Source: Albidovulum aestuarii
GTDB lineage: Bacteria > Pseudomonadota > Alphaproteobacteria > Rhodobacterales > Rhodobacteraceae
DNA: 64,000 nt
Direction: 5' to 3'
Assembly (NCBI RefSeq): GCF_029961185.1
Contig: NZ_JASBQQ010000001.1
Location: forward strand, 248,001 to 312,000
Part shown: piece after piece, positions 1 to 64,000 of the stretch
Position numbering within the stretch: position 1 is the stretch's first letter
Layout of the letters: the number at the start of each line of letters is the position of its first letter
Position numbers and translations under genes: made by a program
Notes under the pieces: generated by a model
Database searches by the model: none
What the model was told of the DNA's origin: nothing
The model's input: the letters and a program-made list of their open reading frames with translations, nothing else

Positions 1-367
1 TATGTGGTTGCGCCGCGATCTTTTCCTTGCAGACCTTGATCAGGTCTTCCGCGCCGCAGATCATGCAGGACGTGGTGCCGCAGATCTGGATATGGGCAAC
101 AGAACCAACCGGTTGCAGCTGGAACATGAAGTAGAAGGTCGCCACTTCCAGCGCCCGGATATGGGCCATGCCTAGCATATCTGCGACATGCTCGATCGCG
201 GCACGGGAGAGCCAGCCCTCCTGCTCCTGCGCGCGCCACAAAAGCGGGATGATCGCCGAGGCCTGACGGCCCTCGGGGTATTTCGTGATCTGCCCCTTCG
301 CCCAGGCGAGGTTCGCTTGTGTGAATTCGAAAGAGGCGGGTTGGTCGTGGTACAGGCGGCGGAGCAT
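1..367 (-). CDS. nuoE: NADH-quinone oxidoreductase subunit E (partial, 3' end outside window)
   Basis: This is the 24-kDa-type subunit of complex I, part of the NADH-oxidising module in the cytoplasmic arm, carrying the [2Fe-2S] cluster N1a. The visible N-terminal 122 residues start with an ATG at 365-367 and contain the run [16 protein letters not shown] and the '[12 protein letters not shown]' stretch typical of the family. They also contain the first half of the cluster motif ([15 protein letters not shown]). The rest of the protein runs off the left edge. Its ATG shares one base with the stop codon of the upstream small gene (TAATG), so the two are probably translationally coupled. It is co-transcribed with nuoA-D on the minus strand. 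Confidence 0.95.
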
Positions 368-726
368 TATCTTACCCTAATCCAAGCACACTCAGTTGCG
401 CTGCGAGCGAGCAGTGCGCGTTTGTCTTTTCCTGAGCCGAGCACGAAGACCGGTTTGAAACCATCCAGAGTGACTTTCTCGGACGACTTGCAACCGTTTG
501 CTTCTGATTGAAACTTATTGAAAGTGCTATATATGATATTCGCAGCCATGACATCGGTCGCGTGTTTCGGAGCCGAAAGTTTTTGGCGCAAGCTTTTGTT
601 TTTGCCAGATTGAATGTCCTGACACGCATCGGCGCTGATCAGGCAAACCGTCCCGGCAGCGTTCGCACCACCGACACTCAGCCCCAAAACCACGATCCCA
701 CTGGTAACAAGTCGCGTTAAGGTCAA
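367..726 (-). CDS. Small secreted protein of unknown function inside the nuo operon
   Basis: This 119-residue protein is not one I recognise. Translation probably begins at a TTG (724-726) that overlaps the nuoD stop codon (TTGA). No ATG lies in frame before about residue 58, and the TTG start gives a good signal peptide ([23 protein letters not shown], cleavage near residue 23). The mature part has cysteines at about 28, 35, 79 and 112. Its stop overlaps the nuoE ATG. The DNA is visibly more AT-rich than its neighbours, which suggests later acquisition. Position says it is co-expressed with complex I. A role in the periplasm is inferred only from the signal peptide. Confidence 0.6.
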
Positions 727-1946
727 CGGTCGATCTCCCCAAAAACGACATCCATCGTGCCGATGATCGCGGCAACGTCGGCCAGAAGGTGGCCTTTGGC
801 CATCCAGTCAATTGACTGCAGATGCGGATAGCCGGGGGCGCGGATCTTGGCGCGGTAGGGTTTGTTGGACCCGTCGGCGACAAGGTAGACGCCGAACTCG
901 CCCTTGGGTGCCTCGATGGCGGCATAGACCTCGCCTGCAGGGACGTGGAAGCCCTCGGTGTAAAGCTTGAAGTGATGGATCAGCGCCTCCATCGAGCGCT
1001 TCATCTCAGCCCGTTTCGGCGGCGAGAGCTTGCCGCGCGCCATGACATCACCCTTGCCTTCGGGCGCACGAAGCTTGGCGATGGCCTGATGGATGATTGA
1101 CACCGACTGGCGCATCTCTTCCATGCGGCAGAGGTAGCGGTCATAGCAGTCGCCGTTCTTGCCGACCGGAATCTTGAAGTCGAATTCGTCGTAGCATTCA
1201 TAGGGCTGGGCGCGGCGCAGGTCCCAGGCCATGCCCGATCCGCGCACCATGACGCCGGAATAACCCCAGCGCAGCACGTCTTCCTCATGCACGATGCCGA
1301 TATCGGCATTGCGCTGCTTGAAAATGCGGTTTTCGGTCAGAAGCCCGTCGAGATCGTCGATCACCTTCGGGAAATGGGTCGCCCATTCCTCGATATCGTT
1401 CAGAAGGTCGTCCGGCAGGTCCTGATGCACGCCGCCCGGGCGGAAATAGGCGGCGTGGAGCCGCGCGCCACAGGCGCGTTCATAGAAGACCATCAGCTTT
1501 TCGCGTTCCTCAAAGCCCCACAAGGGCGGGGTCAGCGCGCCAACGTCGAGCGCCTGCGTGGTGACGTTGAGGATATGGTTCAGGATGCGGCCGATTTCGG
1601 AAAAGAGCACCCGGATCAGCTGGCCCCGGCGCGGCACGACAGTGTCGGTCAGCTTTTCGATCGCCAGACACCAGGCATGCTCCTGATTCATTGGCGCCAC
1701 ATAGTCGAGCCGGTCGAAATAGGGCAGGTTCTGCAGATAAGTGCGGCTCTCCATCAGCTTTTCGGTGCCGCGATGCAGAAGGCCGATATGCGGGTCGCAG
1801 CGTTCCACGACCTCGCCGTCAAGCTCCAGAACAAGCCGCAAAACACCATGCGCCGCAGGGTGTTGCGGGCCGAAGTTGATGTTGAAGTTGCGGATCCGCT
1901 GTTCGCCGGTCAGCGCGTCTTCATAGCCTCTGGAACCGTCCATCAT
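723..1946 (-). CDS. nuoD: NADH-quinone oxidoreductase subunit D
   Basis: This is the 49-kDa-type subunit of complex I. Together with NuoB and NuoH it forms the quinone-binding site, near cluster N2. The start was set at the ATG at 1944-1946 ([16 protein letters not shown]), giving 407 residues. A longer frame up to 2009 exists but would run into the upstream sulfotransferase gene, and the extra residues look unlike the family. The signature [15 protein letters not shown] lies near residues 25-39, and [15 protein letters not shown] and [15 protein letters not shown] follow in the expected order. The C-terminal DVVFGEIDR is typical. The stop codon overlaps the TTG start of the next small gene. 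Confidence 0.97.
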
Positions 1947-1947
1947 C

Positions 1948-2820
1948 TCATGCCCCTGCCATGGCCGCGCCCCAGCCCCGGGGCATCTGCCCGAGCTTTG
2001 ACGCGACATAATCGTATTGCGGGCGAAGGAACTCCGCCGCGCGATGTATCTGCTCCGCCGTCATCGGCACCGGAATGCCGACATGCGCCCGGCTGTCGTA
2101 TTGCCCCGGCATCGGCCGGATGCCGAGGAAGGTACAAAGCCGCTGGACCGCTTCATCCGAGAAAAGCTCCTCGTAGGTACAGAGGAACACCTTCTCGGGG
2201 TCCAGCGCCTTTTCCAGCTTTTCCAGCGTCGCGCGGTAGTCGCCGCGTTCGACGATGTGATCTTCCTGCCCGTCCAGTGCCTTGTCGAAGATGCGCGCGG
2301 CGCGTTCGGGAATATCGCCGCCATCCTTGCTGCGCCGCTTGGCGATCATGCGGACATGGCTCCAGAGCCTGTCCACAGGGTCGCGCATCAGATAGACGAA
2401 ACGCGCATCGCCTGCGATTTCAGCCATATGGGCGAGGCATTTGGCCGACAGAAGCGAGTAGCAGGGCGTGATATCGCCGACGACGCTTTCCTTGTCACGG
2501 CCATCGTGAAGGAAGGCGAGATAGGCGGTTTCGTCCCCATTGCGCAGGATACCGGAATAGACCCCGATTTCGGCCAGATGCAGGCTCGCCCAGCCGTTTA
2601 CCCCGTCCTGCCCGCCCGCGATCTTGCGACCAAGCGAGGCGCCGGTGTTTTCGAACTGTTTCAGATGCCAGTCGCGGCTGCCCTTTTCGTGGCTGTCGAA
2701 GAAATGCAGTTCCTTGATGGACCGAAGGTAACAGTCGGGATGAGCGGCGAGGTAGCGGTAGAGCCATGAGGTCCCCGCCTTCGTCGCACCGATCCCGTAC
2801 ATGACCACCGGTCTGGCCAT
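1948..2820 (-). CDS. Sulfotransferase family protein inserted between nuoC and nuoD
   Basis: This 290-residue protein belongs to the PAPS-dependent sulfotransferases, which transfer sulfate from PAPS to an alcohol or amine acceptor in the cytoplasm. The 5'-phosphosulfate loop is intact as KAGTSW at residues 14-19. The 3'-phosphate motif [10 protein letters not shown] is at 146-155. Its ATG overlaps the nuoC stop (ATGA), and its stop codon is 1 base upstream of the nuoD start, so it is fully embedded in the complex I operon. The acceptor cannot be told from the sequence. NuoC and NuoD are adjacent in most bacteria, so the insertion is odd. Confidence 0.88.
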
Positions 2821-3428
2821 CAGCCCTTGGCCCCCTGTTTCTCATCGCCCGGAAGGATGTATTCCGCGCCCTCCCAGGGCGACATGAAATCAAACTGCCG
2901 GTAGTCCTGCACCAGTTTCACCGGCTCGTAGACCACGCGCTTCAGCGTCTCGTCATACCGCACTTCGGTATAGCCCGTGGTCGGGAAGTCCTTCCGGAGC
3001 GGATAGCCGCGGAAGCCGTAATCCGTCAGAATGCGCCGTAGGTCGGGATGACCGGAGAAGATAATCCCGAACATGTCGAAGACCTCCCGCTCGAACCAGT
3101 TGGCCGAGGGGTGAATGTCGGTGATCGACGGCACCATATCCTCTTCGCGGGCCTGAACGCGGACGCGGATGCGGGCGTTCTGATACATGGATAGGAAGTG
3201 ATAGACGACATCGAACCGGGCCGGGCGTTCGGGGTAATCGACCGCCGTGATGTCGACGAGCGTCGAGAACCGGCAGGACCGGTCGGCACGCAGGAATTCG
3301 ATAAAATCGACAAGACCCGCGAGTGTGACGGTAACATTAAGCTCGCCAAAGGCGATCTCGGTCGCGATCACTTCGTCGGGGCGCTTGAGTTCAAGATGGA
3401 CGGCCAGCTCCTGAAGGGCTTCGGACAT
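2820..3428 (-). CDS. nuoC: NADH-quinone oxidoreductase subunit C
   Basis: This is the 30-kDa-type subunit of the peripheral arm of complex I, 202 residues from the ATG at 3426-3428 ([14 protein letters not shown]). The family signature is present as the stretch [15 protein letters not shown], then [37 protein letters not shown] longer upstream open frame is rejected because it overlaps nuoB. The gene follows nuoB by 10 bases, and its TGA overlaps the ATG of the sulfotransferase gene. Confidence 0.97.
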
Positions 3429-3438
3429 CAGTTCCTCC

Positions 3439-4328
<890 letters not shown>

Positions 4329-4347
4329 CGTTGGCTCCTTCGTCCCG

Positions 4348-4364
4348 CGCGTGTGCGACACGCG
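4348..4364. promoter_or_regulatory. Perfect inverted repeat in the nuo leader
   Basis: CGCGTGT and ACACGCG, separated by 3 bases, lie about 20 bases upstream of the nuoA start codon and next to its ribosome-binding site. The repeat could be an operator or a leader hairpin that modulates nuoA translation. The only evidence is the symmetry and the position. Confidence 0.35.
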
Positions 4365-4515
4365 TCATATGGCTCTCGCCCGTTTACTCCCCCGCCCGGA
4401 CGGGGTCAACCAAAGGCGGGCCGCATTCTGTCGTGTAAGACACGGAAAATGTCGGGTCTGGCGGGCAGTTAACGCTACCCTGCCATGCCGTGGCGTTTCG
4501 GTTTTGACAAATTTC

Positions 4516-5301
4516 TCAGGTTTTCCATACCGGGGCGCGCTTGTCGAAGAAGGCGGCGATTCCCTCGGCTGCCTCGGGGCTTTCCCACCGTCTGACGAGT
4601 GCGCCGATGGTCTCGGCGATCATCGCCTCGTCGATCCGGGGCCCAAGCTTGCGGGCAAGCGCCTTGGCTTCGGCCACCGCACCCGGCGCGCAGGCTAGAT
4701 AAGGGGCGACCTCCGTCTCGATCGCGTCATCCAGATCCTCGGGATCGACCGCACGGGCCAGAAGGCCCAGCGTCACGGCCTCTTCTGCCCCGAAAAGCCG
4801 TGCCGACATGAAGACCCGCCGCGCCATCGCCTCGCCCAGCCGGGCCAGCACATAGGGGCCGATGGTCGCGGGGATGAGGCCAAGCTTGGTCTCGGTCAGT
4901 CCAAAGCGGGCACCGGCCACGCCAATGGCCACGTCGCAGACAGAGGCTATGCCGACACCGCCGCCGAAGGCGTTGCCCTGAATGCGGCCGATCACCGGCT
5001 TCGGGCAGGTGTTGAGCGCATTCAGCATCATGGCGAGCTTTGTCGCCTCCCGTGCCCGGGTCGCCCCGTCCGCCGCGATCTGTTCGCGCATCCAGCCAAG
5101 ATCGCCGCCTGCACAGAAGCTGTCGCCCGCGCCGGACAGTACGATCACCCGCACCGCCGGATCACGGCCAAGCCGCCCGGCCGCCTCGGTCAGTTCGGCG
5201 ATCATCGTCGCCGACAAAGCATTGTGCTTTTCCGGCCGGTTGAGCGTCAGCCGGGTGACACCATGGTCGTCGCAGTCAAGTGAAAGCGTCTCATACATCA
5301 T
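4516..5301 (-). CDS. liuC: Methylglutaconyl-CoA hydratase (enoyl-CoA hydratase family)
   Basis: This 261-residue crotonase-fold enzyme very likely hydrates 3-methylglutaconyl-CoA to HMG-CoA in leucine degradation. The oxyanion-hole stretch SFCAGGDLGWM and the second active-site segment GNAFGGGVGIASVCDVAI are visible. The latter has the conserved GGG. The assignment to the leucine step rests mainly on context: its start overlaps the stop of HMG-CoA lyase, the next enzyme, and the methylcrotonyl-CoA carboxylase subunits are upstream. It is the last gene of the liu block before nuoA. Confidence 0.85.
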   Translation of the reverse strand: MMYETLSLDCDDHGVTRLTLNRPEKHNALSATMIAELTEAAGRLGRDPAVRVIVLSGAGDSFCAGGDLGWMREQIAADGATRAREATKLAMMLNALNTCPKPVIGRIQGNAFGGGVGIASVCDVAIGVAGARFGLTETKLGLIPATIGPYVLARLGEAMARRVFMSARLFGAEEAVTLGLLARAVDPEDLDDAIETEVAPYLACAPGAVAEAKALARKLGPRIDEAMIAETIGALVRRWESPEAAEGIAAFFDKRAPVWKT

Positions 5302-6152
5302 GCACCCCGCATGTTACGTGCCAGCGCGCCCGCTTCGGCCAGAACCGCCATATCCAATTCAGTCTGGTAACCCAGTGCCGCCAGATGCGCGGCAACCGCC
5401 TCCGTCGCGACATTGCCCGCCGCACCGGGCGCATAGGGGCAGCCACCAAGGCCGCCAACGGCGGCGTCGAAAGCCCTAAGACCACGCGCCAAAGAGGCGT
5501 CGATATTGGCCAGAGCCCTGCCTGCGGTATCGTGGTAGTGCCCAGCAAGCCGTTCGGGCGGCATCTCGTCCAGCACGGCCGCGAGCATGGCATCCACGGT
5601 CTCGGGCCGCCCCTGTCCGATCGTGTCGCCAAGGCTGATTTCATAGCATCCCATATCACGCAGGGCGGCCGCGACCCGCGCCACAGATACGGGCGCGATT
5701 TTTCCATCGTAGGGGCAGTCCGTTACGACCGAGACATAGCCCCGGACCGGGATGCCATCTGCCTTTGCCGCTTCGGCGACGGGCCGGAACCGGTCGAGAC
5801 TCTCGGCGATGGTGCAATTCAGGTTGGCTTTGGAAAACCCTTCAGAGGCCGAGGCGAAGATCGCCACCTCATCGGCACGGGCGGCCTTCGCGCCCTCATA
5901 GCCTTTCATATTGGGTGTCAGTGCCGCATATCGAACCCCCGCCCTGCGGGTAATCCCGGCCAGCACCTCGGCGCTGTCGGCCATCTGCGGCACCCATTTC
6001 GGGCTGACGAAACTCGCCACCTCTATCCGCCGGAACCCGGCCCGGCTGAGAAGATCGACAAGCGCGATCTTTTCCGCCGTCGGAATGATGCGCTTTTCGT
6101 TCTGGAGTCCGTCGCGCGGCCCCATCTCGACGATCTCGACGAACTCACCCAT
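5298..6152 (-). CDS. liuE: Hydroxymethylglutaryl-CoA lyase
   Basis: This enzyme cleaves HMG-CoA to acetoacetate and acetyl-CoA, the last step of leucine breakdown (also called mvaB). The N-terminal VEMGPRDGLQNE is the metal-binding start of the barrel. Later come AGHYHDTAGRALANI and the lyase signature GLGGCPYAPGAAGNVATE with its catalytic Cys. I chose the ATG at 6150-6152 (MGEFVEIVEMG, 284 residues). An ATG four codons upstream is possible. The gene overlaps the GST upstream and liuC downstream, so it sits in one tight transcription unit. Confidence 0.95.
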   Translation of the reverse strand: MGEFVEIVEMGPRDGLQNEKRIIPTAEKIALVDLLSRAGFRRIEVASFVSPKWVPQMADSAEVLAGITRRAGVRYAALTPNMKGYEGAKAARADEVAIFASASEGFSKANLNCTIAESLDRFRPVAEAAKADGIPVRGYVSVVTDCPYDGKIAPVSVARVAAALRDMGCYEISLGDTIGQGRPETVDAMLAAVLDEMPPERLAGHYHDTAGRALANIDASLARGLRAFDAAVGGLGGCPYAPGAAGNVATEAVAAHLAALGYQTELDMAVLAEAGALARNMRGA

Positions 6153-6801
6153 CCCAGGCCTCATAAAAGTCCCGCTTGTAAAGCTGGTCCGCTTTCTTCG
6201 GCGGCAGCGCCTTTTGGAACGCAGGACGCGCGGTCACCCGCCCGTACCAAGCCGTCAGCGCCGGGAAAAGGTCCGGTTTCGCAAAGTGCCGGGCCATGTA
6301 GAGCGCCTGTGCCACACCGATATCGGCAGCGCAGAAGCCTCCGTCTAACAGGTGGTCCCGCCCGATCAACCGCCGTTCCAGCGCGCCGTAGCATTTCTCG
6401 ATCCGCTTGGCCTCCAGCCGCATCACGACCGGGCTGCGCATCGTATCGTCGTAAAGCGCAATATGCTGCTGGGTCAGGGCGGCGGTGTGCTGGCTGATCG
6501 TCTCGGCGAAATGCACCCAAATGAGCCAGTTTGCGCGCTCGGGATCGCCCGGCGCGCGGCCGAGGTTCTTTTCGGGGAAGCGCTCGCACAAATATTCGGT
6601 GATCGCCCCGCTTTCCCAGATCACCCGGTCGTCGATTTCCAGCGCTGGCACCCGGCCCGCAGGATTGACCGAGAGATAGTCGAGCGAACGTAGTGATTTG
6701 TCGAAGGGGTGGACCATCACATCGAACTTCACGCCAAGCTCGTGAAGGAGCCAGAGCGATCGCATGGACCGCGTCTGGTGGCAGTGATGCAGGCGGATCA
6801 T
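6145..6801 (-). CDS. Glutathione S-transferase family protein
   Basis: This 218-residue cytoplasmic protein has an N-terminal thioredoxin-like domain (about 1-80). It includes NPAGRVPALEIDD, with the cis-Pro, and ESGAITEYLCERFP, which binds the gamma-glutamyl part of glutathione. A helical C-terminal domain follows (85-215). It overlaps liuD upstream and liuE downstream by a few bases and so is translated with the leucine catabolic enzymes. The substrate is unknown. Detoxification of a reactive enoyl-CoA-derived species is only a guess from context. Confidence 0.9.
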   Translation of the reverse strand: MIRLHHCHQTRSMRSLWLLHELGVKFDVMVHPFDKSLRSLDYLSVNPAGRVPALEIDDRVIWESGAITEYLCERFPEKNLGRAPGDPERANWLIWVHFAETISQHTAALTQQHIALYDDTMRSPVVMRLEAKRIEKCYGALERRLIGRDHLLDGGFCAADIGVAQALYMARHFAKPDLFPALTAWYGRVTARPAFQKALPPKKADQLYKRDFYEAWDG

Positions 6802-8726
6802 GCCTCGTCTTCCTCCAGCCGCACGAGTGCAGCACCTGCCTCGACCTGCGCGCCGGGCTTGACCAGCACCTCGGCCACCGTGCCATCACGCGCGGCGGTC
6901 AGCGTGTGTTCCATCTTCATCGCTTCCAGCACCGCCAACCGGTCTCCCGCCGCCACCGTCTGGCCCGCAGACACATAAACTGTTTTCACAAGGCCCGGCA
7001 TCGGCGAAAGCGTCAACCCGCCGCCCGCTGGGGCACTTTGCCGGTCAAGGGGATCGATCAGATTGAAGTGGTAAGCCCCCGGCCCGAAGACCGAAACCGT
7101 GCCCGGCGTCAGAACGATGCGCGCGCCCGAGGGGCGGTCATTTACCCACCACGCGCCCGCGGTCATGCTGCAATCGGCTTTTTCATCATCAATCGAGACA
7201 CGGGCCCGGCCCGGCCCCAGAACCTCTATAAGCGCTGTCATCCCGTCGAGTGCAACCGTGCGCCTCAACGGGGCCCAGAGCGTGAAGCCGGACATGGATG
7301 CGCCGCCTTCGGCGAGCCCAGCCGCGCCCAAAGCCGCAAGGGCACGGACGTCGAGGTCCGGCGCAGCATCCTCGGTCAATGGACCGAGGTCGCGGGCGAT
7401 GAGGCCGGTATCGACATCGCCGGCGCGGAAGCCTTCGTGCCGGGCAAGGGCTGCAAGGAACGAGAGGTTCGTGACCGACCCCGCAACCTCGGTATCTTCA
7501 AGCGCCGCGCGGAGTTTCGAGAGCGCAATGGCGCGGGTTGCCCCGTGAACGATAACCTTGGCGATCATCGGGTCATACCAGGGGCTGATCGTATCGCCGG
7601 GCCGCACGCCGGTATCGGCGCGGGCGCCTTCGGGGAAATGGAGATGCGTCAGCGTGCCGGTCGCAGGCAGGAAACCTGCGGGCACATCCTCGGCATAAAG
7701 CCGCGCCTCGAAGGCGTGGCCTTTGAGCGGGATATCCTCCTGCTGCGAGGTCAGAGGTTCGCCGCTGGCGACGCGCAACTGCCATTCCACCAGATCGATG
7801 CCGGTGATCGCCTCAGTCACCGGATGTTCTACCTGAAGCCGCGTGTTCATCTCCATGAACCAGAAACGGTCGGGGCGCAGACCATCTGAGCCGTCGACGA
7901 TGAACTCGACCGTGCCCGCCCCCTTGTAGCCGATGGCCTCAGCCGCACGCACCGCCGCCTGCCCCATCGCCGCGCGCATTTCCTCGGTCATGCCCGGCGC
8001 GGGCGCTTCCTCGATCACCTTCTGGTGCCGACGCTGGAGCGAGCAGTCGCGTTCATAGAGGTGCACCGCACGGGCGCCGTCGCCGAAGACCTGCACCTCG
8101 ATGTGGCGGGGCTTCTGGACGTATTTTTCGATCAGGACGGCGGGGTTGCCGAAAGCGGTCTCGGCTTCTCCTCGTGCGCTTGTCAGCTTCTCGTCGAACT
8201 CCTCCGGGCGCTCCACGAGCCGCATGCCCTTGCCGCCGCCACCCGCAACGGCCTTGATCAGGACCGGGTAGCCGATGGTGTCGGCGGCCCCGGCGAGGTG
8301 TTCGGGGTCCTGATTGTCGCCGTGATAGCCGGGCACGACGGGAACGCCCGCCTCTTCCATCAGCGCCTTGGCCGCATCCTTGAGGCCCATCGCCCGGATC
8401 GCTTTCGCCGAGGGACCAATGAAGGTCAGACCCGCATTCTCAACCGCCTCGACGAAACCTGGGTTTTCGGACAGGAAGCCGTAACCGGGGTGGATCGCCT
8501 CTGCGCCGGTGGCCTTCGCCGCCGCGATGATCTCGTCGCCCTTCAGGTAGCTGTCCTTCGGCGCCGGTCCACCAATATGCACCGCTTCATCGGCCATAGC
8601 GACATGGCGGGCGGTGGCGTCCGCATCGGAATAGACCGCGACCGTTGCGACGCCGAGGCGACGGCAGGTGTCGATGACCCGGCAGGCGATCTCGCCCCGG
8701 TTGGCGATCAGGATTTTGTGGAACAT
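6798..8726 (-). CDS. liuD: 3-methylcrotonyl-CoA carboxylase, alpha (biotin) subunit
   Basis: This 642-residue subunit carries the biotin carboxylase and biotin carrier domains that carboxylate 3-methylcrotonyl-CoA in leucine catabolism. The biotin carboxylase N-terminal domain starts MFHKILIANRGEIACRVI. The ATP-grasp glycine loop AGGGGKGMRLV and the catalytic segment EMNTRLQVEHPVTE follow. The C-terminal biotinyl domain has EAMKMEHTL, with the biotin-accepting lysine near residue 604. The ATG has AAAAGGACGG just upstream. The leucine-specific assignment, rather than propionyl- or acetyl-CoA, comes from the neighbouring liuB, liuE and liuC. Confidence 0.94.
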   Translation of the reverse strand: MFHKILIANRGEIACRVIDTCRRLGVATVAVYSDADATARHVAMADEAVHIGGPAPKDSYLKGDEIIAAAKATGAEAIHPGYGFLSENPGFVEAVENAGLTFIGPSAKAIRAMGLKDAAKALMEEAGVPVVPGYHGDNQDPEHLAGAADTIGYPVLIKAVAGGGGKGMRLVERPEEFDEKLTSARGEAETAFGNPAVLIEKYVQKPRHIEVQVFGDGARAVHLYERDCSLQRRHQKVIEEAPAPGMTEEMRAAMGQAAVRAAEAIGYKGAGTVEFIVDGSDGLRPDRFWFMEMNTRLQVEHPVTEAITGIDLVEWQLRVASGEPLTSQQEDIPLKGHAFEARLYAEDVPAGFLPATGTLTHLHFPEGARADTGVRPGDTISPWYDPMIAKVIVHGATRAIALSKLRAALEDTEVAGSVTNLSFLAALARHEGFRAGDVDTGLIARDLGPLTEDAAPDLDVRALAALGAAGLAEGGASMSGFTLWAPLRRTVALDGMTALIEVLGPGRARVSIDDEKADCSMTAGAWWVNDRPSGARIVLTPGTVSVFGPGAYHFNLIDPLDRQSAPAGGGLTLSPMPGLVKTVYVSAGQTVAAGDRLAVLEAMKMEHTLTAARDGTVAEVLVKPGAQVEAGAALVRLEEDEA

Positions 8727-8747
8727 GCGTCCGTCCTTTTGGCGTCG

Positions 8748-8768
8748 CCGGGGGTTTCACACCCCCGG
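8748..8768. terminator. Rhodobacterales-type intergenic hairpin between the ASCH gene and liuD
   Basis: CCGGGGGT and ACCCCCGG form a perfect 8-bp stem around TTCAC, about 40 bases after the stop of the ASCH-protein gene on the minus strand. No T-run follows. From memory, similar C/G-rich hairpins with the flanking 'ccccggtggggtgtttc' recur between genes in this bacterial family. It may act as a weak terminator or be a dispersed repeat. Confidence 0.45.
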
Positions 8769-8808
8769 ACCCCGGTGGGGTGTTTCAATGATGAAGAAAT
8801 GCGAATGA

Positions 8809-9258
8809 TCATGCCGCGAAATCCTCGATCAGGCGGAAGCGTTCGCAGACAAGCTCCATATCCGCTGACCAACCACCATTGCGCTCGAAGAAGGCGCGAT
8901 GGCCTTCCTGCCAGCCCGCAAGCGTCGTGTCCTCACCCTCGGCCAGCGCGAAATCCTCATCCACATCGCAGAAACGGCGGACGGTGACCTCGCGCGTCTC
9001 GATGACGAGCGCCGGACCGCCATCCCAGTCGAGCGCGATGTCGCGGCGGCCGGCGACCGGCAAAACCTCGCCCTCGGCATGAAAGTCGCGCAAAGCGCCA
9101 CAGGTCGCGGTCTTGGCACCGGTGCGGACGAGCGTCAGTAGCCGGTCGCAGAGCGCGCGGCTGTCCGCGAAGGTGAAGGTTTGGGCCCCGGGATAGCGTG
9201 ACCGGGCGGCATTCAGCGCAAGGATGGTGTTCGGTTTCGCCGCCATCATGCGCACCAT
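8809..9258 (-). CDS. ASCH domain-containing protein
   Basis: This 149-residue cytoplasmic protein has the beta-barrel ASCH fold, related to PUA domains and thought to bind RNA or modified nucleosides. Recognisable family pieces are FADSRALCDRLLTLVRTGAKTATCGALRDF near the N-terminus, the central GRRDIALDWDGGPALVIETREVTVRRFCDVD, and GHRAFFERNGGWSADMELVCERFRLIE at the end. The start is ambiguous: ATGs at 9258, 9249 and 9246 all overlap the end of the nuclease gene, which points to translational coupling. It is a passenger within the liu block with no obvious link to leucine. Confidence 0.8.
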   Translation of the reverse strand: MVRMMAAKPNTILALNAARSRYPGAQTFTFADSRALCDRLLTLVRTGAKTATCGALRDFHAEGEVLPVAGRRDIALDWDGGPALVIETREVTVRRFCDVDEDFALAEGEDTTLAGWQEGHRAFFERNGGWSADMELVCERFRLIEDFAA

Positions 9259-9797
9259 GTCTGGCGGATACCGCCACCATAGGCGCGGGCATGGCCGTCG
9301 GCGATCATGCGGCGGGCAAGCGGCGCGCCGTCGATAAATACCGTCACCAGTGCACGGTCATAGCGGTCAGTGCCTTCGCGGACGATCCTCACCTCATCCG
9401 CCTGCCATAGAACCAGACGCAGCGCCCATTTCGCCTTTACGGCTGCGGCAAGTTCGGATGCACATTGCGGCGAGAACAATTCAGGCGTGTCGAAACCCTT
9501 GAGCCGCGCCGAAACATTGCCCCGGCCGGGGCACCACATGCGGACGGTATCCCCGTCGACCACCTGATAGATACGGCAGCTTTCCTCCCCGCCCGCCAGC
9601 GGTCGCAGGATGGAGAGGGTCGCATCCGCGATGCCCGGAAGGACTACGAGCCCAACCGTCGCGAGCCCGATGACCGCCCTGAGATAGAAGCGCGGATCAG
9701 CCAGCCGGTTGCGGCGGGGCGGCAGACCCATGTTCCATTTCGGCGGCCGCCGGTAGTCGCGGCTGTAGCGCACCACATTGTTCCTGCGTCGCGCCAT
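9246..9797 (-). CDS. Membrane-anchored thermonuclease (SNase) family protein
   Basis: This 183-residue protein has one transmembrane segment (about residues 40-60) after a basic N-terminus, placing a staphylococcal-nuclease domain outside the membrane. The OB-fold motifs are visible: VVDGDTVRMWCPG, then RLKGFDTPE (counterparts of nuclease Arg35 and Glu43), and YDRALVTVFIDG (counterpart of Arg87). The catalytic residues therefore look intact. Calcium-dependent cleavage of DNA or RNA is the family activity. It lies 4 bases downstream of liuB and overlaps the ASCH gene. Confidence 0.83.
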   Translation of the reverse strand: MARRRNNVVRYSRDYRRPPKWNMGLPPRRNRLADPRFYLRAVIGLATVGLVVLPGIADATLSILRPLAGGEESCRIYQVVDGDTVRMWCPGRGNVSARLKGFDTPELFSPQCASELAAAVKAKWALRLVLWQADEVRIVREGTDRYDRALVTVFIDGAPLARRMIADGHARAYGGGIRQTWCA

Positions 9798-9800
9798 TGC

Positions 9801-11405
9801 TCACATCCGGAAGACGCCGAAGCGCGTCGGTTCAATGGGGGCGTTTAGCGCTGCGGAGAGGGAAAGCGAGAGCACTTCTCGGCTCTTGCGCGGGTCGATG
9901 ATGCCGTCGTCCCAGAGGCGGGCCGAGGCGTAGAGGGGATGCGACTGTTCCTCGAACATCTCGATCGTCGGGCGTTTAAATTCTGACTCTTCCTCGGCGC
10001 TCCACGTCCCCCCTGCCCGCTCGATCCCGTCGCGTTTGACGGTGGCAAGCACGCCTGCCGCCTGTTCGCCGCCCATGACGGAGATGCGGGAATTGGGCCA
10101 CGTCCAGAGGAAGCGGGGGCTGTAGGCGCGGCCCGCCATGCCATAGTTCCCGGCGCCGAAGGAGCCGCCGACCAGCATGGTGATCTTCGGAACATTGGTG
10201 GTGGCCACCGCCGTCACCATCTTGGCGCCGTGCCGGGCGATGCCCTCGTTTTCATATTTCCGCCCGACCATGAAGCCGGTGATGTTCTGCAGGAAGACGA
10301 GCGGGATATTGCGCTGGCTGCAGAGTTCCACGAAATGCGCGCCCTTGATCGCGGACTCAGAGAAGAGGACGCCGTTATTGGCGACGATCCCGACCGGGCA
10401 GCCTTCGACATGGGCAAAACCCGTCACCAGCGTCTCACCAAAGCGCGGCTTGAATTCGTCGAAGCGCGAGCCGTCGACGATGCGCGCGATCACCTCGCGG
10501 ATGTCGTAGGGTGTGCGCAAATCGGCCGGGACGAGGCCGAGGATTTCCTCGGGATCATAGGCGGGGGCTTCGGGGCTCTGCCAGTCGACGCTCTGCGGCT
10601 TGCGGCGGTTCAGGTGGCTGACCGCGCGGCGGGCGAGCGCCAGCGCATGGGCATCATCCTCCGCCAGATAATCGGCGACACCGGAAAGGCGGGTATGCAC
10701 GTCGCCGCCGCCCAGGTCCTCGGCGCTGACGACTTCGCCCGTCGCGGCCTTCACGAGCGGCGGGCCGGCAAGGAAGATCGTCCCCTGTTCCTTCACGATG
10801 ATCGAGACATCGGACATCGCGGGCACATAGGCGCCACCCGCAGTGCAGGACCCCATGACAACGGCGATCTGGGGGATGCCCTTCGCGCTCATCTGCGCCT
10901 GATTGAAGAAGATGCGGCCGAAATGGTCGCGGTCGGGAAAGACCTCATCCTGATTGGGCAGGTTGGCGCCGCCGCTGTCCACAAGATAGATGCAGGGCAG
11001 ATGGTTTTCCTCGGCGATCTCCTGCGCGCGGAGGTGTTTCTTGACCGTCATCGGGTAATAGGTGCCACCCTTCACGGTGGCATCGTTTGCCACCACCATG
11101 ACCTCCTGCCCATGCACCCGGCCAATGCCCGCGATGACGCCCGCAGCGGGGGCGTCGCCATTGTACATCCCGTGAGCAGCAGTCGCGCCGATTTCGAGGA
11201 ACGGGGAACCCGCATCGAGAAGGTTCGCCACCCGTTCGCGCGGCGGCATCTTGCCCCGCGCGACATGGCGGGCGAGGGACTTCTCACCGCCGCCAGCGGC
11301 GGCCATTGCCGCAGCCTCGGCGATAGTCGCCAGCATCGCCTCATGCGCCGCGCAGTTGGCGCGGTAGCTGTCGGAGCCGGTCAGAACCTGACTTGCGAGC
11401 TTCAT
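9801..11405 (-). CDS. liuB: 3-methylcrotonyl-CoA carboxylase, beta (carboxyltransferase) subunit
   Basis: This 534-residue carboxyltransferase partner of LiuD moves carboxybiotin CO2 onto 3-methylcrotonyl-CoA. The N-terminal half carries [27 protein letters not shown] and [33 protein letters not shown]. The C-terminal half has [27 protein letters not shown] and the glycine-rich [20 protein letters not shown] that lines the CoA and biotin sites. The order and sequences are those of methylcrotonyl-CoA rather than propionyl-CoA carboxylases. It starts the run liuB-nuclease-ASCH-liuD-GST-liuE-liuC. Confidence 0.95.
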
Positions 11406-11479
11406 GCGTCTGCCTCCAGACCCTTGATTGCATTCCGATGCGGCTTTGCAGCAACACCCTGCCGCGCCGCAGAATAAAA

Positions 11480-11493
11480 TTGACTCAGGTCAA
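11480..11493. promoter_or_regulatory. FNR/FnrL-type box upstream of the OmpW gene
   Basis: TTGACTCAGGTCAA is a perfect dyad (TTGAC-N4-GTCAA), 59 bases upstream of the ompW start codon and between divergent liuB and ompW. It fits the FNR/FnrL consensus TTGAY-N4-RTCAA. E. coli ompW is known to respond to oxygen through FNR. Whether FnrL activates or represses here cannot be told without the transcription start. Confidence 0.7.
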
Positions 11494-11551
11494 AGCCTCC
11501 GCCAGCCCGCGCGCTAGGACGGTCCTGCGCGCGACCAAAGAGGGAACGACC

Positions 11552-12145
11552 ATGAAACTTACAATACTGCCCGCCATCCTCGCCCTTGCCGTCGCCGCCC
11601 CGGTGCACGCCCAGTCCGCAGGTGACTGGACGCTCGGCCTTGGTTTCGGCTACGTCGATCCGAAGGATGACAACGGCTTGCTTGCAGGTGCTCAAACCAG
11701 CGTCGACGAGAATATCCGCCCGACGATCACCGTTGAGTATTTCCCCTGGGACAATGTCGGTATCGAGCTGCTGGCGGCAACACCGTTCAAGCACACAGCA
11801 ACCGTACAGGGTGTCGGCACCGCGACGGTCAAGCACCTGCCGCCCACCCTGTCGCTGGTCTATCATATGCCGACCGGCGGCAAGCTGACGCCGTTCTTCG
11901 GCGCGGGCCTCAACTACACCACGTTCTTCTCTGAAAAATCGGCGCTTGGGAACGTCAAGCTGGACGATTCCTTTGGGCTGGCGGTGAAAGCGGGCGTTGA
12001 TTTCGCGCTGAGCGACAAGGGCGCTCTGAGGACCGAGGTCCGCTGGATGGACATCGAAAGCGATGTATCTCTGGGCGGCGCGCCGATCGGCACGGTCGAT
12101 ATCGACCCGATCGTGGTCGGCATGTCCTATGTCATGAAATTCTGA
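11552..12145 (+). CDS. ompW: OmpW family outer-membrane protein
   Basis: This 197-residue small beta-barrel porin has a signal peptide (MKLTILPAILALAVAAPVHA, cleavage after about residue 20). A run of amphipathic strands follows, with the family hallmarks FGYVDPKDDNG, TVEYFPWDNVGIELLAATPF, TLSLVYHMP, TPFFGAGLNYTTFF and a C-terminal aromatic (SYVMKF). AGAGGGA precedes the ATG. OmpW barrels let small hydrophobic molecules cross the outer membrane. The gene is alone on the plus strand within the minus-strand liu block, with an FNR-type box upstream and a strong terminator downstream. Confidence 0.92.
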   Translation: MKLTILPAILALAVAAPVHAQSAGDWTLGLGFGYVDPKDDNGLLAGAQTSVDENIRPTITVEYFPWDNVGIELLAATPFKHTATVQGVGTATVKHLPPTLSLVYHMPTGGKLTPFFGAGLNYTTFFSEKSALGNVKLDDSFGLAVKAGVDFALSDKGALRTEVRWMDIESDVSLGGAPIGTVDIDPIVVGMSYVMKF

Positions 12146-12164
12146 GCCGCATACAGGCACAGGG

Positions 12165-12199
12165 AAGGGGCGCGTCAGGTAGGGGACGCGCCCTTTATT
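12165..12199 (+). terminator. Rho-independent terminator of ompW
   Basis: GGGCGCGTC (12168-12176) pairs with GACGCGCCC (12185-12193). The stem is extended by a G-U and two A-T pairs, and TTTATT follows. It lies between convergent ompW and liuA, 20 bases after the ompW stop, and probably serves ompW. Confidence 0.8.
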
Positions 12200-12219
12200 C
12201 GTGGCGGGTGACCCTTGCT

Positions 12220-13383
12220 TCACCCCATCGCCCCCATCAACTCCCGCCCGATCAGCATGCGGCGGATCTCGCTCGTCCCGGCGCCGATCTCCATCAGCTT
12301 GGCGTCGCGGAAGATGCGGGCGACGGGGGTTTCGTTCATGAAGCCCATGCCGCCCATCGCCTGCACCGCCTGATGGGCGACGTTCATCGCCTCTTCGGAG
12401 GCATAGAGCACGCAGGCCGCCGCGTCCTGACGCGTGACCTCGCCCCGGTCGCAGGCTTTCGCCACCTCGTAGATATAGGCGCGGGACGAGTTCATCTTGG
12501 TATACATGTCGGCGATCTTGGCCTGCATCAGTTGGAAGTTCCCGATCGGCTGGCCGAACTGCTTGCGTTGGGCGATGTAGGGCATCACCTCATCCATGCA
12601 GGCGGCCATGATGCCGGGGCCGATGGCAGAGAGGACCACGCGTTCGTAGTCGAGCCCCGACATCAGGACACGGACGCCCTTGCCCTCTTCGCCAAGGATG
12701 TTTTCGAACGGCACTTCGACATCCTCGAACACCAGTTCGGCGGTGTTCGACCCGCGCATGCCGAGCTTGTCAAAATGCTTGGAAGTGGAAAAGCCCTTCA
12801 TCTCCTTTTCCACGAGAAAGGCGGTGATGCCCTTCGATCCGGCCTCGGGATCGGTCTTGGCATAGACGACAAGAGTATCGGCGTCCGGCCCGTTGGTGAT
12901 CCAGAACTTGGTGCCGTTCAGGACGAAGCGGTCGTTCTTCTTCTCGGCGCGGAGTTTCATCGACACCACGTCCGACCCCGCCCCCGCCTCGGACATCGCG
13001 AGCGCGCCGACATGATCGCCGGAAATCAGGCGCGGCAGGTATTTCTGCTTCTGCTCTGGCGAGCCGTTCAGCTTGATCTGGTTGACGCAAAGGTTGGAAT
13101 GCGCGCCGTAGGACAGCGAGACCGAGGCCGAGGCCCGCGCGATCTCCTCCACAGCGACGCAATGGGCGAGATAGCCCATCCCTGCCCCGCCGTATTCCTC
13201 GGGCACCGTGATGCCAAGGAGCCCTAGATCACCCATCTCTTTCCAAAGCTCTGCCGGGAAGTCGTTCGCCCGGTCGATCTCGGCGGCCATCGGCCTGACG
13301 CGCTCCTGCGCCCAGCGATGAACCATGTCGCGCAAGGCCTCGATCTCATCGCCCAAATGGAACTTCATGGATGCGGTGAACAT
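12220..13383 (-). CDS. liuA: Isovaleryl-CoA dehydrogenase
   Basis: This 387-residue flavin acyl-CoA dehydrogenase oxidises isovaleryl-CoA to 3-methylcrotonyl-CoA, the substrate of LiuB/LiuD. It carries the two acyl-CoA dehydrogenase signatures ([16 protein letters not shown] and [42 protein letters not shown]). The segment [18 protein letters not shown] contains the Glu that is the catalytic base in isovaleryl-CoA dehydrogenases. The ATG at 13381-13383 was chosen because GGGGGC precedes it and the protein then starts like the family ([21 protein letters not shown]). Electrons go to ETF. It is separated from liuB by the inserted ompW unit. Confidence 0.94.
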
Positions 13384-13401
13384 TGGCGCCCCCGAAAGAA
13401 A

Positions 13402-13415
13402 TGAACGTATGTTCA
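13402..13415. promoter_or_regulatory. Dyad operator candidate upstream of liuA
   Basis: TGAAC-GTAT-GTTCA is a 5-bp perfect dyad ending 19 bases before the liuA start codon, embedded in AATGAACGTATGTTCAATT. Symmetric GAAC/GTTC boxes are common sites for TetR-type regulators of acyl-CoA catabolic genes. No regulator gene is adjacent in this window. Confidence 0.4.
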
Positions 13416-13581
13416 ATTCATAGATCGAAAGGGTGAGTCGGGTCAATGGGTGTCAACGCCACCAACATAAAGCCACACAAGGCGCCATTTGCCCGTCAAC
13501 GCCAAAACGATCCCATGAAAAAAGCGATGTCGCACCCGGCATCTGAAGTATCATTCGCATGCTGGATGGAGGATTCGTGAC

Positions 13582-13977
13582 ATGGCACATGGGCGGAAAC
13601 TGATTTCAAATGGCAATCCGATGGAGAGCTTGGTCGGCTTCAGCCGCGCGGTTCGGGTCGGCAATTTCATAGCTGTCGGAGGAACCGCCCCCGTCAATCG
13701 CGACGGCAAGACCGTTGGCGTTGGCGATGTTTTCGAGCAGACCAAACAATGCTTCGAGATCATAAGGGATGCGTTGGAACAGGCCGGTTCCGGTTTGCAG
13801 GATATCGTGCGGACCCGGGTCATCCTGACCGACATCGACAACTGGAAACAGGCCATCGAGGCCCGGAAACTTTACTGCCTCGATGCACGACCAGTCGATA
13901 CCATCATGGCGATCAACCGCTTCGTGAATCCCGAATGGCTCGTCGAGATTGAAGTGGATGCGGTTGTTCCTGACTGA
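13582..13977 (+). CDS. RidA family protein
   Basis: This 131-residue Rid (YjgF/YER057c/UK114) family protein belongs to small trimeric cytoplasmic enzymes, some of which hydrolyse reactive enamines and imines. The pattern GNFIAVGGTAPVNRDGKTVGVGDVFEQTKQCFEIIRDALEQAG matches the family core. DIVRTRVILTDIDNWKQAIEA contains the conserved Arg that binds the substrate carboxylate in active members. The ending EWLVEIEVDAVVPD is normal. The ATG follows GGAGG by nine bases. It is a single gene between liuA and a convergent aminotransferase. The exact substrate is not visible. Confidence 0.87.
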   Translation: MAHGRKLISNGNPMESLVGFSRAVRVGNFIAVGGTAPVNRDGKTVGVGDVFEQTKQCFEIIRDALEQAGSGLQDIVRTRVILTDIDNWKQAIEARKLYCLDARPVDTIMAINRFVNPEWLVEIEVDAVVPD

Positions 13978-14022
13978 CGGGGGAAAGGCACAAACGGTCA
14001 CAACCGCCCGAACGTTCCGCCC

Positions 14023-15249
14023 TCAATCCGCCGAAGGCACCATATCGACAGGCGCAGCCTCGCCCTGATGAACGGCTGAGACCTCGGCACGGATGATCCG
14101 GGCGATGAGCGCCGCGTCCTCAGTCGAAAAGGTCAGCGGCAGACGCATGTCGATGAGACCCGACAGGATACGGTCGGTCTTCGGCAGCGATTGGCGTTCG
14201 GCATAGCGCCAGCTGTCGTGACGCGAGGTGAAACCGGTGGGCTCGGCATGGCCGAACCATTTCAACTCCACCCCCCGGTTCGCGGCGCGGGCGATCACGG
14301 CACGAACGCGGCCCTCTGACCAGTCGGGCAGAAGGAACTGGAAGGATGAAGCAACATAGGCCTCTTCCGCCGGGCGCGGGATGAGCTTCAGGCCTGGCGT
14401 ATCGGCGAGCCCCGCCTCCAGCACCTTGTAGAGCGCGTTCCAGCGGGCGCATTGCGCGGGAAGGTCAGCAAGCTGCGGGCGCAGGATCGCCGCGCGCAGG
14501 TTGTCCATCCGGCCCGAGACGTTCGGAGTCACAAATTTCACCTTCTCGAACGCATCGGGGCCGGGGGCGGTGTGGTGGCGGCCGTAAAGCATGTAGCTGC
14601 CCGATAGAATCGTGGCCCGCGCCATCAGATCAGGATCGTCAGAGACGAGAAGCCCGCCCTCCCCGGAATTCATGTGCTTGTAGGTCTGGGTCGAATAGCA
14701 GCCCGCGACACCCCAGCGTCCCGACGGTACGCCCCGCCAGGCGGCACCCATCGTATGGGCGCAATCCTCGATCACCTTCACCCCCGCTGCGTCGCATAGC
14801 GCCATCAGCCGGTCCATGTCGCAGATATGGCCACGCATATGGCTGAGAAGCAGCGCCTTGGCCCCGGGCAGCTTGGCCGCAAGATCATCAAGGTCGATCA
14901 CCAGGTCTTCGGTCGTCTCAACAAAGACCGGCCTGCCGCCAACTGCGGCGATAGCGCCGGGAACGGGGGCGAGCGTGAAGGCATTGGTCAGGACCGTGTC
15001 GCCGGGACCGATGCCGATGGCGCGGAGGGCGCAACCGATCGCATAGCCGCCCGAGGCGACGGCAAGGCAGTATTTCGCACCGGTATAAGCTGCGAACTCC
15101 TCCTCCAGAAGCGCCGTTTCGGCCACTTCCTCCGCGACGGTATTGTAGCGGTGCAGCCGCCCGTGGCGCATGACCCTGATCGCCGCCTCGATCCCCGCCT
15201 CGGGGATCTGCTCCTGCTGGGTGAAACTGCCTGTAAAACGCTCGCTCAT
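14023..15249 (-). CDS. DegT/DnrJ/EryC1/StrS family PLP-dependent aminotransferase
   Basis: This 408-residue fold-type I PLP enzyme belongs to a family that usually aminates keto-sugars for cell-surface glycans or antibiotics. The cofactor region is seen in CLAVASGGYAIGCALRAIGI, VIEDCAHTMGAAWRGVPSGRWG and STQTYKHMNSGEGGLLVSDD, the last holding the Schiff-base lysine. The ATG at 15247-15249 is preceded by GGAGA. No sugar-nucleotide genes are next to it, so it is an orphan member and its substrate is unknown. Confidence 0.86.
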   Translation of the reverse strand: MSERFTGSFTQQEQIPEAGIEAAIRVMRHGRLHRYNTVAEEVAETALLEEEFAAYTGAKYCLAVASGGYAIGCALRAIGIGPGDTVLTNAFTLAPVPGAIAAVGGRPVFVETTEDLVIDLDDLAAKLPGAKALLLSHMRGHICDMDRLMALCDAAGVKVIEDCAHTMGAAWRGVPSGRWGVAGCYSTQTYKHMNSGEGGLLVSDDPDLMARATILSGSYMLYGRHHTAPGPDAFEKVKFVTPNVSGRMDNLRAAILRPQLADLPAQCARWNALYKVLEAGLADTPGLKLIPRPAEEAYVASSFQFLLPDWSEGRVRAVIARAANRGVELKWFGHAEPTGFTSRHDSWRYAERQSLPKTDRILSGLIDMRLPLTFSTEDAALIARIIRAEVSAVHQGEAAPVDMVPSAD

Positions 15250-15392
15250 TCGGTCTTCTCTCCTGCCCGTCAAACCCGGTCAATAACCAGTGAACCGGTT
15301 CGGATTCGTGAAACCCGTCTTTCAGCCCCGCAAAACAGCCCGACTATGGCACCTTCCCATTCCCAAATAGGAAGGGCGTACGTATTGCCGAG

Positions 15393-16055
15393 CTAGCCGA
15401 TCAGCCCGCGAACGATCTCCGGCAGATCGGCGAAGTCGTCAATCAACGCCTCCGGCGCAAAACCGGCCACCCCCTGCCCTGCCGGGCCAAAGGTAACCAA
15501 AGCCACCGGAACACCCGCCGCGCGGCCCGTCTGGCGGTCGGTATCCGTGTCGCCGATCAGAATTGAGTTCTCGACGCGCCCCCCCGCCCGTTCGACCGAC
15601 AGCCGGTATGGCGCGGGGTCAGGTTTACGCACTGGGAGCGTATCCGCGCCGATGAGGGAACCGAAGAGGCCCCGTACCCCAAGCCGCGTCATCAGCACCT
15701 CGGCCAGACGTTCGGGCTTGTTGGTACAGATGCCCGTCGCATAACCGGCCGCCCTGAGCGCCTCGACCGCCTCGATGGCACCGGGATAAAGCCGCGTTTC
15801 GCGATCGATCCCCTCCTCATAGGCCGCGAGCAGGATCGGGTACTGCGCGTCGACCTCGGCCTCGCCGCCCTGCCCCAGCCGGGAAAACCCCAGCCGCAGC
15901 ATTGCGCGGCCGCCGTGAAAGGCGGTCAGCGCATCTGCAACCGGGTCAAGCATATTGCCGACCCCAAGCCCACGGAAACAGGCATTGGCCGCAGCAATCA
16001 GGTCGGCCGAGGTGTCCGCGAGCGTCCCGTCGAGATCGAAAATAACCGTGCGCAT
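15393..16055 (-). CDS. gph: Phosphoglycolate phosphatase (HAD superfamily)
   Basis: This 220-residue HAD hydrolase probably dephosphorylates 2-phosphoglycolate formed during DNA repair or photorespiration-like side reactions. HAD motif I is FDLDGTLADTSADL near residue 6, motif II is GICTNKP, motif III is the lysine in RKPDPAPY, and motif IV is LIGDTDTDRQTGRAAG. The ATG at 16053-16055 starts the protein with MRTVIFDLDG as in the family. A longer frame back to 16382 is rejected because it crosses the divergent glmU. The 143 bases to the next gene hold no clear terminator. Confidence 0.88.
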   Translation of the reverse strand: MRTVIFDLDGTLADTSADLIAAANACFRGLGVGNMLDPVADALTAFHGGRAMLRLGFSRLGQGGEAEVDAQYPILLAAYEEGIDRETRLYPGAIEAVEALRAAGYATGICTNKPERLAEVLMTRLGVRGLFGSLIGADTLPVRKPDPAPYRLSVERAGGRVENSILIGDTDTDRQTGRAAGVPVALVTFGPAGQGVAGFAPEALIDDFADLPEIVRGLIG

Positions 16056-16161
16056 CGTCGCCCGTCCCCTGTAACCTGCCGAAAGGTGTTGTGAAGCCGC
16101 GCCCCTTGCGGCATTTGCGGCCATCGTTAAAACGTGCCGGACGTCAAGGGAAGTCTCATTC

Positions 16162-17511
16162 ATGGCCACAGCGCTTATCATTCTCGCCGCCGGACAGGGG
16201 ACCCGGATGAATTCCGACCTGCCCAAGGTCCTGCACAAAGTGGCAGGCGCGCCGGTCCTTGCCCATGCAATGCGGGCGGGCGCGACGCTGGAACCTGAAC
16301 GGATGATCGTCGTGACCGGACACGAAGGCGAAGCCGTCTCCAAGGCAGCCCGCGAGGTAGATGAAACCGTCGTTACCGTCACACAGGATCAACAGCTCGG
16401 CACCGGCCATGCCGTGGCACAAGCCCTGCCCGCGCTTGAGGGCTTTAAGGGCAAGGTGCTGATCCTCTTTGGCGACACACCACTCATTCGCACCGAAACG
16501 CTGGAGGCGCTGGCCGGTTCGGCGACCGACATCACCGTCCTCGGATTTGAACCCGCCAATCCGCGCCGTTATGGCCGACTGATCCTGTCGGGCGACTTGC
16601 TTGAGCGGATCGTTGAGGCAAAGGATGCAACCGAAGCCGAACGTGCAGTAACACTTTGCAACGGCGGGCTGATGGCAGTTGAGGCCGAGCTGCTTTCAGA
16701 CCTCGTCACCGGGCTCTCGAACGACAATGCGGCGGGTGAATACTACCTGACCGAGATCGTCGCGCTGGCCCGCGCCAAGGGCCGCTCTGCCTCGGTCGTG
16801 ACCTGTGGTGAGGGCGAAACTCTTGGCGTCGACACCCGCGCGCAGCTTGCACAGGCCGAGGCCAGCTTTCAGGCCCGCGCCCGGGCCGAGGCGCAGGAGA
16901 ACGGCGTCACGATGACCGCGCCCGAAACCGTCTTCTTCGCCTATGATACCGTGATCGGCCGCGATACGGTCATCGCCCCCAATGTCGTCTTTGGCCCCGG
17001 CGTAACCGTCGAAAGCGAAGCGGAGATCCGCGCGTTCTGCCATCTTGAAGGCTGCCATATCTCGCGCGGCGCCACGGTCGGCCCCTTTGCGCGCCTCCGC
17101 CCCGGCGCTGAACTGGCCGAGGACGTGCATGTCGGCAATTTCGTCGAGATCAAGAACGCGATCCTCGACGAAGGCGTCAAGGTTGGCCATCTGACCTATC
17201 TGGGCGACGCCCATATCGGCGAGCATACGAATATCGGCGCGGGCACGATCACCTGCAATTATGACGGGGTGATGAAGCACCGGACCGAGATCGGCAAACG
17301 CGCCTTCATCGGGTCGGACACGATGCTGGTCGCCCCGGTGAAGGTGGGCGATGGGGCGCTGACGGCCTCGGGCTCGGTCATCACGCAGGACGTTCCGGCA
17401 GAGGCTCTGGCCATTTCGCGCGCCAAACAGGAAACAAAACCCGGCCTCGCGACAAAATTGTTCGAAAAGCTGAAACAAATAAAGGCAAAACGCCAGAAAG
17501 AGGCGCAGTAA
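16162..17511 (+). CDS. glmU: Bifunctional GlcNAc-1-P uridylyltransferase / GlcN-1-P acetyltransferase
   Basis: This 449-residue cytoplasmic enzyme makes UDP-GlcNAc for peptidoglycan and LPS. The N-terminal pyrophosphorylase domain (about 1-225) has AAGQGTRMNSDLPKVLHKVAG. The C-terminal left-handed beta-helix acetyltransferase domain shows hexapeptide repeats and the acceptor-site stretches ATVGPFARLRPGAELAEDVHVGNFVEIKN and GTITCNYDGVMKHRTEIGKRAFIGSDTMLVAPV. The stop shares bases with the glmS start (TAATG), so the two are coupled. It is full length and looks functional. Confidence 0.97.
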   Translation: MATALIILAAGQGTRMNSDLPKVLHKVAGAPVLAHAMRAGATLEPERMIVVTGHEGEAVSKAAREVDETVVTVTQDQQLGTGHAVAQALPALEGFKGKVLILFGDTPLIRTETLEALAGSATDITVLGFEPANPRRYGRLILSGDLLERIVEAKDATEAERAVTLCNGGLMAVEAELLSDLVTGLSNDNAAGEYYLTEIVALARAKGRSASVVTCGEGETLGVDTRAQLAQAEASFQARARAEAQENGVTMTAPETVFFAYDTVIGRDTVIAPNVVFGPGVTVESEAEIRAFCHLEGCHISRGATVGPFARLRPGAELAEDVHVGNFVEIKNAILDEGVKVGHLTYLGDAHIGEHTNIGAGTITCNYDGVMKHRTEIGKRAFIGSDTMLVAPVKVGDGALTASGSVITQDVPAEALAISRAKQETKPGLATKLFEKLKQIKAKRQKEAQ

Positions 17512-19325
17512 TGTGCGGTATTGTTGGGGTGCTGGGCAGCCATGAGGTCGCGCCGATCCTTGTCGAGGCGCTGAAACGGCTGGAATATCGCGGCTACGAT
17601 TCCGCTGGGATCGCCACCGTGAATGGGGGCAGGCTGGACCGCCGACGCGCGGTCGGCAAACTCGTCAATCTGTCCGACCTTCTGGTTCACGACCCGCTCG
17701 CGGGCAAGGCCGGGATTGGCCATACCCGCTGGGCAACCCATGGCGCGGCGACGGTCGTCAACGCCCATCCGCACCGCTCCGGCCCGGTTGCCGTCGTCCA
17801 TAACGGTATCATCGAGAACTTCCGCGATCTGCGCACAGAACTTGCCGAAAAGGGACTGGCGGCGGAGACCGAGACCGACACCGAAACCGTCGCCCTTCTG
17901 ACCCGCCACCATATGGATCAGGGCATGAGCCCCCGCGACGCCGCGCGCGAGACCCTGCGCCGCCTTGAAGGCGCCTTCGCGCTTCTCTTCCTCTTCGACG
18001 GCGAGGAAGACCTGATGATCGCCGCCCGCAAGGGCTCGCCCCTAGCCATCGGCCATGGCGAGGGCGAGATGTTCGTGGGATCCGACGCCATCGCGCTCGC
18101 GCCGATGACCGACCGCATCACCTATCTGGAGGAAGGCGATTATGCCTTCGTCACCCGCGCAGGCGTCGAGATCTTCGACACCGCCGACCGCCGCGCCAAC
18201 CGTGAGCTGCAACAGATCCAGCTTGAGGCGACGCGGATCGAAAAGGCCGGCTACAAGCATTTCATGGCGAAAGAGATCGCCGAACAGCCGATCGTTCTGG
18301 CCGATGCAATCAAGCATTATTGCCGGGGCCGCCAGATCAATCTGCCCGAAGAACTGGACTTTTCAACGCTCGACCGGCTGACGCTGGTGGCTTGCGGCAC
18401 CGCGAACTATGCCTGCCTGACAGCGAAATACTGGTTCGAAAGCCTCGCGGGCCTGCCCTGCGAAGTCGATATCGCCTCGGAATTCCGCTACCGCGAACCG
18501 CCCATGCCGGAAAACTCCTACGCGATCTTCGTCAGCCAGTCGGGCGAAACCGCCGACACGCTGGCCGCCTTGCGGTACGCGAAGGAAAAGGTGGCCAAGA
18601 TCGTCTCCATCGTGAACGTGCCGACCTCCTCCATCGCGCGGGAAAGCGATGTGGCGCTGCCGATCCTTGCGGGCGTCGAGGTCGGCGTCGCCTCCACCAA
18701 GGCCTTTACCTGCCAGCTTTCGGTGCTCCTGCTTCTGGCGCTCAAGGCGGGTCATGACCGGGGAAGGATCGACGACAAGACCCTGGCGGAACACCTGAAA
18801 ACCTTCGCTACCCTGCCGGGCCTGATGAACCAGACGCTGACCCGTGAAGCCTCGATCGCCGTGATGGCGGCTGCCGTGGCCGAGGCGCAGGATGTCCTCT
18901 TCCTCGGGCGTGGCGCGATGTTCCCGCTGGCATTGGAAGGCGCACTTAAACTGAAAGAAATCAGTTATATACACGCCGAAGGCTATGCGTCAGGGGAACT
19001 CAAGCATGGCCCCATCGCGCTGATCGACAAGAACGTCCCCGTCGTCGTCCTCGCCCCGCGCGATGCGCTCTTCGACAAGACCGTGTCGAACATGCAGGAG
19101 GTGATGGCACGCCACGGCAAGGTCATCCTGATCACCGATCCGAAAGGCGCGGAGGAAGCAGGCCTTGGCACCTGGAAGACGCTGACCCTGCCCGAGATCC
19201 CGGCGATCTTCGCACCGATCCTTTACGCGCTGCCCGCCCAGCTTCTGGCCTATCACGCCGCCGTCGCCAAAGGCACCGACGTGGACCAGCCGAGGAACCT
19301 CGCGAAATCCGTTACGGTGGAATGA
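17511..19325 (+). CDS. glmS: Glutamine--fructose-6-phosphate aminotransferase (isomerising)
   Basis: This 604-residue enzyme forms glucosamine-6-phosphate from fructose-6-phosphate and glutamine, the first step towards UDP-GlcNAc. The N-terminal class II glutaminase domain begins MCGIVGVLG, with catalytic Cys after Met removal, and carries GIGHTRWATHGAAT. Two SIS sugar-isomerase domains follow (roughly 290-430 and 455-595), with ACGTANYACLTAKYWFE, SQSGETADTLAALRYAK and the C-terminal DQPRNLAKSVTVE typical of GlmS. It overlaps glmU by one base. There is no room for a leader ribozyme upstream. Confidence 0.97.
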   Translation: MCGIVGVLGSHEVAPILVEALKRLEYRGYDSAGIATVNGGRLDRRRAVGKLVNLSDLLVHDPLAGKAGIGHTRWATHGAATVVNAHPHRSGPVAVVHNGIIENFRDLRTELAEKGLAAETETDTETVALLTRHHMDQGMSPRDAARETLRRLEGAFALLFLFDGEEDLMIAARKGSPLAIGHGEGEMFVGSDAIALAPMTDRITYLEEGDYAFVTRAGVEIFDTADRRANRELQQIQLEATRIEKAGYKHFMAKEIAEQPIVLADAIKHYCRGRQINLPEELDFSTLDRLTLVACGTANYACLTAKYWFESLAGLPCEVDIASEFRYREPPMPENSYAIFVSQSGETADTLAALRYAKEKVAKIVSIVNVPTSSIARESDVALPILAGVEVGVASTKAFTCQLSVLLLLALKAGHDRGRIDDKTLAEHLKTFATLPGLMNQTLTREASIAVMAAAVAEAQDVLFLGRGAMFPLALEGALKLKEISYIHAEGYASGELKHGPIALIDKNVPVVVLAPRDALFDKTVSNMQEVMARHGKVILITDPKGAEEAGLGTWKTLTLPEIPAIFAPILYALPAQLLAYHAAVAKGTDVDQPRNLAKSVTVE

Positions 19326-19326
19326 C

Positions 19327-19869
19327 ATGGCAAAGAAGTTCGATCGTCTAGCGCAGTCGCATCGCACATTCATTGAAGCTCAGCATCTGTTCTTCGTGGC
19401 CACAGCCGCGCCAACCGGCCGGGTGAATACGTCACCCAAGGGCACAGACTCACTTCGGGTCATGGATTCTCGCCGCATAATCTGGCGGAACTCCACTGGC
19501 TCGGGCAACGAATCCGCGGGTCACATCCTGCTTTCGCCGCGCATGACGCTCATGTGGTGTTCGTTCGATGAAAAGCCCCTGATCCTGCGCGCCTATGGAA
19601 CGGCTACGGCGCTGCATCCGGGGGACGACGACTGGTCAGACTTGAACGCGCTCTTTCCACCGGATATCGCCGCCCGTCAGATCTTCGACCTGTCCATCGA
19701 TCTCGTCCAGACCTCCTGCGGGTTTGGCGTTCCGCGCATGACCTACGAAGGCGAGCGTCCCGATGCCGACGAATGGTCTGAGAAAAAAGGGCCGCAAGGC
19801 ATCCGTGAGTATTGGGCCGAAACGAACCGCCAAACGCTGGACGGCTTTCCAACTGGTATTCCGGATTGA
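19327..19869 (+). CDS. Pyridoxamine 5'-phosphate oxidase-like (PPOX/FMN-binding split barrel) protein
   Basis: This 180-residue protein has the FMN-binding split-barrel fold. LFFVATAAPTGRVNTSPKG at the N-terminus, RRIIWRNSTGSGNESAGHILLSPRMTLMWCSFD in the middle and LVQTSCGFGVPRMTYEGERP match the family of uncharacterised pyridoxamine-phosphate-oxidase-related proteins. Whether it binds FMN, F420 or haem cannot be decided. It starts two bases after glmS and ends two bases before the alkylation-repair gene, so it is in the glmUS transcription unit. Confidence 0.83.
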   Translation: MAKKFDRLAQSHRTFIEAQHLFFVATAAPTGRVNTSPKGTDSLRVMDSRRIIWRNSTGSGNESAGHILLSPRMTLMWCSFDEKPLILRAYGTATALHPGDDDWSDLNALFPPDIAARQIFDLSIDLVQTSCGFGVPRMTYEGERPDADEWSEKKGPQGIREYWAETNRQTLDGFPTGIPD

Positions 19870-19871
19870 CC

Positions 19872-20540
19872 TTGGCCGATGCCATCACTGCGCTGCGAGC
19901 CGGAGCTGAACCCGGCCGGGCCGAAGGCATGGCCGCCTATCACAAGCAGAAACGCGAGGTTCTGGGCATTCCGAACCCTTACCTCAACGATCTGGCGAAG
20001 GAGTGGCGCCAAATTCTGACCATTCCCGAGCGTGTGGCACTCGCCGAGCAGCTCTGGCAAACCGATATCTTCGAAGCCCGCATTATCGCGGCGAAGACCC
20101 TGACACAGGCCCGGATCAAGGAGGATGAGCCCGTGTGGCACCTCATCGCCTCATGGGTTCCGGAGTTCGACAGCTGGGCCATCGCAGACCACGCCTGCGA
20201 TGCAGGGCAGCGCCGCCTTGTCGCCGAACCTGCCCGAATTGACGAGGTCGAAGTCTGGACCCGGTCGGACCACATGTGGACCCGTCGCGCCGCCTTGGTC
20301 ATCACCCTGCCCTGGACAAAGCAGAACCACCCGACCGAACATGACCTCGCGATCCGCGACCGCGTCCTCGGCTGGGCCGCATCTTACGCAGACGACCGCG
20401 ACTGGTTCATCCAAAAGGCCATCGCCTGGTGGCTGCGCGACCTGTCGAAACACGACCCCGACCGTTCACGCGCCTTCCTCGCCGAGCACGGCTTCCGTCT
20501 GAAAGCCTTTGCGCGCAAGGAAGCTGGGAAGTACCTCTGA
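19872..20540 (+). CDS. DNA alkylation repair protein (AlkD-like, HEAT-repeat glycosylase)
   Basis: This protein of about 222 residues belongs to the AlkD family of all-helical DNA glycosylases that remove 3- and 7-alkylpurines. Visible family features are KREVLGIPNPYLNDLAKEWR, ARIIAAKTLTQARI, LIASWVPEFDSWAIADHAC and RDWFIQKAIAWWLRDLSKHDP, the last forming the DNA-facing helix. Placing the start at the TTG at 19872 avoids a 58-base overlap with the preceding gene. An upstream start at 19812 is the alternative. It ends convergently with the acyl-CoA synthetase. Confidence 0.82.
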   Translation: MADAITALRAGAEPGRAEGMAAYHKQKREVLGIPNPYLNDLAKEWRQILTIPERVALAEQLWQTDIFEARIIAAKTLTQARIKEDEPVWHLIASWVPEFDSWAIADHACDAGQRRLVAEPARIDEVEVWTRSDHMWTRRAALVITLPWTKQNHPTEHDLAIRDRVLGWAASYADDRDWFIQKAIAWWLRDLSKHDPDRSRAFLAEHGFRLKAFARKEAGKYL

Positions 20541-20565
20541 TCCGCGTTCGCCCTGCCCCTACCTC

Positions 20566-22182
20566 TTACGCATCGCGCAACTCCCGCCGCATGATCTTGC
20601 CCGTCGCGGTCATCGGCAGGCTTTCACGCCGTTCCACCCAACGGGGTGCAACATGCGGGCTGACCCGGTCCTTTACCCGCTGGATCAGCGCGGCTTCCAG
20701 ACCTTCCCAGTCCGCACGCTCGCGCAGAACGACGAAGGCCTTCACGACCTCGCCCCGCATCGCATCCGGCACCCCCACACAGGCGGCCATCACCACGTCC
20801 GGATGGCCGGTCAGGCAGTTCTCGATCTCGGACGGGCCGATCCTGTACCCGGCCGATGAGATGATGTCGTCATCCCGCGCCACATAGGTGAAATAGCCCT
20901 CTTCGTCGCGGATGCCGAGGTCGCCGGTCCTGAGCCATTCGCCCGTAAACTTCGCCGCCGTCGCCTCGGGTTTTCCCAGATATTCCAGAAACATGACCGG
21001 ATGCCCGCGCCGGATCGCGATCTCTCCGATCTCGCCATCCGCGGCCGCCCGTCCCTCGGCATCGAGCACCGCGACCTCCGCCCCCGGCACCGCCCGGCCC
21101 ATCGTCCCGGGTCGAGTCGGGAAGAGCCCCTCGGCGGAACAGACAACGAGATTGCATTCGGTTTGTCCGTAAATCTCATTGATTGGCGCATTCAACGCCG
21201 ACCGCCCCCACTCCAGCATTTCCGCCCCGAGGCTCTCGCCGCCCGACGACACCGCCCGCAGGCATAGTCCGCCGGGCACAGACGCGCCCCGCATCAGTTT
21301 CAGCGCCGTTGGAGGCAGGAAAAGGTTCGTAACCCGATGATGCCGCATGATCCCGAAGGCCTCATCCGGATCGAACTTGCGCATCCGCCTGCTGATCAGG
21401 GGCACACCGTAATACAGGCAGGGCATTGCCATATCCATCAGCCCGCCGATCCAGGCCCAGTCGGCAGGCGTCCAGCCAACCGCTCCGGGCTTCGGGAAAA
21501 AGCCCTGGCTGAGTTCGATATTGGGCAGATGGCCAAGTAGGAAACGATGGGCATGCACCACCCCCTTCGGCGCGCCGGTGGTGCCAGAGGTGTAGATCAG
21601 CACCGCCGGTTCGTCTGCACCAACGGGGACAGGCGCAAGCCGGTCGGAAGCGCATTCGATCTCCCCCCAGAAGTCGCGTTCCGCCGAAGGTTCAATGCAA
21701 TAGATCTCCCGTAGATCCGTCAGCCCACCCCGGATTTCAGCTAGCTTTTCAAGGCTCGCACCGTTCGTCACCACCACACGCGCCCGGGCGTCGGCCAATC
21801 GGTAGGCCAGCGCATCCAACCCGAAAAGCGTGAAGAGCGGCAGCACAATCGCGCCAAGTTTCATCGCTGCGAAATGCGTGATCAGCACCTCTGGCCCTTG
21901 CGGCAAGAGCACCGCGACCGTATCGCCGCGTCTCAGCCCCCTTGCCGCAAAGGCATTGGCCAGCCTGTTCGACGCCGCCGCCAGTTCGCCGTATCGCCAG
22001 TGCCGGAGAGAGCCGTCCGCTGACAGGTCAATCAGCGCCAGCCGGTCGGGCTCCGTCCGTGCCCAACTGTCGCAACAGGCCTCGGAAATGGAGAAATCCG
22101 TCGGGATGCGCCAGCAAAACCCGGCGCGAAGTGCATCATAACTCTGCCCGGCATCGAGAAGGGTACGCTTCACGGGCGACAT
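20566..22182 (-). CDS. AMP-dependent acyl-CoA synthetase (medium-chain/acetyl-CoA synthetase-like)
   Basis: This 538-residue ANL-superfamily enzyme activates a carboxylic acid to an acyl-CoA via an acyl-AMP. The P-loop-like motif LIYTSGTTGAPKGVVHAHR, then EIYGQTECN, and EWLRTGDLGIRDEEGYFTYVARDDDIISSAGYRIGPSEIEN are the classical A3, A5 and A7-A8 motifs. The C-terminal lysine sits in MTATGKIMRRELRDA. The most likely start is the ATG at 22180-22182 (MSPVKRTLLDAG), although no strong Shine-Dalgarno precedes it. The substrate is not evident. It is divergent from moaA. Confidence 0.87.
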   Translation of the reverse strand: MSPVKRTLLDAGQSYDALRAGFCWRIPTDFSISEACCDSWARTEPDRLALIDLSADGSLRHWRYGELAAASNRLANAFAARGLRRGDTVAVLLPQGPEVLITHFAAMKLGAIVLPLFTLFGLDALAYRLADARARVVVTNGASLEKLAEIRGGLTDLREIYCIEPSAERDFWGEIECASDRLAPVPVGADEPAVLIYTSGTTGAPKGVVHAHRFLLGHLPNIELSQGFFPKPGAVGWTPADWAWIGGLMDMAMPCLYYGVPLISRRMRKFDPDEAFGIMRHHRVTNLFLPPTALKLMRGASVPGGLCLRAVSSGGESLGAEMLEWGRSALNAPINEIYGQTECNLVVCSAEGLFPTRPGTMGRAVPGAEVAVLDAEGRAAADGEIGEIAIRRGHPVMFLEYLGKPEATAAKFTGEWLRTGDLGIRDEEGYFTYVARDDDIISSAGYRIGPSEIENCLTGHPDVVMAACVGVPDAMRGEVVKAFVVLRERADWEGLEAALIQRVKDRVSPHVAPRWVERRESLPMTATGKIMRRELRDA

Positions 22183-22294
22183 CCAACGGGTGTGGCAGCG
22201 GTGGTCATGCCTGTGACGATAGTCCCACGCATCCCTCCGTTCAATCTCATGCTTTCCCCTTGCCGCGCCCCGATCGCAGGCATAGTTTTGATGG

Positions 22295-23296
22295 ATGATC
22301 AAGCTCATCGACCCCTTTGCCCGGCCGATTTCCTATCTGCGCGTCTCGGTGACGGATCGCTGCGATTTCCGCTGCACCTATTGCATGGCCGAACATATGC
22401 AGTTCCTGCCGAAAAAGGACCTGCTGACGCTGGAGGAACTGGACCGGCTCTGCTCCACCTTCATCCGGCTCGGCGTCGAAAAGCTGCGCATCACCGGGGG
22501 GGAGCCCCTTGTGCGGCGCGATATCATGACGTTCTTCAAGACGATCGCGCGGCATCTGGATACCGGCGCATTGAAAGAACTGACGCTGACGACCAACGGC
22601 TCGCAGTTAGCGCGTTTCGCAGGCGAGCTTGCCGCCATCGGCATCCGCCGGGTCAATGTCTCGCTCGACACGCTGGACGCGGCGAAGTTCCAGGCGATCA
22701 CCCGCTGGGGACGGCTGCCGCAGGTTCTGGAAGGCATTGAGGCAGCACGGAAATCCGGGCTGAGGGTCAAGATCAACACTGTCGCCTTGAAGGGCTTCAA
22801 TGAGGAGGAGCTGTTCCCGCTTCTCGACTGGTGCGCCAGTGAAGACCACGACCTGACCTTCATCGAGGTGATGCCCATGGGCGAGATGGGCGAGGAGATG
22901 CGGCTCGATCAATACTGGCCGCTGAAGGACCTGCGCGCGCGGTTGGCGGAGCGCTTCACCCTGACGGATCTGGCCGAACGCAGCGGCGGCCCCGCGCGGT
23001 ATGTGCGGATCGAGGAGACGGGGCAGAAGGTGGGCTTCATCACGCCGCTGACCCATAATTTCTGCGAAAGCTGCAACCGGGTGCGGGTGACCTGTACGGG
23101 GGAACTCTTCATGTGCCTCGGGCAGGAGGACAATGCCGATCTCAGGGCGCCGCTGCGTGCCTCGCCTGAGGATACCCTTCTGGAACAGGCGATCCGGGCA
23201 GCGATTTCGCGCAAGCCCAAAGGGCACGATTTCGACTATTCGCGCCAGTCGGTCAAAGGACAGATGTCCCGCCACATGAGCCATACCGGCGGCTGA
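22295..23296 (+). CDS. moaA: GTP 3',8-cyclase (molybdenum cofactor biosynthesis)
   Basis: This 333-residue radical-SAM enzyme starts molybdopterin synthesis by rearranging GTP to 3',8-cyclo-GTP. The N-terminal [4Fe-4S] cluster motif is [22 protein letters not shown] follows for SAM binding. The second, C-terminal cluster is held by [23 protein letters not shown], and the C-terminus ends in GG as in active MoaA. It stands alone on the plus strand, so moaC and other partners must be elsewhere. Confidence 0.96.
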
Positions 23297-24041
23297 CGAA
23301 CACCCCAAGATGTTGTCGTCACCGACACATCTGGACGAAATTCTCGGCACCACCACGAGATATGGTTGATCCCGGCGGGGACTTCCTCTATTGGTGCGCA
23401 CACAGGTGCATAGACGCGGTAATGCATCAGCTTGACGCTGACGGGGCTCGGTTGCGGAACGCAGTCGGGCCCCGGTTCGTTAACACTATCATTTTCGGAT
23501 TAAGAATCAGAGAAGGCGCCAGGTGCTCAGACGCGGTCTTCGCATCGTGCCTTGCGACACGGGCCTGACGCCTTCCTGAGCCGGGTCCGCCTTGCGGCAT
23601 TCCCGGTTCACGGGCTGAACATCCGAAGACATCCCGCCCCCGCTCAGAACCCGAGACCCCGAGGGTAACCCCTTCAAATCCGAAGATCTTCCAGTGCCCT
23701 CCCGGCGTTCCGCCACCGTTCCAACCAGCACCCGGACACATGTTCCGTTTCCCGATCGTCGTGGCCGCGGAGGCCTTTGCGAACCGCTCCGGTCCGAAGA
23801 CCCTTGCGATGGATTGAGGGTGGCCCGCCACCCCCGAGTCGCGCAACCTAAAAATTGCGCATCGCGCAAATTTCTTGGGGATAAACCACTGATATTCCTT
23901 GTGGATTTCCTGTGGGCAAGTCGGAAAAGCCTTGCGTTCGGGCGGTTTACCTTTGAAAGCTCGCCCGGGGCGAAATCGCTGCGTTCGGGCCAAAAATACC
24001 GGTCTGCAAAGCGTCGGCAAAACGTATGGCAAGCGTATGGC

Positions 24042-24068
24042 ACCCGTCGGGCTGCCCGCCCGACGGGT
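24042..24068. repeat. Perfect 11-bp hairpin downstream of moaA region
   Basis: ACCCGTCGGGC (24042-24052) and GCCCGACGGGT (24058-24068) form an 11-bp stem with the loop TGCCC. Together with the next hairpin it lies just beyond the 3' end of the minus-strand membrane-protein gene and could act as a termination signal. Confidence 0.5.
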
Positions 24069-24090
24069 CCGGTCGCCATGGAAACCGGGC

Positions 24091-24113
24091 CGGGGCGGGT
24101 CACCCCCGCCCCG
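24091..24113 (-). terminator. GC-rich hairpin after the 117-aa membrane protein gene
   Basis: CGGGGCGGG (24091-24099) pairs with CCCGCCCCG (24105-24113) around TCACC, starting 8 bases past the stop codon of the minus-strand gene at 24121. There is no T-run, so intrinsic termination is uncertain. Confidence 0.5.
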
Positions 24114-24120
24114 CCAAACG

Positions 24121-24474
24121 TCAGATGAGGATGGCCAGCACCTCGGCCAGACCGATGAGGCCCAGAAGACCCGCCGAGATGTTCTTCAGCATCGGGATGT
24201 TCCGGGCGGCGAGGCCCCTGCCATAATGCGTCGCCTTCATCTCGTCATCCATGTCGTCGCGCAGCGCGATGAGATCGTCCAGCGACGTGCCCCCCGCCAG
24301 CACCCCGTAGGCGGTCGTCGCGATCACCAGCATCAGAAGCGGCGCGGAATAGCCGTCGGGCCCCAGATGGATGAGCGCGGCTAGCCCCGCGAAGGTGAAG
24401 ATCGTCGTGCGCATGATCCCGAAATAATGGGTCGAGCGCTCCATCGAGAGATAGTTGCGTTGGTCTGGTGTCAT
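24121..24474 (-). CDS. Small membrane protein of unknown function
   Basis: This 117-residue protein has three or four hydrophobic segments (about 20-38, 45-63 and 98-117). It also has a charged soluble stretch, SLDDLIALRDDMDDEMKATHYGRGLAARNIPM, between the second and last. I do not recognise the family. The ATG at 24472-24474 has AGGAAGGGACAGGAC upstream (a GGACAGGA-type site). It follows the GYD-domain gene by 93 bases on the same strand, so the two may be co-transcribed. Confidence 0.7.
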   Translation of the reverse strand: MTPDQRNYLSMERSTHYFGIMRTTIFTFAGLAALIHLGPDGYSAPLLMLVIATTAYGVLAGGTSLDDLIALRDDMDDEMKATHYGRGLAARNIPMLKNISAGLLGLIGLAEVLAILI

Positions 24475-24567
24475 GTCCTGTCCCTTCCTGTTCTGAATGC
24501 CGGCACCGGGCGCGTATCGCGGTGCCGGATCGGGGCGCGGATCATCCGCGCCCTTCCTGCCCGCGTG

Positions 24568-24897
24568 TCAGTTCGGTGCGCTGAACTTCGCGGCGATGGC
24601 GGCCGCCTTCCTCTGCGCGTCCATGAATTCGGCCGAGGTGAAGCACTGCACGGTCTTGAGATTGGTGACCGCACCCGAGGCGCCGACCGCCATGAGGGCC
24701 GCGAGCATCGAGGTCAGGTCATCGGTGCTGACACGGGCGATGAAATCAGTGTCGCCCGTGGTGACGAAGAAGCTTTCGAGCTTGCCCCCGGCGGTGGCGA
24801 TCATCGCGCCCACGGCCTTTTCCCGGTCGCTCGGGTTGGCGATCATGCCCTTCATCGCGGCCTGGGTGTAATTACCGGTAACGATATACTGTGCCAT
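24568..24897 (-). CDS. GYD domain-containing protein
   Basis: This 109-residue cytoplasmic protein belongs to the GYD family, named for a Gly-Tyr-Asp-like motif and related to ferredoxin-like dimeric alpha-beta barrels. MAQYIVTGNYTQAAMKGMIANPSDREKAVGAMIATAGGKLESFFVTTGDTDFIARVSTDD follows the family layout. The ATG at 24895-24897 is preceded by GGGAGGGACGACA, a strong site. The function of the family is unknown. Confidence 0.85.
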   Translation of the reverse strand: MAQYIVTGNYTQAAMKGMIANPSDREKAVGAMIATAGGKLESFFVTTGDTDFIARVSTDDLTSMLAALMAVGASGAVTNLKTVQCFTSAEFMDAQRKAAAIAAKFSAPN

Positions 24898-25035
24898 TGT
24901 CGTCCCTCCCGGGCAGGCACACTTTCCCCGGCCCGCGAGAATGCGGGCCGATCCCAAGGAACCCACCCGGGCCGGAGTGTAGCACGAAACCGGGGGTGAG
25001 TCCGGGGTGAAGTTTACGTTAGGGTCAGGCCCGAG

Positions 25036-25115
25036 CGTAGGGCGGGGTTCACCCCGCCATTCCGGGGGATGTTGCGTGCCGCCAAGGCAAGTGCCGGGGT
25101 GAACCCCGGCCTACG
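25036..25115. repeat. Inverted pair of REP-like hairpin units with compensatory changes
   Basis: Unit 1 (25036-25058) reads CGTAGGGCGGGGTTCACCCCGCC-like and unit 2 (25093-25115) is nearly its reverse complement. Each is a hairpin with a short GAA/TTC loop and a CGTAG tail. Where the units differ (GGCGGGG..CCCCGCC versus GCCGGGG..CCCCGGC), both sides of the stem change together. Such 'cgtaggg' palindromes are dispersed intergenic repeats in many proteobacteria. Confidence 0.65.
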
Positions 25116-25141
25116 GCGTGTCCGTACGTTCGGGCGCGCGG

Positions 25142-25319
25142 GGACCGGTCAGGGGACGTGCCAGTGGCACGTCACCCGGTCCGATTGGCCGGAGGCGCAA
25201 GCCGGAGGGTGAGGCGGGATCAGAAACCGTCCAGTGGACGGTTTCCCCGCCGAACGCCCGCCCGCGTCGGGCGGGCCGGGTGGCAGGCGCGGCCCGATTT
25301 GTCGCGGGACAAATCGGGC
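25142..25319. repeat. Array of four perfect short-loop hairpins
   Basis: Four stems follow one another. 25155-25173 has 8 bp with loop AGT and an outer 7-bp stem at 25142-25148/25176-25182. 25223-25245 has 10 bp with loop AGT and an outer GGCGGG/CCCGCC. 25256-25276 has 9 bp with loop CGT. 25292-25319 has 12 bp with loop GCGG. All arms are perfect but unlike each other in sequence. The rest of this 567-base intergenic stretch (24898-25464) has no gene. The array directly precedes the AT-rich foreign gene. Confidence 0.75.
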
Positions 25320-25464
25320 GGGGATGGGTAGTGGGCAAAAATCCATTGCGCACTCCGCGATTTTCTTACACCACTGAACCAACTCCGGTCTCCACGATGC
25401 CCACTTGTTTAGTATCTTCCTAGCATGCTAAATACCCAATTGAATACACAAACAGGATAATATT

Positions 25465-26466
25465 ATGTCTGAAAATAAGCAGCAAATTATTGCACCGGGA
25501 GATAGCGGTCATTCTGTTGACCTTCAGTCATTGCCTACAGAATCTCTAAGGGGAATTATTAATAAATTAAATGAGAAAAGTCAGAGTGCAACTAGATTAT
25601 TTAGAGATAATTATCAAATATCGGTCGACGACATCCGTCAACTAATTGAAAAAATTACACAAGAATTTCACTCTTGCACGGTCATAGCACAATCGGCAAC
25701 GGTGAGTCTATTTCTCTCCCAGAATGAACGCCATGACTTTCGGACATGGAATGATTTTGAGAGCTTCGATACATCACAATCCGGTCGAACAAATTCGATT
25801 CAGGTTGAGGTTACGCATGATGTAATACGCAATAAGGGTGAAACACCCGAACGATATGTAGTGCAAGTTTCAATTCAAAACATGCCGGGTTCGCGCGGGT
25901 TTGTATTAGGCCCAATTTCCATAGGTCCAATGGGCGAATTCCCTACTCCACCATCACCGATTGCAATGACCGTTAGTTACAACAACTACATATTGGGGAA
26001 GAATCTAATTAGCACAGTAGAACAATGGGAGCGGGCGCTAGAACGACGCGAACACAAGTGGATTACGGGTCTACAGCGACGTTCCAGTCTGATCGCGGAA
26101 GTCGCGTTCGTTGTAGGTATAGTATCAGGGGTCTTGGCGGCCGCGAATATAACATCAATATACACGATTTTAGACATATCGCGCCTCTCCACGGAGCAAT
26201 GGATAATTCGGGCAGCTCTTTGTGTAGTAGTGTTTTCCTATATAGGTAAAGTTACCGGTGAATTTACCGAGCGTCATATCGACAAATATTCCCTTCCGAA
26301 CAATATTACATTAACGAAAGGGGATCGGAACCACCAATCAAAGCTAGCAAAATCCAACACCCGAACTCTCGTAAAATCTGCGGTTGGGTTTGCGTTGGTG
26401 ATCTTCGAAATAGTTGTTGGCACATGGGCTGCCGAAATTGTACCATCCGTACACAGCTTTTTTTGA
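25465..26466 (+). CDS. Unknown three-helix membrane protein, AT-rich, likely horizontally acquired
   Basis: This 333-residue protein of unknown family has a soluble N-terminal part of about 210 residues. Residues 25-70 are helical (ESLRGIINKLNEKSQSATRLFRDNY), and a beta-rich stretch with IQVEVTHDVIRNKGETPERYVVQVSIQNMPG follows. Three transmembrane segments come next, at about 213-240, 255-275 and 306-328. The base composition is far lower in GC than everything around it, with codons such as AAT, ATA and TTA common. It stands alone between a hairpin array and a palindrome at the lepA end. This looks like a one-gene insertion. The topology resembles small membrane-anchored sensor or effector proteins, but I assign no function. 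Confidence 0.7.
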   Translation: MSENKQQIIAPGDSGHSVDLQSLPTESLRGIINKLNEKSQSATRLFRDNYQISVDDIRQLIEKITQEFHSCTVIAQSATVSLFLSQNERHDFRTWNDFESFDTSQSGRTNSIQVEVTHDVIRNKGETPERYVVQVSIQNMPGSRGFVLGPISIGPMGEFPTPPSPIAMTVSYNNYILGKNLISTVEQWERALERREHKWITGLQRRSSLIAEVAFVVGIVSGVLAAANITSIYTILDISRLSTEQWIIRAALCVVVFSYIGKVTGEFTERHIDKYSLPNNITLTKGDRNHQSKLAKSNTRTLVKSAVGFALVIFEIVVGTWAAEIVPSVHSFF

Positions 26467-26580
26467 AGAATTGCTTACTGCTCGTATATCGTTGGCCTAT
26501 CCAATGCGCCTCATCCCACCGGGAGGGCACGCGTTTGGCTTCGCCAATCGCCTTCGCCTACTAGCTCTAAAGATGGACAG

Positions 26581-28380
<1,800 letters not shown>

Positions 28381-28417
28381 GATTGGCCGGATATGCGCGG
28401 GATTTCGGGGGCGGTCA

Positions 28418-29635
28418 ATGGGGGAGTACGTGGCGGGAGGCGTGTTTGGCGGCGCTGCGCACCGGCGCTGGCTGCGGGCGGAGGCGGAGCGGCAGTTCGC
28501 TTTCTTCCGGGCGAGCCTCGCGCCGGGGCGCGGGCTTTGCCTGCTGGATTACGACGGCCGCCCCCTGCCCGAACCTGTGCAGGAACTTCACACGGTCACG
28601 CGGCTTGTTCATTCCTACGCGCTGGGACAGGCGATGGGTGTGCCCGGCGCCGAGGAGATCATCGACCGGGGGATGGACGAGCTGTGGACACGCCACCGCG
28701 ATCCTCTCCACGGCGGCTATGTCTGGGCTGTGGAGGGCGACCGCGTCGCGGACGGGCGCAAGCTGGCTTACGGGCATGTCTTCGTCCTTCTGGCGGCGGC
28801 GAGCGCGCTGGAGGCCGGGCATCCCGATGCCGCGCGGCTGATGGAGGATATCCGCGAGGTACTGGACCGGCAGTTCTGGGAAGACGGGCCGGGCCGGTTC
28901 GCCGATGAATTCAATCGCGACTGGACGCCCTTTTCCACCTATCGCGGCATGAATGCCAATATGCACGGGGTCGAGGCCCTGATGGCCGCCCACGAGGCGA
29001 CGGACGAGACGGCGTTTCTTGAGCGTGCGCAGCGGATCACCGGGTTCTTTCTGGCGCGGGCCGAAGAAAACGACTGGCGGGTGCCGGAACACTATGACGC
29101 AAACTGGCAGGTCGATCCTGCCTATGCGGGCGATCCGGTCTTTCGCCCGCCCGGAACGACGCCGGGCCATGCGCTGGAATGGGCGCGCCTCGTCCTGCAG
29201 CTCTGGGATCTTTCGGGACGGACGGGCGACAGCGGACCGGCGACGGCCCGCGCGCTGGTCGGACGGGCCCTCGCGGATGGCTGGGACAACGATCGGGGCG
29301 GTCTTGTATACACAATCGGCCACGATGGGCGCGTGGGCCGGGACGAACGGTTCTGGTGGCCGGTCACCGAGGGCCTCGGCGCACTGGCAGCGCTGTTGAA
29401 GCTGGAGGCGCGCGACGATGACACGGTCTGGTACGAACGGCTGTGGTCCTTTGCCGCGACACATCTGATCGATGAAAAGCATGGCGGCTGGTTCCCGGAG
29501 CTTGGAGTGGACAACCGCCCCGCTGCGCGCCTGTTCAGGGGTAAACCTGACATTTACCACAGCCTGCAGGCCACGCTTTATGCGATGACGCCGGGGTTAT
29601 CGCGGCACATGCCGGCGCTGCGCGTACCGGAATAG
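28418..29635 (+). CDS. AGE family epimerase/isomerase
   Basis: This 405-residue (alpha/alpha)6-barrel protein belongs to the N-acylglucosamine 2-epimerase / mannose isomerase family. Motifs [34 protein letters not shown]-like text, [46 protein letters not shown] and [12 protein letters not shown]...[12 protein letters not shown] carry the catalytic histidines. The start was placed at the ATG at 28418. Longer frames run through lepA on the other strand. The sugar substrate (mannose/fructose or GlcNAc type) cannot be told. Confidence 0.87.
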
Positions 29636-29656
29636 GCGGCGGGACGCCGGAGATAT

Positions 29657-30664
29657 TCAGTCGAACCGCACACCGCTTTTCTGTGCGCGAAGCCTCGGGT
29701 CCTGCGACTTCACCAGAACCGGGCGTCCCCCCAGCGCCTCGTCGCAGCGTTCGAGGGTTTCGCGTTCGAGACGTTCCATCGCTTCGGTGGTGTAGAAGGT
29801 GAGGTGCGGCAGCATCAGGACGTTGGGAAGCGCGAAAAGCGGGCTCATGAGATGGCCGGAGAGACTGAGCGGTTCGGCGGAAAAGACATCAAGCCCGGCG
29901 CCTGCGATCCGGCCTCCGGTCAGGGCGGCGACCAAAGCCGACTCATCAACCAGCGCGCCGCGCGAGGAGTTGATGAGGAAGGCGGTCGGCTTCATCGCGG
30001 CGAGTTCGGCGGCCCCGATGATGTGGCGGGTCGAAGCATTCAGCGTGCAGTGGAGCGAGACGACATCGCTTTGCCGCAGCAGGTCGTGCAGGTCGTCGAT
30101 CTTTTCGATGCCCAGCGCCGCCATCTCCTCGGCCGACATACCCGGCGTGTAGGAGATGACCCGGGCGCGAAAGCCCTGACCCGCCATGCGGGCAAAGCTG
30201 CGACCGATCCTGCCCAGCCCGACGATGCCTACGGTCTTTCCCGCGATATCCGAGCCCATCCACCGGGCGGTGGGCCAGGCCCAGCCCTCGGCCCGCATCT
30301 GCCGGTCAAGGGGGATCAGGTTCTTCGCCAGCGCGATCATCAGGGTGAACGCACCCTCGGCCACGGTTTCCTCGGCATATTCGGGGATATTGACGACCGG
30401 AATGGCGCGCGCGATGGCCGCCGGGATATCGATCGCGTCGATGCCGACACCGTATTTGACGATCCCCTTCAGGCGCGGCGCGGCGGCGATTACCCGCGCC
30501 GTCACCGGTGTATAGCACATGAGCAGAAGGTCAGCGTCGGCCACCGCCGCAATGAGATCGGCCTCGGACGCGCCGTCGGGCAAGAGGACAAGGTCACCCC
30601 GTTTGCGCAATTCGGCGTCAAGAAACGGCGTTTGCAGTTCAGCATCGGTGCGGACGATCTTCAT
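29657..30664 (-). CDS. D-isomer-specific 2-hydroxyacid dehydrogenase
   Basis: This 335-residue NAD-dependent dehydrogenase resembles phosphoglycerate dehydrogenase and C-terminal-binding-protein homologues. The Rossmann motif is GKTVGIVGLGRIGRSFARMA at about 140-160. The catalytic Arg lies in NSSRGALVDESALVAALTGG, the Glu in AGLDVFSAEPL, and the His in LMLPHLTFYTTEAMERL. The substrate is not apparent. It ends convergently with the AGE epimerase gene. Its start is 76 bases from the divergent acylphosphatase. Confidence 0.87.
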   Translation of the reverse strand: MKIVRTDAELQTPFLDAELRKRGDLVLLPDGASEADLIAAVADADLLLMCYTPVTARVIAAAPRLKGIVKYGVGIDAIDIPAAIARAIPVVNIPEYAEETVAEGAFTLMIALAKNLIPLDRQMRAEGWAWPTARWMGSDIAGKTVGIVGLGRIGRSFARMAGQGFRARVISYTPGMSAEEMAALGIEKIDDLHDLLRQSDVVSLHCTLNASTRHIIGAAELAAMKPTAFLINSSRGALVDESALVAALTGGRIAGAGLDVFSAEPLSLSGHLMSPLFALPNVLMLPHLTFYTTEAMERLERETLERCDEALGGRPVLVKSQDPRLRAQKSGVRFD

Positions 30665-30740
30665 GGCCCCTGCCCCGTCTTCGGTTATGGCCTGACCGTG
30701 CTATCATGGGGCGATCGGACCAGCCATAGCGGAGGACGCA

Positions 30741-31019
30741 ATGCGCGAGGTTGCCTGTTCTGTCAGGGTCACGGGCCGGGTGCAGGGTGTGGCCTACCGC
30801 GCATGGACGCGGTCTCAGGCCGTGGCGCTCGGCCTGAGGGGTTGGGTCCGCAATCGCGGCGATGGCTCGGTTCTGGCGCTGATCGCGGGGCCTGAGGCCG
30901 CCGTAGATGCGATGGTCATGGCGATGGGTGAAGGACCCGGGGCTGCGCGGGTGACCGATGTCTGGCGGGAAGAGGCCGATCCGGCCACGGTGCCCGCGGG
31001 CTTCGACATTGTCGGTTGA
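30741..31019 (+). CDS. acyP: Acylphosphatase
   Basis: This 92-residue small cytoplasmic enzyme hydrolyses acyl phosphates. It carries VRVTGRVQGVAYRAWTRSQAVALGLRGWVRNRGDGSVLALIAG, with the phosphate-binding loop (GRVQGVAYR, catalytic Arg) and the catalytic Asn in WVRNRGDG. AGCGGAGGACGC precedes the ATG. It is a single gene followed by a strong hairpin. Confidence 0.95.
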   Translation: MREVACSVRVTGRVQGVAYRAWTRSQAVALGLRGWVRNRGDGSVLALIAGPEAAVDAMVMAMGEGPGAARVTDVWREEADPATVPAGFDIVG

Positions 31020-31023
31020 AGGG

Positions 31024-31055
31024 GCCGGTGCCGCCCGGAGAGAGGCGGCACCGGC
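31024..31055 (+). terminator. Hairpin terminator candidate after acyP
   Basis: GCCGGTGCCGCC (31024-31035) and GGCGGCACCGGC (31044-31055) form a perfect 12-bp stem with an 8-base loop. TGTTCTG follows. It sits between the convergent acyP and the secreted-protein gene. Confidence 0.65.
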
Positions 31056-31068
31056 TGTTCTGACGCCG

Positions 31069-31881
31069 TCACTCCGGACAGGGGTCCTTGGCGTTCAGAA
31101 GGTTGCCGGTCGAATACCAGACCGTCTGCGCGGCGCTCAGGTCGAGCGTTTCGGGCTTGTCCGTCCGCCCCTCGAAATTGATCGGATGCGTCGTGGCTGA
31201 AAGCGGTTCTGAGCAGTTCAGCGGTTCGGAGGGCAAATCGGGGAATTCAACCACCACCCCTGCCACCAGTTCCGCCGCTGAAAGCCAGTTGGGCGCGGCG
31301 GGCAGCGTCACGATGTGCTGAAAGGACGGATCACGGGCGATGTAGTGCGTCAGATGCGCCTCATGGCCCTGCCCGAAGATGATATAATTCAGGTTTTCAG
31401 GGCGTTCGATCGAGAAGTTGAAGTGACGGAAGATCACAACATCCTCGATCGTGACCGGCACATTGTCCCACAGGACCGCCCCGGGCGTACCGCCGCCCGC
31501 ATTGGAATAGCCGTCATAGATCGTCGCTTTGAACTGCCGCACTTCGCCCGCCTTGATCTCGGGCAGGGTGAACTGGTCGTCCGCGACATTGATCAGGTTA
31601 TAGGCCGTGCCGGGATTTGCCGCGCGCAGCTTGCGGTATTCCGCCATCTGCTCTTCGGGCAGGCTCGCGCGCAGCACGACCTGATACATGTGCTTTTCCA
31701 TCGTGAACATCGGCATGTGGAGCAGAAATAGGCTGTCCTCACCCACCATGAACATGCCGTGTAGGCCGGGTTGATCGGCCGCATCCGGGCCGGGCCCATG
31801 CGCGCGGGATGGGATGGCGAGGCCGATAAGGAGGAGGATCACGAGGGCCAGCGCGAGGGCGTAGGATATGGATCGGCTCAT
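31069..31881 (-). CDS. Secreted or membrane-anchored protein of unknown function in the tyrosinase cluster
   Basis: This 270-residue protein begins with a strongly hydrophobic N-terminal segment (about 7-25, SYALALALVILLLIGLAIPSRA) that is a signal peptide or anchor. The mature part is rich in His and Met near its start (HGMFMVGEDSLFLLHMPMFTMEKHMYQVVLRA). That layout could bind copper, which is an inference. It has two Cys near the C-terminus (C223 and C268). I do not recognise a family. Its ATG overlaps the stop of the cytochrome gene (ATGA), so it is translated with it and ends the four-gene minus-strand cluster. Confidence 0.75.
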   Translation of the reverse strand: MSRSISYALALALVILLLIGLAIPSRAHGPGPDAADQPGLHGMFMVGEDSLFLLHMPMFTMEKHMYQVVLRASLPEEQMAEYRKLRAANPGTAYNLINVADDQFTLPEIKAGEVRQFKATIYDGYSNAGGGTPGAVLWDNVPVTIEDVVIFRHFNFSIERPENLNYIIFGQGHEAHLTHYIARDPSFQHIVTLPAAPNWLSAAELVAGVVVEFPDLPSEPLNCSEPLSATTHPINFEGRTDKPETLDLSAAQTVWYSTGNLLNAKDPCPE

Positions 31882-33377
31882 TCGGAAAACTCCTTGGAAA
31901 TGGCTACACCGGTCACGGGCTGGCTGCTCGACGCCGTGCCGAAGAGGAATGAGAAGTCAGAGGCGAGCGTCGTGCTGCCCGCAATGGTCGCGCTCTGGTG
32001 GCAGGCATTGCAGGAAGGGCCGAGGCCGGGCGTGAAAAGCTGGGCGTAGGTCTCCATCGTCGTATTGGCGACTGGCGCATTGGCTTCGGACTGGAAGGTG
32101 CCGTAGTTCAGCGGCACGACGGCATTCGCCCCCGGTTCAGGCGACGGCGGTGCCGCGGCACCGTCCCAGAGGACGTTGACGAGTTGGTAGTACTGGAAGA
32201 CCGATTGGCCGCGGCTACTGGTCGCGAAGAGCTTCTGAACCTCGCTGTTAGTCGTATCGAGACCGGTGGAGATCGGCACCTGCCGCGTCACCTGAATGGG
32301 TTTGGAATAGTCGCAGGTCTGGCCGCATTTCGGCATCACGTTCGGCGTGTCGCTGCTTTGCGGATTGTTGAAGCTGTAACCCGCGGGCGGCGTACCGTTG
32401 CCGGGTACGTTGTCCACCTGTTCAAAGGTCGACCAGATGAAATTCGGCATCGAGGCAGTCTTGTGGATGATATGCAGCCCCACCAGCCCCACGACCGTTT
32501 CGCTGCAGCTGCCGTCCGGCGCGACCAGATAGGCGGCCGAGGTCAGGTATCGGTCGTAAAGTGCTGTATTCGTTCCAAGGTTGCGCCAGGCGGCCTTGAG
32601 TTCGAAGGCGCCGAGTTGATCCTGGCCCTGCACGCTCGTCCCGGCGGGCAGCCCCTTGGGCAGCGACAGGCCCTCGGGCGTGGAGCCATCGGCATTGGTG
32701 GCGACGGCCATTTGATTGGCAGCGTCATAGAGCTTCTTGCCGACGATATAGTCGTATTCCGCCTTGCCCATCAGGCGTTCGAAGAAAACGAGGTTGCCCG
32801 ATTGATCGGTCAGCCAACCGCCCGTGGCTTCGAGTATTTCGTCCGAAACGGTCGAAAGCGTCCCGGTCCCAAGGTTGAATCGGTGTACCGGATGCGTCGC
32901 GGATTTCGAGGTGGCGGTCAGCACCCTGCCCGTCCCGCCCCTGCCGAGCGTGCTATTGGCAGAGGTGCAGGTCGAGGGCGGGGGAGGCACGACGCCCCAA
33001 TCCGTCGGCGTTGCGGCCCCGGGTTTGAAGACCTCGGGCGCGGCCATGAAGCTTTGCCAGACCGTGGCCCCTTCCATCGCCTGCCCACCCTGCCCCGGCA
33101 GGCCGAAATCGGCGATGGTCGCGCTGCGGTCAGGTTCACCCGCCTTGGCGGGCGTTGCGGGCCAGCCGGGATCGACCGGCCAGTTGAGCGACAGGAACAT
33201 CTGCCAGGAATAGCAGTTCATATCGGCCTGGGTTGCGGTGAACGGCGTATCCCCCGTCAGGAACTTTGACGAGGTCGGATCGGTGATGAGCTGGCCGCTG
33301 CAGGACTGCGCCTGAGCGGCGCCGGTGGCGAGGAACAGGCTGATGACCAAGATGCAGAGATGAGAATGGATTTGCAT
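31878..33377 (-). CDS. Secreted mono-haem cytochrome c family protein
   Basis: This 499-residue periplasmic protein has a signal peptide (MQIHSHLCILVISLFLATGAAQA, cleavage near 23) and one haem-binding motif, CNACH, at 456-460 close to the C-terminus. It is preceded by TYAQLFTPGLGPS. The long region before it (about 45-440) has conserved-looking aromatic stretches such as NCYSWQMFLSLNWP and HIIHKTASMPNFIWSTFEQVDNVPG. These resemble uncharacterised cytochrome-like proteins annotated in other proteobacteria. Many cysteines suggest disulfides. It may take electrons from, or give them to, the tyrosinase-like enzyme encoded upstream. Confidence 0.8.
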   Translation of the reverse strand: MQIHSHLCILVISLFLATGAAQAQSCSGQLITDPTSSKFLTGDTPFTATQADMNCYSWQMFLSLNWPVDPGWPATPAKAGEPDRSATIADFGLPGQGGQAMEGATVWQSFMAAPEVFKPGAATPTDWGVVPPPPSTCTSANSTLGRGGTGRVLTATSKSATHPVHRFNLGTGTLSTVSDEILEATGGWLTDQSGNLVFFERLMGKAEYDYIVGKKLYDAANQMAVATNADGSTPEGLSLPKGLPAGTSVQGQDQLGAFELKAAWRNLGTNTALYDRYLTSAAYLVAPDGSCSETVVGLVGLHIIHKTASMPNFIWSTFEQVDNVPGNGTPPAGYSFNNPQSSDTPNVMPKCGQTCDYSKPIQVTRQVPISTGLDTTNSEVQKLFATSSRGQSVFQYYQLVNVLWDGAAAPPSPEPGANAVVPLNYGTFQSEANAPVANTTMETYAQLFTPGLGPSCNACHQSATIAGSTTLASDFSFLFGTASSSQPVTGVAISKEFSE

Positions 33378-33404
33378 GAAATACCCCTGTGCGGAGATGA
33401 AATA

Positions 33405-33439
33405 ACAGGGCGGCCCTGGCGGTTTCGGGGCCGCCCTGT
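33405..33439 (-). terminator. 12-bp hairpin between the 577-aa gene and the cytochrome gene
   Basis: ACAGGGCGGCCC (33405-33416) pairs with GGGCCGCCCTGT (33428-33439). On the minus strand it comes 3 bases after the stop of the 577-residue gene and is followed by TATTTC. It could partially terminate transcription or protect the mRNA 3' end, so that the last two genes are made in smaller amounts. Confidence 0.6.
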
Positions 33440-33442
33440 CGC

Positions 33443-35176
33443 TCAGGCTGACGGGATGAGGGCCAGCCCGGCTTCCCAGGGATGTTCGGCAGGCGTAGGG
33501 TTCTGCCCTTCACCGGGGTTCAGCGCCCGGACCTTGACCGGACCGGGCGCCGCCCCTTTTGCAACCGTTACACTCATCACATACCCTTGTGTGCCGCCGC
33601 CATTGGTCTGCCCCGGTACGGCCGATGCATTCTTGAGAAACTGCTCCACCACGCAGGTGACATTCGGGTCTGAAAACTCGACCCGTGCCGATGCGGGCGT
33701 CGTGTTTTCATCTGCCCCCTGCACGACCAGCACAAATCGGTTGGTCGTTCCCGGCACCAGAAGCGCGGGCAGGTCCGACGGGGATTCGCCATAAAACAGG
33801 CTTTCGGGCAGAAGCTGTACCGGCCATGGCTGAAGCCCCGTCTTCCGGTCGGCGACGCAGGCCAGCGCCGTGAGGTCGGGCGCGTCCCCGTTCGGCGTGA
33901 CAGCAAGTGCGATCTTCATCTGGTTCAGGATCACGCCGACATGGCTGATCGGAATGCCGTAGATGGTGCAATCCTCGATCGAAAACCCCGCGCTGTCGGG
34001 AATGTCGAAGGTGACATGCAGAATCTGATCAGAGCCGTTCGGCCCGGTCCCGGCGGTGCCGCGGGTGATCTGCCAATAGCCCGAGATATCCTCGCCATTC
34101 GGGCCCTGCCAACCTGCGAAGCTTTGCGGCTGCTGGATGTAAAGGCCGACCGGATCGGTCAGGGTAAGTTTCGACTTGCGCGACGCCTGATTGGCGGCGA
34201 ACCCGATATTTGGATCGGAGTTACGGAAGTTCTGGCCGTATTGCGCGCAGCAGATCAGCGTCTGGGGATTGGTATTGACCGAAGCCGACCGTTGTATCGT
34301 CGCTGCGGCAGCAAGATAGACCTCGGCCGAAAGCGTGTTCGGGGGTGAGGTGAGGTGCATGGCGCCACCAAAGGACCCGATCACACGGCTTGGGCCACGG
34401 TTCCACTTGTTGGTCGGGTCATAGGCCGGGTTGCCCGTCGTCGGGTCGATGACAGGATCGCCCTTCTTGCCCGTCGGCTGATCGTATTCGTAGCGCAGGT
34501 AAAGGTCCTCAAGCTGCACTGTCGGGTCGATATAGGCCTTGTAGATGCCGAGAACCGCCTTGGGGTTCTGCCGCCACATCGTCAGGTAATAGGCAGGGTT
34601 TTCGCAGGTGAAGGCAATCGACTGCATCTTTCCGGCCGCATTCCGCAGGATCGACCATTCACAATACTCATCCTGCCAGCCGCGCGGACCCGGGGGCGAG
34701 AAATCGGTGTATTTGCCGGTCCAGTTGATACTCGGGCAGCGCTCGGCCGGGATTTTCAGCAGGACCTGCCCCGGTTGCGGGTCGTAGAGCACGAAGGTCG
34801 TGCCGTTCTTCGCGATCTGCCCGGTATCGGCGAGCGCCTGCACCTCGTCCATGGTCAGCGGGGCGGTCAACTGGCCGCCATTGGTGATGCCGGGATTGGT
34901 CAGGAACTGAATGAGCCGGTTGGGAAACGGCGTCCATTCTACCACGGCGGCGGTCGCGGTACCCATGCCGGCAGTCAGCGGATTGTAATAGTTGTCGCGC
35001 GGCGCGTCGTTCAGGTTCGACCAGGGATTGCCGATGATCGACATCTCGGTCCAGCCGGCGACATTATCGCTCCAGCCCTTCTGGAACGCGGCGAGATCGG
35101 CGGCAGGCAGGCCCAGTTGCTGATAGTCCTTCGGCCCCTGATGGGCCGGCGTCGTGAAACAGGTGAAGCTCGACAT
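33443..35176 (-). CDS. 577-aa protein of unknown function, partner of the tyrosinase-like enzyme
   Basis: I do not recognise the family. The protein has no signal peptide (MSSFTCFTTPAHQGPKDYQQLGLPAADLAAF) and is rich in aromatic and Asn/Pro residues. It includes DEYCEWSILRNAAGKMQSIAFTCENPAYYLTMWRQNP near the middle and a C-terminal Ig-like beta stretch (FVLVVQGADENTTPASARVEF, then VKVRALNPGEGQNPTPAEHPWEAGLA). The ATG at 35174-35176 has AAAGGA seven bases upstream. It starts 25 bases after the tyrosinase gene on the same strand, so the two are very likely co-expressed. A structural subunit or substrate-capturing partner is conceivable. Confidence 0.75.
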   Translation of the reverse strand: MSSFTCFTTPAHQGPKDYQQLGLPAADLAAFQKGWSDNVAGWTEMSIIGNPWSNLNDAPRDNYYNPLTAGMGTATAAVVEWTPFPNRLIQFLTNPGITNGGQLTAPLTMDEVQALADTGQIAKNGTTFVLYDPQPGQVLLKIPAERCPSINWTGKYTDFSPPGPRGWQDEYCEWSILRNAAGKMQSIAFTCENPAYYLTMWRQNPKAVLGIYKAYIDPTVQLEDLYLRYEYDQPTGKKGDPVIDPTTGNPAYDPTNKWNRGPSRVIGSFGGAMHLTSPPNTLSAEVYLAAAATIQRSASVNTNPQTLICCAQYGQNFRNSDPNIGFAANQASRKSKLTLTDPVGLYIQQPQSFAGWQGPNGEDISGYWQITRGTAGTGPNGSDQILHVTFDIPDSAGFSIEDCTIYGIPISHVGVILNQMKIALAVTPNGDAPDLTALACVADRKTGLQPWPVQLLPESLFYGESPSDLPALLVPGTTNRFVLVVQGADENTTPASARVEFSDPNVTCVVEQFLKNASAVPGQTNGGGTQGYVMSVTVAKGAAPGPVKVRALNPGEGQNPTPAEHPWEAGLALIPSA

Positions 35177-35201
35177 TCGGAAATCCTTTCGGTCTGGGAC
35201 G

Positions 35202-37037
35202 TCAGTGGCAGCAGGGCCGCTGTAACGACCGGTCGACGGGGGCGAAACGCAGGTCCCCCCAGTGGAAAACAGGGGTAAATCCGGGCAAAGCCCGATACTC
35301 GTCGTCACTCAATTCATGTCCGGTATGCAGATGGCTGACCCGGAGGCAGAGCCCCGGCTCCTCTCCGGCGGACAGTCCCAGCGCCGCTGTCGCGCGGGAG
35401 GCGTCCAGCATGCGCGGGACGCCATGTCGGATGCAGCGACCCTTGTCGTCCGCGATGCCCATGCCGATGCGGCTGAAACGGCCGACATAGGCGGGATTGT
35501 CGGCCCGCGCCTCTCCCGCCTTGCCACCCAGGAAGACATCGATCGCGTAGCTGTCATGGGTGCAGCGCACGCCGTCGAAGATGACCCATGCAGCACCCCG
35601 GGCGCTGGCGGACGGGGCGCTGGCGGACGGGGCGCTGGCGGACGGGGCGCTGGCGGACGGGGCAGGCCCACCACTCATCGCCTGCCCCGTCCTCGCGCCG
35701 GACCCAGCCACCGGCGCGCGCCCCGTGAACTGCGGCGCGACAGGCGGGCCATAGTCGTAGCCCAGATGTCGGCTGTCCTGCGCCAGATCGCCCAGCGTCG
35801 TAAAGCGCCACAGGTCGGGAGTCGCTTCATTGATCTCTGCCGCCACCGGGCCGGTAAAGGGCCTGAGCGCCACGCCAGCGGTGTATTGCGCCACCGGATG
35901 GGCGCGGAGCCAGACCTCCAGCATCCGGTCGATATTGGCGTGGTAGCAGATGAAGATCGGGTCGAAGGCGGTATAGGCATTGTCGGCCATGTCGGCGCCG
36001 ATCCAGCCGTGGTAATTGTCATGCGGCTGCTCATAGGCGCCGTCGAAATTCTGGTCGCGGTAGGGGTAAAGGTCATCCGGCTGCGGCGGATGGAAGGCGG
36101 GAATATTGGCCCATGGAAAGCCGGGCGATCCCTGCGGTACGCTGAAAGTCGGGAATTTCAGCGCATCGACCACCTGCTGCTGGAAAATCTCCGCCATCGC
36201 GAAGAGCTTCGCCCGCTCGGCCCGGTGATCGTCACCCCTGGTGTAAAACAGCGGATCGCGCTGGACATAGGTGCAGTCGGGACCCGACATCCTGCCGATG
36301 GCGCAAATCTTCGACTGCCCGTCCTTGGCCGCCGCGTAGCGCAAAGGATTTGGCCGGGTCTCACCGGTGCCGGGATGCACATAGGTCTCATCCAGAAAGC
36401 ATTGCGGCAGTCCCGCCGACGGGCTGCCATCAATGCTCGCATCCTTCGCCATCCAGTCCCAGTAAGGGATCGGGCAGCCAAGAAGCGTCTCAAGATACAT
36501 CAGGTATCCGCGATGCCAGAAGGCAAAGGCCTCCTGATAGTGCAGGCACCAGTTGGTATGGATATAGGCCCATTTCTGCCAGGGCGAGGACGTGGACGGA
36601 TCGCCGACCTGCATGATGTCGTCAAGCCGCGCGCGGAAATCGTCGATCTCATCAGGACGCATCGCGGCCAGATCGCGCCGGATATAGGGCTCGGAAGGCG
36701 GGGCCGGCGGTTTGGGGATACGGTCGGCCTTGTCGATCGGATCGGAGGACACCCTGCGCCAGCCCTGATTGACCCACAGCCGGAAAGTTTCAAGCGCATC
36801 GAAGGGCCAGAACTGCCGCACATCGTCCGTCAGCGGCATCGAGCGCGACGCAAGGTGATTGTAGATCGTCACCGACCATTCGCGGACAGACGCATAGTCG
36901 CCAAGGTCAATCAGATAGCCTTTCATGCAGCCGCGCCAGCCCTTGGCAATATCTGCGCGATCTTCGGCGGGCAGCCAGTAAGGGGCTGTGAAATAACAAC
37001 TAATGTCGTCTGTCCATATGGGTTGCGATGCAATCAT
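35202..37037 (-). CDS. Tyrosinase-like type-3 copper oxidase with repeat linker and C-terminal domain
   Basis: This protein of about 611 residues is a binuclear copper enzyme of the tyrosinase / catechol oxidase group. CuA ligands lie in HTNWCLHYQEAFAFWHR: His 160, 166 and 175 (counting from the ATG at 37035-37037), with a Cys-Leu-His that could form the Cys-His thioether seen in fungal tyrosinases. CuB ligands are His 339 and 343 in QPHDNYHGW and His 366 in ICYHANIDRMLEVW. A PSASA-type repeat linker follows at about 470-490. A C-terminal domain of about 120 residues then ends in PCCH. There is no signal peptide. An upstream start at 37139 is possible. It heads a four-gene unit and is divergent from an Lrp-type gene. 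Confidence 0.85.
   Translation of the reverse strand: MIASQPIWTDDISCYFTAPYWLPAEDRADIAKGWRGCMKGYLIDLGDYASVREWSVTIYNHLASRSMPLTDDVRQFWPFDALETFRLWVNQGWRRVSSDPIDKADRIPKPPAPPSEPYIRRDLAAMRPDEIDDFRARLDDIMQVGDPSTSSPWQKWAYIHTNWCLHYQEAFAFWHRGYLMYLETLLGCPIPYWDWMAKDASIDGSPSAGLPQCFLDETYVHPGTGETRPNPLRYAAAKDGQSKICAIGRMSGPDCTYVQRDPLFYTRGDDHRAERAKLFAMAEIFQQQVVDALKFPTFSVPQGSPGFPWANIPAFHPPQPDDLYPYRDQNFDGAYEQPHDNYHGWIGADMADNAYTAFDPIFICYHANIDRMLEVWLRAHPVAQYTAGVALRPFTGPVAAEINEATPDLWRFTTLGDLAQDSRHLGYDYGPPVAPQFTGRAPVAGSGARTGQAMSGGPAPSASAPSASAPSASAPSASARGAAWVIFDGVRCTHDSYAIDVFLGGKAGEARADNPAYVGRFSRIGMGIADDKGRCIRHGVPRMLDASRATAALGLSAGEEPGLCLRVSHLHTGHELSDDEYRALPGFTPVFHWGDLRFAPVDRSLQRPCCH
35602..35661. repeat. Four exact 15-bp tandem repeats coding a (PSASA) linker
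   Basis: The unit GCGCTGGCGGACGGG occurs four times head to tail with no change and is read on the minus strand as PSASA repeats in the tyrosinase-like protein. A whole number of codons per unit means copy-number changes would alter linker length without breaking the frame. Confidence 0.9.
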
Positions 37038-37161
37038 CAGGCATTCTGCCTTGAGGTAAAATTCCTCTTCCAGATGTACCCGTCTGAGGCGAAAAACCGT
37101 ATCTATTTTCGCCCGAGACTGATAGTTGGTTTTCACCAAAAATGCTGTTGGGGAAAAAAAC

Positions 37162-37620
37162 TTGCACGACGTCGATATTTCGATTCTGAAATTGCTTCAG
37201 GAAGATTGTTCGCTCTCATTGGAGGCGATCAGCGAACAGGTGAACCTCTCGGTGGCAAGCTGCCATCGCCGGATCAAGGCGCTGGAGGCAAAGGGTGCGA
37301 TCAAGGGCCGACGGGCCGTACTCGACGCGAATATTCTGGGATTTCCAGTCACCGGCATATTCCTAATCAAGCTCGCCCAGGACGGACCGGATGTGGACCG
37401 CCGCCTGATGCAGCGGTTGGAACGCGAACCGGCAATCGTCACCTGCTATCTTGTGACCGGAGAGTTCGATTTCGTGATGATCGCGAAATTCCGCACCGCG
37501 GCCGAGTACACCGATTATATCTACAGTTTTCTCGACACTTACGAGGATATTCGAATCCAGAGTTACACCTCTTCACTGGTCGTCCGCACGCTCAGGGACA
37601 CCGCCGCGCTGCCGCTCTGA
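37162..37620 (+). CDS. Lrp/AsnC family transcriptional regulator
   Basis: This regulator of about 152 residues has an N-terminal winged helix-turn-helix (LHDVDISILKLLQEDCSLSLEAISEQVNLSVASCHRRIKALEAKGAIKG). A C-terminal RAM ligand-binding domain follows (VTGIFLIKLAQDG...REPAIVTCYLVTGEFDFVMIAKFRTAAEYTDYIYSFL). I favour a TTG start at 37162 because Lrp proteins begin just before the first helix. A TTG at 37126 would add 12 residues. It is divergent from the tyrosinase-like gene with a short shared promoter region, so control of that cluster, perhaps by an aromatic amino acid, is plausible. Confidence 0.9.
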   Translation: MHDVDISILKLLQEDCSLSLEAISEQVNLSVASCHRRIKALEAKGAIKGRRAVLDANILGFPVTGIFLIKLAQDGPDVDRRLMQRLEREPAIVTCYLVTGEFDFVMIAKFRTAAEYTDYIYSFLDTYEDIRIQSYTSSLVVRTLRDTAALPL

Positions 37621-37693
37621 ACGGCACGCAACGGGTTGCAGGCATCAGCGTTCTGGGCAACGATCCAGCGCGTGGCAGTTAAAGGGGGACTTC

Positions 37694-38539
37694 ATGAAAC
37701 TCGTCCGTTATGGGGCTCCCGGTGTGGAAAAGCCGGGGCTGATTGACGCAGAAGGCACCTTGCGGGACCTGTCGCACCATGTGCCAGATATTGCCAGTGC
37801 AACCCTGTCGGATGCGGGGCTGGCGGCGCTTTGTGGGCTCGACCCGGCCAGCCTTCCACAGGTCGCGGGAAACCCACGTCTGGGCCCCTGTGTCGGTGCG
37901 ATCGGCAAGATGCTCTGTATCGGGCTCAACTACTCCGACCATGCCGCTGAGGCAGGCATGAAGATCCCGGAAAACCCGATCCTGTTCATGAAGGCCAACT
38001 CTGCCATCGTCGGGCCGAATGACGATGTGATCCTTCCGCGCGGTTCCACCGAAACCGATTGGGAGATCGAACTCGGCGTGGTGATCGGCAACGCAGCCAA
38101 ATACGTCACCAAGGAAACCGCACTCGACCATGTCGCAGGCTATTGCATCGTCAACGATGTCAGCGAGAGGCAGTTCCAGACCCGGCTCAGCGGTCAGTGG
38201 ACCAAGGGCAAAAGCTGCGACACGTTCGGCCCGACCGGCCCATGGCTGGTGACACGAGACGAGGTGCCGGACCCGCAGGCACTGACCATGCGGCTTGATG
38301 TGAACGGCACCCGCCGCCAGACCGGCAGCACCGCCACGATGATCTTCACTGTGGCCGAAATCATCGCGCATCTGTCGCAGCTCTTCACGCTGCATCCGGG
38401 CGATATCATCAGCACCGGGACGCCGCCCGGCGTCGGCATGGGAATGAAACCGCCGCTATTCCTGAAACCGGGCGACGTGATGGAACTGGAAATCGACCGG
38501 CTTGGCCGTCAGCGGCAGGTGGTGCGACAGGACGCCTGA
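37694..38539 (+). CDS. Fumarylacetoacetate hydrolase family protein
   Basis: This 281-residue enzyme of the FAH fold hydrolyses or decarboxylates 1,3-diketo acids using a divalent metal. The metal-binding and active-site segments IGLNYSDHAAEAGM, PILFMKANSAIVGPNDDVILP, TDWEIELGVVIG and YCIVNDVSERQFQTRLSGQWTKGKSCDTFGPTGPWLVT are intact. STGTPPGVGMGMKPPLFLKPGDVMELEIDRLG closes the fold. AAAGGGGGAC precedes the ATG. The substrate could be a ring-cleavage product of phenolics or a sugar-acid intermediate. The neighbouring Lrp gene and tyrosinase-like gene make aromatic catabolism thinkable but not proven. Confidence 0.88.
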   Translation: MKLVRYGAPGVEKPGLIDAEGTLRDLSHHVPDIASATLSDAGLAALCGLDPASLPQVAGNPRLGPCVGAIGKMLCIGLNYSDHAAEAGMKIPENPILFMKANSAIVGPNDDVILPRGSTETDWEIELGVVIGNAAKYVTKETALDHVAGYCIVNDVSERQFQTRLSGQWTKGKSCDTFGPTGPWLVTRDEVPDPQALTMRLDVNGTRRQTGSTATMIFTVAEIIAHLSQLFTLHPGDIISTGTPPGVGMGMKPPLFLKPGDVMELEIDRLGRQRQVVRQDA

Positions 38540-38541
38540 GG

Positions 38542-38757
38542 TCAGCCGAGGACGATCCCCAGAACGACCATCATCAAGCCGAGCCCGGACAGAAGCATCG
38601 CGCCGAGATTAAGCGCCACGGCCTTTTGCAGCTTCGCGCGCAGATCGGCATCCGGCAGGCCCGCCTTACGTGCCCGGTTGATGCCGAAGATGATCCAGAC
38701 AAGCAGCGCAAGCCCCGCCAGCGTGACGACAGCGCCAACCCAGATCAGCCAGTCCAT
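38542..38757 (-). CDS. Small two-helix membrane protein, unknown
   Basis: This 71-residue protein has transmembrane segments at about 3-25 (IWVGAVVTLAGLALLVWIIFGI) and 48-70 (ALNLGAMLLSGLGLMMVVLGIVLG), joined by a basic loop (NRARKAGLPDADLRAKLQKAV). I chose the ATG at 38755-38757 (MDWLIWVGAVV), preceded by GGGGGACGCGAC, over a longer frame that starts at 38829. It ends convergently, 2 bases from the FAH-family gene. Function is unknown. Confidence 0.75.
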   Translation of the reverse strand: MDWLIWVGAVVTLAGLALLVWIIFGINRARKAGLPDADLRAKLQKAVALNLGAMLLSGLGLMMVVLGIVLG

Positions 38758-38879
38758 GTCGCGTCCCCCATGTAATTGCCCCGCCCTAGCGTGAAGCCGC
38801 CAGAAGGGCAAGGCCGGGCCTTGAAGCACCGCGCCCGACCGACTAGTCAGGGCGCCAGCCCGTTTCAGGAGATGACGTC

Positions 38880-39140
38880 ATGAACCAGCCCGTATCCGAT
38901 GCCACCTACAATGTCGCCGCCGACGAACTCAGGCAGTTCATCGAACGCTATGAGCATCTGGAGGCCGAGAAAAAGGACATCGCCGACCAACAGAAAGAGG
39001 TGATGGCCGAGGCCAAGGGGCGCGGTTACGACACCAAGGTCATGCGCAAGGTCATCGCCATGCGCAAACGCGACAAGGACGATCTGGCCGAAGAAGAGGC
39101 GGTTCTGGAAATGTACAAGGCCGCGCTCGGCATGGCCTGA
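38880..39140 (+). CDS. gapR: GapR family nucleoid-associated protein (DUF2312)
   Basis: This 86-residue protein is almost wholly helical (ADELRQFIERYEHLEAEKKDIADQQKEVMAEAKGRGYDTKVMRKVIAMRKRD). It matches GapR of Caulobacter, which clamps overtwisted DNA ahead of replication and transcription. The coiled-coil half and the basic DNA-facing KVMRKVIAMRKRDKDD are present. TCAGGAGATGACGTC precedes the ATG. A dyad (GCGTCACG/CGTGACGC, 39165-39189) lies after the gene and may help stop transcription. Confidence 0.93.
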   Translation: MNQPVSDATYNVAADELRQFIERYEHLEAEKKDIADQQKEVMAEAKGRGYDTKVMRKVIAMRKRDKDDLAEEEAVLEMYKAALGMA

Positions 39141-39216
39141 TCCGGGACGGAGAATTCACCCCCGGCGTCACGTCATTCTGGCGTGACGCACCGATCGGGT
39201 TCGCACGCTGTCCGGA

Positions 39217-40092
39217 TCAGGGCTGAATGAAGGTCACACCCGCCATCGTGGCGATCTCGGCGCAGTCGTCTTCGTAGTTGGAAGTGACCTGCCTCAACAG
39301 TTCTTCGGTCCATCCCGGCAGATCAAGCTCGGCTTCCAGTTCTTCAGGTTTGGCGTATTTTTCCAAAAACGCGGTTGTTATGCGCCGTCGCTGCGCCAGT
39401 GTCCGGGGCGGATGCGCCTCCAGATAGGCCTTGAACTTGGTCATCCCCTCTTCCGTCATGAGGGCGGTCAGCACGTCGAAATCGCCCTCCAACGCATCCT
39501 CGGCGCCGAGCCCGGCCAGAGCCCGCAAAATCTCGGGCCAGATCAGCGGCACATCCTCGTGGCACCAGACGGTCAGGTTCACGTCGGGATGGTAGGCGAG
39601 TATGCGCCGGATTGTGGACGACCAGCGGATCTCGGTCGGTCTGGTCTGGCCCATGATCCGCTCATAGGTACCTCCTGCGGGAAGATCGATCAGCGACGGG
39701 ATCAGCGTGGCCGGGTTGACAAGCGCCAGATAGAATTCCTTCGTCGCCGCCGGGAAGAGGTTGGAATAGGCCTCGATCCGTTGCGGGGCCATCGAATAGA
39801 AACCGTGTTCCGATATGACATTGGCCGGAAAGCACACAAGGGAATCGTGGCTGAAGATCACGCGCTGCGCATTCTCGACGTCAAGAACCGCGTCCAGAAG
39901 GACATGCTGAGCATCATCGACGACCTGCCCGGATTTCAGGCTTTTCGCGACCTTGGGCAGCACTTGACGATAAAGCTTGGGCGCAGGCACGGCGACACCC
40001 ATCGCTTCCAGCGTCCCCCGGTTCTTCAGGAGCGCGCGAACGATCCATCCGTCATCGGTGCCGTGCGCGCCAATATGATACACGATCTCCAT
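39217..40092 (-). CDS. Sulfotransferase-like protein with a degenerate PAPS loop
   Basis: This 291-residue protein starts at the ATG at 40090-40092. MEIVYHIGAHGTDDGWIVRALLKNRGTLEAMGVAVPAP aligns by eye with the start of PAPS sulfotransferases (HIGAPKTGTTALQ..LLKNR..L...GV), but the Lys and Thr residues that hold the phosphosulfate are replaced by His and Asp. The rest (DLPAGGTYERIMGQTRPTEIRWSSTIRRIL, NYEDDCAEIATMAGVTFIQP) looks like a conserved Rhodobacterales protein without assigned function. It may be an inactive or altered relative. It is divergent from the ABC permease gene. Confidence 0.65.
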   Translation of the reverse strand: MEIVYHIGAHGTDDGWIVRALLKNRGTLEAMGVAVPAPKLYRQVLPKVAKSLKSGQVVDDAQHVLLDAVLDVENAQRVIFSHDSLVCFPANVISEHGFYSMAPQRIEAYSNLFPAATKEFYLALVNPATLIPSLIDLPAGGTYERIMGQTRPTEIRWSSTIRRILAYHPDVNLTVWCHEDVPLIWPEILRALAGLGAEDALEGDFDVLTALMTEEGMTKFKAYLEAHPPRTLAQRRRITTAFLEKYAKPEELEAELDLPGWTEELLRQVTSNYEDDCAEIATMAGVTFIQP

Positions 40093-40192
40093 GTCGCCCG
40101 CTTGCCCGGTCCAGACCTTCGCCGCCTTCGGTTGACGCGACCCTATACGGGCTTTCTGGACAGTAAAACCGCTTTCCTGTAACCGCTTGCCC

Positions 40193-41881
40193 ATGACCGA
40201 TAGAAATAGTCAAGCTCTGGGGCGGACGGGGATGCACGGCGTGGCGCGTCGGGATGGAAGCGGCATCTGGTCGGTCGGCGCGCTTGCGATTGCCGCCCTC
40301 GTGATCCTGCCCATTCTGTCGGTTCTGGTTCTGGCCTTCGCGCCGACCGAGAACATCTGGCCGCACCTTATCGCAACAACCCTGCCGCGTTACGCCGCCA
40401 ACACCGTCTTGATGACGCTTGGCACCGGTGCCCTGGCGGCCGCGATCGGCGCCGGGGCTGCGTGGCTGATCACGATGTACCGGTTTCCGTTGGCAGGCAT
40501 TCTGGAATGGCTGTTGCTGCTGCCGCTCGCGATCCCGGCCTATATCGGGGCCTACGCGCTTGTCGATTTCCTCGATTACTCCGGCCCGCTTCAAGTTGCA
40601 TTGCGGGAGACGATGGGCTGGACCTCGGCGCGCGATTACTGGTTCCCGCAGGTCCGGTCCCGCTGGGCCGCTGTGATCGTGCTGGCGGCGGCACTTTATC
40701 CCTATGTCTACATGCTGGCCCGCGCGGCGTTTCGCGAACAATCGGCCGGCAGCTACGAGGTTGCCCGCGCCCTCGGTGCCGGGCCATTCGGGCTTTTCCG
40801 GCGCGTGGGCCTGCCGCTCGCCCGGCCCGCCATCGCCGCAGGCGCCGCCATCGTGATGATGGAAACCGTGAACGATTTCGGCGTCGTCGACTTCTTCGCC
40901 GTTCAGACCCTGACAACGGGTATCTTCACGGTCTGGCTGGAAACCGGCAATGCCGGGGGGGCGGCGCAGATCGCCTGCGTCATCCTTGCAGTGATCCTCG
41001 CCCTTGTTGCGCTGGAGAAGGTGAGCCGACGCAATTCGCGCTACTACCATTCCGCGCGCCAACCCCGCCCGATCACCAAGGTTGCGCTAAGCGGCGCACC
41101 GGGCTGGATCGCGACAGCGCTTTGCGCCCTGCCGGTCTTCGCGGGTTTCCTTCTGCCCGTCGCCGTGATCGCAAGCCATGCCCTCGACCGGCCTGAAACC
41201 TGGGTGAGTTCCGGCCTGGGCCGGGCGTTTCTGAACACGCTGACCGTTGGGGGCACGGCATCGGTGCTGACCGTCGCCGGGGCGCTCTTCATGGTCTACG
41301 GCGTGAGACAGACCGGGCGGCAATTGCCGAAACTGATCCTGCCGGCCACCACGATCGGCTATGCCGCCCCCGGCGCGGTGCTGGCCGTGGGCATCCTGAT
41401 CCCGGTCGCGGCTTTCGACCACCGGGTCGCAGACGCAGTTCTGTGGTTGACCGGGCGCGATCCGGGCCTGATCCTGACCGGCTCGGCCGCCGCCATCGTT
41501 ATGGCCTATTTCGTGCGCTTCTTCGCCATCGCCCAGGGTGCAACCGACGCGGCCTTTGGCCGCGTTTCGCCGTCATTGCCGATGGCTGCGCGGTCGCTGG
41601 GCCGCACGGCCGGAGGAACGCTGCGCGAGGTTTACCTGCCGCTGATGAAGGGGTCGGTGGGAACCGCGCTCCTGCTCGTCTTCGTCGACTGCGTTAAGGA
41701 ACTGCCCGCGACGTTGCTCCTGCGCCCGTTCAACTATGACACGCTCGCGACCCGTGCCCATGAGAAGGCCAGCCTAGAAAATATCGGCGAGGCCGCCCCA
41801 CCGGCACTTCTTGTCATCCTCGTGGGTCTTGTTGCCGTCGCGTTTCTGGCGCGGACCAGTCTCGGCGCCGCGCGCCGCTGA
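40193..41881 (+). CDS. Iron(III)-type ABC transporter permease (fused two-domain)
   Basis: This 562-residue inner-membrane protein has about twelve helices and two binding-protein-dependent permease domains in tandem, as in FbpB/AfuB/ThiP. EAA-type loops, which contact the ATPase, are visible as SYEVARALGAGPFGLFRRVGLPLARPAIAAG (first half) and AARSLGRTAGGTLREVYLPLMKGSVGTALLL (second half). The ATG at 40193 was chosen over an in-frame TTG at 40187. No ATPase or binding protein is adjacent, so its partners are elsewhere. Ferric iron is the commonest substrate of this group. Confidence 0.87.
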   Translation: MTDRNSQALGRTGMHGVARRDGSGIWSVGALAIAALVILPILSVLVLAFAPTENIWPHLIATTLPRYAANTVLMTLGTGALAAAIGAGAAWLITMYRFPLAGILEWLLLLPLAIPAYIGAYALVDFLDYSGPLQVALRETMGWTSARDYWFPQVRSRWAAVIVLAAALYPYVYMLARAAFREQSAGSYEVARALGAGPFGLFRRVGLPLARPAIAAGAAIVMMETVNDFGVVDFFAVQTLTTGIFTVWLETGNAGGAAQIACVILAVILALVALEKVSRRNSRYYHSARQPRPITKVALSGAPGWIATALCALPVFAGFLLPVAVIASHALDRPETWVSSGLGRAFLNTLTVGGTASVLTVAGALFMVYGVRQTGRQLPKLILPATTIGYAAPGAVLAVGILIPVAAFDHRVADAVLWLTGRDPGLILTGSAAAIVMAYFVRFFAIAQGATDAAFGRVSPSLPMAARSLGRTAGGTLREVYLPLMKGSVGTALLLVFVDCVKELPATLLLRPFNYDTLATRAHEKASLENIGEAAPPALLVILVGLVAVAFLARTSLGAARR

Positions 41882-41934
41882 CAAACGGCGCCGGGCTTGC
41901 GCATAGGCGCGGGCCGGTCTATGTGCGGATCAGT

Positions 41935-42010
41935 GCCCCTATAGCTCAGCTGGTAGAGCATCTGATTTGTAATCAGAGGGTCGGCGGTTCAAGTCCGTCT
42001 GGGGGCACCA
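41935..42010 (+). tRNA. tRNA-Thr (anticodon UGU), CCA encoded
   Basis: A 76-base cloverleaf: acceptor arms GCCCCTA and TGGGGGC plus ACCA, D arm AGCTCAGCTGGTAGAGC-like, and anticodon stem CTGAT/ATCAG with the loop TTTGTAA giving TGT. The T arm has GGTTCAAGTCC. It lies 53 bases after the ABC permease gene and directly precedes the accessory region, so it is a plausible island integration site. Confidence 0.96.
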
Positions 42011-42349
42011 ATTTATTCTATTTTTTACATAATTTACAGTTAGTTAAGAGAATTCATCGTGAGTCTATCCACCTGCAAAACCACCCTTAAAGGATCGGTA
42101 GCGAGCGAGCTTGTTTGACGCAGTGTGCTTGCCTACCCGCGACCGCAGGACTTCTGGCCCCCTGCACCGCAGACCTCTTTGACACTCCAAGACACGTTAT
42201 TACAGCGGCACGCAGCCATCCGCATTCGGGGAAACTCATTGCACCCAGTTGCAACGGACGTCATTCAGACTGTCTCGCACAGCCGTCCTATGCCACGACC
42301 TTCAGAACTATTCGCCCGCTTCCTAACTCCTGTCTGTAGATGAGCTACT
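42011..42349. other. 339 bases between tRNA-Thr and the hsdR remnant without a gene
   Basis: The first 50 bases after the tRNA are AT-rich. The rest has only short frames with no recognisable product. I see no integrase, no second copy of the tRNA 3' end and no clear promoter. Confidence 0.6.
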
Positions 42350-45014
42350 TTACTTTTCGGACAATACAGCCTCGGCTTGCGCGATTACAGTGCGAACAGC
42401 TTCCTTCGCGAGATCAGGTGGATAGCCGAACTTCTTTAGGATGCGCCGCACCAAGATGCGCATTTTCGCACGGGCGCTTTCCTTTTTGTGCCAGTCCACG
42501 GTCACGTTCGACTTCATGCATTCCAACAGTTCGTGAGCGATAATACGAAGCTGTTCGTTGCCCATCACTTCGACCGCGCTCTCATTTTGGGCAAGAGCGT
42601 CGTAGAAAGCTAATTCGTCGTCTGACAATCCTTCTTCCACGCCACGGTCGGCCGCTGCTTTGATGTCCTTCGCGAGATCGATCAGTTCTTGGATCATTTC
42701 TACCGTCGAGATCGCGTTCGAATGGTATCTCGCAACAGCCTCTTCCAGACGCTCCGAAAACGCTTTGCTCTGGACAACATTTCGTTTCGCCCGGCTCTTG
42801 ATCTCCCCGTTAAGCAGCTTCTGCAACGCATCCAAGGCTAGGTTCTTGCGCTCCATGTTCTGCATTTCCAAAAGGAACTCACCTGACAAAATAGAAATGT
42901 CCGGCGAATTCAGGCCAGCTGCCGCAAGAATGTCGACGATTTCAGCGTTCGCAACCGATGCGTCAATAAGCTGTTCGACTGCAAACTGCTTCGATCTCGC
43001 ACTTAACTTGGCGATGGGTGACGACTTCACAATCGCCGAGCGCACCGCTTGGAAGAAGCCGATTTCTTCCTTTACACCACGCGCAAATTCACTTGCAGAT
43101 GCCAAGGCGAAGGCTTTTCCAAGTTCAACTACGGCCAACTGAAACCTCTGACGCTCCTTCCCCTTCGCTTCTTCGCCGTCGACGCGCGCGGCTGCTTCAT
43201 GTTGCTTCTTGAAAACCCAGTCCATCGCGTCTGCTAGCGCAAGCAACCGCTCAGCAGGCTCGCCTGATACACCCCACGAATAATCGTGCCCATGAAACAT
43301 TCCACGGACAACGTCGAGCTTTTCGGCCAAGACTGCGACCGTCTGTTCCTCATCGATACCTGTTCGGTCTTGGTCTGACTCCGAATACTCGGCCAGAGCT
43401 TTCTTCAAGTTCTGGAAAATGCCGATGTAGTCAACCACCAGCCCGCCCGGCTTATCGCGGAAAACCCTGTTCACTCGAGCAATGGCCTGCATGAGGTTGT
43501 GCCCGCGCATCGGCTTGTCGACGTACATCGTGTGCATGCAGGGTGCGTCGAAGCCTGTCAGCCACATGTCGCGGACGATCACGAGCTTCAGCGGGTCGTC
43601 TGGGTCGCGGGCGCGTTTGGCAAGGTCATCGCGGCCCTTCTTGTTACGGATATGAGGCTGCCAGTCGAGCGGATCGGAAGCCGACCCTGTCATCACGATC
43701 TTGACGGCACCTTTAGTGTCATCATCCGAGTGCCAGTCGGGCCGGAGTTCGACGATATGCTTGTACAGTGACACGCAAATCCTTCGGCTCATGCAAACCG
43801 CCATCGCCTTGCCGCTCATCCCTTCAAGGCGTGCCTCCAAGTGTTTGACCATGTCTGATGCAACCTGATGCATCCGCTTGTCAGCTCCGACAAGCGCCTC
43901 AACGCTCGCCCATTTGGCCTTAGCCTTTTCCTGTTCCGTGAGGGTGGTGTCTTCGAGGATTTGTTCGATCTCGGCATCGATGAGCGGCTTTTGATCTTCG
44001 TCGAGTTCAATACGCGCCAACCGGCTTTCGTAGTATATCGGCACCGTCGCACCGTCTTCCACCGCCCGGGTGATGTCGTAGACGTCAATGTCTTTGCCAA
44101 AGACTGCACGAGTGCTCTTATCCGCTCCGTCAATGGGCGTCCCCGTAAAGCCGATAAACGACGCATTCGGCAGTGCTTGGCGGACGTAGTGCGCGTATCC
44201 GTAGCGCCGAACACCCGTTGTCTGGTCGAGCTTGGCGTCGAAGCCGTATTGGCTTCGGTGCGCCTCATCAGCGATGACAATCAAGTTGCTGCGGTCGGTC
44301 AGTACAGGGAATCGTTCTTCGCCGCGCTCGGGGCTGAACTTCTGCATTGTTGTAAAGACGACCCCACCGCTCGAACGTTGAAGAAGTCGCCGCAATTCGT
44401 CCCGGCTCTCGGCCTGTTCCGGCGTCTGGCGGATCAAGTCTTTACACATCCCGAAGGTCGTGAAGAGTTGGTCGTCGAGGTCGTTCCGGTCGGTCAGTAC
44501 TAGCAGCGTGGGGTTTTCCAGTTCCTCCGAGCGCACCAGAAGGCCACTGAAAAATGACATCAAAAGGCTCTTACCAGACCCCTGCGTATGCCATATCACG
44601 CCGATGCGCCGATCTCCTTCAGTTGACGACGCAGCAATCGCGCTCTTGAGGGCTTTTCGCGCGCCGAAGAACTGGTGATACCCGGCGACGATCTTGAACG
44701 GGCCATCGCCTTTGTCCGCGAACACGGTGAAGTCGCGGATCAGCGACAAGAGGTGCGTTTGATCGAATATCCCGCGCAGAAGCGTGTCGAGTTCGTGCGG
44801 CCCACTCGGTGTGAAATCGCCATGCTCGCCTGTCACCGAACGCCACGGCATGAACCGTTCCTGATCGGCTGTGAGGGACCCAACCCGTGCCGTCAGGCCA
44901 TCTGAAACCAGCATCACGCCGTTAGTTCGAAATAGTGATGGAACCTGCGCCTTGTAGGTTTGCAACTGATCGAACGCCGCCTCGACGGTCGCATTCTCGC
45001 TCGCCGCATTCTTC
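42350..45014 (-). pseudogene. hsdR: 5'-truncated type I restriction endonuclease subunit R
   Basis: About 885 residues of the motor and C-terminal helical parts of HsdR remain. Visible are the Walker A motif HTQGSGKS, the DEAD-like [19 protein letters not shown], and [40 protein letters not shown]. The frame is open back to the IS21 end at 45015 ([31 protein letters not shown]). The N-terminal nuclease domain of roughly 180-200 residues is missing. No hsdM or hsdS is found on the far side of the element. Without the nuclease domain and partner subunits it cannot restrict DNA. Confidence 0.88.
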
Positions 45015-45086
45015 TGTTGGTTTCCGCTGAGAAGTGACCCGGTATTTTCACCGAGATTTGACCCACCCTTGATTATGTCTCAGCGG

Positions 45087-45878
45087 TCATGTTGTGGTCA
45101 ATGTGGGCGTCTCCTTTCTCTTTTTCTTGGCGGCCTCTGAGCTGGCTTTGTAGCGGTAACTGTCATTTCCGGTTTCCAGGATGTGGCAGCGGTGGGTGAG
45201 CCGGTCGAGGAGTGCGGTGGTCATCTTTGCGTCGCCGAAGACCTGGGCCCATTCGGAGAAGCTGAGGTTGGTGGTGATGATCACGCTGGTGCGCTCGTAG
45301 AGTTTGCTCAGGAGGTGGAAGAGCAGCGCGCCGCCGGATGAGCTGAACGGCAGGTATCCGAGCTCGTCGAGGATGACCAAGTCGATCTTTGTGAGCATTT
45401 CGGCCAATCTGCCGGCTTTCCCGAGCGCCTTTTCCTGCTCCAGTGCGTTGACGAGTTCGACGGTCGAGTAGAAGCGCACCTTGCACCCGTGATGCTCGAT
45501 GGCCTGGACGCCGATGGCGGTGGCGATGTGGCTCTTGCCGGTGCCTGGTCCGCCGATCAGCACGACGTTCTCGGCGTTTTCCATGAAGGTGCCACCGTGC
45601 AATTGACGGGCGGTGGCTTCATTGATGTCGCTGGATTTGAAGTCAAAGCCTGCGAGGTCCTTGTAGAATGGGAAGCGCGCCACCTTGGTTTGGTAGGCGA
45701 TTGAGCGCACTTCCCGTTCGGCCATTTCCGCCTTGAGCAGTTGGGACAATATCGGCGTTGCCGCTTCGAAGGCTGGTGCGCCCTGGGCAGCCAGGTCATC
45801 GACGGCTTGCGCCATGCCGTAAAGCTTGAGGCTGCGCAGCATGATCACGATCGAGGCGCCTGCAGGATCATGACGCAT
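45087..45878 (-). CDS. istB: IS21 helper ATPase IstB (copy 1)
   Basis: This 263-residue AAA+ protein stimulates the IstA transposase and guides target choice. Walker A is [16 protein letters not shown], Walker B is [12 protein letters not shown], and sensor-type [13 protein letters not shown] follows. Its start overlaps the end of istA by 11 bases, the usual translational coupling in IS21 elements. It appears intact. Confidence 0.95.
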
Positions 45879-47406
45879 GGCGCTTCTCCCTGGCCTGTCT
45901 CAGATCATCATAGCGATCGACATTGGCTTTCGGTGCCATGTCCAGGATCAGAGCGTCTGGCGGGTCGATTTCGGGCAGATCAGTCTGCTTCTTGTCGATC
46001 AGCCTGTGCAGGAGGTTCAGGACATGCGTCTTGGTAGGCACTCCGGCGTCCAGCGCCAGTTCGACAGCACACAGAACGGCGTTTTCATCGTGGTACAAAA
46101 CCAGCGACAGGATATCGACCATTTCCCTGTCACCGCCTTCCTTGCGCAAAATGTGATCCTGCAGGCGGCGGAAGGCGTCCGGCATCTCGACGAATGGCGC
46201 ACCATTGCGCAAGGCGCCGGGTTTGCGTTGGATCACAGCAAGATAATGACGCCAATCATAGACCACCCTGCCTGGCTTGTGGTGCGACCGCTCGATGATG
46301 CGCTCATGGGCGCAAACGGTTTGGCCTTCGGCCACCACGACCAGCCGTTCGGGGTAGACGTGCAGGCTGACACGGCGGTTCGCGAAGCTGGCCGGCACGC
46401 TGTAGCGATTGCGTTCGAAGGTAATCAGGCAGGTCGGTGACACTCGTTTGCTTTGCTCCACAAACCCATCGAAGGCCGGAGGCAGCGCCATCAACATCGG
46501 CTTCTCTGCTTCCCATATGTCGGCAATCGTGCCCGGCAGGTCCCGGTGCTGTGTCTCGGCCCATAGAGCAATGCAGCGGTCCTCCAGCCACTGGTTCAGC
46601 TCATCCAGATCCTTGAAGATTGGCATGACCTGCCACAGGCGGTTGCGCGCATCCTGCACGTTCTTCTCGACCTGTCCCTTTTCCCATCCCGCAGCCGGGT
46701 TGCAGAACTCAGGTTCAAAGACGTAGTGGCTGGCCATGGCCTTGAAGCGGGCATTGACGTCGCGCTGTTTGCCGCGACCGACACGGTCCACCGCCGTCTT
46801 CATGTTGTCATAGATCCCGCGGCCGGGCACGCCGCCGAAGACGCGGAACGCATGCCAGTGGGCGTCGAACAGCATCTCATGGGTTTGCAGCGGATAGGCC
46901 CGCACCAGAAACGCCCGGCTGTGCGACAGCTTGATATGGGCGACCTGCAGCTTGGTCCGCTCTCCGCTGATATTGGCCCGGTCCTCGCTCCAGTCGAACT
47001 GGAATGCCTCGCCGGGCTGAAACACCAAGGGAACGTAGGTGCCGCGCCCGGTCGTCTGCTCTGCCCGGTGCCGATCGGCCCGCCAGGCCCGGGCGAAGGC
47101 CGCAACGCGACCGTAGGAGCCGTCGTACCCGAGCTTGGCCAGATCAGCGTGCATCTGCGTCACGGTCCGCCGCTCTTTGCGCGACTTCCGCGTCTGCGCC
47201 AGCAGCCAGGCTGACAGCCGATCCGCATAAGGATCCAGCTTGCTCGGACGAGGTGGTGCCTTGAACTTCGGCTCGACCACGCCCTCGCGCAGGTACTTCC
47301 TGATGGTGTTGCGAGACAGGCCCGTGCGCCGTGAAATCTCGCGGATCGGCATTTTGTCACGCAATGCCCAGCGTCGGATAACACTCAAAAACCCCATGTC
47401 GATCAC
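45868..47406 (-). CDS. istA: IS21 transposase IstA (copy 1)
   Basis: This 512-residue DDE transposase has an N-terminal helix-turn-helix ([23 protein letters not shown]). The catalytic core begins at [15 protein letters not shown] (first Asp), continues with [23 protein letters not shown] (second Asp), and has the Glu in [24 protein letters not shown]-terminal beta-barrel follows. The length is normal and no frameshift is seen, so the element may still be mobile. Confidence 0.95.
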
Positions 47407-47510
47407 TCCATATCTCCCCGACCGAATCCGTCAGGGCAACGTGTTCACATGGGTCAATTCTCGGTGGAAATTTGGGGGGCTACCGGGTCACTTCTCAGCG
47501 GAAATCAACA

Positions 47511-47655
47511 GCAATCACTATCCAGTTAACGTGACAACGCCCACCCTGCGGTTCGGCGTCGCATGATCGAGAATGACGCCCCGCTCGGCCATGATCTATT
47601 CAAGGTCACGAAATGACACCTCTCGGGCCAAACGCAGAAGTTTGCGACAAAACCC
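47511..47655 (-). pseudogene. Fragment of an IS6 family transposase with one element end
   Basis: Read on the minus strand, the frame gives RKLLRLAREVSFRDLE-stop-IMAERGVILDHATPNRRVGVV. This is the N-terminal part of IS6 family transposases with a nonsense codon at the usual second Glu. The outer end, GTTTGCGACAAAACC near 47641-47654, matches the ends of the other IS6 element in this window. The remainder was lost at the IS21 junction. Confidence 0.75.
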
Positions 47656-47771
47656 GATGAAGCTCCTAACAAATTTTCTAAAAAGGAATATATGTTTCTT
47701 TTTGGTTGACAGGATTCATTGTTTGACTACTCTCGATACATGAAAGAATCGTGCTGCCTAGGGAGGCGAGA

Positions 47772-48668
47772 ATGTGCGGAATCGTTGGTCTCTTTATCAA
47801 AGACCCGGCGCTGGAGCCGAAGCTCGGCGAACTATTGACGGATATGCTGATCACCATGACGGATCGGGGGCCGGACAGCGCCGGCATTGCCATCTATTCG
47901 CGGCCCGATGACGGGCTTGCCAAGATCACTGTCCAGTCGGCGAACCCGAGTGCGGATTTCGCGACGCTCGACAAGGACCTAAAAGAAGCAATCGGCAAAC
48001 CCGTCGCGCTGAAGGTCAAAAGTACCCATGCGGTCATCGAATTGCCAATGAATCAGGTCGAAGCCGCGCGCTCGGCCCTTGCACATCTGTGCCCCGACGT
48101 TCGCGTGATGAGTGCGGGCGACAGCCTTGAGATTTACAAGGAGGTCGGCCTGCCCAAGGATGTGGCAGCGCGGTTTGATCTGGCCAAGATGAAGGGTACC
48201 CATGGCATCGGCCATACCCGCATGGCAACGGAATCGGCTGTGACCACGCTGGGCGCGCATCCGTTCTCCACCGGATCGGACCAGTGCCTTGTCCATAACG
48301 GCTCACTCTCGAACCACAATTCGCTGCGCCGCAAGCTGGCGCGTGAGGGCATCCAGACCGCGACTCAGAACGACACAGAGGTTGGCGCCGCGTATCTGAC
48401 CTGGAAGATGCGCGAGGGCGCGACGCTGGGCGAGGCGCTGGAATCGACCATCGACGATATCGACGGTTTCTTCACCTTCGTTGTTGGCACCAAGGACGGC
48501 TTTGGCGTCATCCGCGACCCGATCGCATGCAAGCCTGCCGTCATGGCCGAGACTGACCAGTATGTGGCCTTCGGCAGTGAATACCGCGCGCTGGTCAACC
48601 TGCCCGGGATCGACAATGCCCGTGTGTGGGAGCCCGAGCCCTCGACCGTCTATTTCTGGAATCACTGA
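47772..48668 (+). CDS. Class II glutamine amidotransferase subunit of a split glutamate-synthase-like enzyme (GlxB/MgsA type)
   Basis: This protein of about 298 residues corresponds to the glutaminase domain of GltB. It begins MCGIVGLFIKDPALEPK, with the catalytic Cys after Met removal. GTHGIGHTRMATESAVTTLGAHPFST and the glutamine-binding LVHNGSLSNHNSLRRKL follow. It would release ammonia from glutamine and pass it to the FMN subunit encoded two genes downstream. GGGAGGCGAGA precedes the ATG. A TTGACA hexamer at 47706-47711 lies in the AT-rich upstream region, but I find no matching -10 element. First gene of a four-gene operon. Confidence 0.88.
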   Translation: MCGIVGLFIKDPALEPKLGELLTDMLITMTDRGPDSAGIAIYSRPDDGLAKITVQSANPSADFATLDKDLKEAIGKPVALKVKSTHAVIELPMNQVEAARSALAHLCPDVRVMSAGDSLEIYKEVGLPKDVAARFDLAKMKGTHGIGHTRMATESAVTTLGAHPFSTGSDQCLVHNGSLSNHNSLRRKLAREGIQTATQNDTEVGAAYLTWKMREGATLGEALESTIDDIDGFFTFVVGTKDGFGVIRDPIACKPAVMAETDQYVAFGSEYRALVNLPGIDNARVWEPEPSTVYFWNH

Positions 48669-48687
48669 AAACGGGAATGCCGAGACA

Positions 48688-49383
48688 ATGAGCAAACAGA
48701 CCTTCGATCTTTCGGCCCAAAGCCTGAGAGAGCTGAACTCGGCCCTCCACGCGCTTAAGGGGCAAACCAACCAGACTGCCTGGGACATCGTCAATCCGCG
48801 CGGCTCGCATGCCATCGCGGCGGGGCTTGACGCGCCACTTGATGTGACCGTGCATGGCTCGACCGGCTATTACTGCGCCGGGATGAACAAGCATGCGACC
48901 GTGCGGATCAAGGGATCGGCCGGACCCGGCGTGGCGCAGAACATGATGTCAGGCGCCGTGATCATCGATGGTGATGCAAGCCAATATGCCGGCGCGACCG
49001 GACGCGGCGGGCTTCTGGTGATCAAGGGTAACGCCTCGTCGCGTTGCGGCATCTCAATGAAGGGCATCGATATCGTCGTGCATGGCAATATCGGCCATAT
49101 GTCGGCCTTCATGGCGCAATCGGGCAACCTTGTGGTTCTGGGCAATGCCGGGGACGCGCTGGGAGATTCGCTCTACGAAGCCCGGATGTTCGTGAGAGGT
49201 ACGGTGAAAAGCCTTGGTGCGGACTGTATCGAAAAGCAGATGCGGCCCGAACATTACGAGCTTTTGGAAGACCTGTTGCGCCGGGGCGAGGCGGAGGGCA
49301 AGGCCAAGCCGGAGGAATTCCGGCGCTATGGCTCCGCCCGCAAGCTCTACAATTTCAACATCGACAACGCCGACGCGTATTGA
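48688..49383 (+). CDS. GXGXG-motif subunit of a split glutamate-synthase-like enzyme (GlxC/MgsB type)
   Basis: This 231-residue protein corresponds to the C-terminal right-handed beta-helix (GXGXG) domain of GltB. Repeating strands with glycine turns are visible: VTVHGSTGYYCAGMNKHATVRIKGSAGPGVAQNMMSG, YAGATGRGGLLVIKGNASSRCG and VVHGNIGHMSAFMAQSGNLVVLGNAGDALGDSLYEA. Its role is structural, holding the ammonia channel together. The ATG at 48688 starts MSKQTFDLSAQSL, 19 bases after the amidotransferase stop. Confidence 0.87.
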   Translation: MSKQTFDLSAQSLRELNSALHALKGQTNQTAWDIVNPRGSHAIAAGLDAPLDVTVHGSTGYYCAGMNKHATVRIKGSAGPGVAQNMMSGAVIIDGDASQYAGATGRGGLLVIKGNASSRCGISMKGIDIVVHGNIGHMSAFMAQSGNLVVLGNAGDALGDSLYEARMFVRGTVKSLGADCIEKQMRPEHYELLEDLLRRGEAEGKAKPEEFRRYGSARKLYNFNIDNADAY

Positions 49384-49392
49384 GGCCCCGAC

Positions 49393-50721
49393 ATGACCAG
49401 CGAATTTCCGCATACCCCGCCACGCAAGAGCTATACCTTCTCGGATGCCGTCAACGCCGAGATCCGCCGCGCCGCGGCGACCGGCATCTATGATATCCGC
49501 GGTGGTGGCACCAAGCGCTTCTTGCCGCATTTCGACGATCTTCTCTTCCTCGGCGCCTCGATCAGCCGCTACCCGCTGGAGGGCTATCGCGAAAAATGCT
49601 CGACCGATGTCTGGCTCGGCACCCGCTTTGCCAAGAAGCCGATCCACCTCGATATCCCGGTTACCATCGCTGGAATGTCGTTCGGCGCGCTTTCGGGCCC
49701 GGCAAAAGAGGCGCTGGGGCGCGGCGCCTCGGCCGCAGGGACTTCGACCACCACGGGCGATGGCGGCATGACCGAGGAAGAGCGAGGCCATTCAAAGACG
49801 CTGGTCTATCAATATCTGCCCAGCCGCTACGGCATGAACCCCGATGACCTGCGCCGCGCCGATGCGATCGAGGTCGTGGTCGGTCAAGGTGCCAAGCCCG
49901 GCGGCGGCGGCATGCTTCTGGGCCAGAAAATCTCGGACCGGGTCGCGATGATGCGGAACCTGCCCAAGGGGATCGACCAGCGCTCGGCCTGCCGTCATCC
50001 CGACTGGACCGGCCCCGACGATCTGGAGATCAAGATCCTCGAGCTGCGCGAAATCACCGATTGGGAAAAACCGATCTATGTGAAGATCGGCGGCGCACGG
50101 CCCTATTATGACACCGCGCTTGCGGTGAAGGCCGGGGCCGATGTGGTGGTGCTGGACGGGATGCAGGGCGGCACGGCGGCAACGCAGGATGTCTTCATCG
50201 AGCAAGTCGGCCAGCCGATCCTGGCCTGTATTCCGCAGGCGGTAAAAGCTCTGCAGGATCTTGGCATGCACCGAAAAGTGCAGCTCATCGTCTCGGGCGG
50301 CATCCGCACCGGCGCCGATGTGGCCAAGGCCATGGCGCTTGGCGCTGATGCCGTCGCCATCGGAACGGCGGCGCTCATTGCGCTCGGCGACAACGATCCG
50401 GCCTTCGAGGCCGAGTACCAGAAGCTCGGTACCACCGCCGGTGCCTATGACGACTGGCACGAGGGTAAAGACCCGGTCGGCATCACCACCCAGGATTCCG
50501 AGCTATACAATCGTTTTGATCCGGTTCTGGGCGGGCGGCGGCTCAAGAACTACCTCAAGGTGATGACGCTTGAGGCGCAAACTATCGCACGGGCCTGCGG
50601 CAAGAACCATCTGCACAATCTCGAACCCGAGGACCTTTGCGCCCTGACGCTGGAAGCCGCCGCCATGGCGCGTGTGCCGCTGGCGGGCACCGACTGGTAT
50701 CCGGGAAAGAACGGCTTGTAA
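49393..50721 (+). CDS. FMN-binding glutamate synthase-like subunit (GlxD/MgsC type)
   Basis: This 442-residue protein corresponds to the synthase (FMN, TIM-barrel) domain of GltB. IAGMSFGALSGPAKEALGRGASAAGTSTTTGDGGMTEEER, VGQGAKPGGGGMLLGQKIS, YVKIGGARPYYDTALAVKAGADVVVLDGMQGGTAATQDVFIE and the phosphate-binding VSGGIRTGADVAKAMALGADAVAIGTAAL are all present. It would combine ammonia with a 2-oxo acid, giving glutamate, or join methylamine-derived groups if this is N-methylglutamate synthase. It lies 9 bases after the GXGXG gene. Confidence 0.88.
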   Translation: MTSEFPHTPPRKSYTFSDAVNAEIRRAAATGIYDIRGGGTKRFLPHFDDLLFLGASISRYPLEGYREKCSTDVWLGTRFAKKPIHLDIPVTIAGMSFGALSGPAKEALGRGASAAGTSTTTGDGGMTEEERGHSKTLVYQYLPSRYGMNPDDLRRADAIEVVVGQGAKPGGGGMLLGQKISDRVAMMRNLPKGIDQRSACRHPDWTGPDDLEIKILELREITDWEKPIYVKIGGARPYYDTALAVKAGADVVVLDGMQGGTAATQDVFIEQVGQPILACIPQAVKALQDLGMHRKVQLIVSGGIRTGADVAKAMALGADAVAIGTAALIALGDNDPAFEAEYQKLGTTAGAYDDWHEGKDPVGITTQDSELYNRFDPVLGGRRLKNYLKVMTLEAQTIARACGKNHLHNLEPEDLCALTLEAAAMARVPLAGTDWYPGKNGL

Positions 50722-50753
50722 GCCGCCACAGACGAACAGGGAGGAAAAAGAAA

Positions 50754-52082
50754 ATGGTCAAGGACCTGGCGAGATTTGCCAAGGAAAACGGCGTCAAATA
50801 CTTCATGATCTCCTACACGGACCTCTTTGGCGGCCAGCGCGCCAAGCTGGTCCCGGCCGAGGCCATCGCCGATATGCAGGAGGATGGCGCGGGCTTTGCG
50901 GGTTTTGCCACCTGGCTCGACCTGACGCCAGCTCATCCCGACATGCTAGCCGTGCCCGACTCCTCGTCGGTCATCCAGCTGCCGTGGAAGCCCGAAGTCT
51001 CCTGGCTTGCGTCGAACTGCGTGATGGAGGGCAAGGGCGTCGCCCAGGCGCCGCGCAACGTGCTCGGCCGCCTGATCGACGAGGCCGCAGCCGAGGGCCT
51101 GCATGTCAAGACCGGGATCGAGGCGGAGTTCTTCCTGCTGACCCCGGACGGCAAGGAAATCAGCGACCCCTTCGATACCGCCGATAAGCCCTGCTACGAC
51201 CAGCAGGCGGTCATGCGCCGCTATGATGTGATCAAGGAAATCTGCGATTACATGCTGCAACTCGGCTGGGGCCCCTACCAGAACGACCACGAGGACGCGA
51301 ATGGCCAGTTCGAGATGAACTGGAACTACGACGATGCGATGGTCACCGCCGACAAGCATTCCTTCTTTAAGTTCATGACCAAGTCGGTGGCCGAAAAGCA
51401 CGGGTTCCGCGCCACCTTCATGCCCAAGCCGATCGAGGGGCTGACCGGAAATGGCTGCCACGCCCATATCTCGGTCTGGGACGCACCGGGCGCCAAGTCC
51501 AAGACAAATGTCTTTGCCGGCAAGGGCGATGGCCCAACCGGCGAGGTCGGCCTGTCAGAGCGCGGCAAATGGTTCCTTGGCGGGATCATGAAACATGCGA
51601 GCGCCCTTGCGGCGATCACCAACCCGACGGTCAACAGCTACAAGCGCATCAACGCGCCGCGCACCATGTCGGGGGCTACTTGGGCGCCGAATACGGTGAC
51701 CTGGACCGGCAACAACCGCACCCATATGGTGCGTGTCCCCGGGCCCGGCCGGTTCGAACTGCGGCTGCCCGACGGTGCGGCGAACCCCTACCTGCTGCAG
51801 GCCGTTATCATCGCCGCCGGGCTCGACGGCATCCGCAGCAAGGCCGATCCGGGCCGCCGCTGGGATATCGACATGTATACCGAAGGCCATAAGGTTCGCG
51901 GCGCGCCCAAACTGCCGCTGAACATGCTTGATGCGCTGCGCGAATACGACAAGGACAAGTCGTTGAAGGCGGCAATGGGCGAGGAATTCTCTTCAGCCTA
52001 CCTCAAGCTCAAGCACAAGGAATGGAACAGCTTCGTATCCCACTTCACGCGGTGGGAACACGATCACACGCTGGATATCTGA
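50754..52082 (+). CDS. glnT: Type III glutamine synthetase-like ligase (GlnT / gamma-glutamylmethylamide synthetase)
   Basis: This 442-residue ATP-dependent ligase of the glutamine synthetase fold has ISYTDLFGGQRAKLVPA and the catalytic-site strands EAEFFLLTPDGKE and DANGQFEMNWNYDDA. GLTGNGCHAHISVWD, the ATP/glutamate-binding NSYKRINAPRTMSGATWAPNTVTWTGNNRTHMVRVPGPGRFELRLPDGAANPYLLQA and a C-terminal STAYLKLKH-like helix follow. GGGAGG precedes the ATG. The family includes GlnT, and GmaS of the methylamine pathway. The two cannot be separated with certainty here. It is the last gene of the operon, followed by a strong terminator. Confidence 0.88.
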   Translation: MVKDLARFAKENGVKYFMISYTDLFGGQRAKLVPAEAIADMQEDGAGFAGFATWLDLTPAHPDMLAVPDSSSVIQLPWKPEVSWLASNCVMEGKGVAQAPRNVLGRLIDEAAAEGLHVKTGIEAEFFLLTPDGKEISDPFDTADKPCYDQQAVMRRYDVIKEICDYMLQLGWGPYQNDHEDANGQFEMNWNYDDAMVTADKHSFFKFMTKSVAEKHGFRATFMPKPIEGLTGNGCHAHISVWDAPGAKSKTNVFAGKGDGPTGEVGLSERGKWFLGGIMKHASALAAITNPTVNSYKRINAPRTMSGATWAPNTVTWTGNNRTHMVRVPGPGRFELRLPDGAANPYLLQAVIIAAGLDGIRSKADPGRRWDIDMYTEGHKVRGAPKLPLNMLDALREYDKDKSLKAAMGEEFSSAYLKLKHKEWNSFVSHFTRWEHDHTLDI

Positions 52083-52105
52083 CACCTACCTCCCCGCGTA
52101 CCTCC

Positions 52106-52130
52106 GCCGCCCTTTCGGGCGGCGTTTTTT
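52106..52130 (+). terminator. Rho-independent terminator of the GOGAT-like/glnT operon
   Basis: GCCGCCC (52106-52112), loop TTTC, GGGCGGC (52117-52123), then G and six T. A classic intrinsic terminator 23 bases after the glnT stop. Confidence 0.93.
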
Positions 52131-52245
52131 GTGTGGATTTGTGACTCCAGGTGGCTCAATTGATGGTGTGGATGCCCCCATCGGGCGGTATCGCAATGTG
52201 CCAATGTGATGAGTGTTGAAGCCGTCACAGAAGGAGAGAGCATCC

Positions 52246-52587
52246 ATGTCCGAGGTTACGATTGTCGGGATCGATCTGGCAAAATGTAGTTTCCACCTGC
52301 ACAGTGTCGACCGCATCGGGTCCGTCGTATTTCGCAAGAGGTTTTCCCGCGGCCATTAGCTAGGGTTTGTGTCGCAGGTTCCGCGATGTGTCATCGCCAT
52401 GGACGCGTGCGCGACGGCGCATCACTGGGGGCGCGAGTTCGCGATGCTCGGACACGAAGTGCACCTGATACCACCGGTCTATGTGAAGCCGATCGTGAAG
52501 AGGCTGAAGAATGACTCCGCCGATGCCGAGGCGATCGTCGTTGCCGCTCTGCTTCCAACCATGCGCTTCGTCACATCGAAGACGGAG
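52246..52587 (+). pseudogene. IS110 family transposase, truncated and with a nonsense codon
   Basis: From an ATG with AAGGAGAG upstream, the frame gives MSEVTIVGIDLAKCSFHLHSVDRIGSVVF with the first catalytic Asp of the DEDD domain. It then meets TAG at 52357-52359 and resumes with VIAMDACATAHHWGREFAMLGHEVHLIPPVYVKPIVKRLKNDSADAEAIVVAALLPTMRFV. The homology stops abruptly at 52588, where an IS21-type end begins. The C-terminal domain is missing. Confidence 0.85.
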
Positions 52588-52983
52588 TGTCAATTGGCTT
52601 GCAAAACTGACCCCCTTGCGTCGGCGAGATCAGGCGCGGTTCTTAAAGCACCAGGAGTCATTGCCGGTCTCGATGATCTCGCAGTGGCGGGTGAGCCGGT
52701 CGAGCAACGCGGCGGTCATCTTGGCGTCGCCGAAAACGGAAGGCCATTCGCCGAAGGCGAGATTGTTGGTGACCATGACCGAGGTGCGTGCGTAGAGGCT
52801 GCTGATGAAGTGGAAGAGGAGTTGTCCGCCGGCCTGCGCGAAGGGCAGATAGCCGAGTTCGTCGAGGATGACGAAGTCGAGACGGGTGAGATAGTCCGCA
52901 AGCCGGCCCGGCTTGCCAGCGCGGGTCTCCGCCTGCCTCAGCGCAAACGCACTCTGTTCGTCCGTGAATCGTTTCTTCGGCAT
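52588..52983 (-). pseudogene. Remnant of an IS21 element (istB 3' part) fused to the start of an IS3 family orfA
   Basis: The IS21-type end TGTCAATTGGCTTGCAAAAC begins at 52588. On the minus strand an open frame of 117 codons starts [20 protein letters not shown], typical of the first residues of IS3 family OrfA. It switches near residue 23 into the C-terminal half of an IstB ATPase ([24 protein letters not shown]...[10 protein letters not shown]). The orfA ribosome-binding site (AAGGAGAGGAG) is kept. Walker A is absent. Deletion between two elements is the simplest origin. Confidence 0.8.
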
Positions 52984-53102
52984 CTGGGCACTCCTCTCCT
53001 TCCGGAAATGTGCCTGAAAATTCGCACTCGGTTCGGATCAGTTTTCTGGGTCAAGACCCCTATCTTAGTGAAAGCCCAAATCGGTGGCCCAGACACAGGG
53101 GG

Positions 53103-53288
53103 CTAGAGTCAGGACTCACAACCAATAGATGACGGTCGCGGCCAGAGCGCAGGCCGAGAGGAACAGGATCGGGCAGCGGTCGTAGCGGGTGGCGATGCGC
53201 CGCCAGTCCTTCAAGCGAGCGAACATGTTCCTCTCGGCCTGCGCTCTGGCCGCGACCGTCATCTATTGGTTGTGAGTCCTGACTCTAG
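53103..53288. repeat. Perfect 62-bp inverted repeat with a 62-base centre
   Basis: Bases 53103-53164 are the exact reverse complement of 53227-53288, starting CTAGAGTCAGGACTCACAAC and ending at CTGACTCTAG. The centre is 53165-53226. The left arm and centre encode the end of an IS5 family transposase on the minus strand. The right arm is an inverted copy of that end, so the structure is a fold-back of one IS end. A GGATTCA/TGAATCC dyad at 53376-53394 nearby may be another IS end. The rest of 52984-53521 has no gene. Confidence 0.92.
53116..53226 (-). pseudogene. C-terminal end of an IS5 family transposase
   Basis: On the minus strand the 36 codons read MFARLKDWRRIATRYDRCPILFLSACALAATVIYWL and stop. 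This is the very C-terminus of IS5 (IS427 group) DDE transposases, which contains the catalytic-region RLK..RRIATRYDR. The upstream sequence is the inverted copy of its own end, so nothing else of the gene is left. Confidence 0.78.
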
Positions 53289-53521
53289 ACACTTGAGCAC
53301 TTCATTGTAGCTTGGCCTGTTCTTGGTCCTGTACATCGTAGGTGTAGATCTGCTCATGCACCCAGCTACCACGCTGGATTCACGAGATGAATCCCTCACG
53401 GGATTTCTGGAACAGAGTCCGTTGGCATGTAATGACGAACTGATTTAGATTCTCCCGACCAAATCGCACCAAAAAGCAGTGCATTTTTTGCTGGCTGTGC
53501 CAAAGATGGAGTTCTTGTATT

Positions 53522-54451
53522 ATGTCACAAGAAGTGGAGCCGAAGACTGGTAAACGGTTTGCGCAATCATTGGATTGGAAACTTATCCGCATGTTCCACA
53601 ATATTGCTCGGGCCGGTGGTGTGTCGGAAGCTGCCCGTCAGATAAACAAAGGCCAGCCAACAGTTAGCATGGCACTTCACCGACTTGAAGAGCATCTCAA
53701 TACTTCTCTATGTAAACGTGGTCCGGGGGGGTTTGAGCTAACTGAGTCCGGCAAGATAGTCGCAGACGTCAGCGAACAGATTTTTGATGCGATCAGCAGA
53801 ATTCCCAATACGCTCAATCAGGCGGTCGAAGAACTTCGTGGGCGGGTTCGGATTCAGATGATCACAAATTTGGTGAACGACAGGTTAAATCGTCCATTAA
53901 AGAATTTCCACAACGACCACCCAAACGTTGAGCTGTTTATCGCCATTTCCACTTGGGACGTTATCCAACGAAATGTCATGCGAAATGAAGTTGAAGCAGG
54001 CATTGGACCGGCAAGTCAGCATCTTCCTGATCTTTGTTACGAGTTGCTTTTTTCTGAGGTCTACATACCGTATTGCGGTAGATCGCATCCGCTCTATGGG
54101 AAAGAGATATCGTCCCCTTCTCAATTGGCGATGCACAGACACATTCTGACTGGTGCTGATGAACCTCTTGAGTTGATCAAGTTCAGACAGAAATGGGGGC
54201 TCGGAAAGCAGATTGCAGGTTTGTCTGAACATCTTGAAGAAGCTCGGCGTCTGACAGAGCTGGGTGTTGGTGTTTGCTTTTTGCCCACAGCTTTCGCTGC
54301 ATCGGCTGTTCGCCAAGGTAGCTTGCACGAATTGATGGATGAAAAGCACGCTCCGGTTTCGAACATATATTTGATCACGAACCCGAAAGCTCCTTTTAAT
54401 CGGGTGCAAAACGCCCTGATAGAGTATTTCCGCAAGGAAATTGTAGCTTAG
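53522..54451 (+). CDS. LysR-type transcriptional regulator
   Basis: This 309-residue regulator has an N-terminal winged HTH (LDWKLIRMFHNIARAGGVSEAARQINKGQPTVSMALHRLEEHLNTSLCKRGPGGFELTESGKIV). A periplasmic-binding-protein-like effector domain follows (about 105-305). The gene is AT-richer than the chromosome. It is flanked by IS debris on both sides, and no neighbouring gene is an obvious target. It may have come in with a lost metabolic gene, or it may act on the GOGAT-like/glnT operon upstream. Confidence 0.9.
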   Translation: MSQEVEPKTGKRFAQSLDWKLIRMFHNIARAGGVSEAARQINKGQPTVSMALHRLEEHLNTSLCKRGPGGFELTESGKIVADVSEQIFDAISRIPNTLNQAVEELRGRVRIQMITNLVNDRLNRPLKNFHNDHPNVELFIAISTWDVIQRNVMRNEVEAGIGPASQHLPDLCYELLFSEVYIPYCGRSHPLYGKEISSPSQLAMHRHILTGADEPLELIKFRQKWGLGKQIAGLSEHLEEARRLTELGVGVCFLPTAFAASAVRQGSLHELMDEKHAPVSNIYLITNPKAPFNRVQNALIEYFRKEIVA

Positions 54452-54508
54452 CAACTTTATTGTTCAGAGTGTAACATGATCGATCTGGCGAGACACCGGT
54501 TTGTTTGA

Positions 54509-54741
54509 TTATAGCTTCTCTCTGAGGGCTTCGTAAGGCGTCTTGCCGTTGTTGACCTGCCACTGAACTTTCATCCAGCGGCGATCAGAGCCTTGGCCGT
54601 TTCAGTTACGCCATCAGGCGCGGGTTGAGCAACCGGCGGAGACGCGCAGCCCATATCGAGCGAAGCCTCGGAGCCGGTTGCGGTGAGGTCTTGGGCGAAG
54701 GCCGCCGGGGTTTGGTAGCCGAGCGAAGAGTGCGGCGGATC
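54509..54741 (-). pseudogene. Two adjacent transposase 3' fragments (IS3-like)
   Basis: On the minus strand 54509-54570 encodes RWMKVQWQVNNGKTPYEALREKL and a stop, the C-terminus of an IS481/IS3-type transposase. Directly beside it, 54571-54741 encodes PPHSSLGYQTPAAFAQDL..., the end of an IS3 family OrfB with an odd C-terminal extension to LIAAG. Both lack everything upstream. The surrounding 54452-54885 holds no intact gene. Confidence 0.7.
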
Positions 54742-54885
54742 TCTCGCTGATCGCTGGTCATGAAATACATCCTCCCTCTCCGAAACGGAGATTATCGAAG
54801 ATGTCTCGCTGAATCGTACAATCCCACAACTTGGCGCAGTTTGATGACGGCCAGCCAACTTCTCGCGGCTTCTTCCCGCATTAAT

Positions 54886-55533
54886 TCATCTTGCCTGCGG
54901 GTAGGCGATGATTGACAAGAAACGGGCCGGCAGCTTGTGAAGCTTTCTCGGCCCGTGCGGTGCGTCCGCGTCGAAAAAAAGCGTATCGCCGGGCCCCAGC
55001 CGATAGGTGTTCTGCCCATGACGGTATTCGATCTCTCCTTCAAGCAGGTAGAGCGTTTCGACCCCTTCGTGCTGAAAGGTCGGGAAGACGTCGGATTCCG
55101 AGGTCAGAGTTATCAAGTAAGGCTCCACCTGGATGCCGAAGGAGTTTTGCCCGAGATGGCCCAAGAGCTTGTATTGATGCCCCGCACGAGTACCCTGGCG
55201 CTCGATCTCGAGCCCCTCGCCGCTTTTTGTATGCACGGCCTCTTGCACGTCCTCGAAACGGCGAAAGAACAGTGTCAACGGGACGTTTAGGGCATACGAA
55301 AGGCTTTGCAGCGTCGACAGCGATGGCGAGATGTTTCCGTTCTCAATTTTCGACAACATGCCAATCGAAAGGCCGGTCCGTTTGGCAAGGACGGCAACCG
55401 TCATGCCAGCTTGATGACGAAATGCACGAATTTCGCCGCCGATCGCGATCTCGAGCACGTTCTCACGCTCTCCGCGCGCTCGATGTGGATCCTGCGCCAG
55501 TTTCGAAGCATTCATCTCCAGCTCCTTCAACAT
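54886..55533 (-). CDS. XRE family regulator with C-terminal cupin domain
   Basis: This 215-residue regulator has an HTH (about 30-85: EIRAFRHQAGMTVAVLAKRTGLSIGMLSKIENGNISPSLSTLQSLSYALNVPLTLFFR). A C-terminal cupin barrel follows (QHEGVETLYLLEGEIEYRHGQNTYRLGPGDTLFFDADAPHGPRKL), with the His/Glu metal-type ligands. Such HTH-cupin proteins often sense small metabolites such as polyamines or amino acids and usually repress adjacent catabolic genes. Here its natural neighbours have been displaced by IS elements. An ATG six codons downstream (MNASKLAQ) is an alternative start. Confidence 0.9.
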   Translation of the reverse strand: MLKELEMNASKLAQDPHRARGERENVLEIAIGGEIRAFRHQAGMTVAVLAKRTGLSIGMLSKIENGNISPSLSTLQSLSYALNVPLTLFFRRFEDVQEAVHTKSGEGLEIERQGTRAGHQYKLLGHLGQNSFGIQVEPYLITLTSESDVFPTFQHEGVETLYLLEGEIEYRHGQNTYRLGPGDTLFFDADAPHGPRKLHKLPARFLSIIAYPQAR

Positions 55534-55695
55534 ATCACGGTGTCGACGAAAAATGCCTTGGCGACCGCAGAAAAGCGTTTCATTTAACCAGAAACCTGTG
55601 GTTATTTTCTAAGAATGCCAGAGCAGAGCCTCTTTTATTTATTACTAATATCGAACTGCCAGAAGTTCAATCGCCCATGACCGGTAACGATTCTG

Positions 55696-56440
55696 TCGCA
55701 AACTTCTGCATTGAGCAGAACAGGACTTTGATCTCTTCCTGCTTTGCGGCCAATGCCACGAACTGGGCAAATGGGCACAATCCTGGCGTCAGCTGACCCT
55801 TGCGGATCATATTCGCCACCTCGATGCCCTCGAGTGTGGCTGAGACTGATGCGAAGGACTTGAAGCCAAGCATGTGCCGGATCCGCTTCTTGATCGTTCG
55901 GTAATCCTGCTCGACCATGTTGTTCAGATAATTTATCCGGACCATCTCGATCAGGATCTGACATCCAAAGCTCCGCAGCATGCGGTTGACCGCGTTGAGG
56001 CTTGCGGTGTTGGCTCCGCTGCGGTCAATGACGATCTTGCAAGGCAGGCCGTTCACCTCCAAGGCCCGGGCAAAGAACTTGGTCGCCGCTAGTTTATAGT
56101 GGCGCTTCGACAGCATCAAGTCCAGGATTTTGCCGAACTTGTCGACTGCTCGGTATAGCTAAACCCACTCGCCATTCACCCGGATATAGGTTTCATCCAT
56201 CTACTAAGAACGATCTGCCGGAGACTTCCGGCGATGTGCTTCTGCGGCAATCTGCGGGGAATACTTGGCGACCCAACGATTGGGCGTCGCTTGCTCCACC
56301 GGCACGCCGCGCTCCCCGAGGATCTCTTCTAGGTCCCGGTACAACACCGTGTGCGAACGCAGAAGAAGACAGCGAAAGGGATGGCCTCCTTCGGCAACCG
56401 AGCGCCTTTGGACGATTTCATCTTACGCCCACCAGAAGGC
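55696..56440 (-). pseudogene. Broken IS6 family transposase
   Basis: On the minus strand the N-terminal part (YRDLEEILGERGVPVEQATPNRWVAKYSPQI) is in a different frame from the preceding start region. Stop codons follow before MDETYIRVNGEWV and right after it. The C-terminal half is open (LYRAVDKFGKILDLMLSKRHYKLAATKFFARAL, IVIDRSGANTASLNAVNRML, YLNNMVEQDYRTIKKRIRHMLGFKSFASVSATLEGIE) and carries the second Asp and the Glu of the DDE triad. Several inactivating changes make it a pseudogene. Confidence 0.85.
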
Positions 56441-56566
56441 GCCCCAACCTACCGGGACCCTCGATCCTCCAGCACACTTCGGTCAAGATTGTGAACGGCG
56501 GAGCAATACTCGGCCACGGTAGCGGCGGCGCAGTGCGGTCGCGGGCGGCGCAAAAGTCGTCCACTT

Positions 56567-58096
56567 TTGCCCTTTCCGAGAGGGGAGGGCTTGGGGATTT
56601 TCACCGTGGGCTTGTATTTGAAGGTGCGCCGGGCTCACTTCCAGGACGGGCTGAGCGGGCGGCAGATTGCCCGGGATTTTGGCCTTAGCCGTGACAGTGT
56701 CGCGAAGATGCTGGCCTATTCGGAACCGCCTGGGTATCGGCGGACGGCGCCGATCCGACGGCCGAAGCTTGATCCGTTTGCGGATCAGATCGACCAGTGG
56801 CTTGCCGAGGATCAAGGGCGCCCCCGCAAGCAGCGCCACACGGCGAAGCGGATCTTCGAGCGGCTTCGGGGTGAATGCGGGTTTGATGGCGGCTACACAA
56901 TCGTGAAGGACTATGTCCGGCTCCGGAAGCGGACAGGCAGGGAGATGTTCGTGCCGCTGAGCCATCCGCCTGGACATGCGCAGGCGGACTTTGGTGAAGC
57001 GCTGGTGGTGATCGGTGGGGTCGAACAGAAGGCGCACTACTTCGCCTTCGATCTTCCGCACAGTGACGCCTGCTTTGTCCGGGCCTACCCTGCAGCCACC
57101 ACGGAAGCCTGGCTTGACGGGCATGTGCATGCCTTTGCGTTCTTCGGGGCGGTCCCCCAGTCGATCCTGTACGACAACGACAAATGTCTGGTTGCCAGGA
57201 TCATGCCGGATGGCACGCGGCAGAGAACGCAGCGGTTCAGCGCGATGCTTTCGCACTACGTGGTCCAGGATCGCTACGGGCGCCCAGGCAAGGGTAATGA
57301 CAAGGGGGCCGTCGAGGGACTCGTCGGATATGCCCGACGGAACTTCATGGTGCCTGTCCCGTCCTTTCCGGACTGGGATGTGTTCAACGCCCATCTCGAA
57401 GAGCAGTGCCGCAATCGCCAGGGCGATGTCCTGCGCGGCCACAAGGCCAGCATCGGTGACCGGCTGCATGCTGACCTTGCCGCGATGCGGGATTTGCCCG
57501 GCGCGCCCTTTGAAGCCTGCGATCTGCAGAGCGGCCAGGTCACGTCGACATCCGTCGTGCGTTACCGCGGCAACGACTACTCGGTGCCGGTCGCCTTTGG
57601 TCACCGCGACGTCTGGATCAAGGGCTTCGTCACCCGTGTTGTCATCGGCTGCGCGGCGCAGGTGATCGCCGATCACCCCCGGTCCTACGACACCGGCGAC
57701 ATGGTGTTCGATCCATTGCACTACCTGCCTCTGATCGAGCGCAAGATCATGTCCTTCGATCAGGCGGCGCCTCTGCAGGGCTGGGAGCTGCCCGAGGCCT
57801 TCGCCACGCTCCAGCGGATTTTGGAGGCTCGACAGGGTAAGGCCGGCAAGCGAGAATACGTGCAGGTTCTGCGCCTTCTGGAGCGCTTCGAGCTCGCAGT
57901 GCTGCATCCGGCGGTCAGGGACGCCTTGCGGATGGGCGCGGTCAGCTTCGACGCGATCAAGCACCTGGTCCTGTGCAGGGTCGAGCGGCGGCCACCCCGG
58001 TTGGATCTGGATGTCTATCCCTTCCTGCCCAGGACCAACATCGCCACCACCTCCGCTGCGTCCTACATGACCCTGCTGGCCGGGAGCGACGCATGA
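56567..58096 (+). CDS. istA: IS21 transposase IstA (copy 2)
   Basis: This DDE transposase has about 509 residues. The N-terminal HTH is KVRRAHFQDGLSGRQIARDFGLSRDSVAKMLAYS. The catalytic core has GHAQADFGEALVVIGG (first Asp), FFGAVPQSILYDNDKCLVAR (second Asp) and GNDKGAVEGLVGYARRNFMVPVPSF (Glu). The true start is uncertain: the frame opens with TTG at 56567, and GTG or TTG codons just downstream would give a start closer to the family's usual FTVELY-type N-terminus. Its stop overlaps the istB ATG. Confidence 0.93.
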   Translation: MPFPRGEGLGIFTVGLYLKVRRAHFQDGLSGRQIARDFGLSRDSVAKMLAYSEPPGYRRTAPIRRPKLDPFADQIDQWLAEDQGRPRKQRHTAKRIFERLRGECGFDGGYTIVKDYVRLRKRTGREMFVPLSHPPGHAQADFGEALVVIGGVEQKAHYFAFDLPHSDACFVRAYPAATTEAWLDGHVHAFAFFGAVPQSILYDNDKCLVARIMPDGTRQRTQRFSAMLSHYVVQDRYGRPGKGNDKGAVEGLVGYARRNFMVPVPSFPDWDVFNAHLEEQCRNRQGDVLRGHKASIGDRLHADLAAMRDLPGAPFEACDLQSGQVTSTSVVRYRGNDYSVPVAFGHRDVWIKGFVTRVVIGCAAQVIADHPRSYDTGDMVFDPLHYLPLIERKIMSFDQAAPLQGWELPEAFATLQRILEARQGKAGKREYVQVLRLLERFELAVLHPAVRDALRMGAVSFDAIKHLVLCRVERRPPRLDLDVYPFLPRTNIATTSAASYMTLLAGSDA

Positions 58097-58857
58097 CCGA
58101 CGCGCCCGAACTGCTGCTGGCGCATCACCTCAAGACCCTGCGCCTGCCGACCTTCCTGCGGGAACATGACAAGCTGGCCCGTATCTGCGCGGCAGAGGGC
58201 GTGGATCATGTGCGCTACCTGGCCCGCCTGACCGAACTCGAGCTGATCGACCGCGAGCGGCGCATGGTCGAGCGCCGGATCAAGTCGGCGAAGTTCCCGA
58301 CCGTCAAGAGCTTCGACAGCTTCGACTTCAAGGCCATCCCGTCACTGAACAAGATGATGGTGCTGGAGCTGGCGCGCTGCGAATGGATCGAGCGCAGGGA
58401 GAATGTCATCGCGCTCGGCCCATCCGGCACCGGAAAGACCCACGTCGCCCTCGGCCTGGGGCTCGCCGCCTGCCAGAAGGGCTTGCCCGTCGCCTTCGTC
58501 ACCGCGGCCTCGCTGGTTCACGAGTTGATGGAGGCCCGCGACGAGAAACGCCTGATGCGCCTCCAACGCCAGTTGGCCAAGGTCAAGCTGCTGATCATTG
58601 ATGAGTTGGGCTTCGTGCCACTGAGCAAAACCGGCGCCGAACTCCTGTTCGAACTGATCTCGCAGCGCTACGAACGCGGCTCAACCCTGATCACATCGAA
58701 CCTGCCCTTCGAGGAATGGACCGAGACCTTCGGCACCGAGCGCCTGACAGGGGCCCTCCTGGACCGACTGACCCACCACGTCAACATCCTCGAGATGAAC
58801 GGCGAAAGCTATCGCCTCAGCCAGAGCCGCGCCCGCCTCGCCGCTACAACCCAGTAA
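58093..58857 (+). CDS. istB: IS21 helper ATPase IstB (copy 2)
   Basis: This 254-residue AAA+ helper of IstA starts at the ATG overlapping the istA stop (ATGA). It has Walker A ALGPSGTGKTHVALGLGLAAC, Walker B KLLIIDELGFVPLS and [33 protein letters not shown]. It appears intact. The 136 bases after it are the right end of the element, with repeated GGCGGAGCAAAA boxes. Confidence 0.95.
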   Translation: MTDAPELLLAHHLKTLRLPTFLREHDKLARICAAEGVDHVRYLARLTELELIDRERRMVERRIKSAKFPTVKSFDSFDFKAIPSLNKMMVLELARCEWIERRENVIALGPSGTGKTHVALGLGLAACQKGLPVAFVTAASLVHELMEARDEKRLMRLQRQLAKVKLLIIDELGFVPLSKTGAELLFELISQRYERGSTLITSNLPFEEWTETFGTERLTGALLDRLTHHVNILEMNGESYRLSQSRARLAATTQ

Positions 58858-59061
58858 TCTTTACAGAATTGGCCTTATGGCCAATGCGCCTTGGAACGTG
58901 CCTGCCTGATGGGGGCCACACGCTCCAAGGCGCGCGCCCATGTGGCAGACTTTTGCTCCGCCTCAATGGCCGGATTTTGCTCCGCCGTTGACAGTCAAGA
59001 TCCAAAGTTTGTGACAGAACCGACTCAGGAATCTAATTCGCAAAGATTCAGGGAAAGGTCT

Positions 59062-59337
59062 TCATTCCTGCATTTCCGTTGGTTGGTCCGGCGTGTTTTT
59101 CGTTCGCCGTCGCACTATTCCCACGACGCTGGCGATCAGCCAGAAAAACTCCAGCATAAACGATGCCAAGTTGAATTCGAAGCACAACGAAAACAGGATA
59201 AGTGCCGCGCCCACGCCGTTGAACAGGCTGTAATAGGCTGAATCGCTGTCAACGCGCTGCAATTGCAGCAAGGAAAACGCGCCCACAATCAACAAGACGC
59301 CGATTGTCCCAACTATGTCGTGAAATTCGATTTCCAT
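59062..59337 (-). CDS. CBU_0592-like small membrane protein
   Basis: This 91-residue protein has three hydrophobic stretches (about 7-27, 38-55 and 58-75). Its pattern, DIVGTIGVLLIVGAFSLLQLQRVDSDSAYYSLFNGVGAALILFSL, resembles the CBU_0592 family of small membrane proteins. The function of that family is unknown. It is the first intact gene right of the IS cluster, 101 bases downstream of the nickel permease gene on the same strand. Confidence 0.75.
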   Translation of the reverse strand: MEIEFHDIVGTIGVLLIVGAFSLLQLQRVDSDSAYYSLFNGVGAALILFSLCFEFNLASFMLEFFWLIASVVGIVRRRTKNTPDQPTEMQE

Positions 59338-59438
59338 TTCAACGCCACCCCGAAGCAGCCATGCTTGATACCCCCAACAGGCATGGCTCTTTGTTTAGTA
59401 GCACCGATATAGCGGCCGGACACTGCCTAGCAACTCTG

Positions 59439-60140
59439 TCATGCCATTGCAGATGACAGGCACCGGAGTACGCCGACGCCGACGACAGCTAGGCCGATCG
59501 CCATCGAAAAGGCAAACTCGCCCCAGGCGGATTTCTTCTGCGCCCAGCTCACGGGCACCGAAAAAACCAGCATCATGGAGGCCATGCCCAGGATCGAGCC
59601 GGCACCGAATGCCAAGACGTACCCGATGACTTGCCATAGCGTCGAAAGCGACATCGCGGTCAGCAATATGACGAGCGCCGCAGAACCCGCTACGCCATGA
59701 ACGAGGCCGACAAACAGGGGTAATGCCGTTTTCCGAGAGAGGTGCACGGCGTGTCCTTGGTCATGGTCGGTCGGAGCCTTGGGCGTATGGCTGTGAGCGT
59801 GCATATGAACGCGGTCATCGTCATGGCGGTGAAAGTGGACATGTACGCGCCGTTTCTGCGCTGTCGAGATTGCACGCAACCCCAAAAAGATCAGCATGAT
59901 TCCAACACCGAATTCCATCCAGTGAGACATGTTATTCGAAATCGAAAACCCGCTGCGCATCACGATTGTCACCAATGCCAGAAGCGCCAGCGTGTGACCG
60001 AAGCCCCAAGCGCATCCCTGTACAATCGCCATGGTGCGCGAGGCCGTGTTGCGCGCAATGACAGAGACGGCTGCAATGTGATCGGCTTCCAGCGCATGTT
60101 GCAGGCCGATCAAAAACCCCAGGGCCATTAATGTGAGCAT
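59439..60140 (-). CDS. Nickel/cobalt permease (HoxN/UreH-like)
   Basis: This inner-membrane protein of about 233 residues has six or seven helices. The first helix carries the signature HALEADHIAAVSVIAR, the HX4DH motif that binds Ni2+ in the NiCoT/UreH/RcnA group. A histidine-rich loop (RRVHVHFHRHDDDRVHMHAHSHTP, about 105-130) lies between helices 3 and 4. GLVHGVAGSAALVIL later matches the second conserved motif. The start at 60140 (MLTLMALGFLIGLQ) fits the family. An ATG at 60164 is possible. It follows the ureohydrolase gene, so nickel delivery to that enzyme is the likely role, although RcnA-like export cannot be excluded. Confidence 0.82.
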   Translation of the reverse strand: MLTLMALGFLIGLQHALEADHIAAVSVIARNTASRTMAIVQGCAWGFGHTLALLALVTIVMRSGFSISNNMSHWMEFGVGIMLIFLGLRAISTAQKRRVHVHFHRHDDDRVHMHAHSHTPKAPTDHDQGHAVHLSRKTALPLFVGLVHGVAGSAALVILLTAMSLSTLWQVIGYVLAFGAGSILGMASMMLVFSVPVSWAQKKSAWGEFAFSMAIGLAVVGVGVLRCLSSAMA

Positions 60141-60210
60141 AATCTGTTCTCGCGTTGAAAGCATGATGCGGGCAGAATTCTGGTTCAAAGGTCCGAACAC
60201 CGCCCCTTTG

Positions 60211-60231
60211 TCGGCGGGGTCACCCCGCCGA
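60211..60231 (-). terminator. 9-bp hairpin between the ureohydrolase and nickel permease genes
   Basis: TCGGCGGGG (60211-60219) and CCCCGCCGA (60223-60231) with loop TCA, 24 bases after the ureohydrolase stop on the minus strand. No T-run follows. It may reduce read-through into the permease gene. Confidence 0.5.
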
Positions 60232-60254
60232 AAGCAAGTCATAAGGGCGTGTGT

Positions 60255-61442
60255 CTACGCGTCGCGCAGCACTTGGCCACGGTGGCCGAGCTTTCCGTTT
60301 TTGATCATCGCGCTGAGCGCATCAAGGATGACGCGTGTCGCCAGCTGCGAGGTGTTGTCATTTACGTCGTAGGGCGGCGCCACTTCGACGACTTCCATCG
60401 CGCAAAGCCCGGCACCCGCAACGATGCGCACCATTTCCAGCGCTTCGCGTGGGGAAAAGCCGCCGGGTTCGGGCGATCCAGTTCCTGGGGCATAACCTGG
60501 GTCGATACTGTCAATGTCAAAGCTCATGTAGACTGCATCACAGCCATCCCAGGCCAGCTCTAGCGCTCGCTGTGCGGTTCTTTCCGGTCCCATGTCCTCG
60601 AAGTCGCGCATGGTGATCACGCTAGTGCCGCGGTCGCGCGCCACTTCAGATCCGGGACGATTGCCGTACCATCCGCCAATACCGATCTGAACCAAATTCT
60701 TGGGCGGGCAATTTGACAGTCCGTAGTCATGCATATGGTGGTGATGCTGGTGCGCCTTTGAATGATTGACACTTTCGTGATTGTTACTGGTCCAGTACCA
60801 GGGCGTCGTGTGCATGCGTTCGTCCATGTCGATATCCTGCGTATCGAGGTGTCGGTCGAAATGGATTATGCCAACATTGCCTTTGATGTTCTGCGCCACG
60901 CCGCGCACATTGGGATAGCCCAGGCTGTGATCGCCGCCCACTATAATCGGAAAGGTTCCGGAATTGTAGATATGGCTGATGGCTAGACTAACCTGATCGA
61001 ATGTCTTTTCGATATTGCCAGGAATGACGAAGACGTCGCCCGCGTCACACAGTTCGAGTTCTTCGAAGATATCGACGGCGCCGTCCACGCAATAGCCATC
61101 ATAAAGCGCCGAGATGCGCCGCACACCCTGCGGCCCGAAACGCGTTCCGGGGCGATATGTCGTACCAGTATCAAATGGGACACCGACAAACGCGGCCTCG
61201 TAGTCACCAACCTTGCGGATATCCTCGCAATAAGGGGTCTTCATGAACGTGTTGATGCCCGCAAAAGCCGGAAGGTGCCCGCGGCTGAACAACGAGATTG
61301 AACGATCGTTGATTGACTTGGCGGCCTCGAGTCCCAATTCCAGACCGCGCTCGATTTCCCGCTTCTGCTTAGTTTGCGAAATGCGTTCAAGCTTCTTGAG
61401 GTTTCGGTTGCCTTCGAATTCGTCGGAGGGATTGTCGGCCAT
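60255..61442 (-). CDS. gdmH: Ureohydrolase family enzyme, probable nickel-dependent guanidine hydrolase
   Basis: This protein has 395 residues from the ATG at 61440-61442, preceded by AAAGGGGC. The arginase/agmatinase metal ligands are all present: GGDHS (His172), HFDRHLD (Asp196, His198, Asp200) and SFDIDSIDP (Asp309, Asp311). It is 70-90 residues longer than agmatinases because of an N-terminal extension. It has HFDRH where agmatinases have FDAH, and a long DERMHTTPWYWTSNNHESVNHSKAHQHHHHMH loop. These traits recall the Synechocystis Ni enzyme Sll1077, which splits guanidine into urea and ammonium. Its neighbours (TauABC-like importer, nickel permease) support this. Alternative: another guanidino-acid hydrolase. 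Confidence 0.75.
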   Translation of the reverse strand: MADNPSDEFEGNRNLKKLERISQTKQKREIERGLELGLEAAKSINDRSISLFSRGHLPAFAGINTFMKTPYCEDIRKVGDYEAAFVGVPFDTGTTYRPGTRFGPQGVRRISALYDGYCVDGAVDIFEELELCDAGDVFVIPGNIEKTFDQVSLAISHIYNSGTFPIIVGGDHSLGYPNVRGVAQNIKGNVGIIHFDRHLDTQDIDMDERMHTTPWYWTSNNHESVNHSKAHQHHHHMHDYGLSNCPPKNLVQIGIGGWYGNRPGSEVARDRGTSVITMRDFEDMGPERTAQRALELAWDGCDAVYMSFDIDSIDPGYAPGTGSPEPGGFSPREALEMVRIVAGAGLCAMEVVEVAPPYDVNDNTSQLATRVILDALSAMIKNGKLGHRGQVLRDA

Positions 61443-61529
61443 TGGAAAGCCCCTTTCATTTTCTTCAGTGCAACTAGGTTTCTTTGAGAGAAAAAGCAGC
61501 ACTTGAAAGCGCCGCCAGTCACGGGAAGA

Positions 61530-62669
61530 TCAGTTGCTGACGCGCCCTATCCACGCATTGGATGTGAATGTATCGCCCAACCCAGCTGCGTTCAGTGATT
61601 CCAGAATGCCGGAATCCAAACCTTCTGATGCCGGAACTGTTGTGTCCAGAACGCCGGCTTCCTGGTAGACGGTACCAAACATGTCCCAAGTGGCGGGAAG
61701 ATATCCCGCTTCGCAGTCAGGACGCCCACCGAACAGAAGCTTACCCCAGCCGCTCGGCTCGGTGGGTGGTGTAGGCGCGCCTTCGGGCAAACTTTCGCAG
61801 ATGGGTTTGCCATTTCCGATTCCGAATGCGCCCAGGTTCTGGTCGAAGTTCAGCATGACCGCGCCTTCCTGGGTCAGTTCAACATCGGCAACGGGCCAGT
61901 CCAGACCTTTGGCAACAATATCGTTGCCCTCTGCAGGGTTCTCTTTCCACCAGTTGACCGCTTCGAACCAGGCGCGCACCAGCTCTTTCGCAGTGTCGGG
62001 ATTCTTGGCAAGCCATTTCTCATTGCAGGCCATGGCCTCGGAAATCAAGCCGCGCTCCCATGTGCGGTCGGTCAGGCTGGTCTTCAGAACCTTTGCGCCA
62101 TCCCGTTTTGCCGATTGCAGTGAGAACGGAACGTAGTTCACATCAATATCCAGGCTACCGCTGACGAAAGCGGCGGCACTATCCTGCGGAAGCATGATAC
62201 GGTGATCTGCAGCGTCGAGTGGAAGGCCGGCTGCTTTGAGCGTCAGGAGCATCCACATGTGATTGAGAAATGCATAATCAGCACCAAAGCTCTTACCCTC
62301 AAAATCCTCGACCGATCCGATTGATTCATCAACGACCATTTGATCCAGCCCGAAGGACATAGCGGGAACAGCAACGACCTTGACCGGCACACCAGCGGCC
62401 CGCGCCACGACAACACTATCAAGTGTGTTCATCATACAAGCCACCGTGCCCGACGTTAGCGTAGCGTTCTTAGCGGTGATATCTTCAATAAGCCGGATAT
62501 TGATGTTGATGTCTTTGGCCATCCCCTTTTCCTGCACGATGTACCACGGCGCATATGGCGAGAAAGATATAATGGCGATATCAACATCTTCCGCGGCCTG
62601 AACAGGTGCCGTCAGCGTTGCAGCGCAAACCGCACCCGGTAGCCATTTGAATTTCTTCTTGATAGACAT
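61530..62669 (-). CDS. NMT1/TauA-type ABC transporter substrate-binding protein
   Basis: This 379-residue periplasmic binding protein has a signal peptide (MSIKKKFKWLPGAVCAATLTAPVQAA, cleavage near 26). The two-lobed NMT1/SsuA fold follows, with FSPYAPWYIVQEKGMAKDINI, LTSGTVACMMNTLDSVVVARAAGVPVKVVAVPAMSFGLDQMVV and SAAAFVSGSLDIDVNYVPFSLQSA. GGGAGGACACGAAA precedes the ATG. It lies between the ATPase and ureohydrolase genes. A cationic nitrogen compound such as guanidine is the likely ligand given the context. Relatives also bind taurine, thiamine precursors or urea. Confidence 0.88.
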   Translation of the reverse strand: MSIKKKFKWLPGAVCAATLTAPVQAAEDVDIAIISFSPYAPWYIVQEKGMAKDININIRLIEDITAKNATLTSGTVACMMNTLDSVVVARAAGVPVKVVAVPAMSFGLDQMVVDESIGSVEDFEGKSFGADYAFLNHMWMLLTLKAAGLPLDAADHRIMLPQDSAAAFVSGSLDIDVNYVPFSLQSAKRDGAKVLKTSLTDRTWERGLISEAMACNEKWLAKNPDTAKELVRAWFEAVNWWKENPAEGNDIVAKGLDWPVADVELTQEGAVMLNFDQNLGAFGIGNGKPICESLPEGAPTPPTEPSGWGKLLFGGRPDCEAGYLPATWDMFGTVYQEAGVLDTTVPASEGLDSGILESLNAAGLGDTFTSNAWIGRVSN

Positions 62670-62733
62670 TTTCGTGTCCTCCCAGTTTCGGACGGCTTGG
62701 GCTGTCCGTTTTTGTATTGTTTCTGTCGTCAAC

Positions 62734-63534
62734 CTAAGCAGCTGCCGCCGCTACGATTTCTTCGCGCATCATCGCAAAGAGCTTTCGCTCCATCTGGGCG
62801 TAGCCGTCCTGATCGAACATCTCTTCTTTCTGCTTGAAGCGTTTTCCCTTCTTAAATTCCATCGGAATGCTTTCCTTGATCCGGCCAGGATTTCGCGTGA
62901 AAAATATGATCCGGTCTGCCATATATATGGCCTCTTCGATATCATGGGTCACAACTAGGACGGTCTTTTTCTCACGCTCAATCACCTCAACCATCATTTC
63001 CTGCATCTCCCAACGCACCTGCGCATCCAGCGCGCCGAACGGTTCGTCCATCAATATGATTCGTGGGTTCTGCGCCAGCGTCCGGGCGATGGCCACACGC
63101 TGTTTCATGCCGCCCGACAGGCTGGCCGGGTAGCTGTGCGCAAACTTTTCCAAATGCACCAGCTTGAGAAAATCCTGCGCTGTTTTTTCACGATCGTCCT
63201 TAGGGACGCCCATGATTTTCATGCCGTATTCGATGTTTTTTTTGGCTGTCAGCCATGGGAAGGAAGTATAGGCCTGAAAGATCATGCCACGGTCCGGGCC
63301 GGGCTTTGAAATCGGAGTGCCAAACGTTTCAAGCGAGCCTTGCGTCGGCAGCTCCAATCCTGAAATCAACCGCAGCATTGTTGTCTTGCCGCAACCGGAC
63401 GGACCGATGAAGGCAACGACCTCACCCTCATGAACTTCCATCGCGACGTCGTGAAGCGCAGTGAAGGTACCATTGACGTATTGTTTGACAATACCATTGG
63501 CCGATACAGCGAGCTCTTGTGATTGTGTTGTCAT
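62734..63534 (-). CDS. ABC transporter ATP-binding protein (TauB/SsuB type)
   Basis: This 266-residue cytoplasmic ATPase has Walker A GPSGCGKTTMLRL, Q-loop FQAYTSFPWLTAKKNIEYGM, signature LSGGMKQRVAIARTLAQNPRIILMDEPFGALD with Walker B, and the switch His in VVTHDIEEAIYMADRI. A short C-terminal tail follows. It starts 3 bases after the permease gene and is 64 bases from the binding-protein gene, so all are one operon. Confidence 0.95.
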   Translation of the reverse strand: MTTQSQELAVSANGIVKQYVNGTFTALHDVAMEVHEGEVVAFIGPSGCGKTTMLRLISGLELPTQGSLETFGTPISKPGPDRGMIFQAYTSFPWLTAKKNIEYGMKIMGVPKDDREKTAQDFLKLVHLEKFAHSYPASLSGGMKQRVAIARTLAQNPRIILMDEPFGALDAQVRWEMQEMMVEVIEREKKTVLVVTHDIEEAIYMADRIIFFTRNPGRIKESIPMEFKKGKRFKQKEEMFDQDGYAQMERKLFAMMREEIVAAAAA

Positions 63535-63537
63535 GGC

Positions 63538-64000
63538 TCAAACTTTCTTTTTGATGTTCCACGGAAACAGAACCCGTTGAACGACGCGGAAAAAGATATC
63601 TGTCAGCACGCCCAGCACGCCAATCATGAATATGCCGGCCATGATTGTATCGACGTTAAGGAATCGCCCTGCCCGCATCATCACTGCGCCAATCCCATCG
63701 GACGCGCCAACGATTTCGGCAATCACCAGATATGTCCAACCCACGGCAATCATTGTGCGCATGCTGTCTATGATCGCAGGCATAGCCGCGGGCACCACAA
63801 CTTCGAGTACGATACGCGCGCGTGACGCCCCCATGGTTAGTGCGGCTTCGGTGTATTCGCGTTGCACCGCCTCAGTATTATCCAGAACCATGGCAATCAG
63901 GAAGAACAGCACACCCAGAAACAGCAGTCCCATCTTCGCCGTTTCGGAGGGGCCGAACCAGACCAGCAGCAGGGGGATAAAGGATGCTGCCGGCAGATAG
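63538..64000 (-). CDS. ABC transporter permease (TauC/SsuC type), 5' end outside window
   Basis: The last 153 residues or so of an inner-membrane permease are visible. The frame is open to the window edge (YLPAASFIPLLLVWFGPSETAK..). The EAA loop that docks on the ATPase is YTEAALTMGASRARIVLEVVVPAAMPAIIDSMR, followed by WTYLVIAEIVGASDGIGAVMMRAGRFLNVDTIMAGI as in TauC/SsuC. It is upstream of the ATPase gene. The promoter and any leader of the operon lie beyond base 64000. Confidence 0.93.
   Translation of the reverse strand, partial: YLPAASFIPLLLVWFGPSETAKMGLLFLGVLFFLIAMVLDNTEAVQREYTEAALTMGASRARIVLEVVVPAAMPAIIDSMRTMIAVGWTYLVIAEIVGASDGIGAVMMRAGRFLNVDTIMAGIFMIGVLGVLTDIFFRVVQRVLFPWNIKKKV

Follow-up and report, generated by a model that had tools for sequence, protein, structure and literature searches.

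Gene Content of the Locus

The window, a stretch of 64,000 nucleotides from Albidovulum aestuarii, ends within a collinear set of minus-strand genes (59439-64437) coding for a TauABC/NMT1-type importer, a 395-residue ureohydrolase and a NicO-like permease. The genes and their order were rechecked and agree with the sequence-only reading that preceded this work. The motifs it had pointed out were also recovered: HFDRH and DERMHTTP both lie in the ureohydrolase, and the permease has a His-rich loop. The methylamine assimilation genes mgsABC-gmaS (47751-52082), which comprise the mgsABC domain set of the N-methylglutamate pathway and gmaS, are located 8 kb from the operon. The features are as follows:

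47751-48668, plus strand: MgsA-like glutamine amidotransferase, putative N-methylglutamate synthase subunit (GATase_6)
48688-49383, plus strand: MgsB-like GXGXG protein (GXGXG; start picked by eye)
49393-50721, plus strand: MgsC-like glutamate-synthase-domain protein (Glu_synthase)
50754-52082, plus strand: GmaS, gamma-glutamylmethylamide synthetase, type III GS (620 bits to 7cql, RhGmaS; start picked by eye)
53522-54451, plus strand: LysR regulator
54886-55533, minus strand: XRE-cupin regulator
56490-58993, plus strand: IS21 element (istA-istB), 2504 bp, with an 8-bp target duplication, GTCAAGAT
59062-59337, minus strand: small membrane protein (CBU_0592 family) at the operon's 3' end
59439-60242, minus strand: putative nickel/cobalt permease of the NicO family (score barely above the Pfam cut-off), with a His-rich loop
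60255-61442, minus strand: ureohydrolase, 395 aa (Arginase family, 5.5e-76)
61530-62732, minus strand: NMT1/TauA-type substrate-binding protein
62734-63534, minus strand: ABC transporter ATPase, TauB type
63538-64437, minus strand: ABC permease, TauC type, first gene of the operon, cut by the window end at 64000 and whole in L001:5538-6437

The CBU_0592-family protein adjoins the operon, and no functional link between them is shown. The operon has a single ureohydrolase gene, and five further arginase-family genes lie elsewhere in the genome, which also has a urease alpha gene.

Phylogenetic Position of the Ureohydrolase

The ureohydrolase scored 256 bits against Pfam PF00491 and contains the two histidines and four aspartates that serve as metal ligands in the arginase (ureohydrolase) superfamily (H172, D196, H198, D200, D309 and D311). 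Against the PDB, it reached 455 bits with 9fek and 444 bits with 7esr, and the next entry, a guanidinobutyrase, scored 160. Foldseek matched it to the GdmH structures with 52% and 51% identity (TMq 0.86). Together with the tree, in which the protein groups with 7esr/9fek, these results support the suggested kinship with guanidine hydrolase rather than with agmatinase, guanidinobutyrase or proclavaminate amidinohydrolase.

Relatives were encoded by 402 stretches, of which 80 were kept; genes in these loci were called by a longest-ORF heuristic, and homologues were counted by BLAST on all ORFs of at least 50 aa. The protein belongs to a separate clade of 42 loci (41 tree rows). The comparison set consisted of 39 other loci (L079-L118 without L086), the closest to the window protein among those bearing one of six exact peptide patterns; it is not a random sample. 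In the tree, which omits L077 as well as 19 of the 29 loci from L003 to L031, the 41 clade rows form a group (support 100/100) that excludes the rows near 9fek and 7esr and is sister (97/100) to nine Trp-less rows. The outgroups (3nio, 1gq6 and five paralogues from the same genome) all sit on long branches. The metal ligands are kept in all 42 clade sequences (D309 and D311 in 41 of 41). By these sequence comparisons, the ureohydrolase is a relative of the nickel guanidine hydrolase in a separate branch.

The enzyme resembles GdmH (Sll1077, 7esr/7oi1; Nitrospira inopinata, 9fek) in its fold, the six metal ligands and the DERMHTTPW start of the loop. Besides its position in the tree, two sequence features set it apart from GdmH. 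Firstly, Ser323 replaces the tryptophan of the GTGWPE motif, giving GTGSPE at residues 320-325. The residue is Ser or Thr in all 41 clade sequences that reach the site, whereas the tryptophan is present in 28 of the 39 other loci. According to the available part of PMC11410670, the active site becomes accessible or closed off depending on how this residue (Trp313/305, as counted on our alignment with the PDB enzymes) is tilted. Ser or Thr also occupies this position in distant ureohydrolases, e.g., 3nio and 1gq6. Secondly, the loop after DERMH has 33-47 residues in the clade compared with 16 in GdmH, and its core, HxxHxHMHDxGLxNC, is invariant. The His-rich insert of the window enzyme covers residues 217-237, of which 219-221 and 231-237 fall below pLDDT 50 in the structure model; because of this low confidence, the model is uninformative on the role of the loop.

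MefH/DmgH (MetCaCb, MfmAB), which hydrolyse metformin and dimethylguanidine, share with the window enzyme the ureohydrolase fold and, on the reading proposed below, alkylguanidine-type substrates; a HupE nickel transporter gene accompanies theirs (PMC11399263, in part). Unlike these heteromeric pairs with adjacent HypAB, to which it is 25-27% identical, the window enzyme is the product of a single operon gene, with all metal ligands intact and no HypAB.

Importer, Probable Metal Supply and Chaperones

The NMT1 binding protein shares at least 58% identity with binding proteins from 15 of the 41 other clade loci and about 23-28% with the five riboswitch- or guanidine-hydrolase-linked ones that BLAST aligned. 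An ABC importer gene is located near GdmH in Synechocystis, too (PMC11410670, in part). The permease scored 30.5 bits against the Pfam NicO cut-off of 27.7 and was below both NCBIfam cut-offs (ArsG, 33 of 200 bits; nico, 23 of 333 bits), and its putative NicO label is the weakest of the operon. The proposal of a metal-supply module is supported in part. A NicO-like or HupE/UreJ transporter was detected by BLAST in 19 of 42 clade loci versus 2 of 39 other GdmH loci, but Pfam passed just 2 of the 8 NicO-like proteins tested (and 5 of 5 HupE), and most clade NicO-like proteins score below the NicO cut-off.

No chaperone genes were seen at the locus, as had been claimed, and HypA had no match in the genome; HypA is present in 14 of 38 clade genomes. 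The novelty ascribed to the chaperone-free arrangement was rejected. Such an arrangement is common in these loci, with one clear HypA/HypB pair (L112) among the other 39, as judged by a single HypB query plus a motif for HypA, and a comammox guanidinase without chaperones is already in print (PMC11410670, in part). HupE beside a related ureohydrolase has likewise been reported for metformin hydrolase (PMC11399263, in part).

Riboswitch and Regulators

A guanidine-I riboswitch is a usual, though not universal, trait of GdmH loci in the strict sense. The sequence-only reading had suggested looking for one upstream of the operon; neither the locus nor the genome (150 of 171 preliminary candidates scored) gave a match. 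Of the 28 loci whose enzyme has the Trp, 24 contain the riboswitch (24 of 39 in the whole comparison set); none of the 11 Trp-less loci and none of the 42 clade loci does. Since both the riboswitch and the Trp state track the tree, the Fisher values overstate independence. In Hyphomicrobium, Methyloceanibacter and Primorskyibacter carrying the clade enzyme, the riboswitch is located elsewhere in the genome, before a different NMT1 protein. At most 75 or 73 preliminary candidates per genome were scored in these searches, so the counts are minima. Of the 8 matches in clade genomes, 5 were placed by sequence and 3 were judged by contig coordinates and Rfam scans of L060 and L066. Two of the five matches in the L109 genome were placed by sequence and three by coordinates, and L058 was covered by an Rfam scan, outside the whole-genome searches. 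In measurements at 0.005-1 mM, methylguanidine did not bind to the Vreelandella Gd-I riboswitch, according to the accessible text of PMC12508155.

The LysR regulator is 40-55% identical to LysR proteins in 19 of the 41 other clade loci, and its gene is parted from the operon by the IS21 copy. The XRE-cupin regulator shows 64% identity to one in the mgd-mgs locus of Hongsoonwoonella (L057) and is also related to that of the C27 locus of the same genome.

Methylamine Genes and Mobile Elements

A GmaS-like GS or mgs gene was found in 11 of 42 clade loci and in 1 of 39 others (Fisher 0.004); in 31 of the 42, no methylamine gene was present within the fetched DNA, several contigs being short. In L057, the enzyme gene is divergent from a sarcosine-oxidase-type mgd operon followed by mgsABC, and in L045, mgsABC-like genes lie downstream of it. 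The GS of 8 loci is 32-39% identical to the window GmaS; of these, the L073 protein was the one compared with NCBIfam and the PDB, and that of L045 is below the TIGR03105 cut-off. Three mgs neighbours were seen against a rough expectation of 0.16-0.31 (P ~0.0006-0.004, with uniform placement and assumed 4-Mb genomes). Several clade hosts belong to methylotroph genera (Hyphomicrobium, Methyloceanibacter and Aminobacter).

Contig C27 of the genome carries another mgs set together with mgd genes; the second mgsC copy is at C27:206891 (89% identity). Relatives of mgsC with 95-98% identity occur in several members of the genus, and two members (G010 and G482) have mgs but gave no match to the ureohydrolase. 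The stretch is rich in insertion sequences, so the nearness of mgs to the operon may be due to chance. An identical IS21 copy (64666-67169, joined coordinates) lies just upstream of the operon, and an IS110 fragment is also present. The first IS21 copy has its own 8-bp target duplication and therefore landed in an already contiguous stretch; the second has none, and a composite transposon around the operon was rejected on these grounds. A repeat of 13 bp from the 3' end of tRNA-Thr lies at 41995 and 74434 (joined coordinates), next to an integrase. The possibility of a 32-kb tRNA-bounded island was weighed but not proved, and the island is not credited with bringing the mgs genes because of the close relatives of mgsC within the genus. 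No relative of the ureohydrolase was found in viral contigs with peptide patterns, and all 101 plasmid records were below 60% identity.

Proposed Function

Guanidine, the substrate proposed from the sequence, is probably wrong for this enzyme, because the riboswitch is absent, the active-site tryptophan is lost and methylamine genes lie alongside. The sequence changes and the methylamine-using neighbours suggest instead, with slightly better than even confidence, that the 395-residue protein hydrolyses methylguanidine or a close N-alkylguanidine. In this scheme, the TauABC-type importer would bring in the substrate, and the nickel-type ureohydrolase, with nickel supplied by the NicO-like permease, would convert methylguanidine and water to methylamine and urea. 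Methylamine would be used by GmaS/Mgs and N-methylglutamate dehydrogenase and urea by urease, while the LysR protein, now split off by the IS21 insertion, may sense the substrate.

To our knowledge, this reaction is known only as an activity, EC 3.5.3.16, for which no gene or sequence assignment was found in the open-licence literature. It is that of the methylguanidine amidinohydrolase of Alcaligenes (PMC11764249, in part). Vreelandella also uses methylguanidine as a nitrogen source, but its MgdH/MgdL route is oxidative, with a dioxygenase and a lyase that yield guanidine and formaldehyde under guanidine riboswitches (PMC12508155, in part). In the portions available, the comammox guanidinase released no urea from methylguanidine, which its authors call consistent with the cyanobacterial enzyme (PMC11410670), and MefH/DmgH were inactive on it (PMC11399263); a methylguanidine specificity would therefore be new. 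One sentence on the comammox assay prints 'methylguanine'.

It is unlikely, though not far-fetched, that the substrate is another small guanidine (dimethyl-, ethyl- or hydroxyguanidine, or a ring-opened guanidino compound) and that only some hosts have methylamine genes nearby. Loss of the tryptophan might widen the pocket, and dimethylguanidine is a substrate of the distant DmgH (PMC11399263, in part). Clustering placed a deacetylase-like gene in 6 clade loci, and Pfam added L057 (family-library runs covered L064 and L057); in L070 and L071, a TMAO-permease-type carrier gene lies upstream of the enzyme gene. GmaS itself is broad in substrate: RhGmaS accepts ethylamine (Km 58 µM), but it favours monomethylamine (27 µM) over dimethylamine (16 mM) (PMC7948447).

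We consider it rather improbable that the operon is a plain GdmH module whose regulation moved from the riboswitch to LysR, the loop and Trp changes being neutral or concerned with metal loading only. The closest characterised enzymes are indeed guanidinases, a metal transporter and a urease are at hand, and the importer is of the same broad NMT1/Tau kind, as is presumably the one near GdmH in Synechocystis. This reading is opposed by the uniform loss of the tryptophan and absence of the riboswitch in the clade loci, by the different importer subfamily and by the finding that some of these genomes have a separate NMT1 protein linked to a riboswitch. Least likely, and compatible with the other readings, is that insertion sequences joined the operon and the methylamine genes without a common pathway: the paired IS21 copies, the IS110 fragment, the second mgs set and the mgsC relatives fit this, but the duplication of the first IS21 copy, the independent adjacency in L057 and L045 and the excess of mgs neighbours argue against it.

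The methylguanidine reading can be extended, as a doubtful but possible proposal. The clade would be the missing EC 3.5.3.16 gene family, through which marine and methylotrophic proteobacteria pass methylguanidine carbon and nitrogen to urease and the N-methylglutamate pathway, and the invariant His-rich loop by the active-site entrance may be a built-in nickel-loading element that replaces HypA/HypB.

Implications

If the methylguanidine reading is true, a gene would be assigned to a reaction that has so far been an activity, and the clade would be a case of a guanidine hydrolase changing its substrate. Methylguanidine, which is described as a product of creatinine breakdown (PMC11764249, in part), would be tied to the methylamine cycle that operates in marine and soil methylotrophs. 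With the signature of Trp and loop, proteins annotated as 'agmatinase/guanidinase' could then be sorted into users of guanidine and probable users of alkylguanidines, and the clade loop offers a concrete test case for the metal loading of chaperone-less nickel ureohydrolases.

Operon and enzyme family

The gene set is located at positions 307439-312437 of contig C12 in the A. aestuarii genome, of which the window spans 248001-312000. Rechecking of gene order and domains showed that the coordinates and motifs of the sequence-only reading were correct. All six genes are encoded on the minus strand, in the following order of transcription (Pfam E-values or scores):

Window 63538-64437 (5538-6437 of L001, DNA that runs past the window end), minus: ABC permease, 299 aa, first gene; BPD_transp_1, 6.5e-23
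Second, minus: ABC ATPase; ABC_tran, 6.2e-33
Third, minus: NMT1/TauA-type binding protein; NMT1, 1.4e-14
Fourth, ATG at 61442, minus: ureohydrolase, 395 aa; Arginase, 5.5e-76
Fifth, minus: NicO-family permease; NicO, 30.5 bits, barely over the cut-off of 27.7; no NCBIfam model passed
Sixth and last, minus: small CBU_0592 membrane protein

The best solved structures for the 395-aa enzyme are guanidinases, 9fek from Nitrospira inopinata (455 bits) and 7esr from Synechocystis (444 bits), followed by a guanidinobutyrase at 160 bits. With the AlphaFold model (mean pLDDT 82.8), Foldseek again ranked 9fek and 7esr as the top two, at 52 and 51% identity. Scanning the genome collection with sequence patterns gave 402 stretches encoding a relative; 80 loci were retained. 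The enzymes of 41 loci (L039-L078 and L086) are 66-96% identical to that of the window and form with it the clade described here; those of the other 39, the GdmH-like comparison set, are 54-59% identical. Maximum-likelihood analysis of 99 rows placed the window and the 40 other clade rows included (41 in all) in one group, with support of 100/100. Nine rows without the Trp, of which eight are actinobacterial, were their sister (97/100); 9fek and 7esr fell elsewhere, outside both groups. The position of the root is uncertain, the outgroup branches being long. A match at E <= 1e-145 occurred in 1 of 390 genomes of the order, A. aestuarii alone, and relatives in 53 of 393 other family genomes were 55-61% identical. 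The clade enzyme is therefore rare in this order and family, and was probably acquired.

All six metal ligands are conserved in the clade. In all 41 clade sequences that reach the GTGWPE motif, its Trp is replaced by Ser or Thr (the L086 sequence stops short of the site); 28 of 39 comparison sequences have the Trp. Counted on the alignment with the structure sequences, this residue is Trp313 in N. inopinata and Trp305 in Synechocystis; by tilting, it clears or closes the way into the active site (PMC11410670). The DERMH-to-NLVQ spacing is 33-47 residues in 42 of 42 clade members vs. 16 in 39 of 39 others. W217, T218, H231, H234, H236, M237, D239, G241, L242 and C245 of the loop do not vary within the clade, and all 81 sequences have H238 and N244. 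The insert is predicted to be flexible and might bind nickel.

The sister group (L079-L084, L087, L090, L096) is GdmH-like and mostly actinobacterial, with no GTGW Trp, a short loop (mostly DERMHTTH) and no guanidine-I riboswitch in the locus; it perhaps represents a second substrate switch. Two Bacillota GdmH-like proteins (L099, L109) are also Trp-less; their loci have no riboswitch, and their genomes have riboswitches elsewhere.

Guanidine-I riboswitch

A Vreelandella guanidine-I riboswitch was measured to bind guanidine and not methylguanidine (PMC12508155). Such a riboswitch was found in the same locus in 24 of 39 comparison loci (22 above the gathering score; L103 and L107 below), all within the 28 Trp-bearing loci and in none of the 11 Trp-less ones. 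None was found in the 42 clade loci or in the A. aestuarii genome search, and 18 clade loci searched against all of Rfam gave no riboswitch of any kind. At least 7 of 38 clade genomes carry one over the cut-off, each outside the enzyme locus. In three such genomes, one each of Hyphomicrobium (L135), Methyloceanibacter (L136) and Primorskyibacter (L138), it lies upstream of a different NMT1-family protein (Pfam NMT1 over cut-off). These proteins share 55-80% identity with one another and with the binding proteins of two Trp-bearing comparison loci (L094, L098), and about 23-25% with the window binding protein where BLAST aligned them. Some hosts of the clade enzyme thus have a separate, riboswitch-linked importer.

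Regulator, transporters and chaperones

A LysR protein 40-55% identical to that of the window (53522-54451) was found in 19 of 41 other clade loci vs. 0 of 39 comparison loci; both homologues run against Pfam were LysR. For a binding protein at least 58% identical to the window's, the counts were 15 of 41 and 0 of 39.

By BLAST, a NicO-like (10) or HupE/UreJ (9) transporter was found in 19 of 42 clade loci vs. 2 of 39 comparison loci, where L109 passes NicO and L113 does not. HupE_UreJ passed in 5 of 5 tested proteins and NicO in 2 of 8 tested clade proteins (window, L039); those of L046, L060 and L062 were below the NicO cut-off, and those of L040, L051 and L074 had no Pfam match. Judged by sequence, the clade transporters are homologous to the window permease or to HupE; nickel may be their cargo, most firmly in the HupE loci. 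The NicO-like protein adjoining the enzyme in L062 (5439-6152) passed DsbD_2, and metal transport by these small permeases is thus a putative function.

HypA was found in 14 of 38 clade genomes and not in that of A. aestuarii. One HypB query matched in 4 of 42 clade loci (L040, L041, L063, L064), with a HypA-motif ORF alongside in L040 and L063; the comparison set gave a clear HypA/HypB pair in L112 and a weak HypB match in L111. A lack of adjacent chaperone genes is therefore common among clade and comparison loci alike.

Methylamine genes

The window also carries N-methylglutamate pathway genes:

Window 47751-52082: mgsA, mgsB, mgsC and gmaS; GATase_6, GXGXG and Glu_synthase (Pfam); GmaS, 620 bits to 7cql

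The 7cql entry is RhGmaS, with Km values of 27 uM for methylamine, 58 uM for ethylamine and 16 mM for dimethylamine (PMC7948447). Contig C27 carries another mgs set, accompanied by mgd genes of the sarcosine-oxidase type. In Hongsoonwoonella zoysiae (L057), the enzyme gene is divergent, at ~250 bp, from soxB- and soxA-family genes (over cut-offs) accompanied by small soxD- and soxG-like genes (under cut-offs); an XRE-cupin regulator and mgsABC follow. Because mgs adjoins, we read this set as a putative N-methylglutamate dehydrogenase; the same families include sarcosine oxidase. L045 has mgsABC-like genes downstream of the enzyme. One BLAST cluster of glutamine synthetase occurs in eight further loci (L040, L042, L056, L059, L062, L063, L073, L078); the L073 member passed TIGR03105 and, among solved structures, matched 9qur, 'Glutamate--methylamine ligase', best. 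Such a methylamine gene (mgs or GmaS-like) was found in 11 of 42 clade loci vs. 1 of 39 comparison loci (L118; Fisher 0.004). A rough model puts the chance of three mgs neighbours at 0.0006-0.004. FolD was found in five loci (Pfam-checked in L072) and a TMAO-permease-like carrier in three (family-checked in L070; the L068 match is partial and 9 kb off).

Hyphomicrobium facile (L069, L071) has two clade-enzyme copies, one with an ABC importer, the other with a TMAO-permease-like carrier. A block of type III glutamine synthetase, APC permease, AllG-family protein, MetX-like hydrolase, FMN-reductase-like protein and TetR regulator recurs in varying sets near the enzyme in L042, L073, L078, L040, L056, L059 and L063. 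Polysaccharide-deacetylase-like genes lie nearby in L048, L049, L050, L057, L060, L064 and L065 (family-checked in L064 and L057 only), some of these loci also having SDR-like genes.

Mobile elements

The operon is flanked by two identical IS21 copies of 2504 bp each. Copy 1 has an 8-bp duplication and so split a region in which the operon already lay near the LysR gene and the XRE-cupin gene. The last 13 bases of a tRNA-Thr gene (window 41935-42010) are repeated 32 kb on, by an integrase-domain gene (L001:15079-16446); a genomic island covering the mgs genes and the operon is possible. Three further features were observed:

Window 42350-47406: HsdR-like (type I restriction) ORF by eye, adjoining another istAB pair of IS21 type, distinct from the flanking copies
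Window 52369-53106: incomplete transposase of IS110 type, after gmaS and before the LysR gene
L001:10844-12280: 478-aa ORF, reverse-transcriptase-like by eye; no NCBIfam match

Proposed pathway

We propose that the TauABC-type system would import methylguanidine, which the ureohydrolase would split into methylamine and urea by means of a dinuclear nickel site. Methylamine would be converted to gamma-glutamylmethylamide and N-methylglutamate, and urea to ammonia via urease, whose alpha subunit is encoded at C12:875748. The gene content of the pathway was observed directly; we infer its substrate, metal and regulation. To our knowledge, EC 3.5.3.16 has no assigned gene, and none was seen in the portion of the open-licence literature searched. 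This number denotes methylguanidine amidinohydrolase, and Alcaligenes strains convert methylguanidine to methylamine and urea (PMC11764249). The comammox guanidinase is reported to yield no urea from methylguanidine (PMC11410670), and MefH/DmgH to have no action on it (PMC11399263). Methylguanidine hydrolysis by the clade enzyme would therefore be a new specificity.
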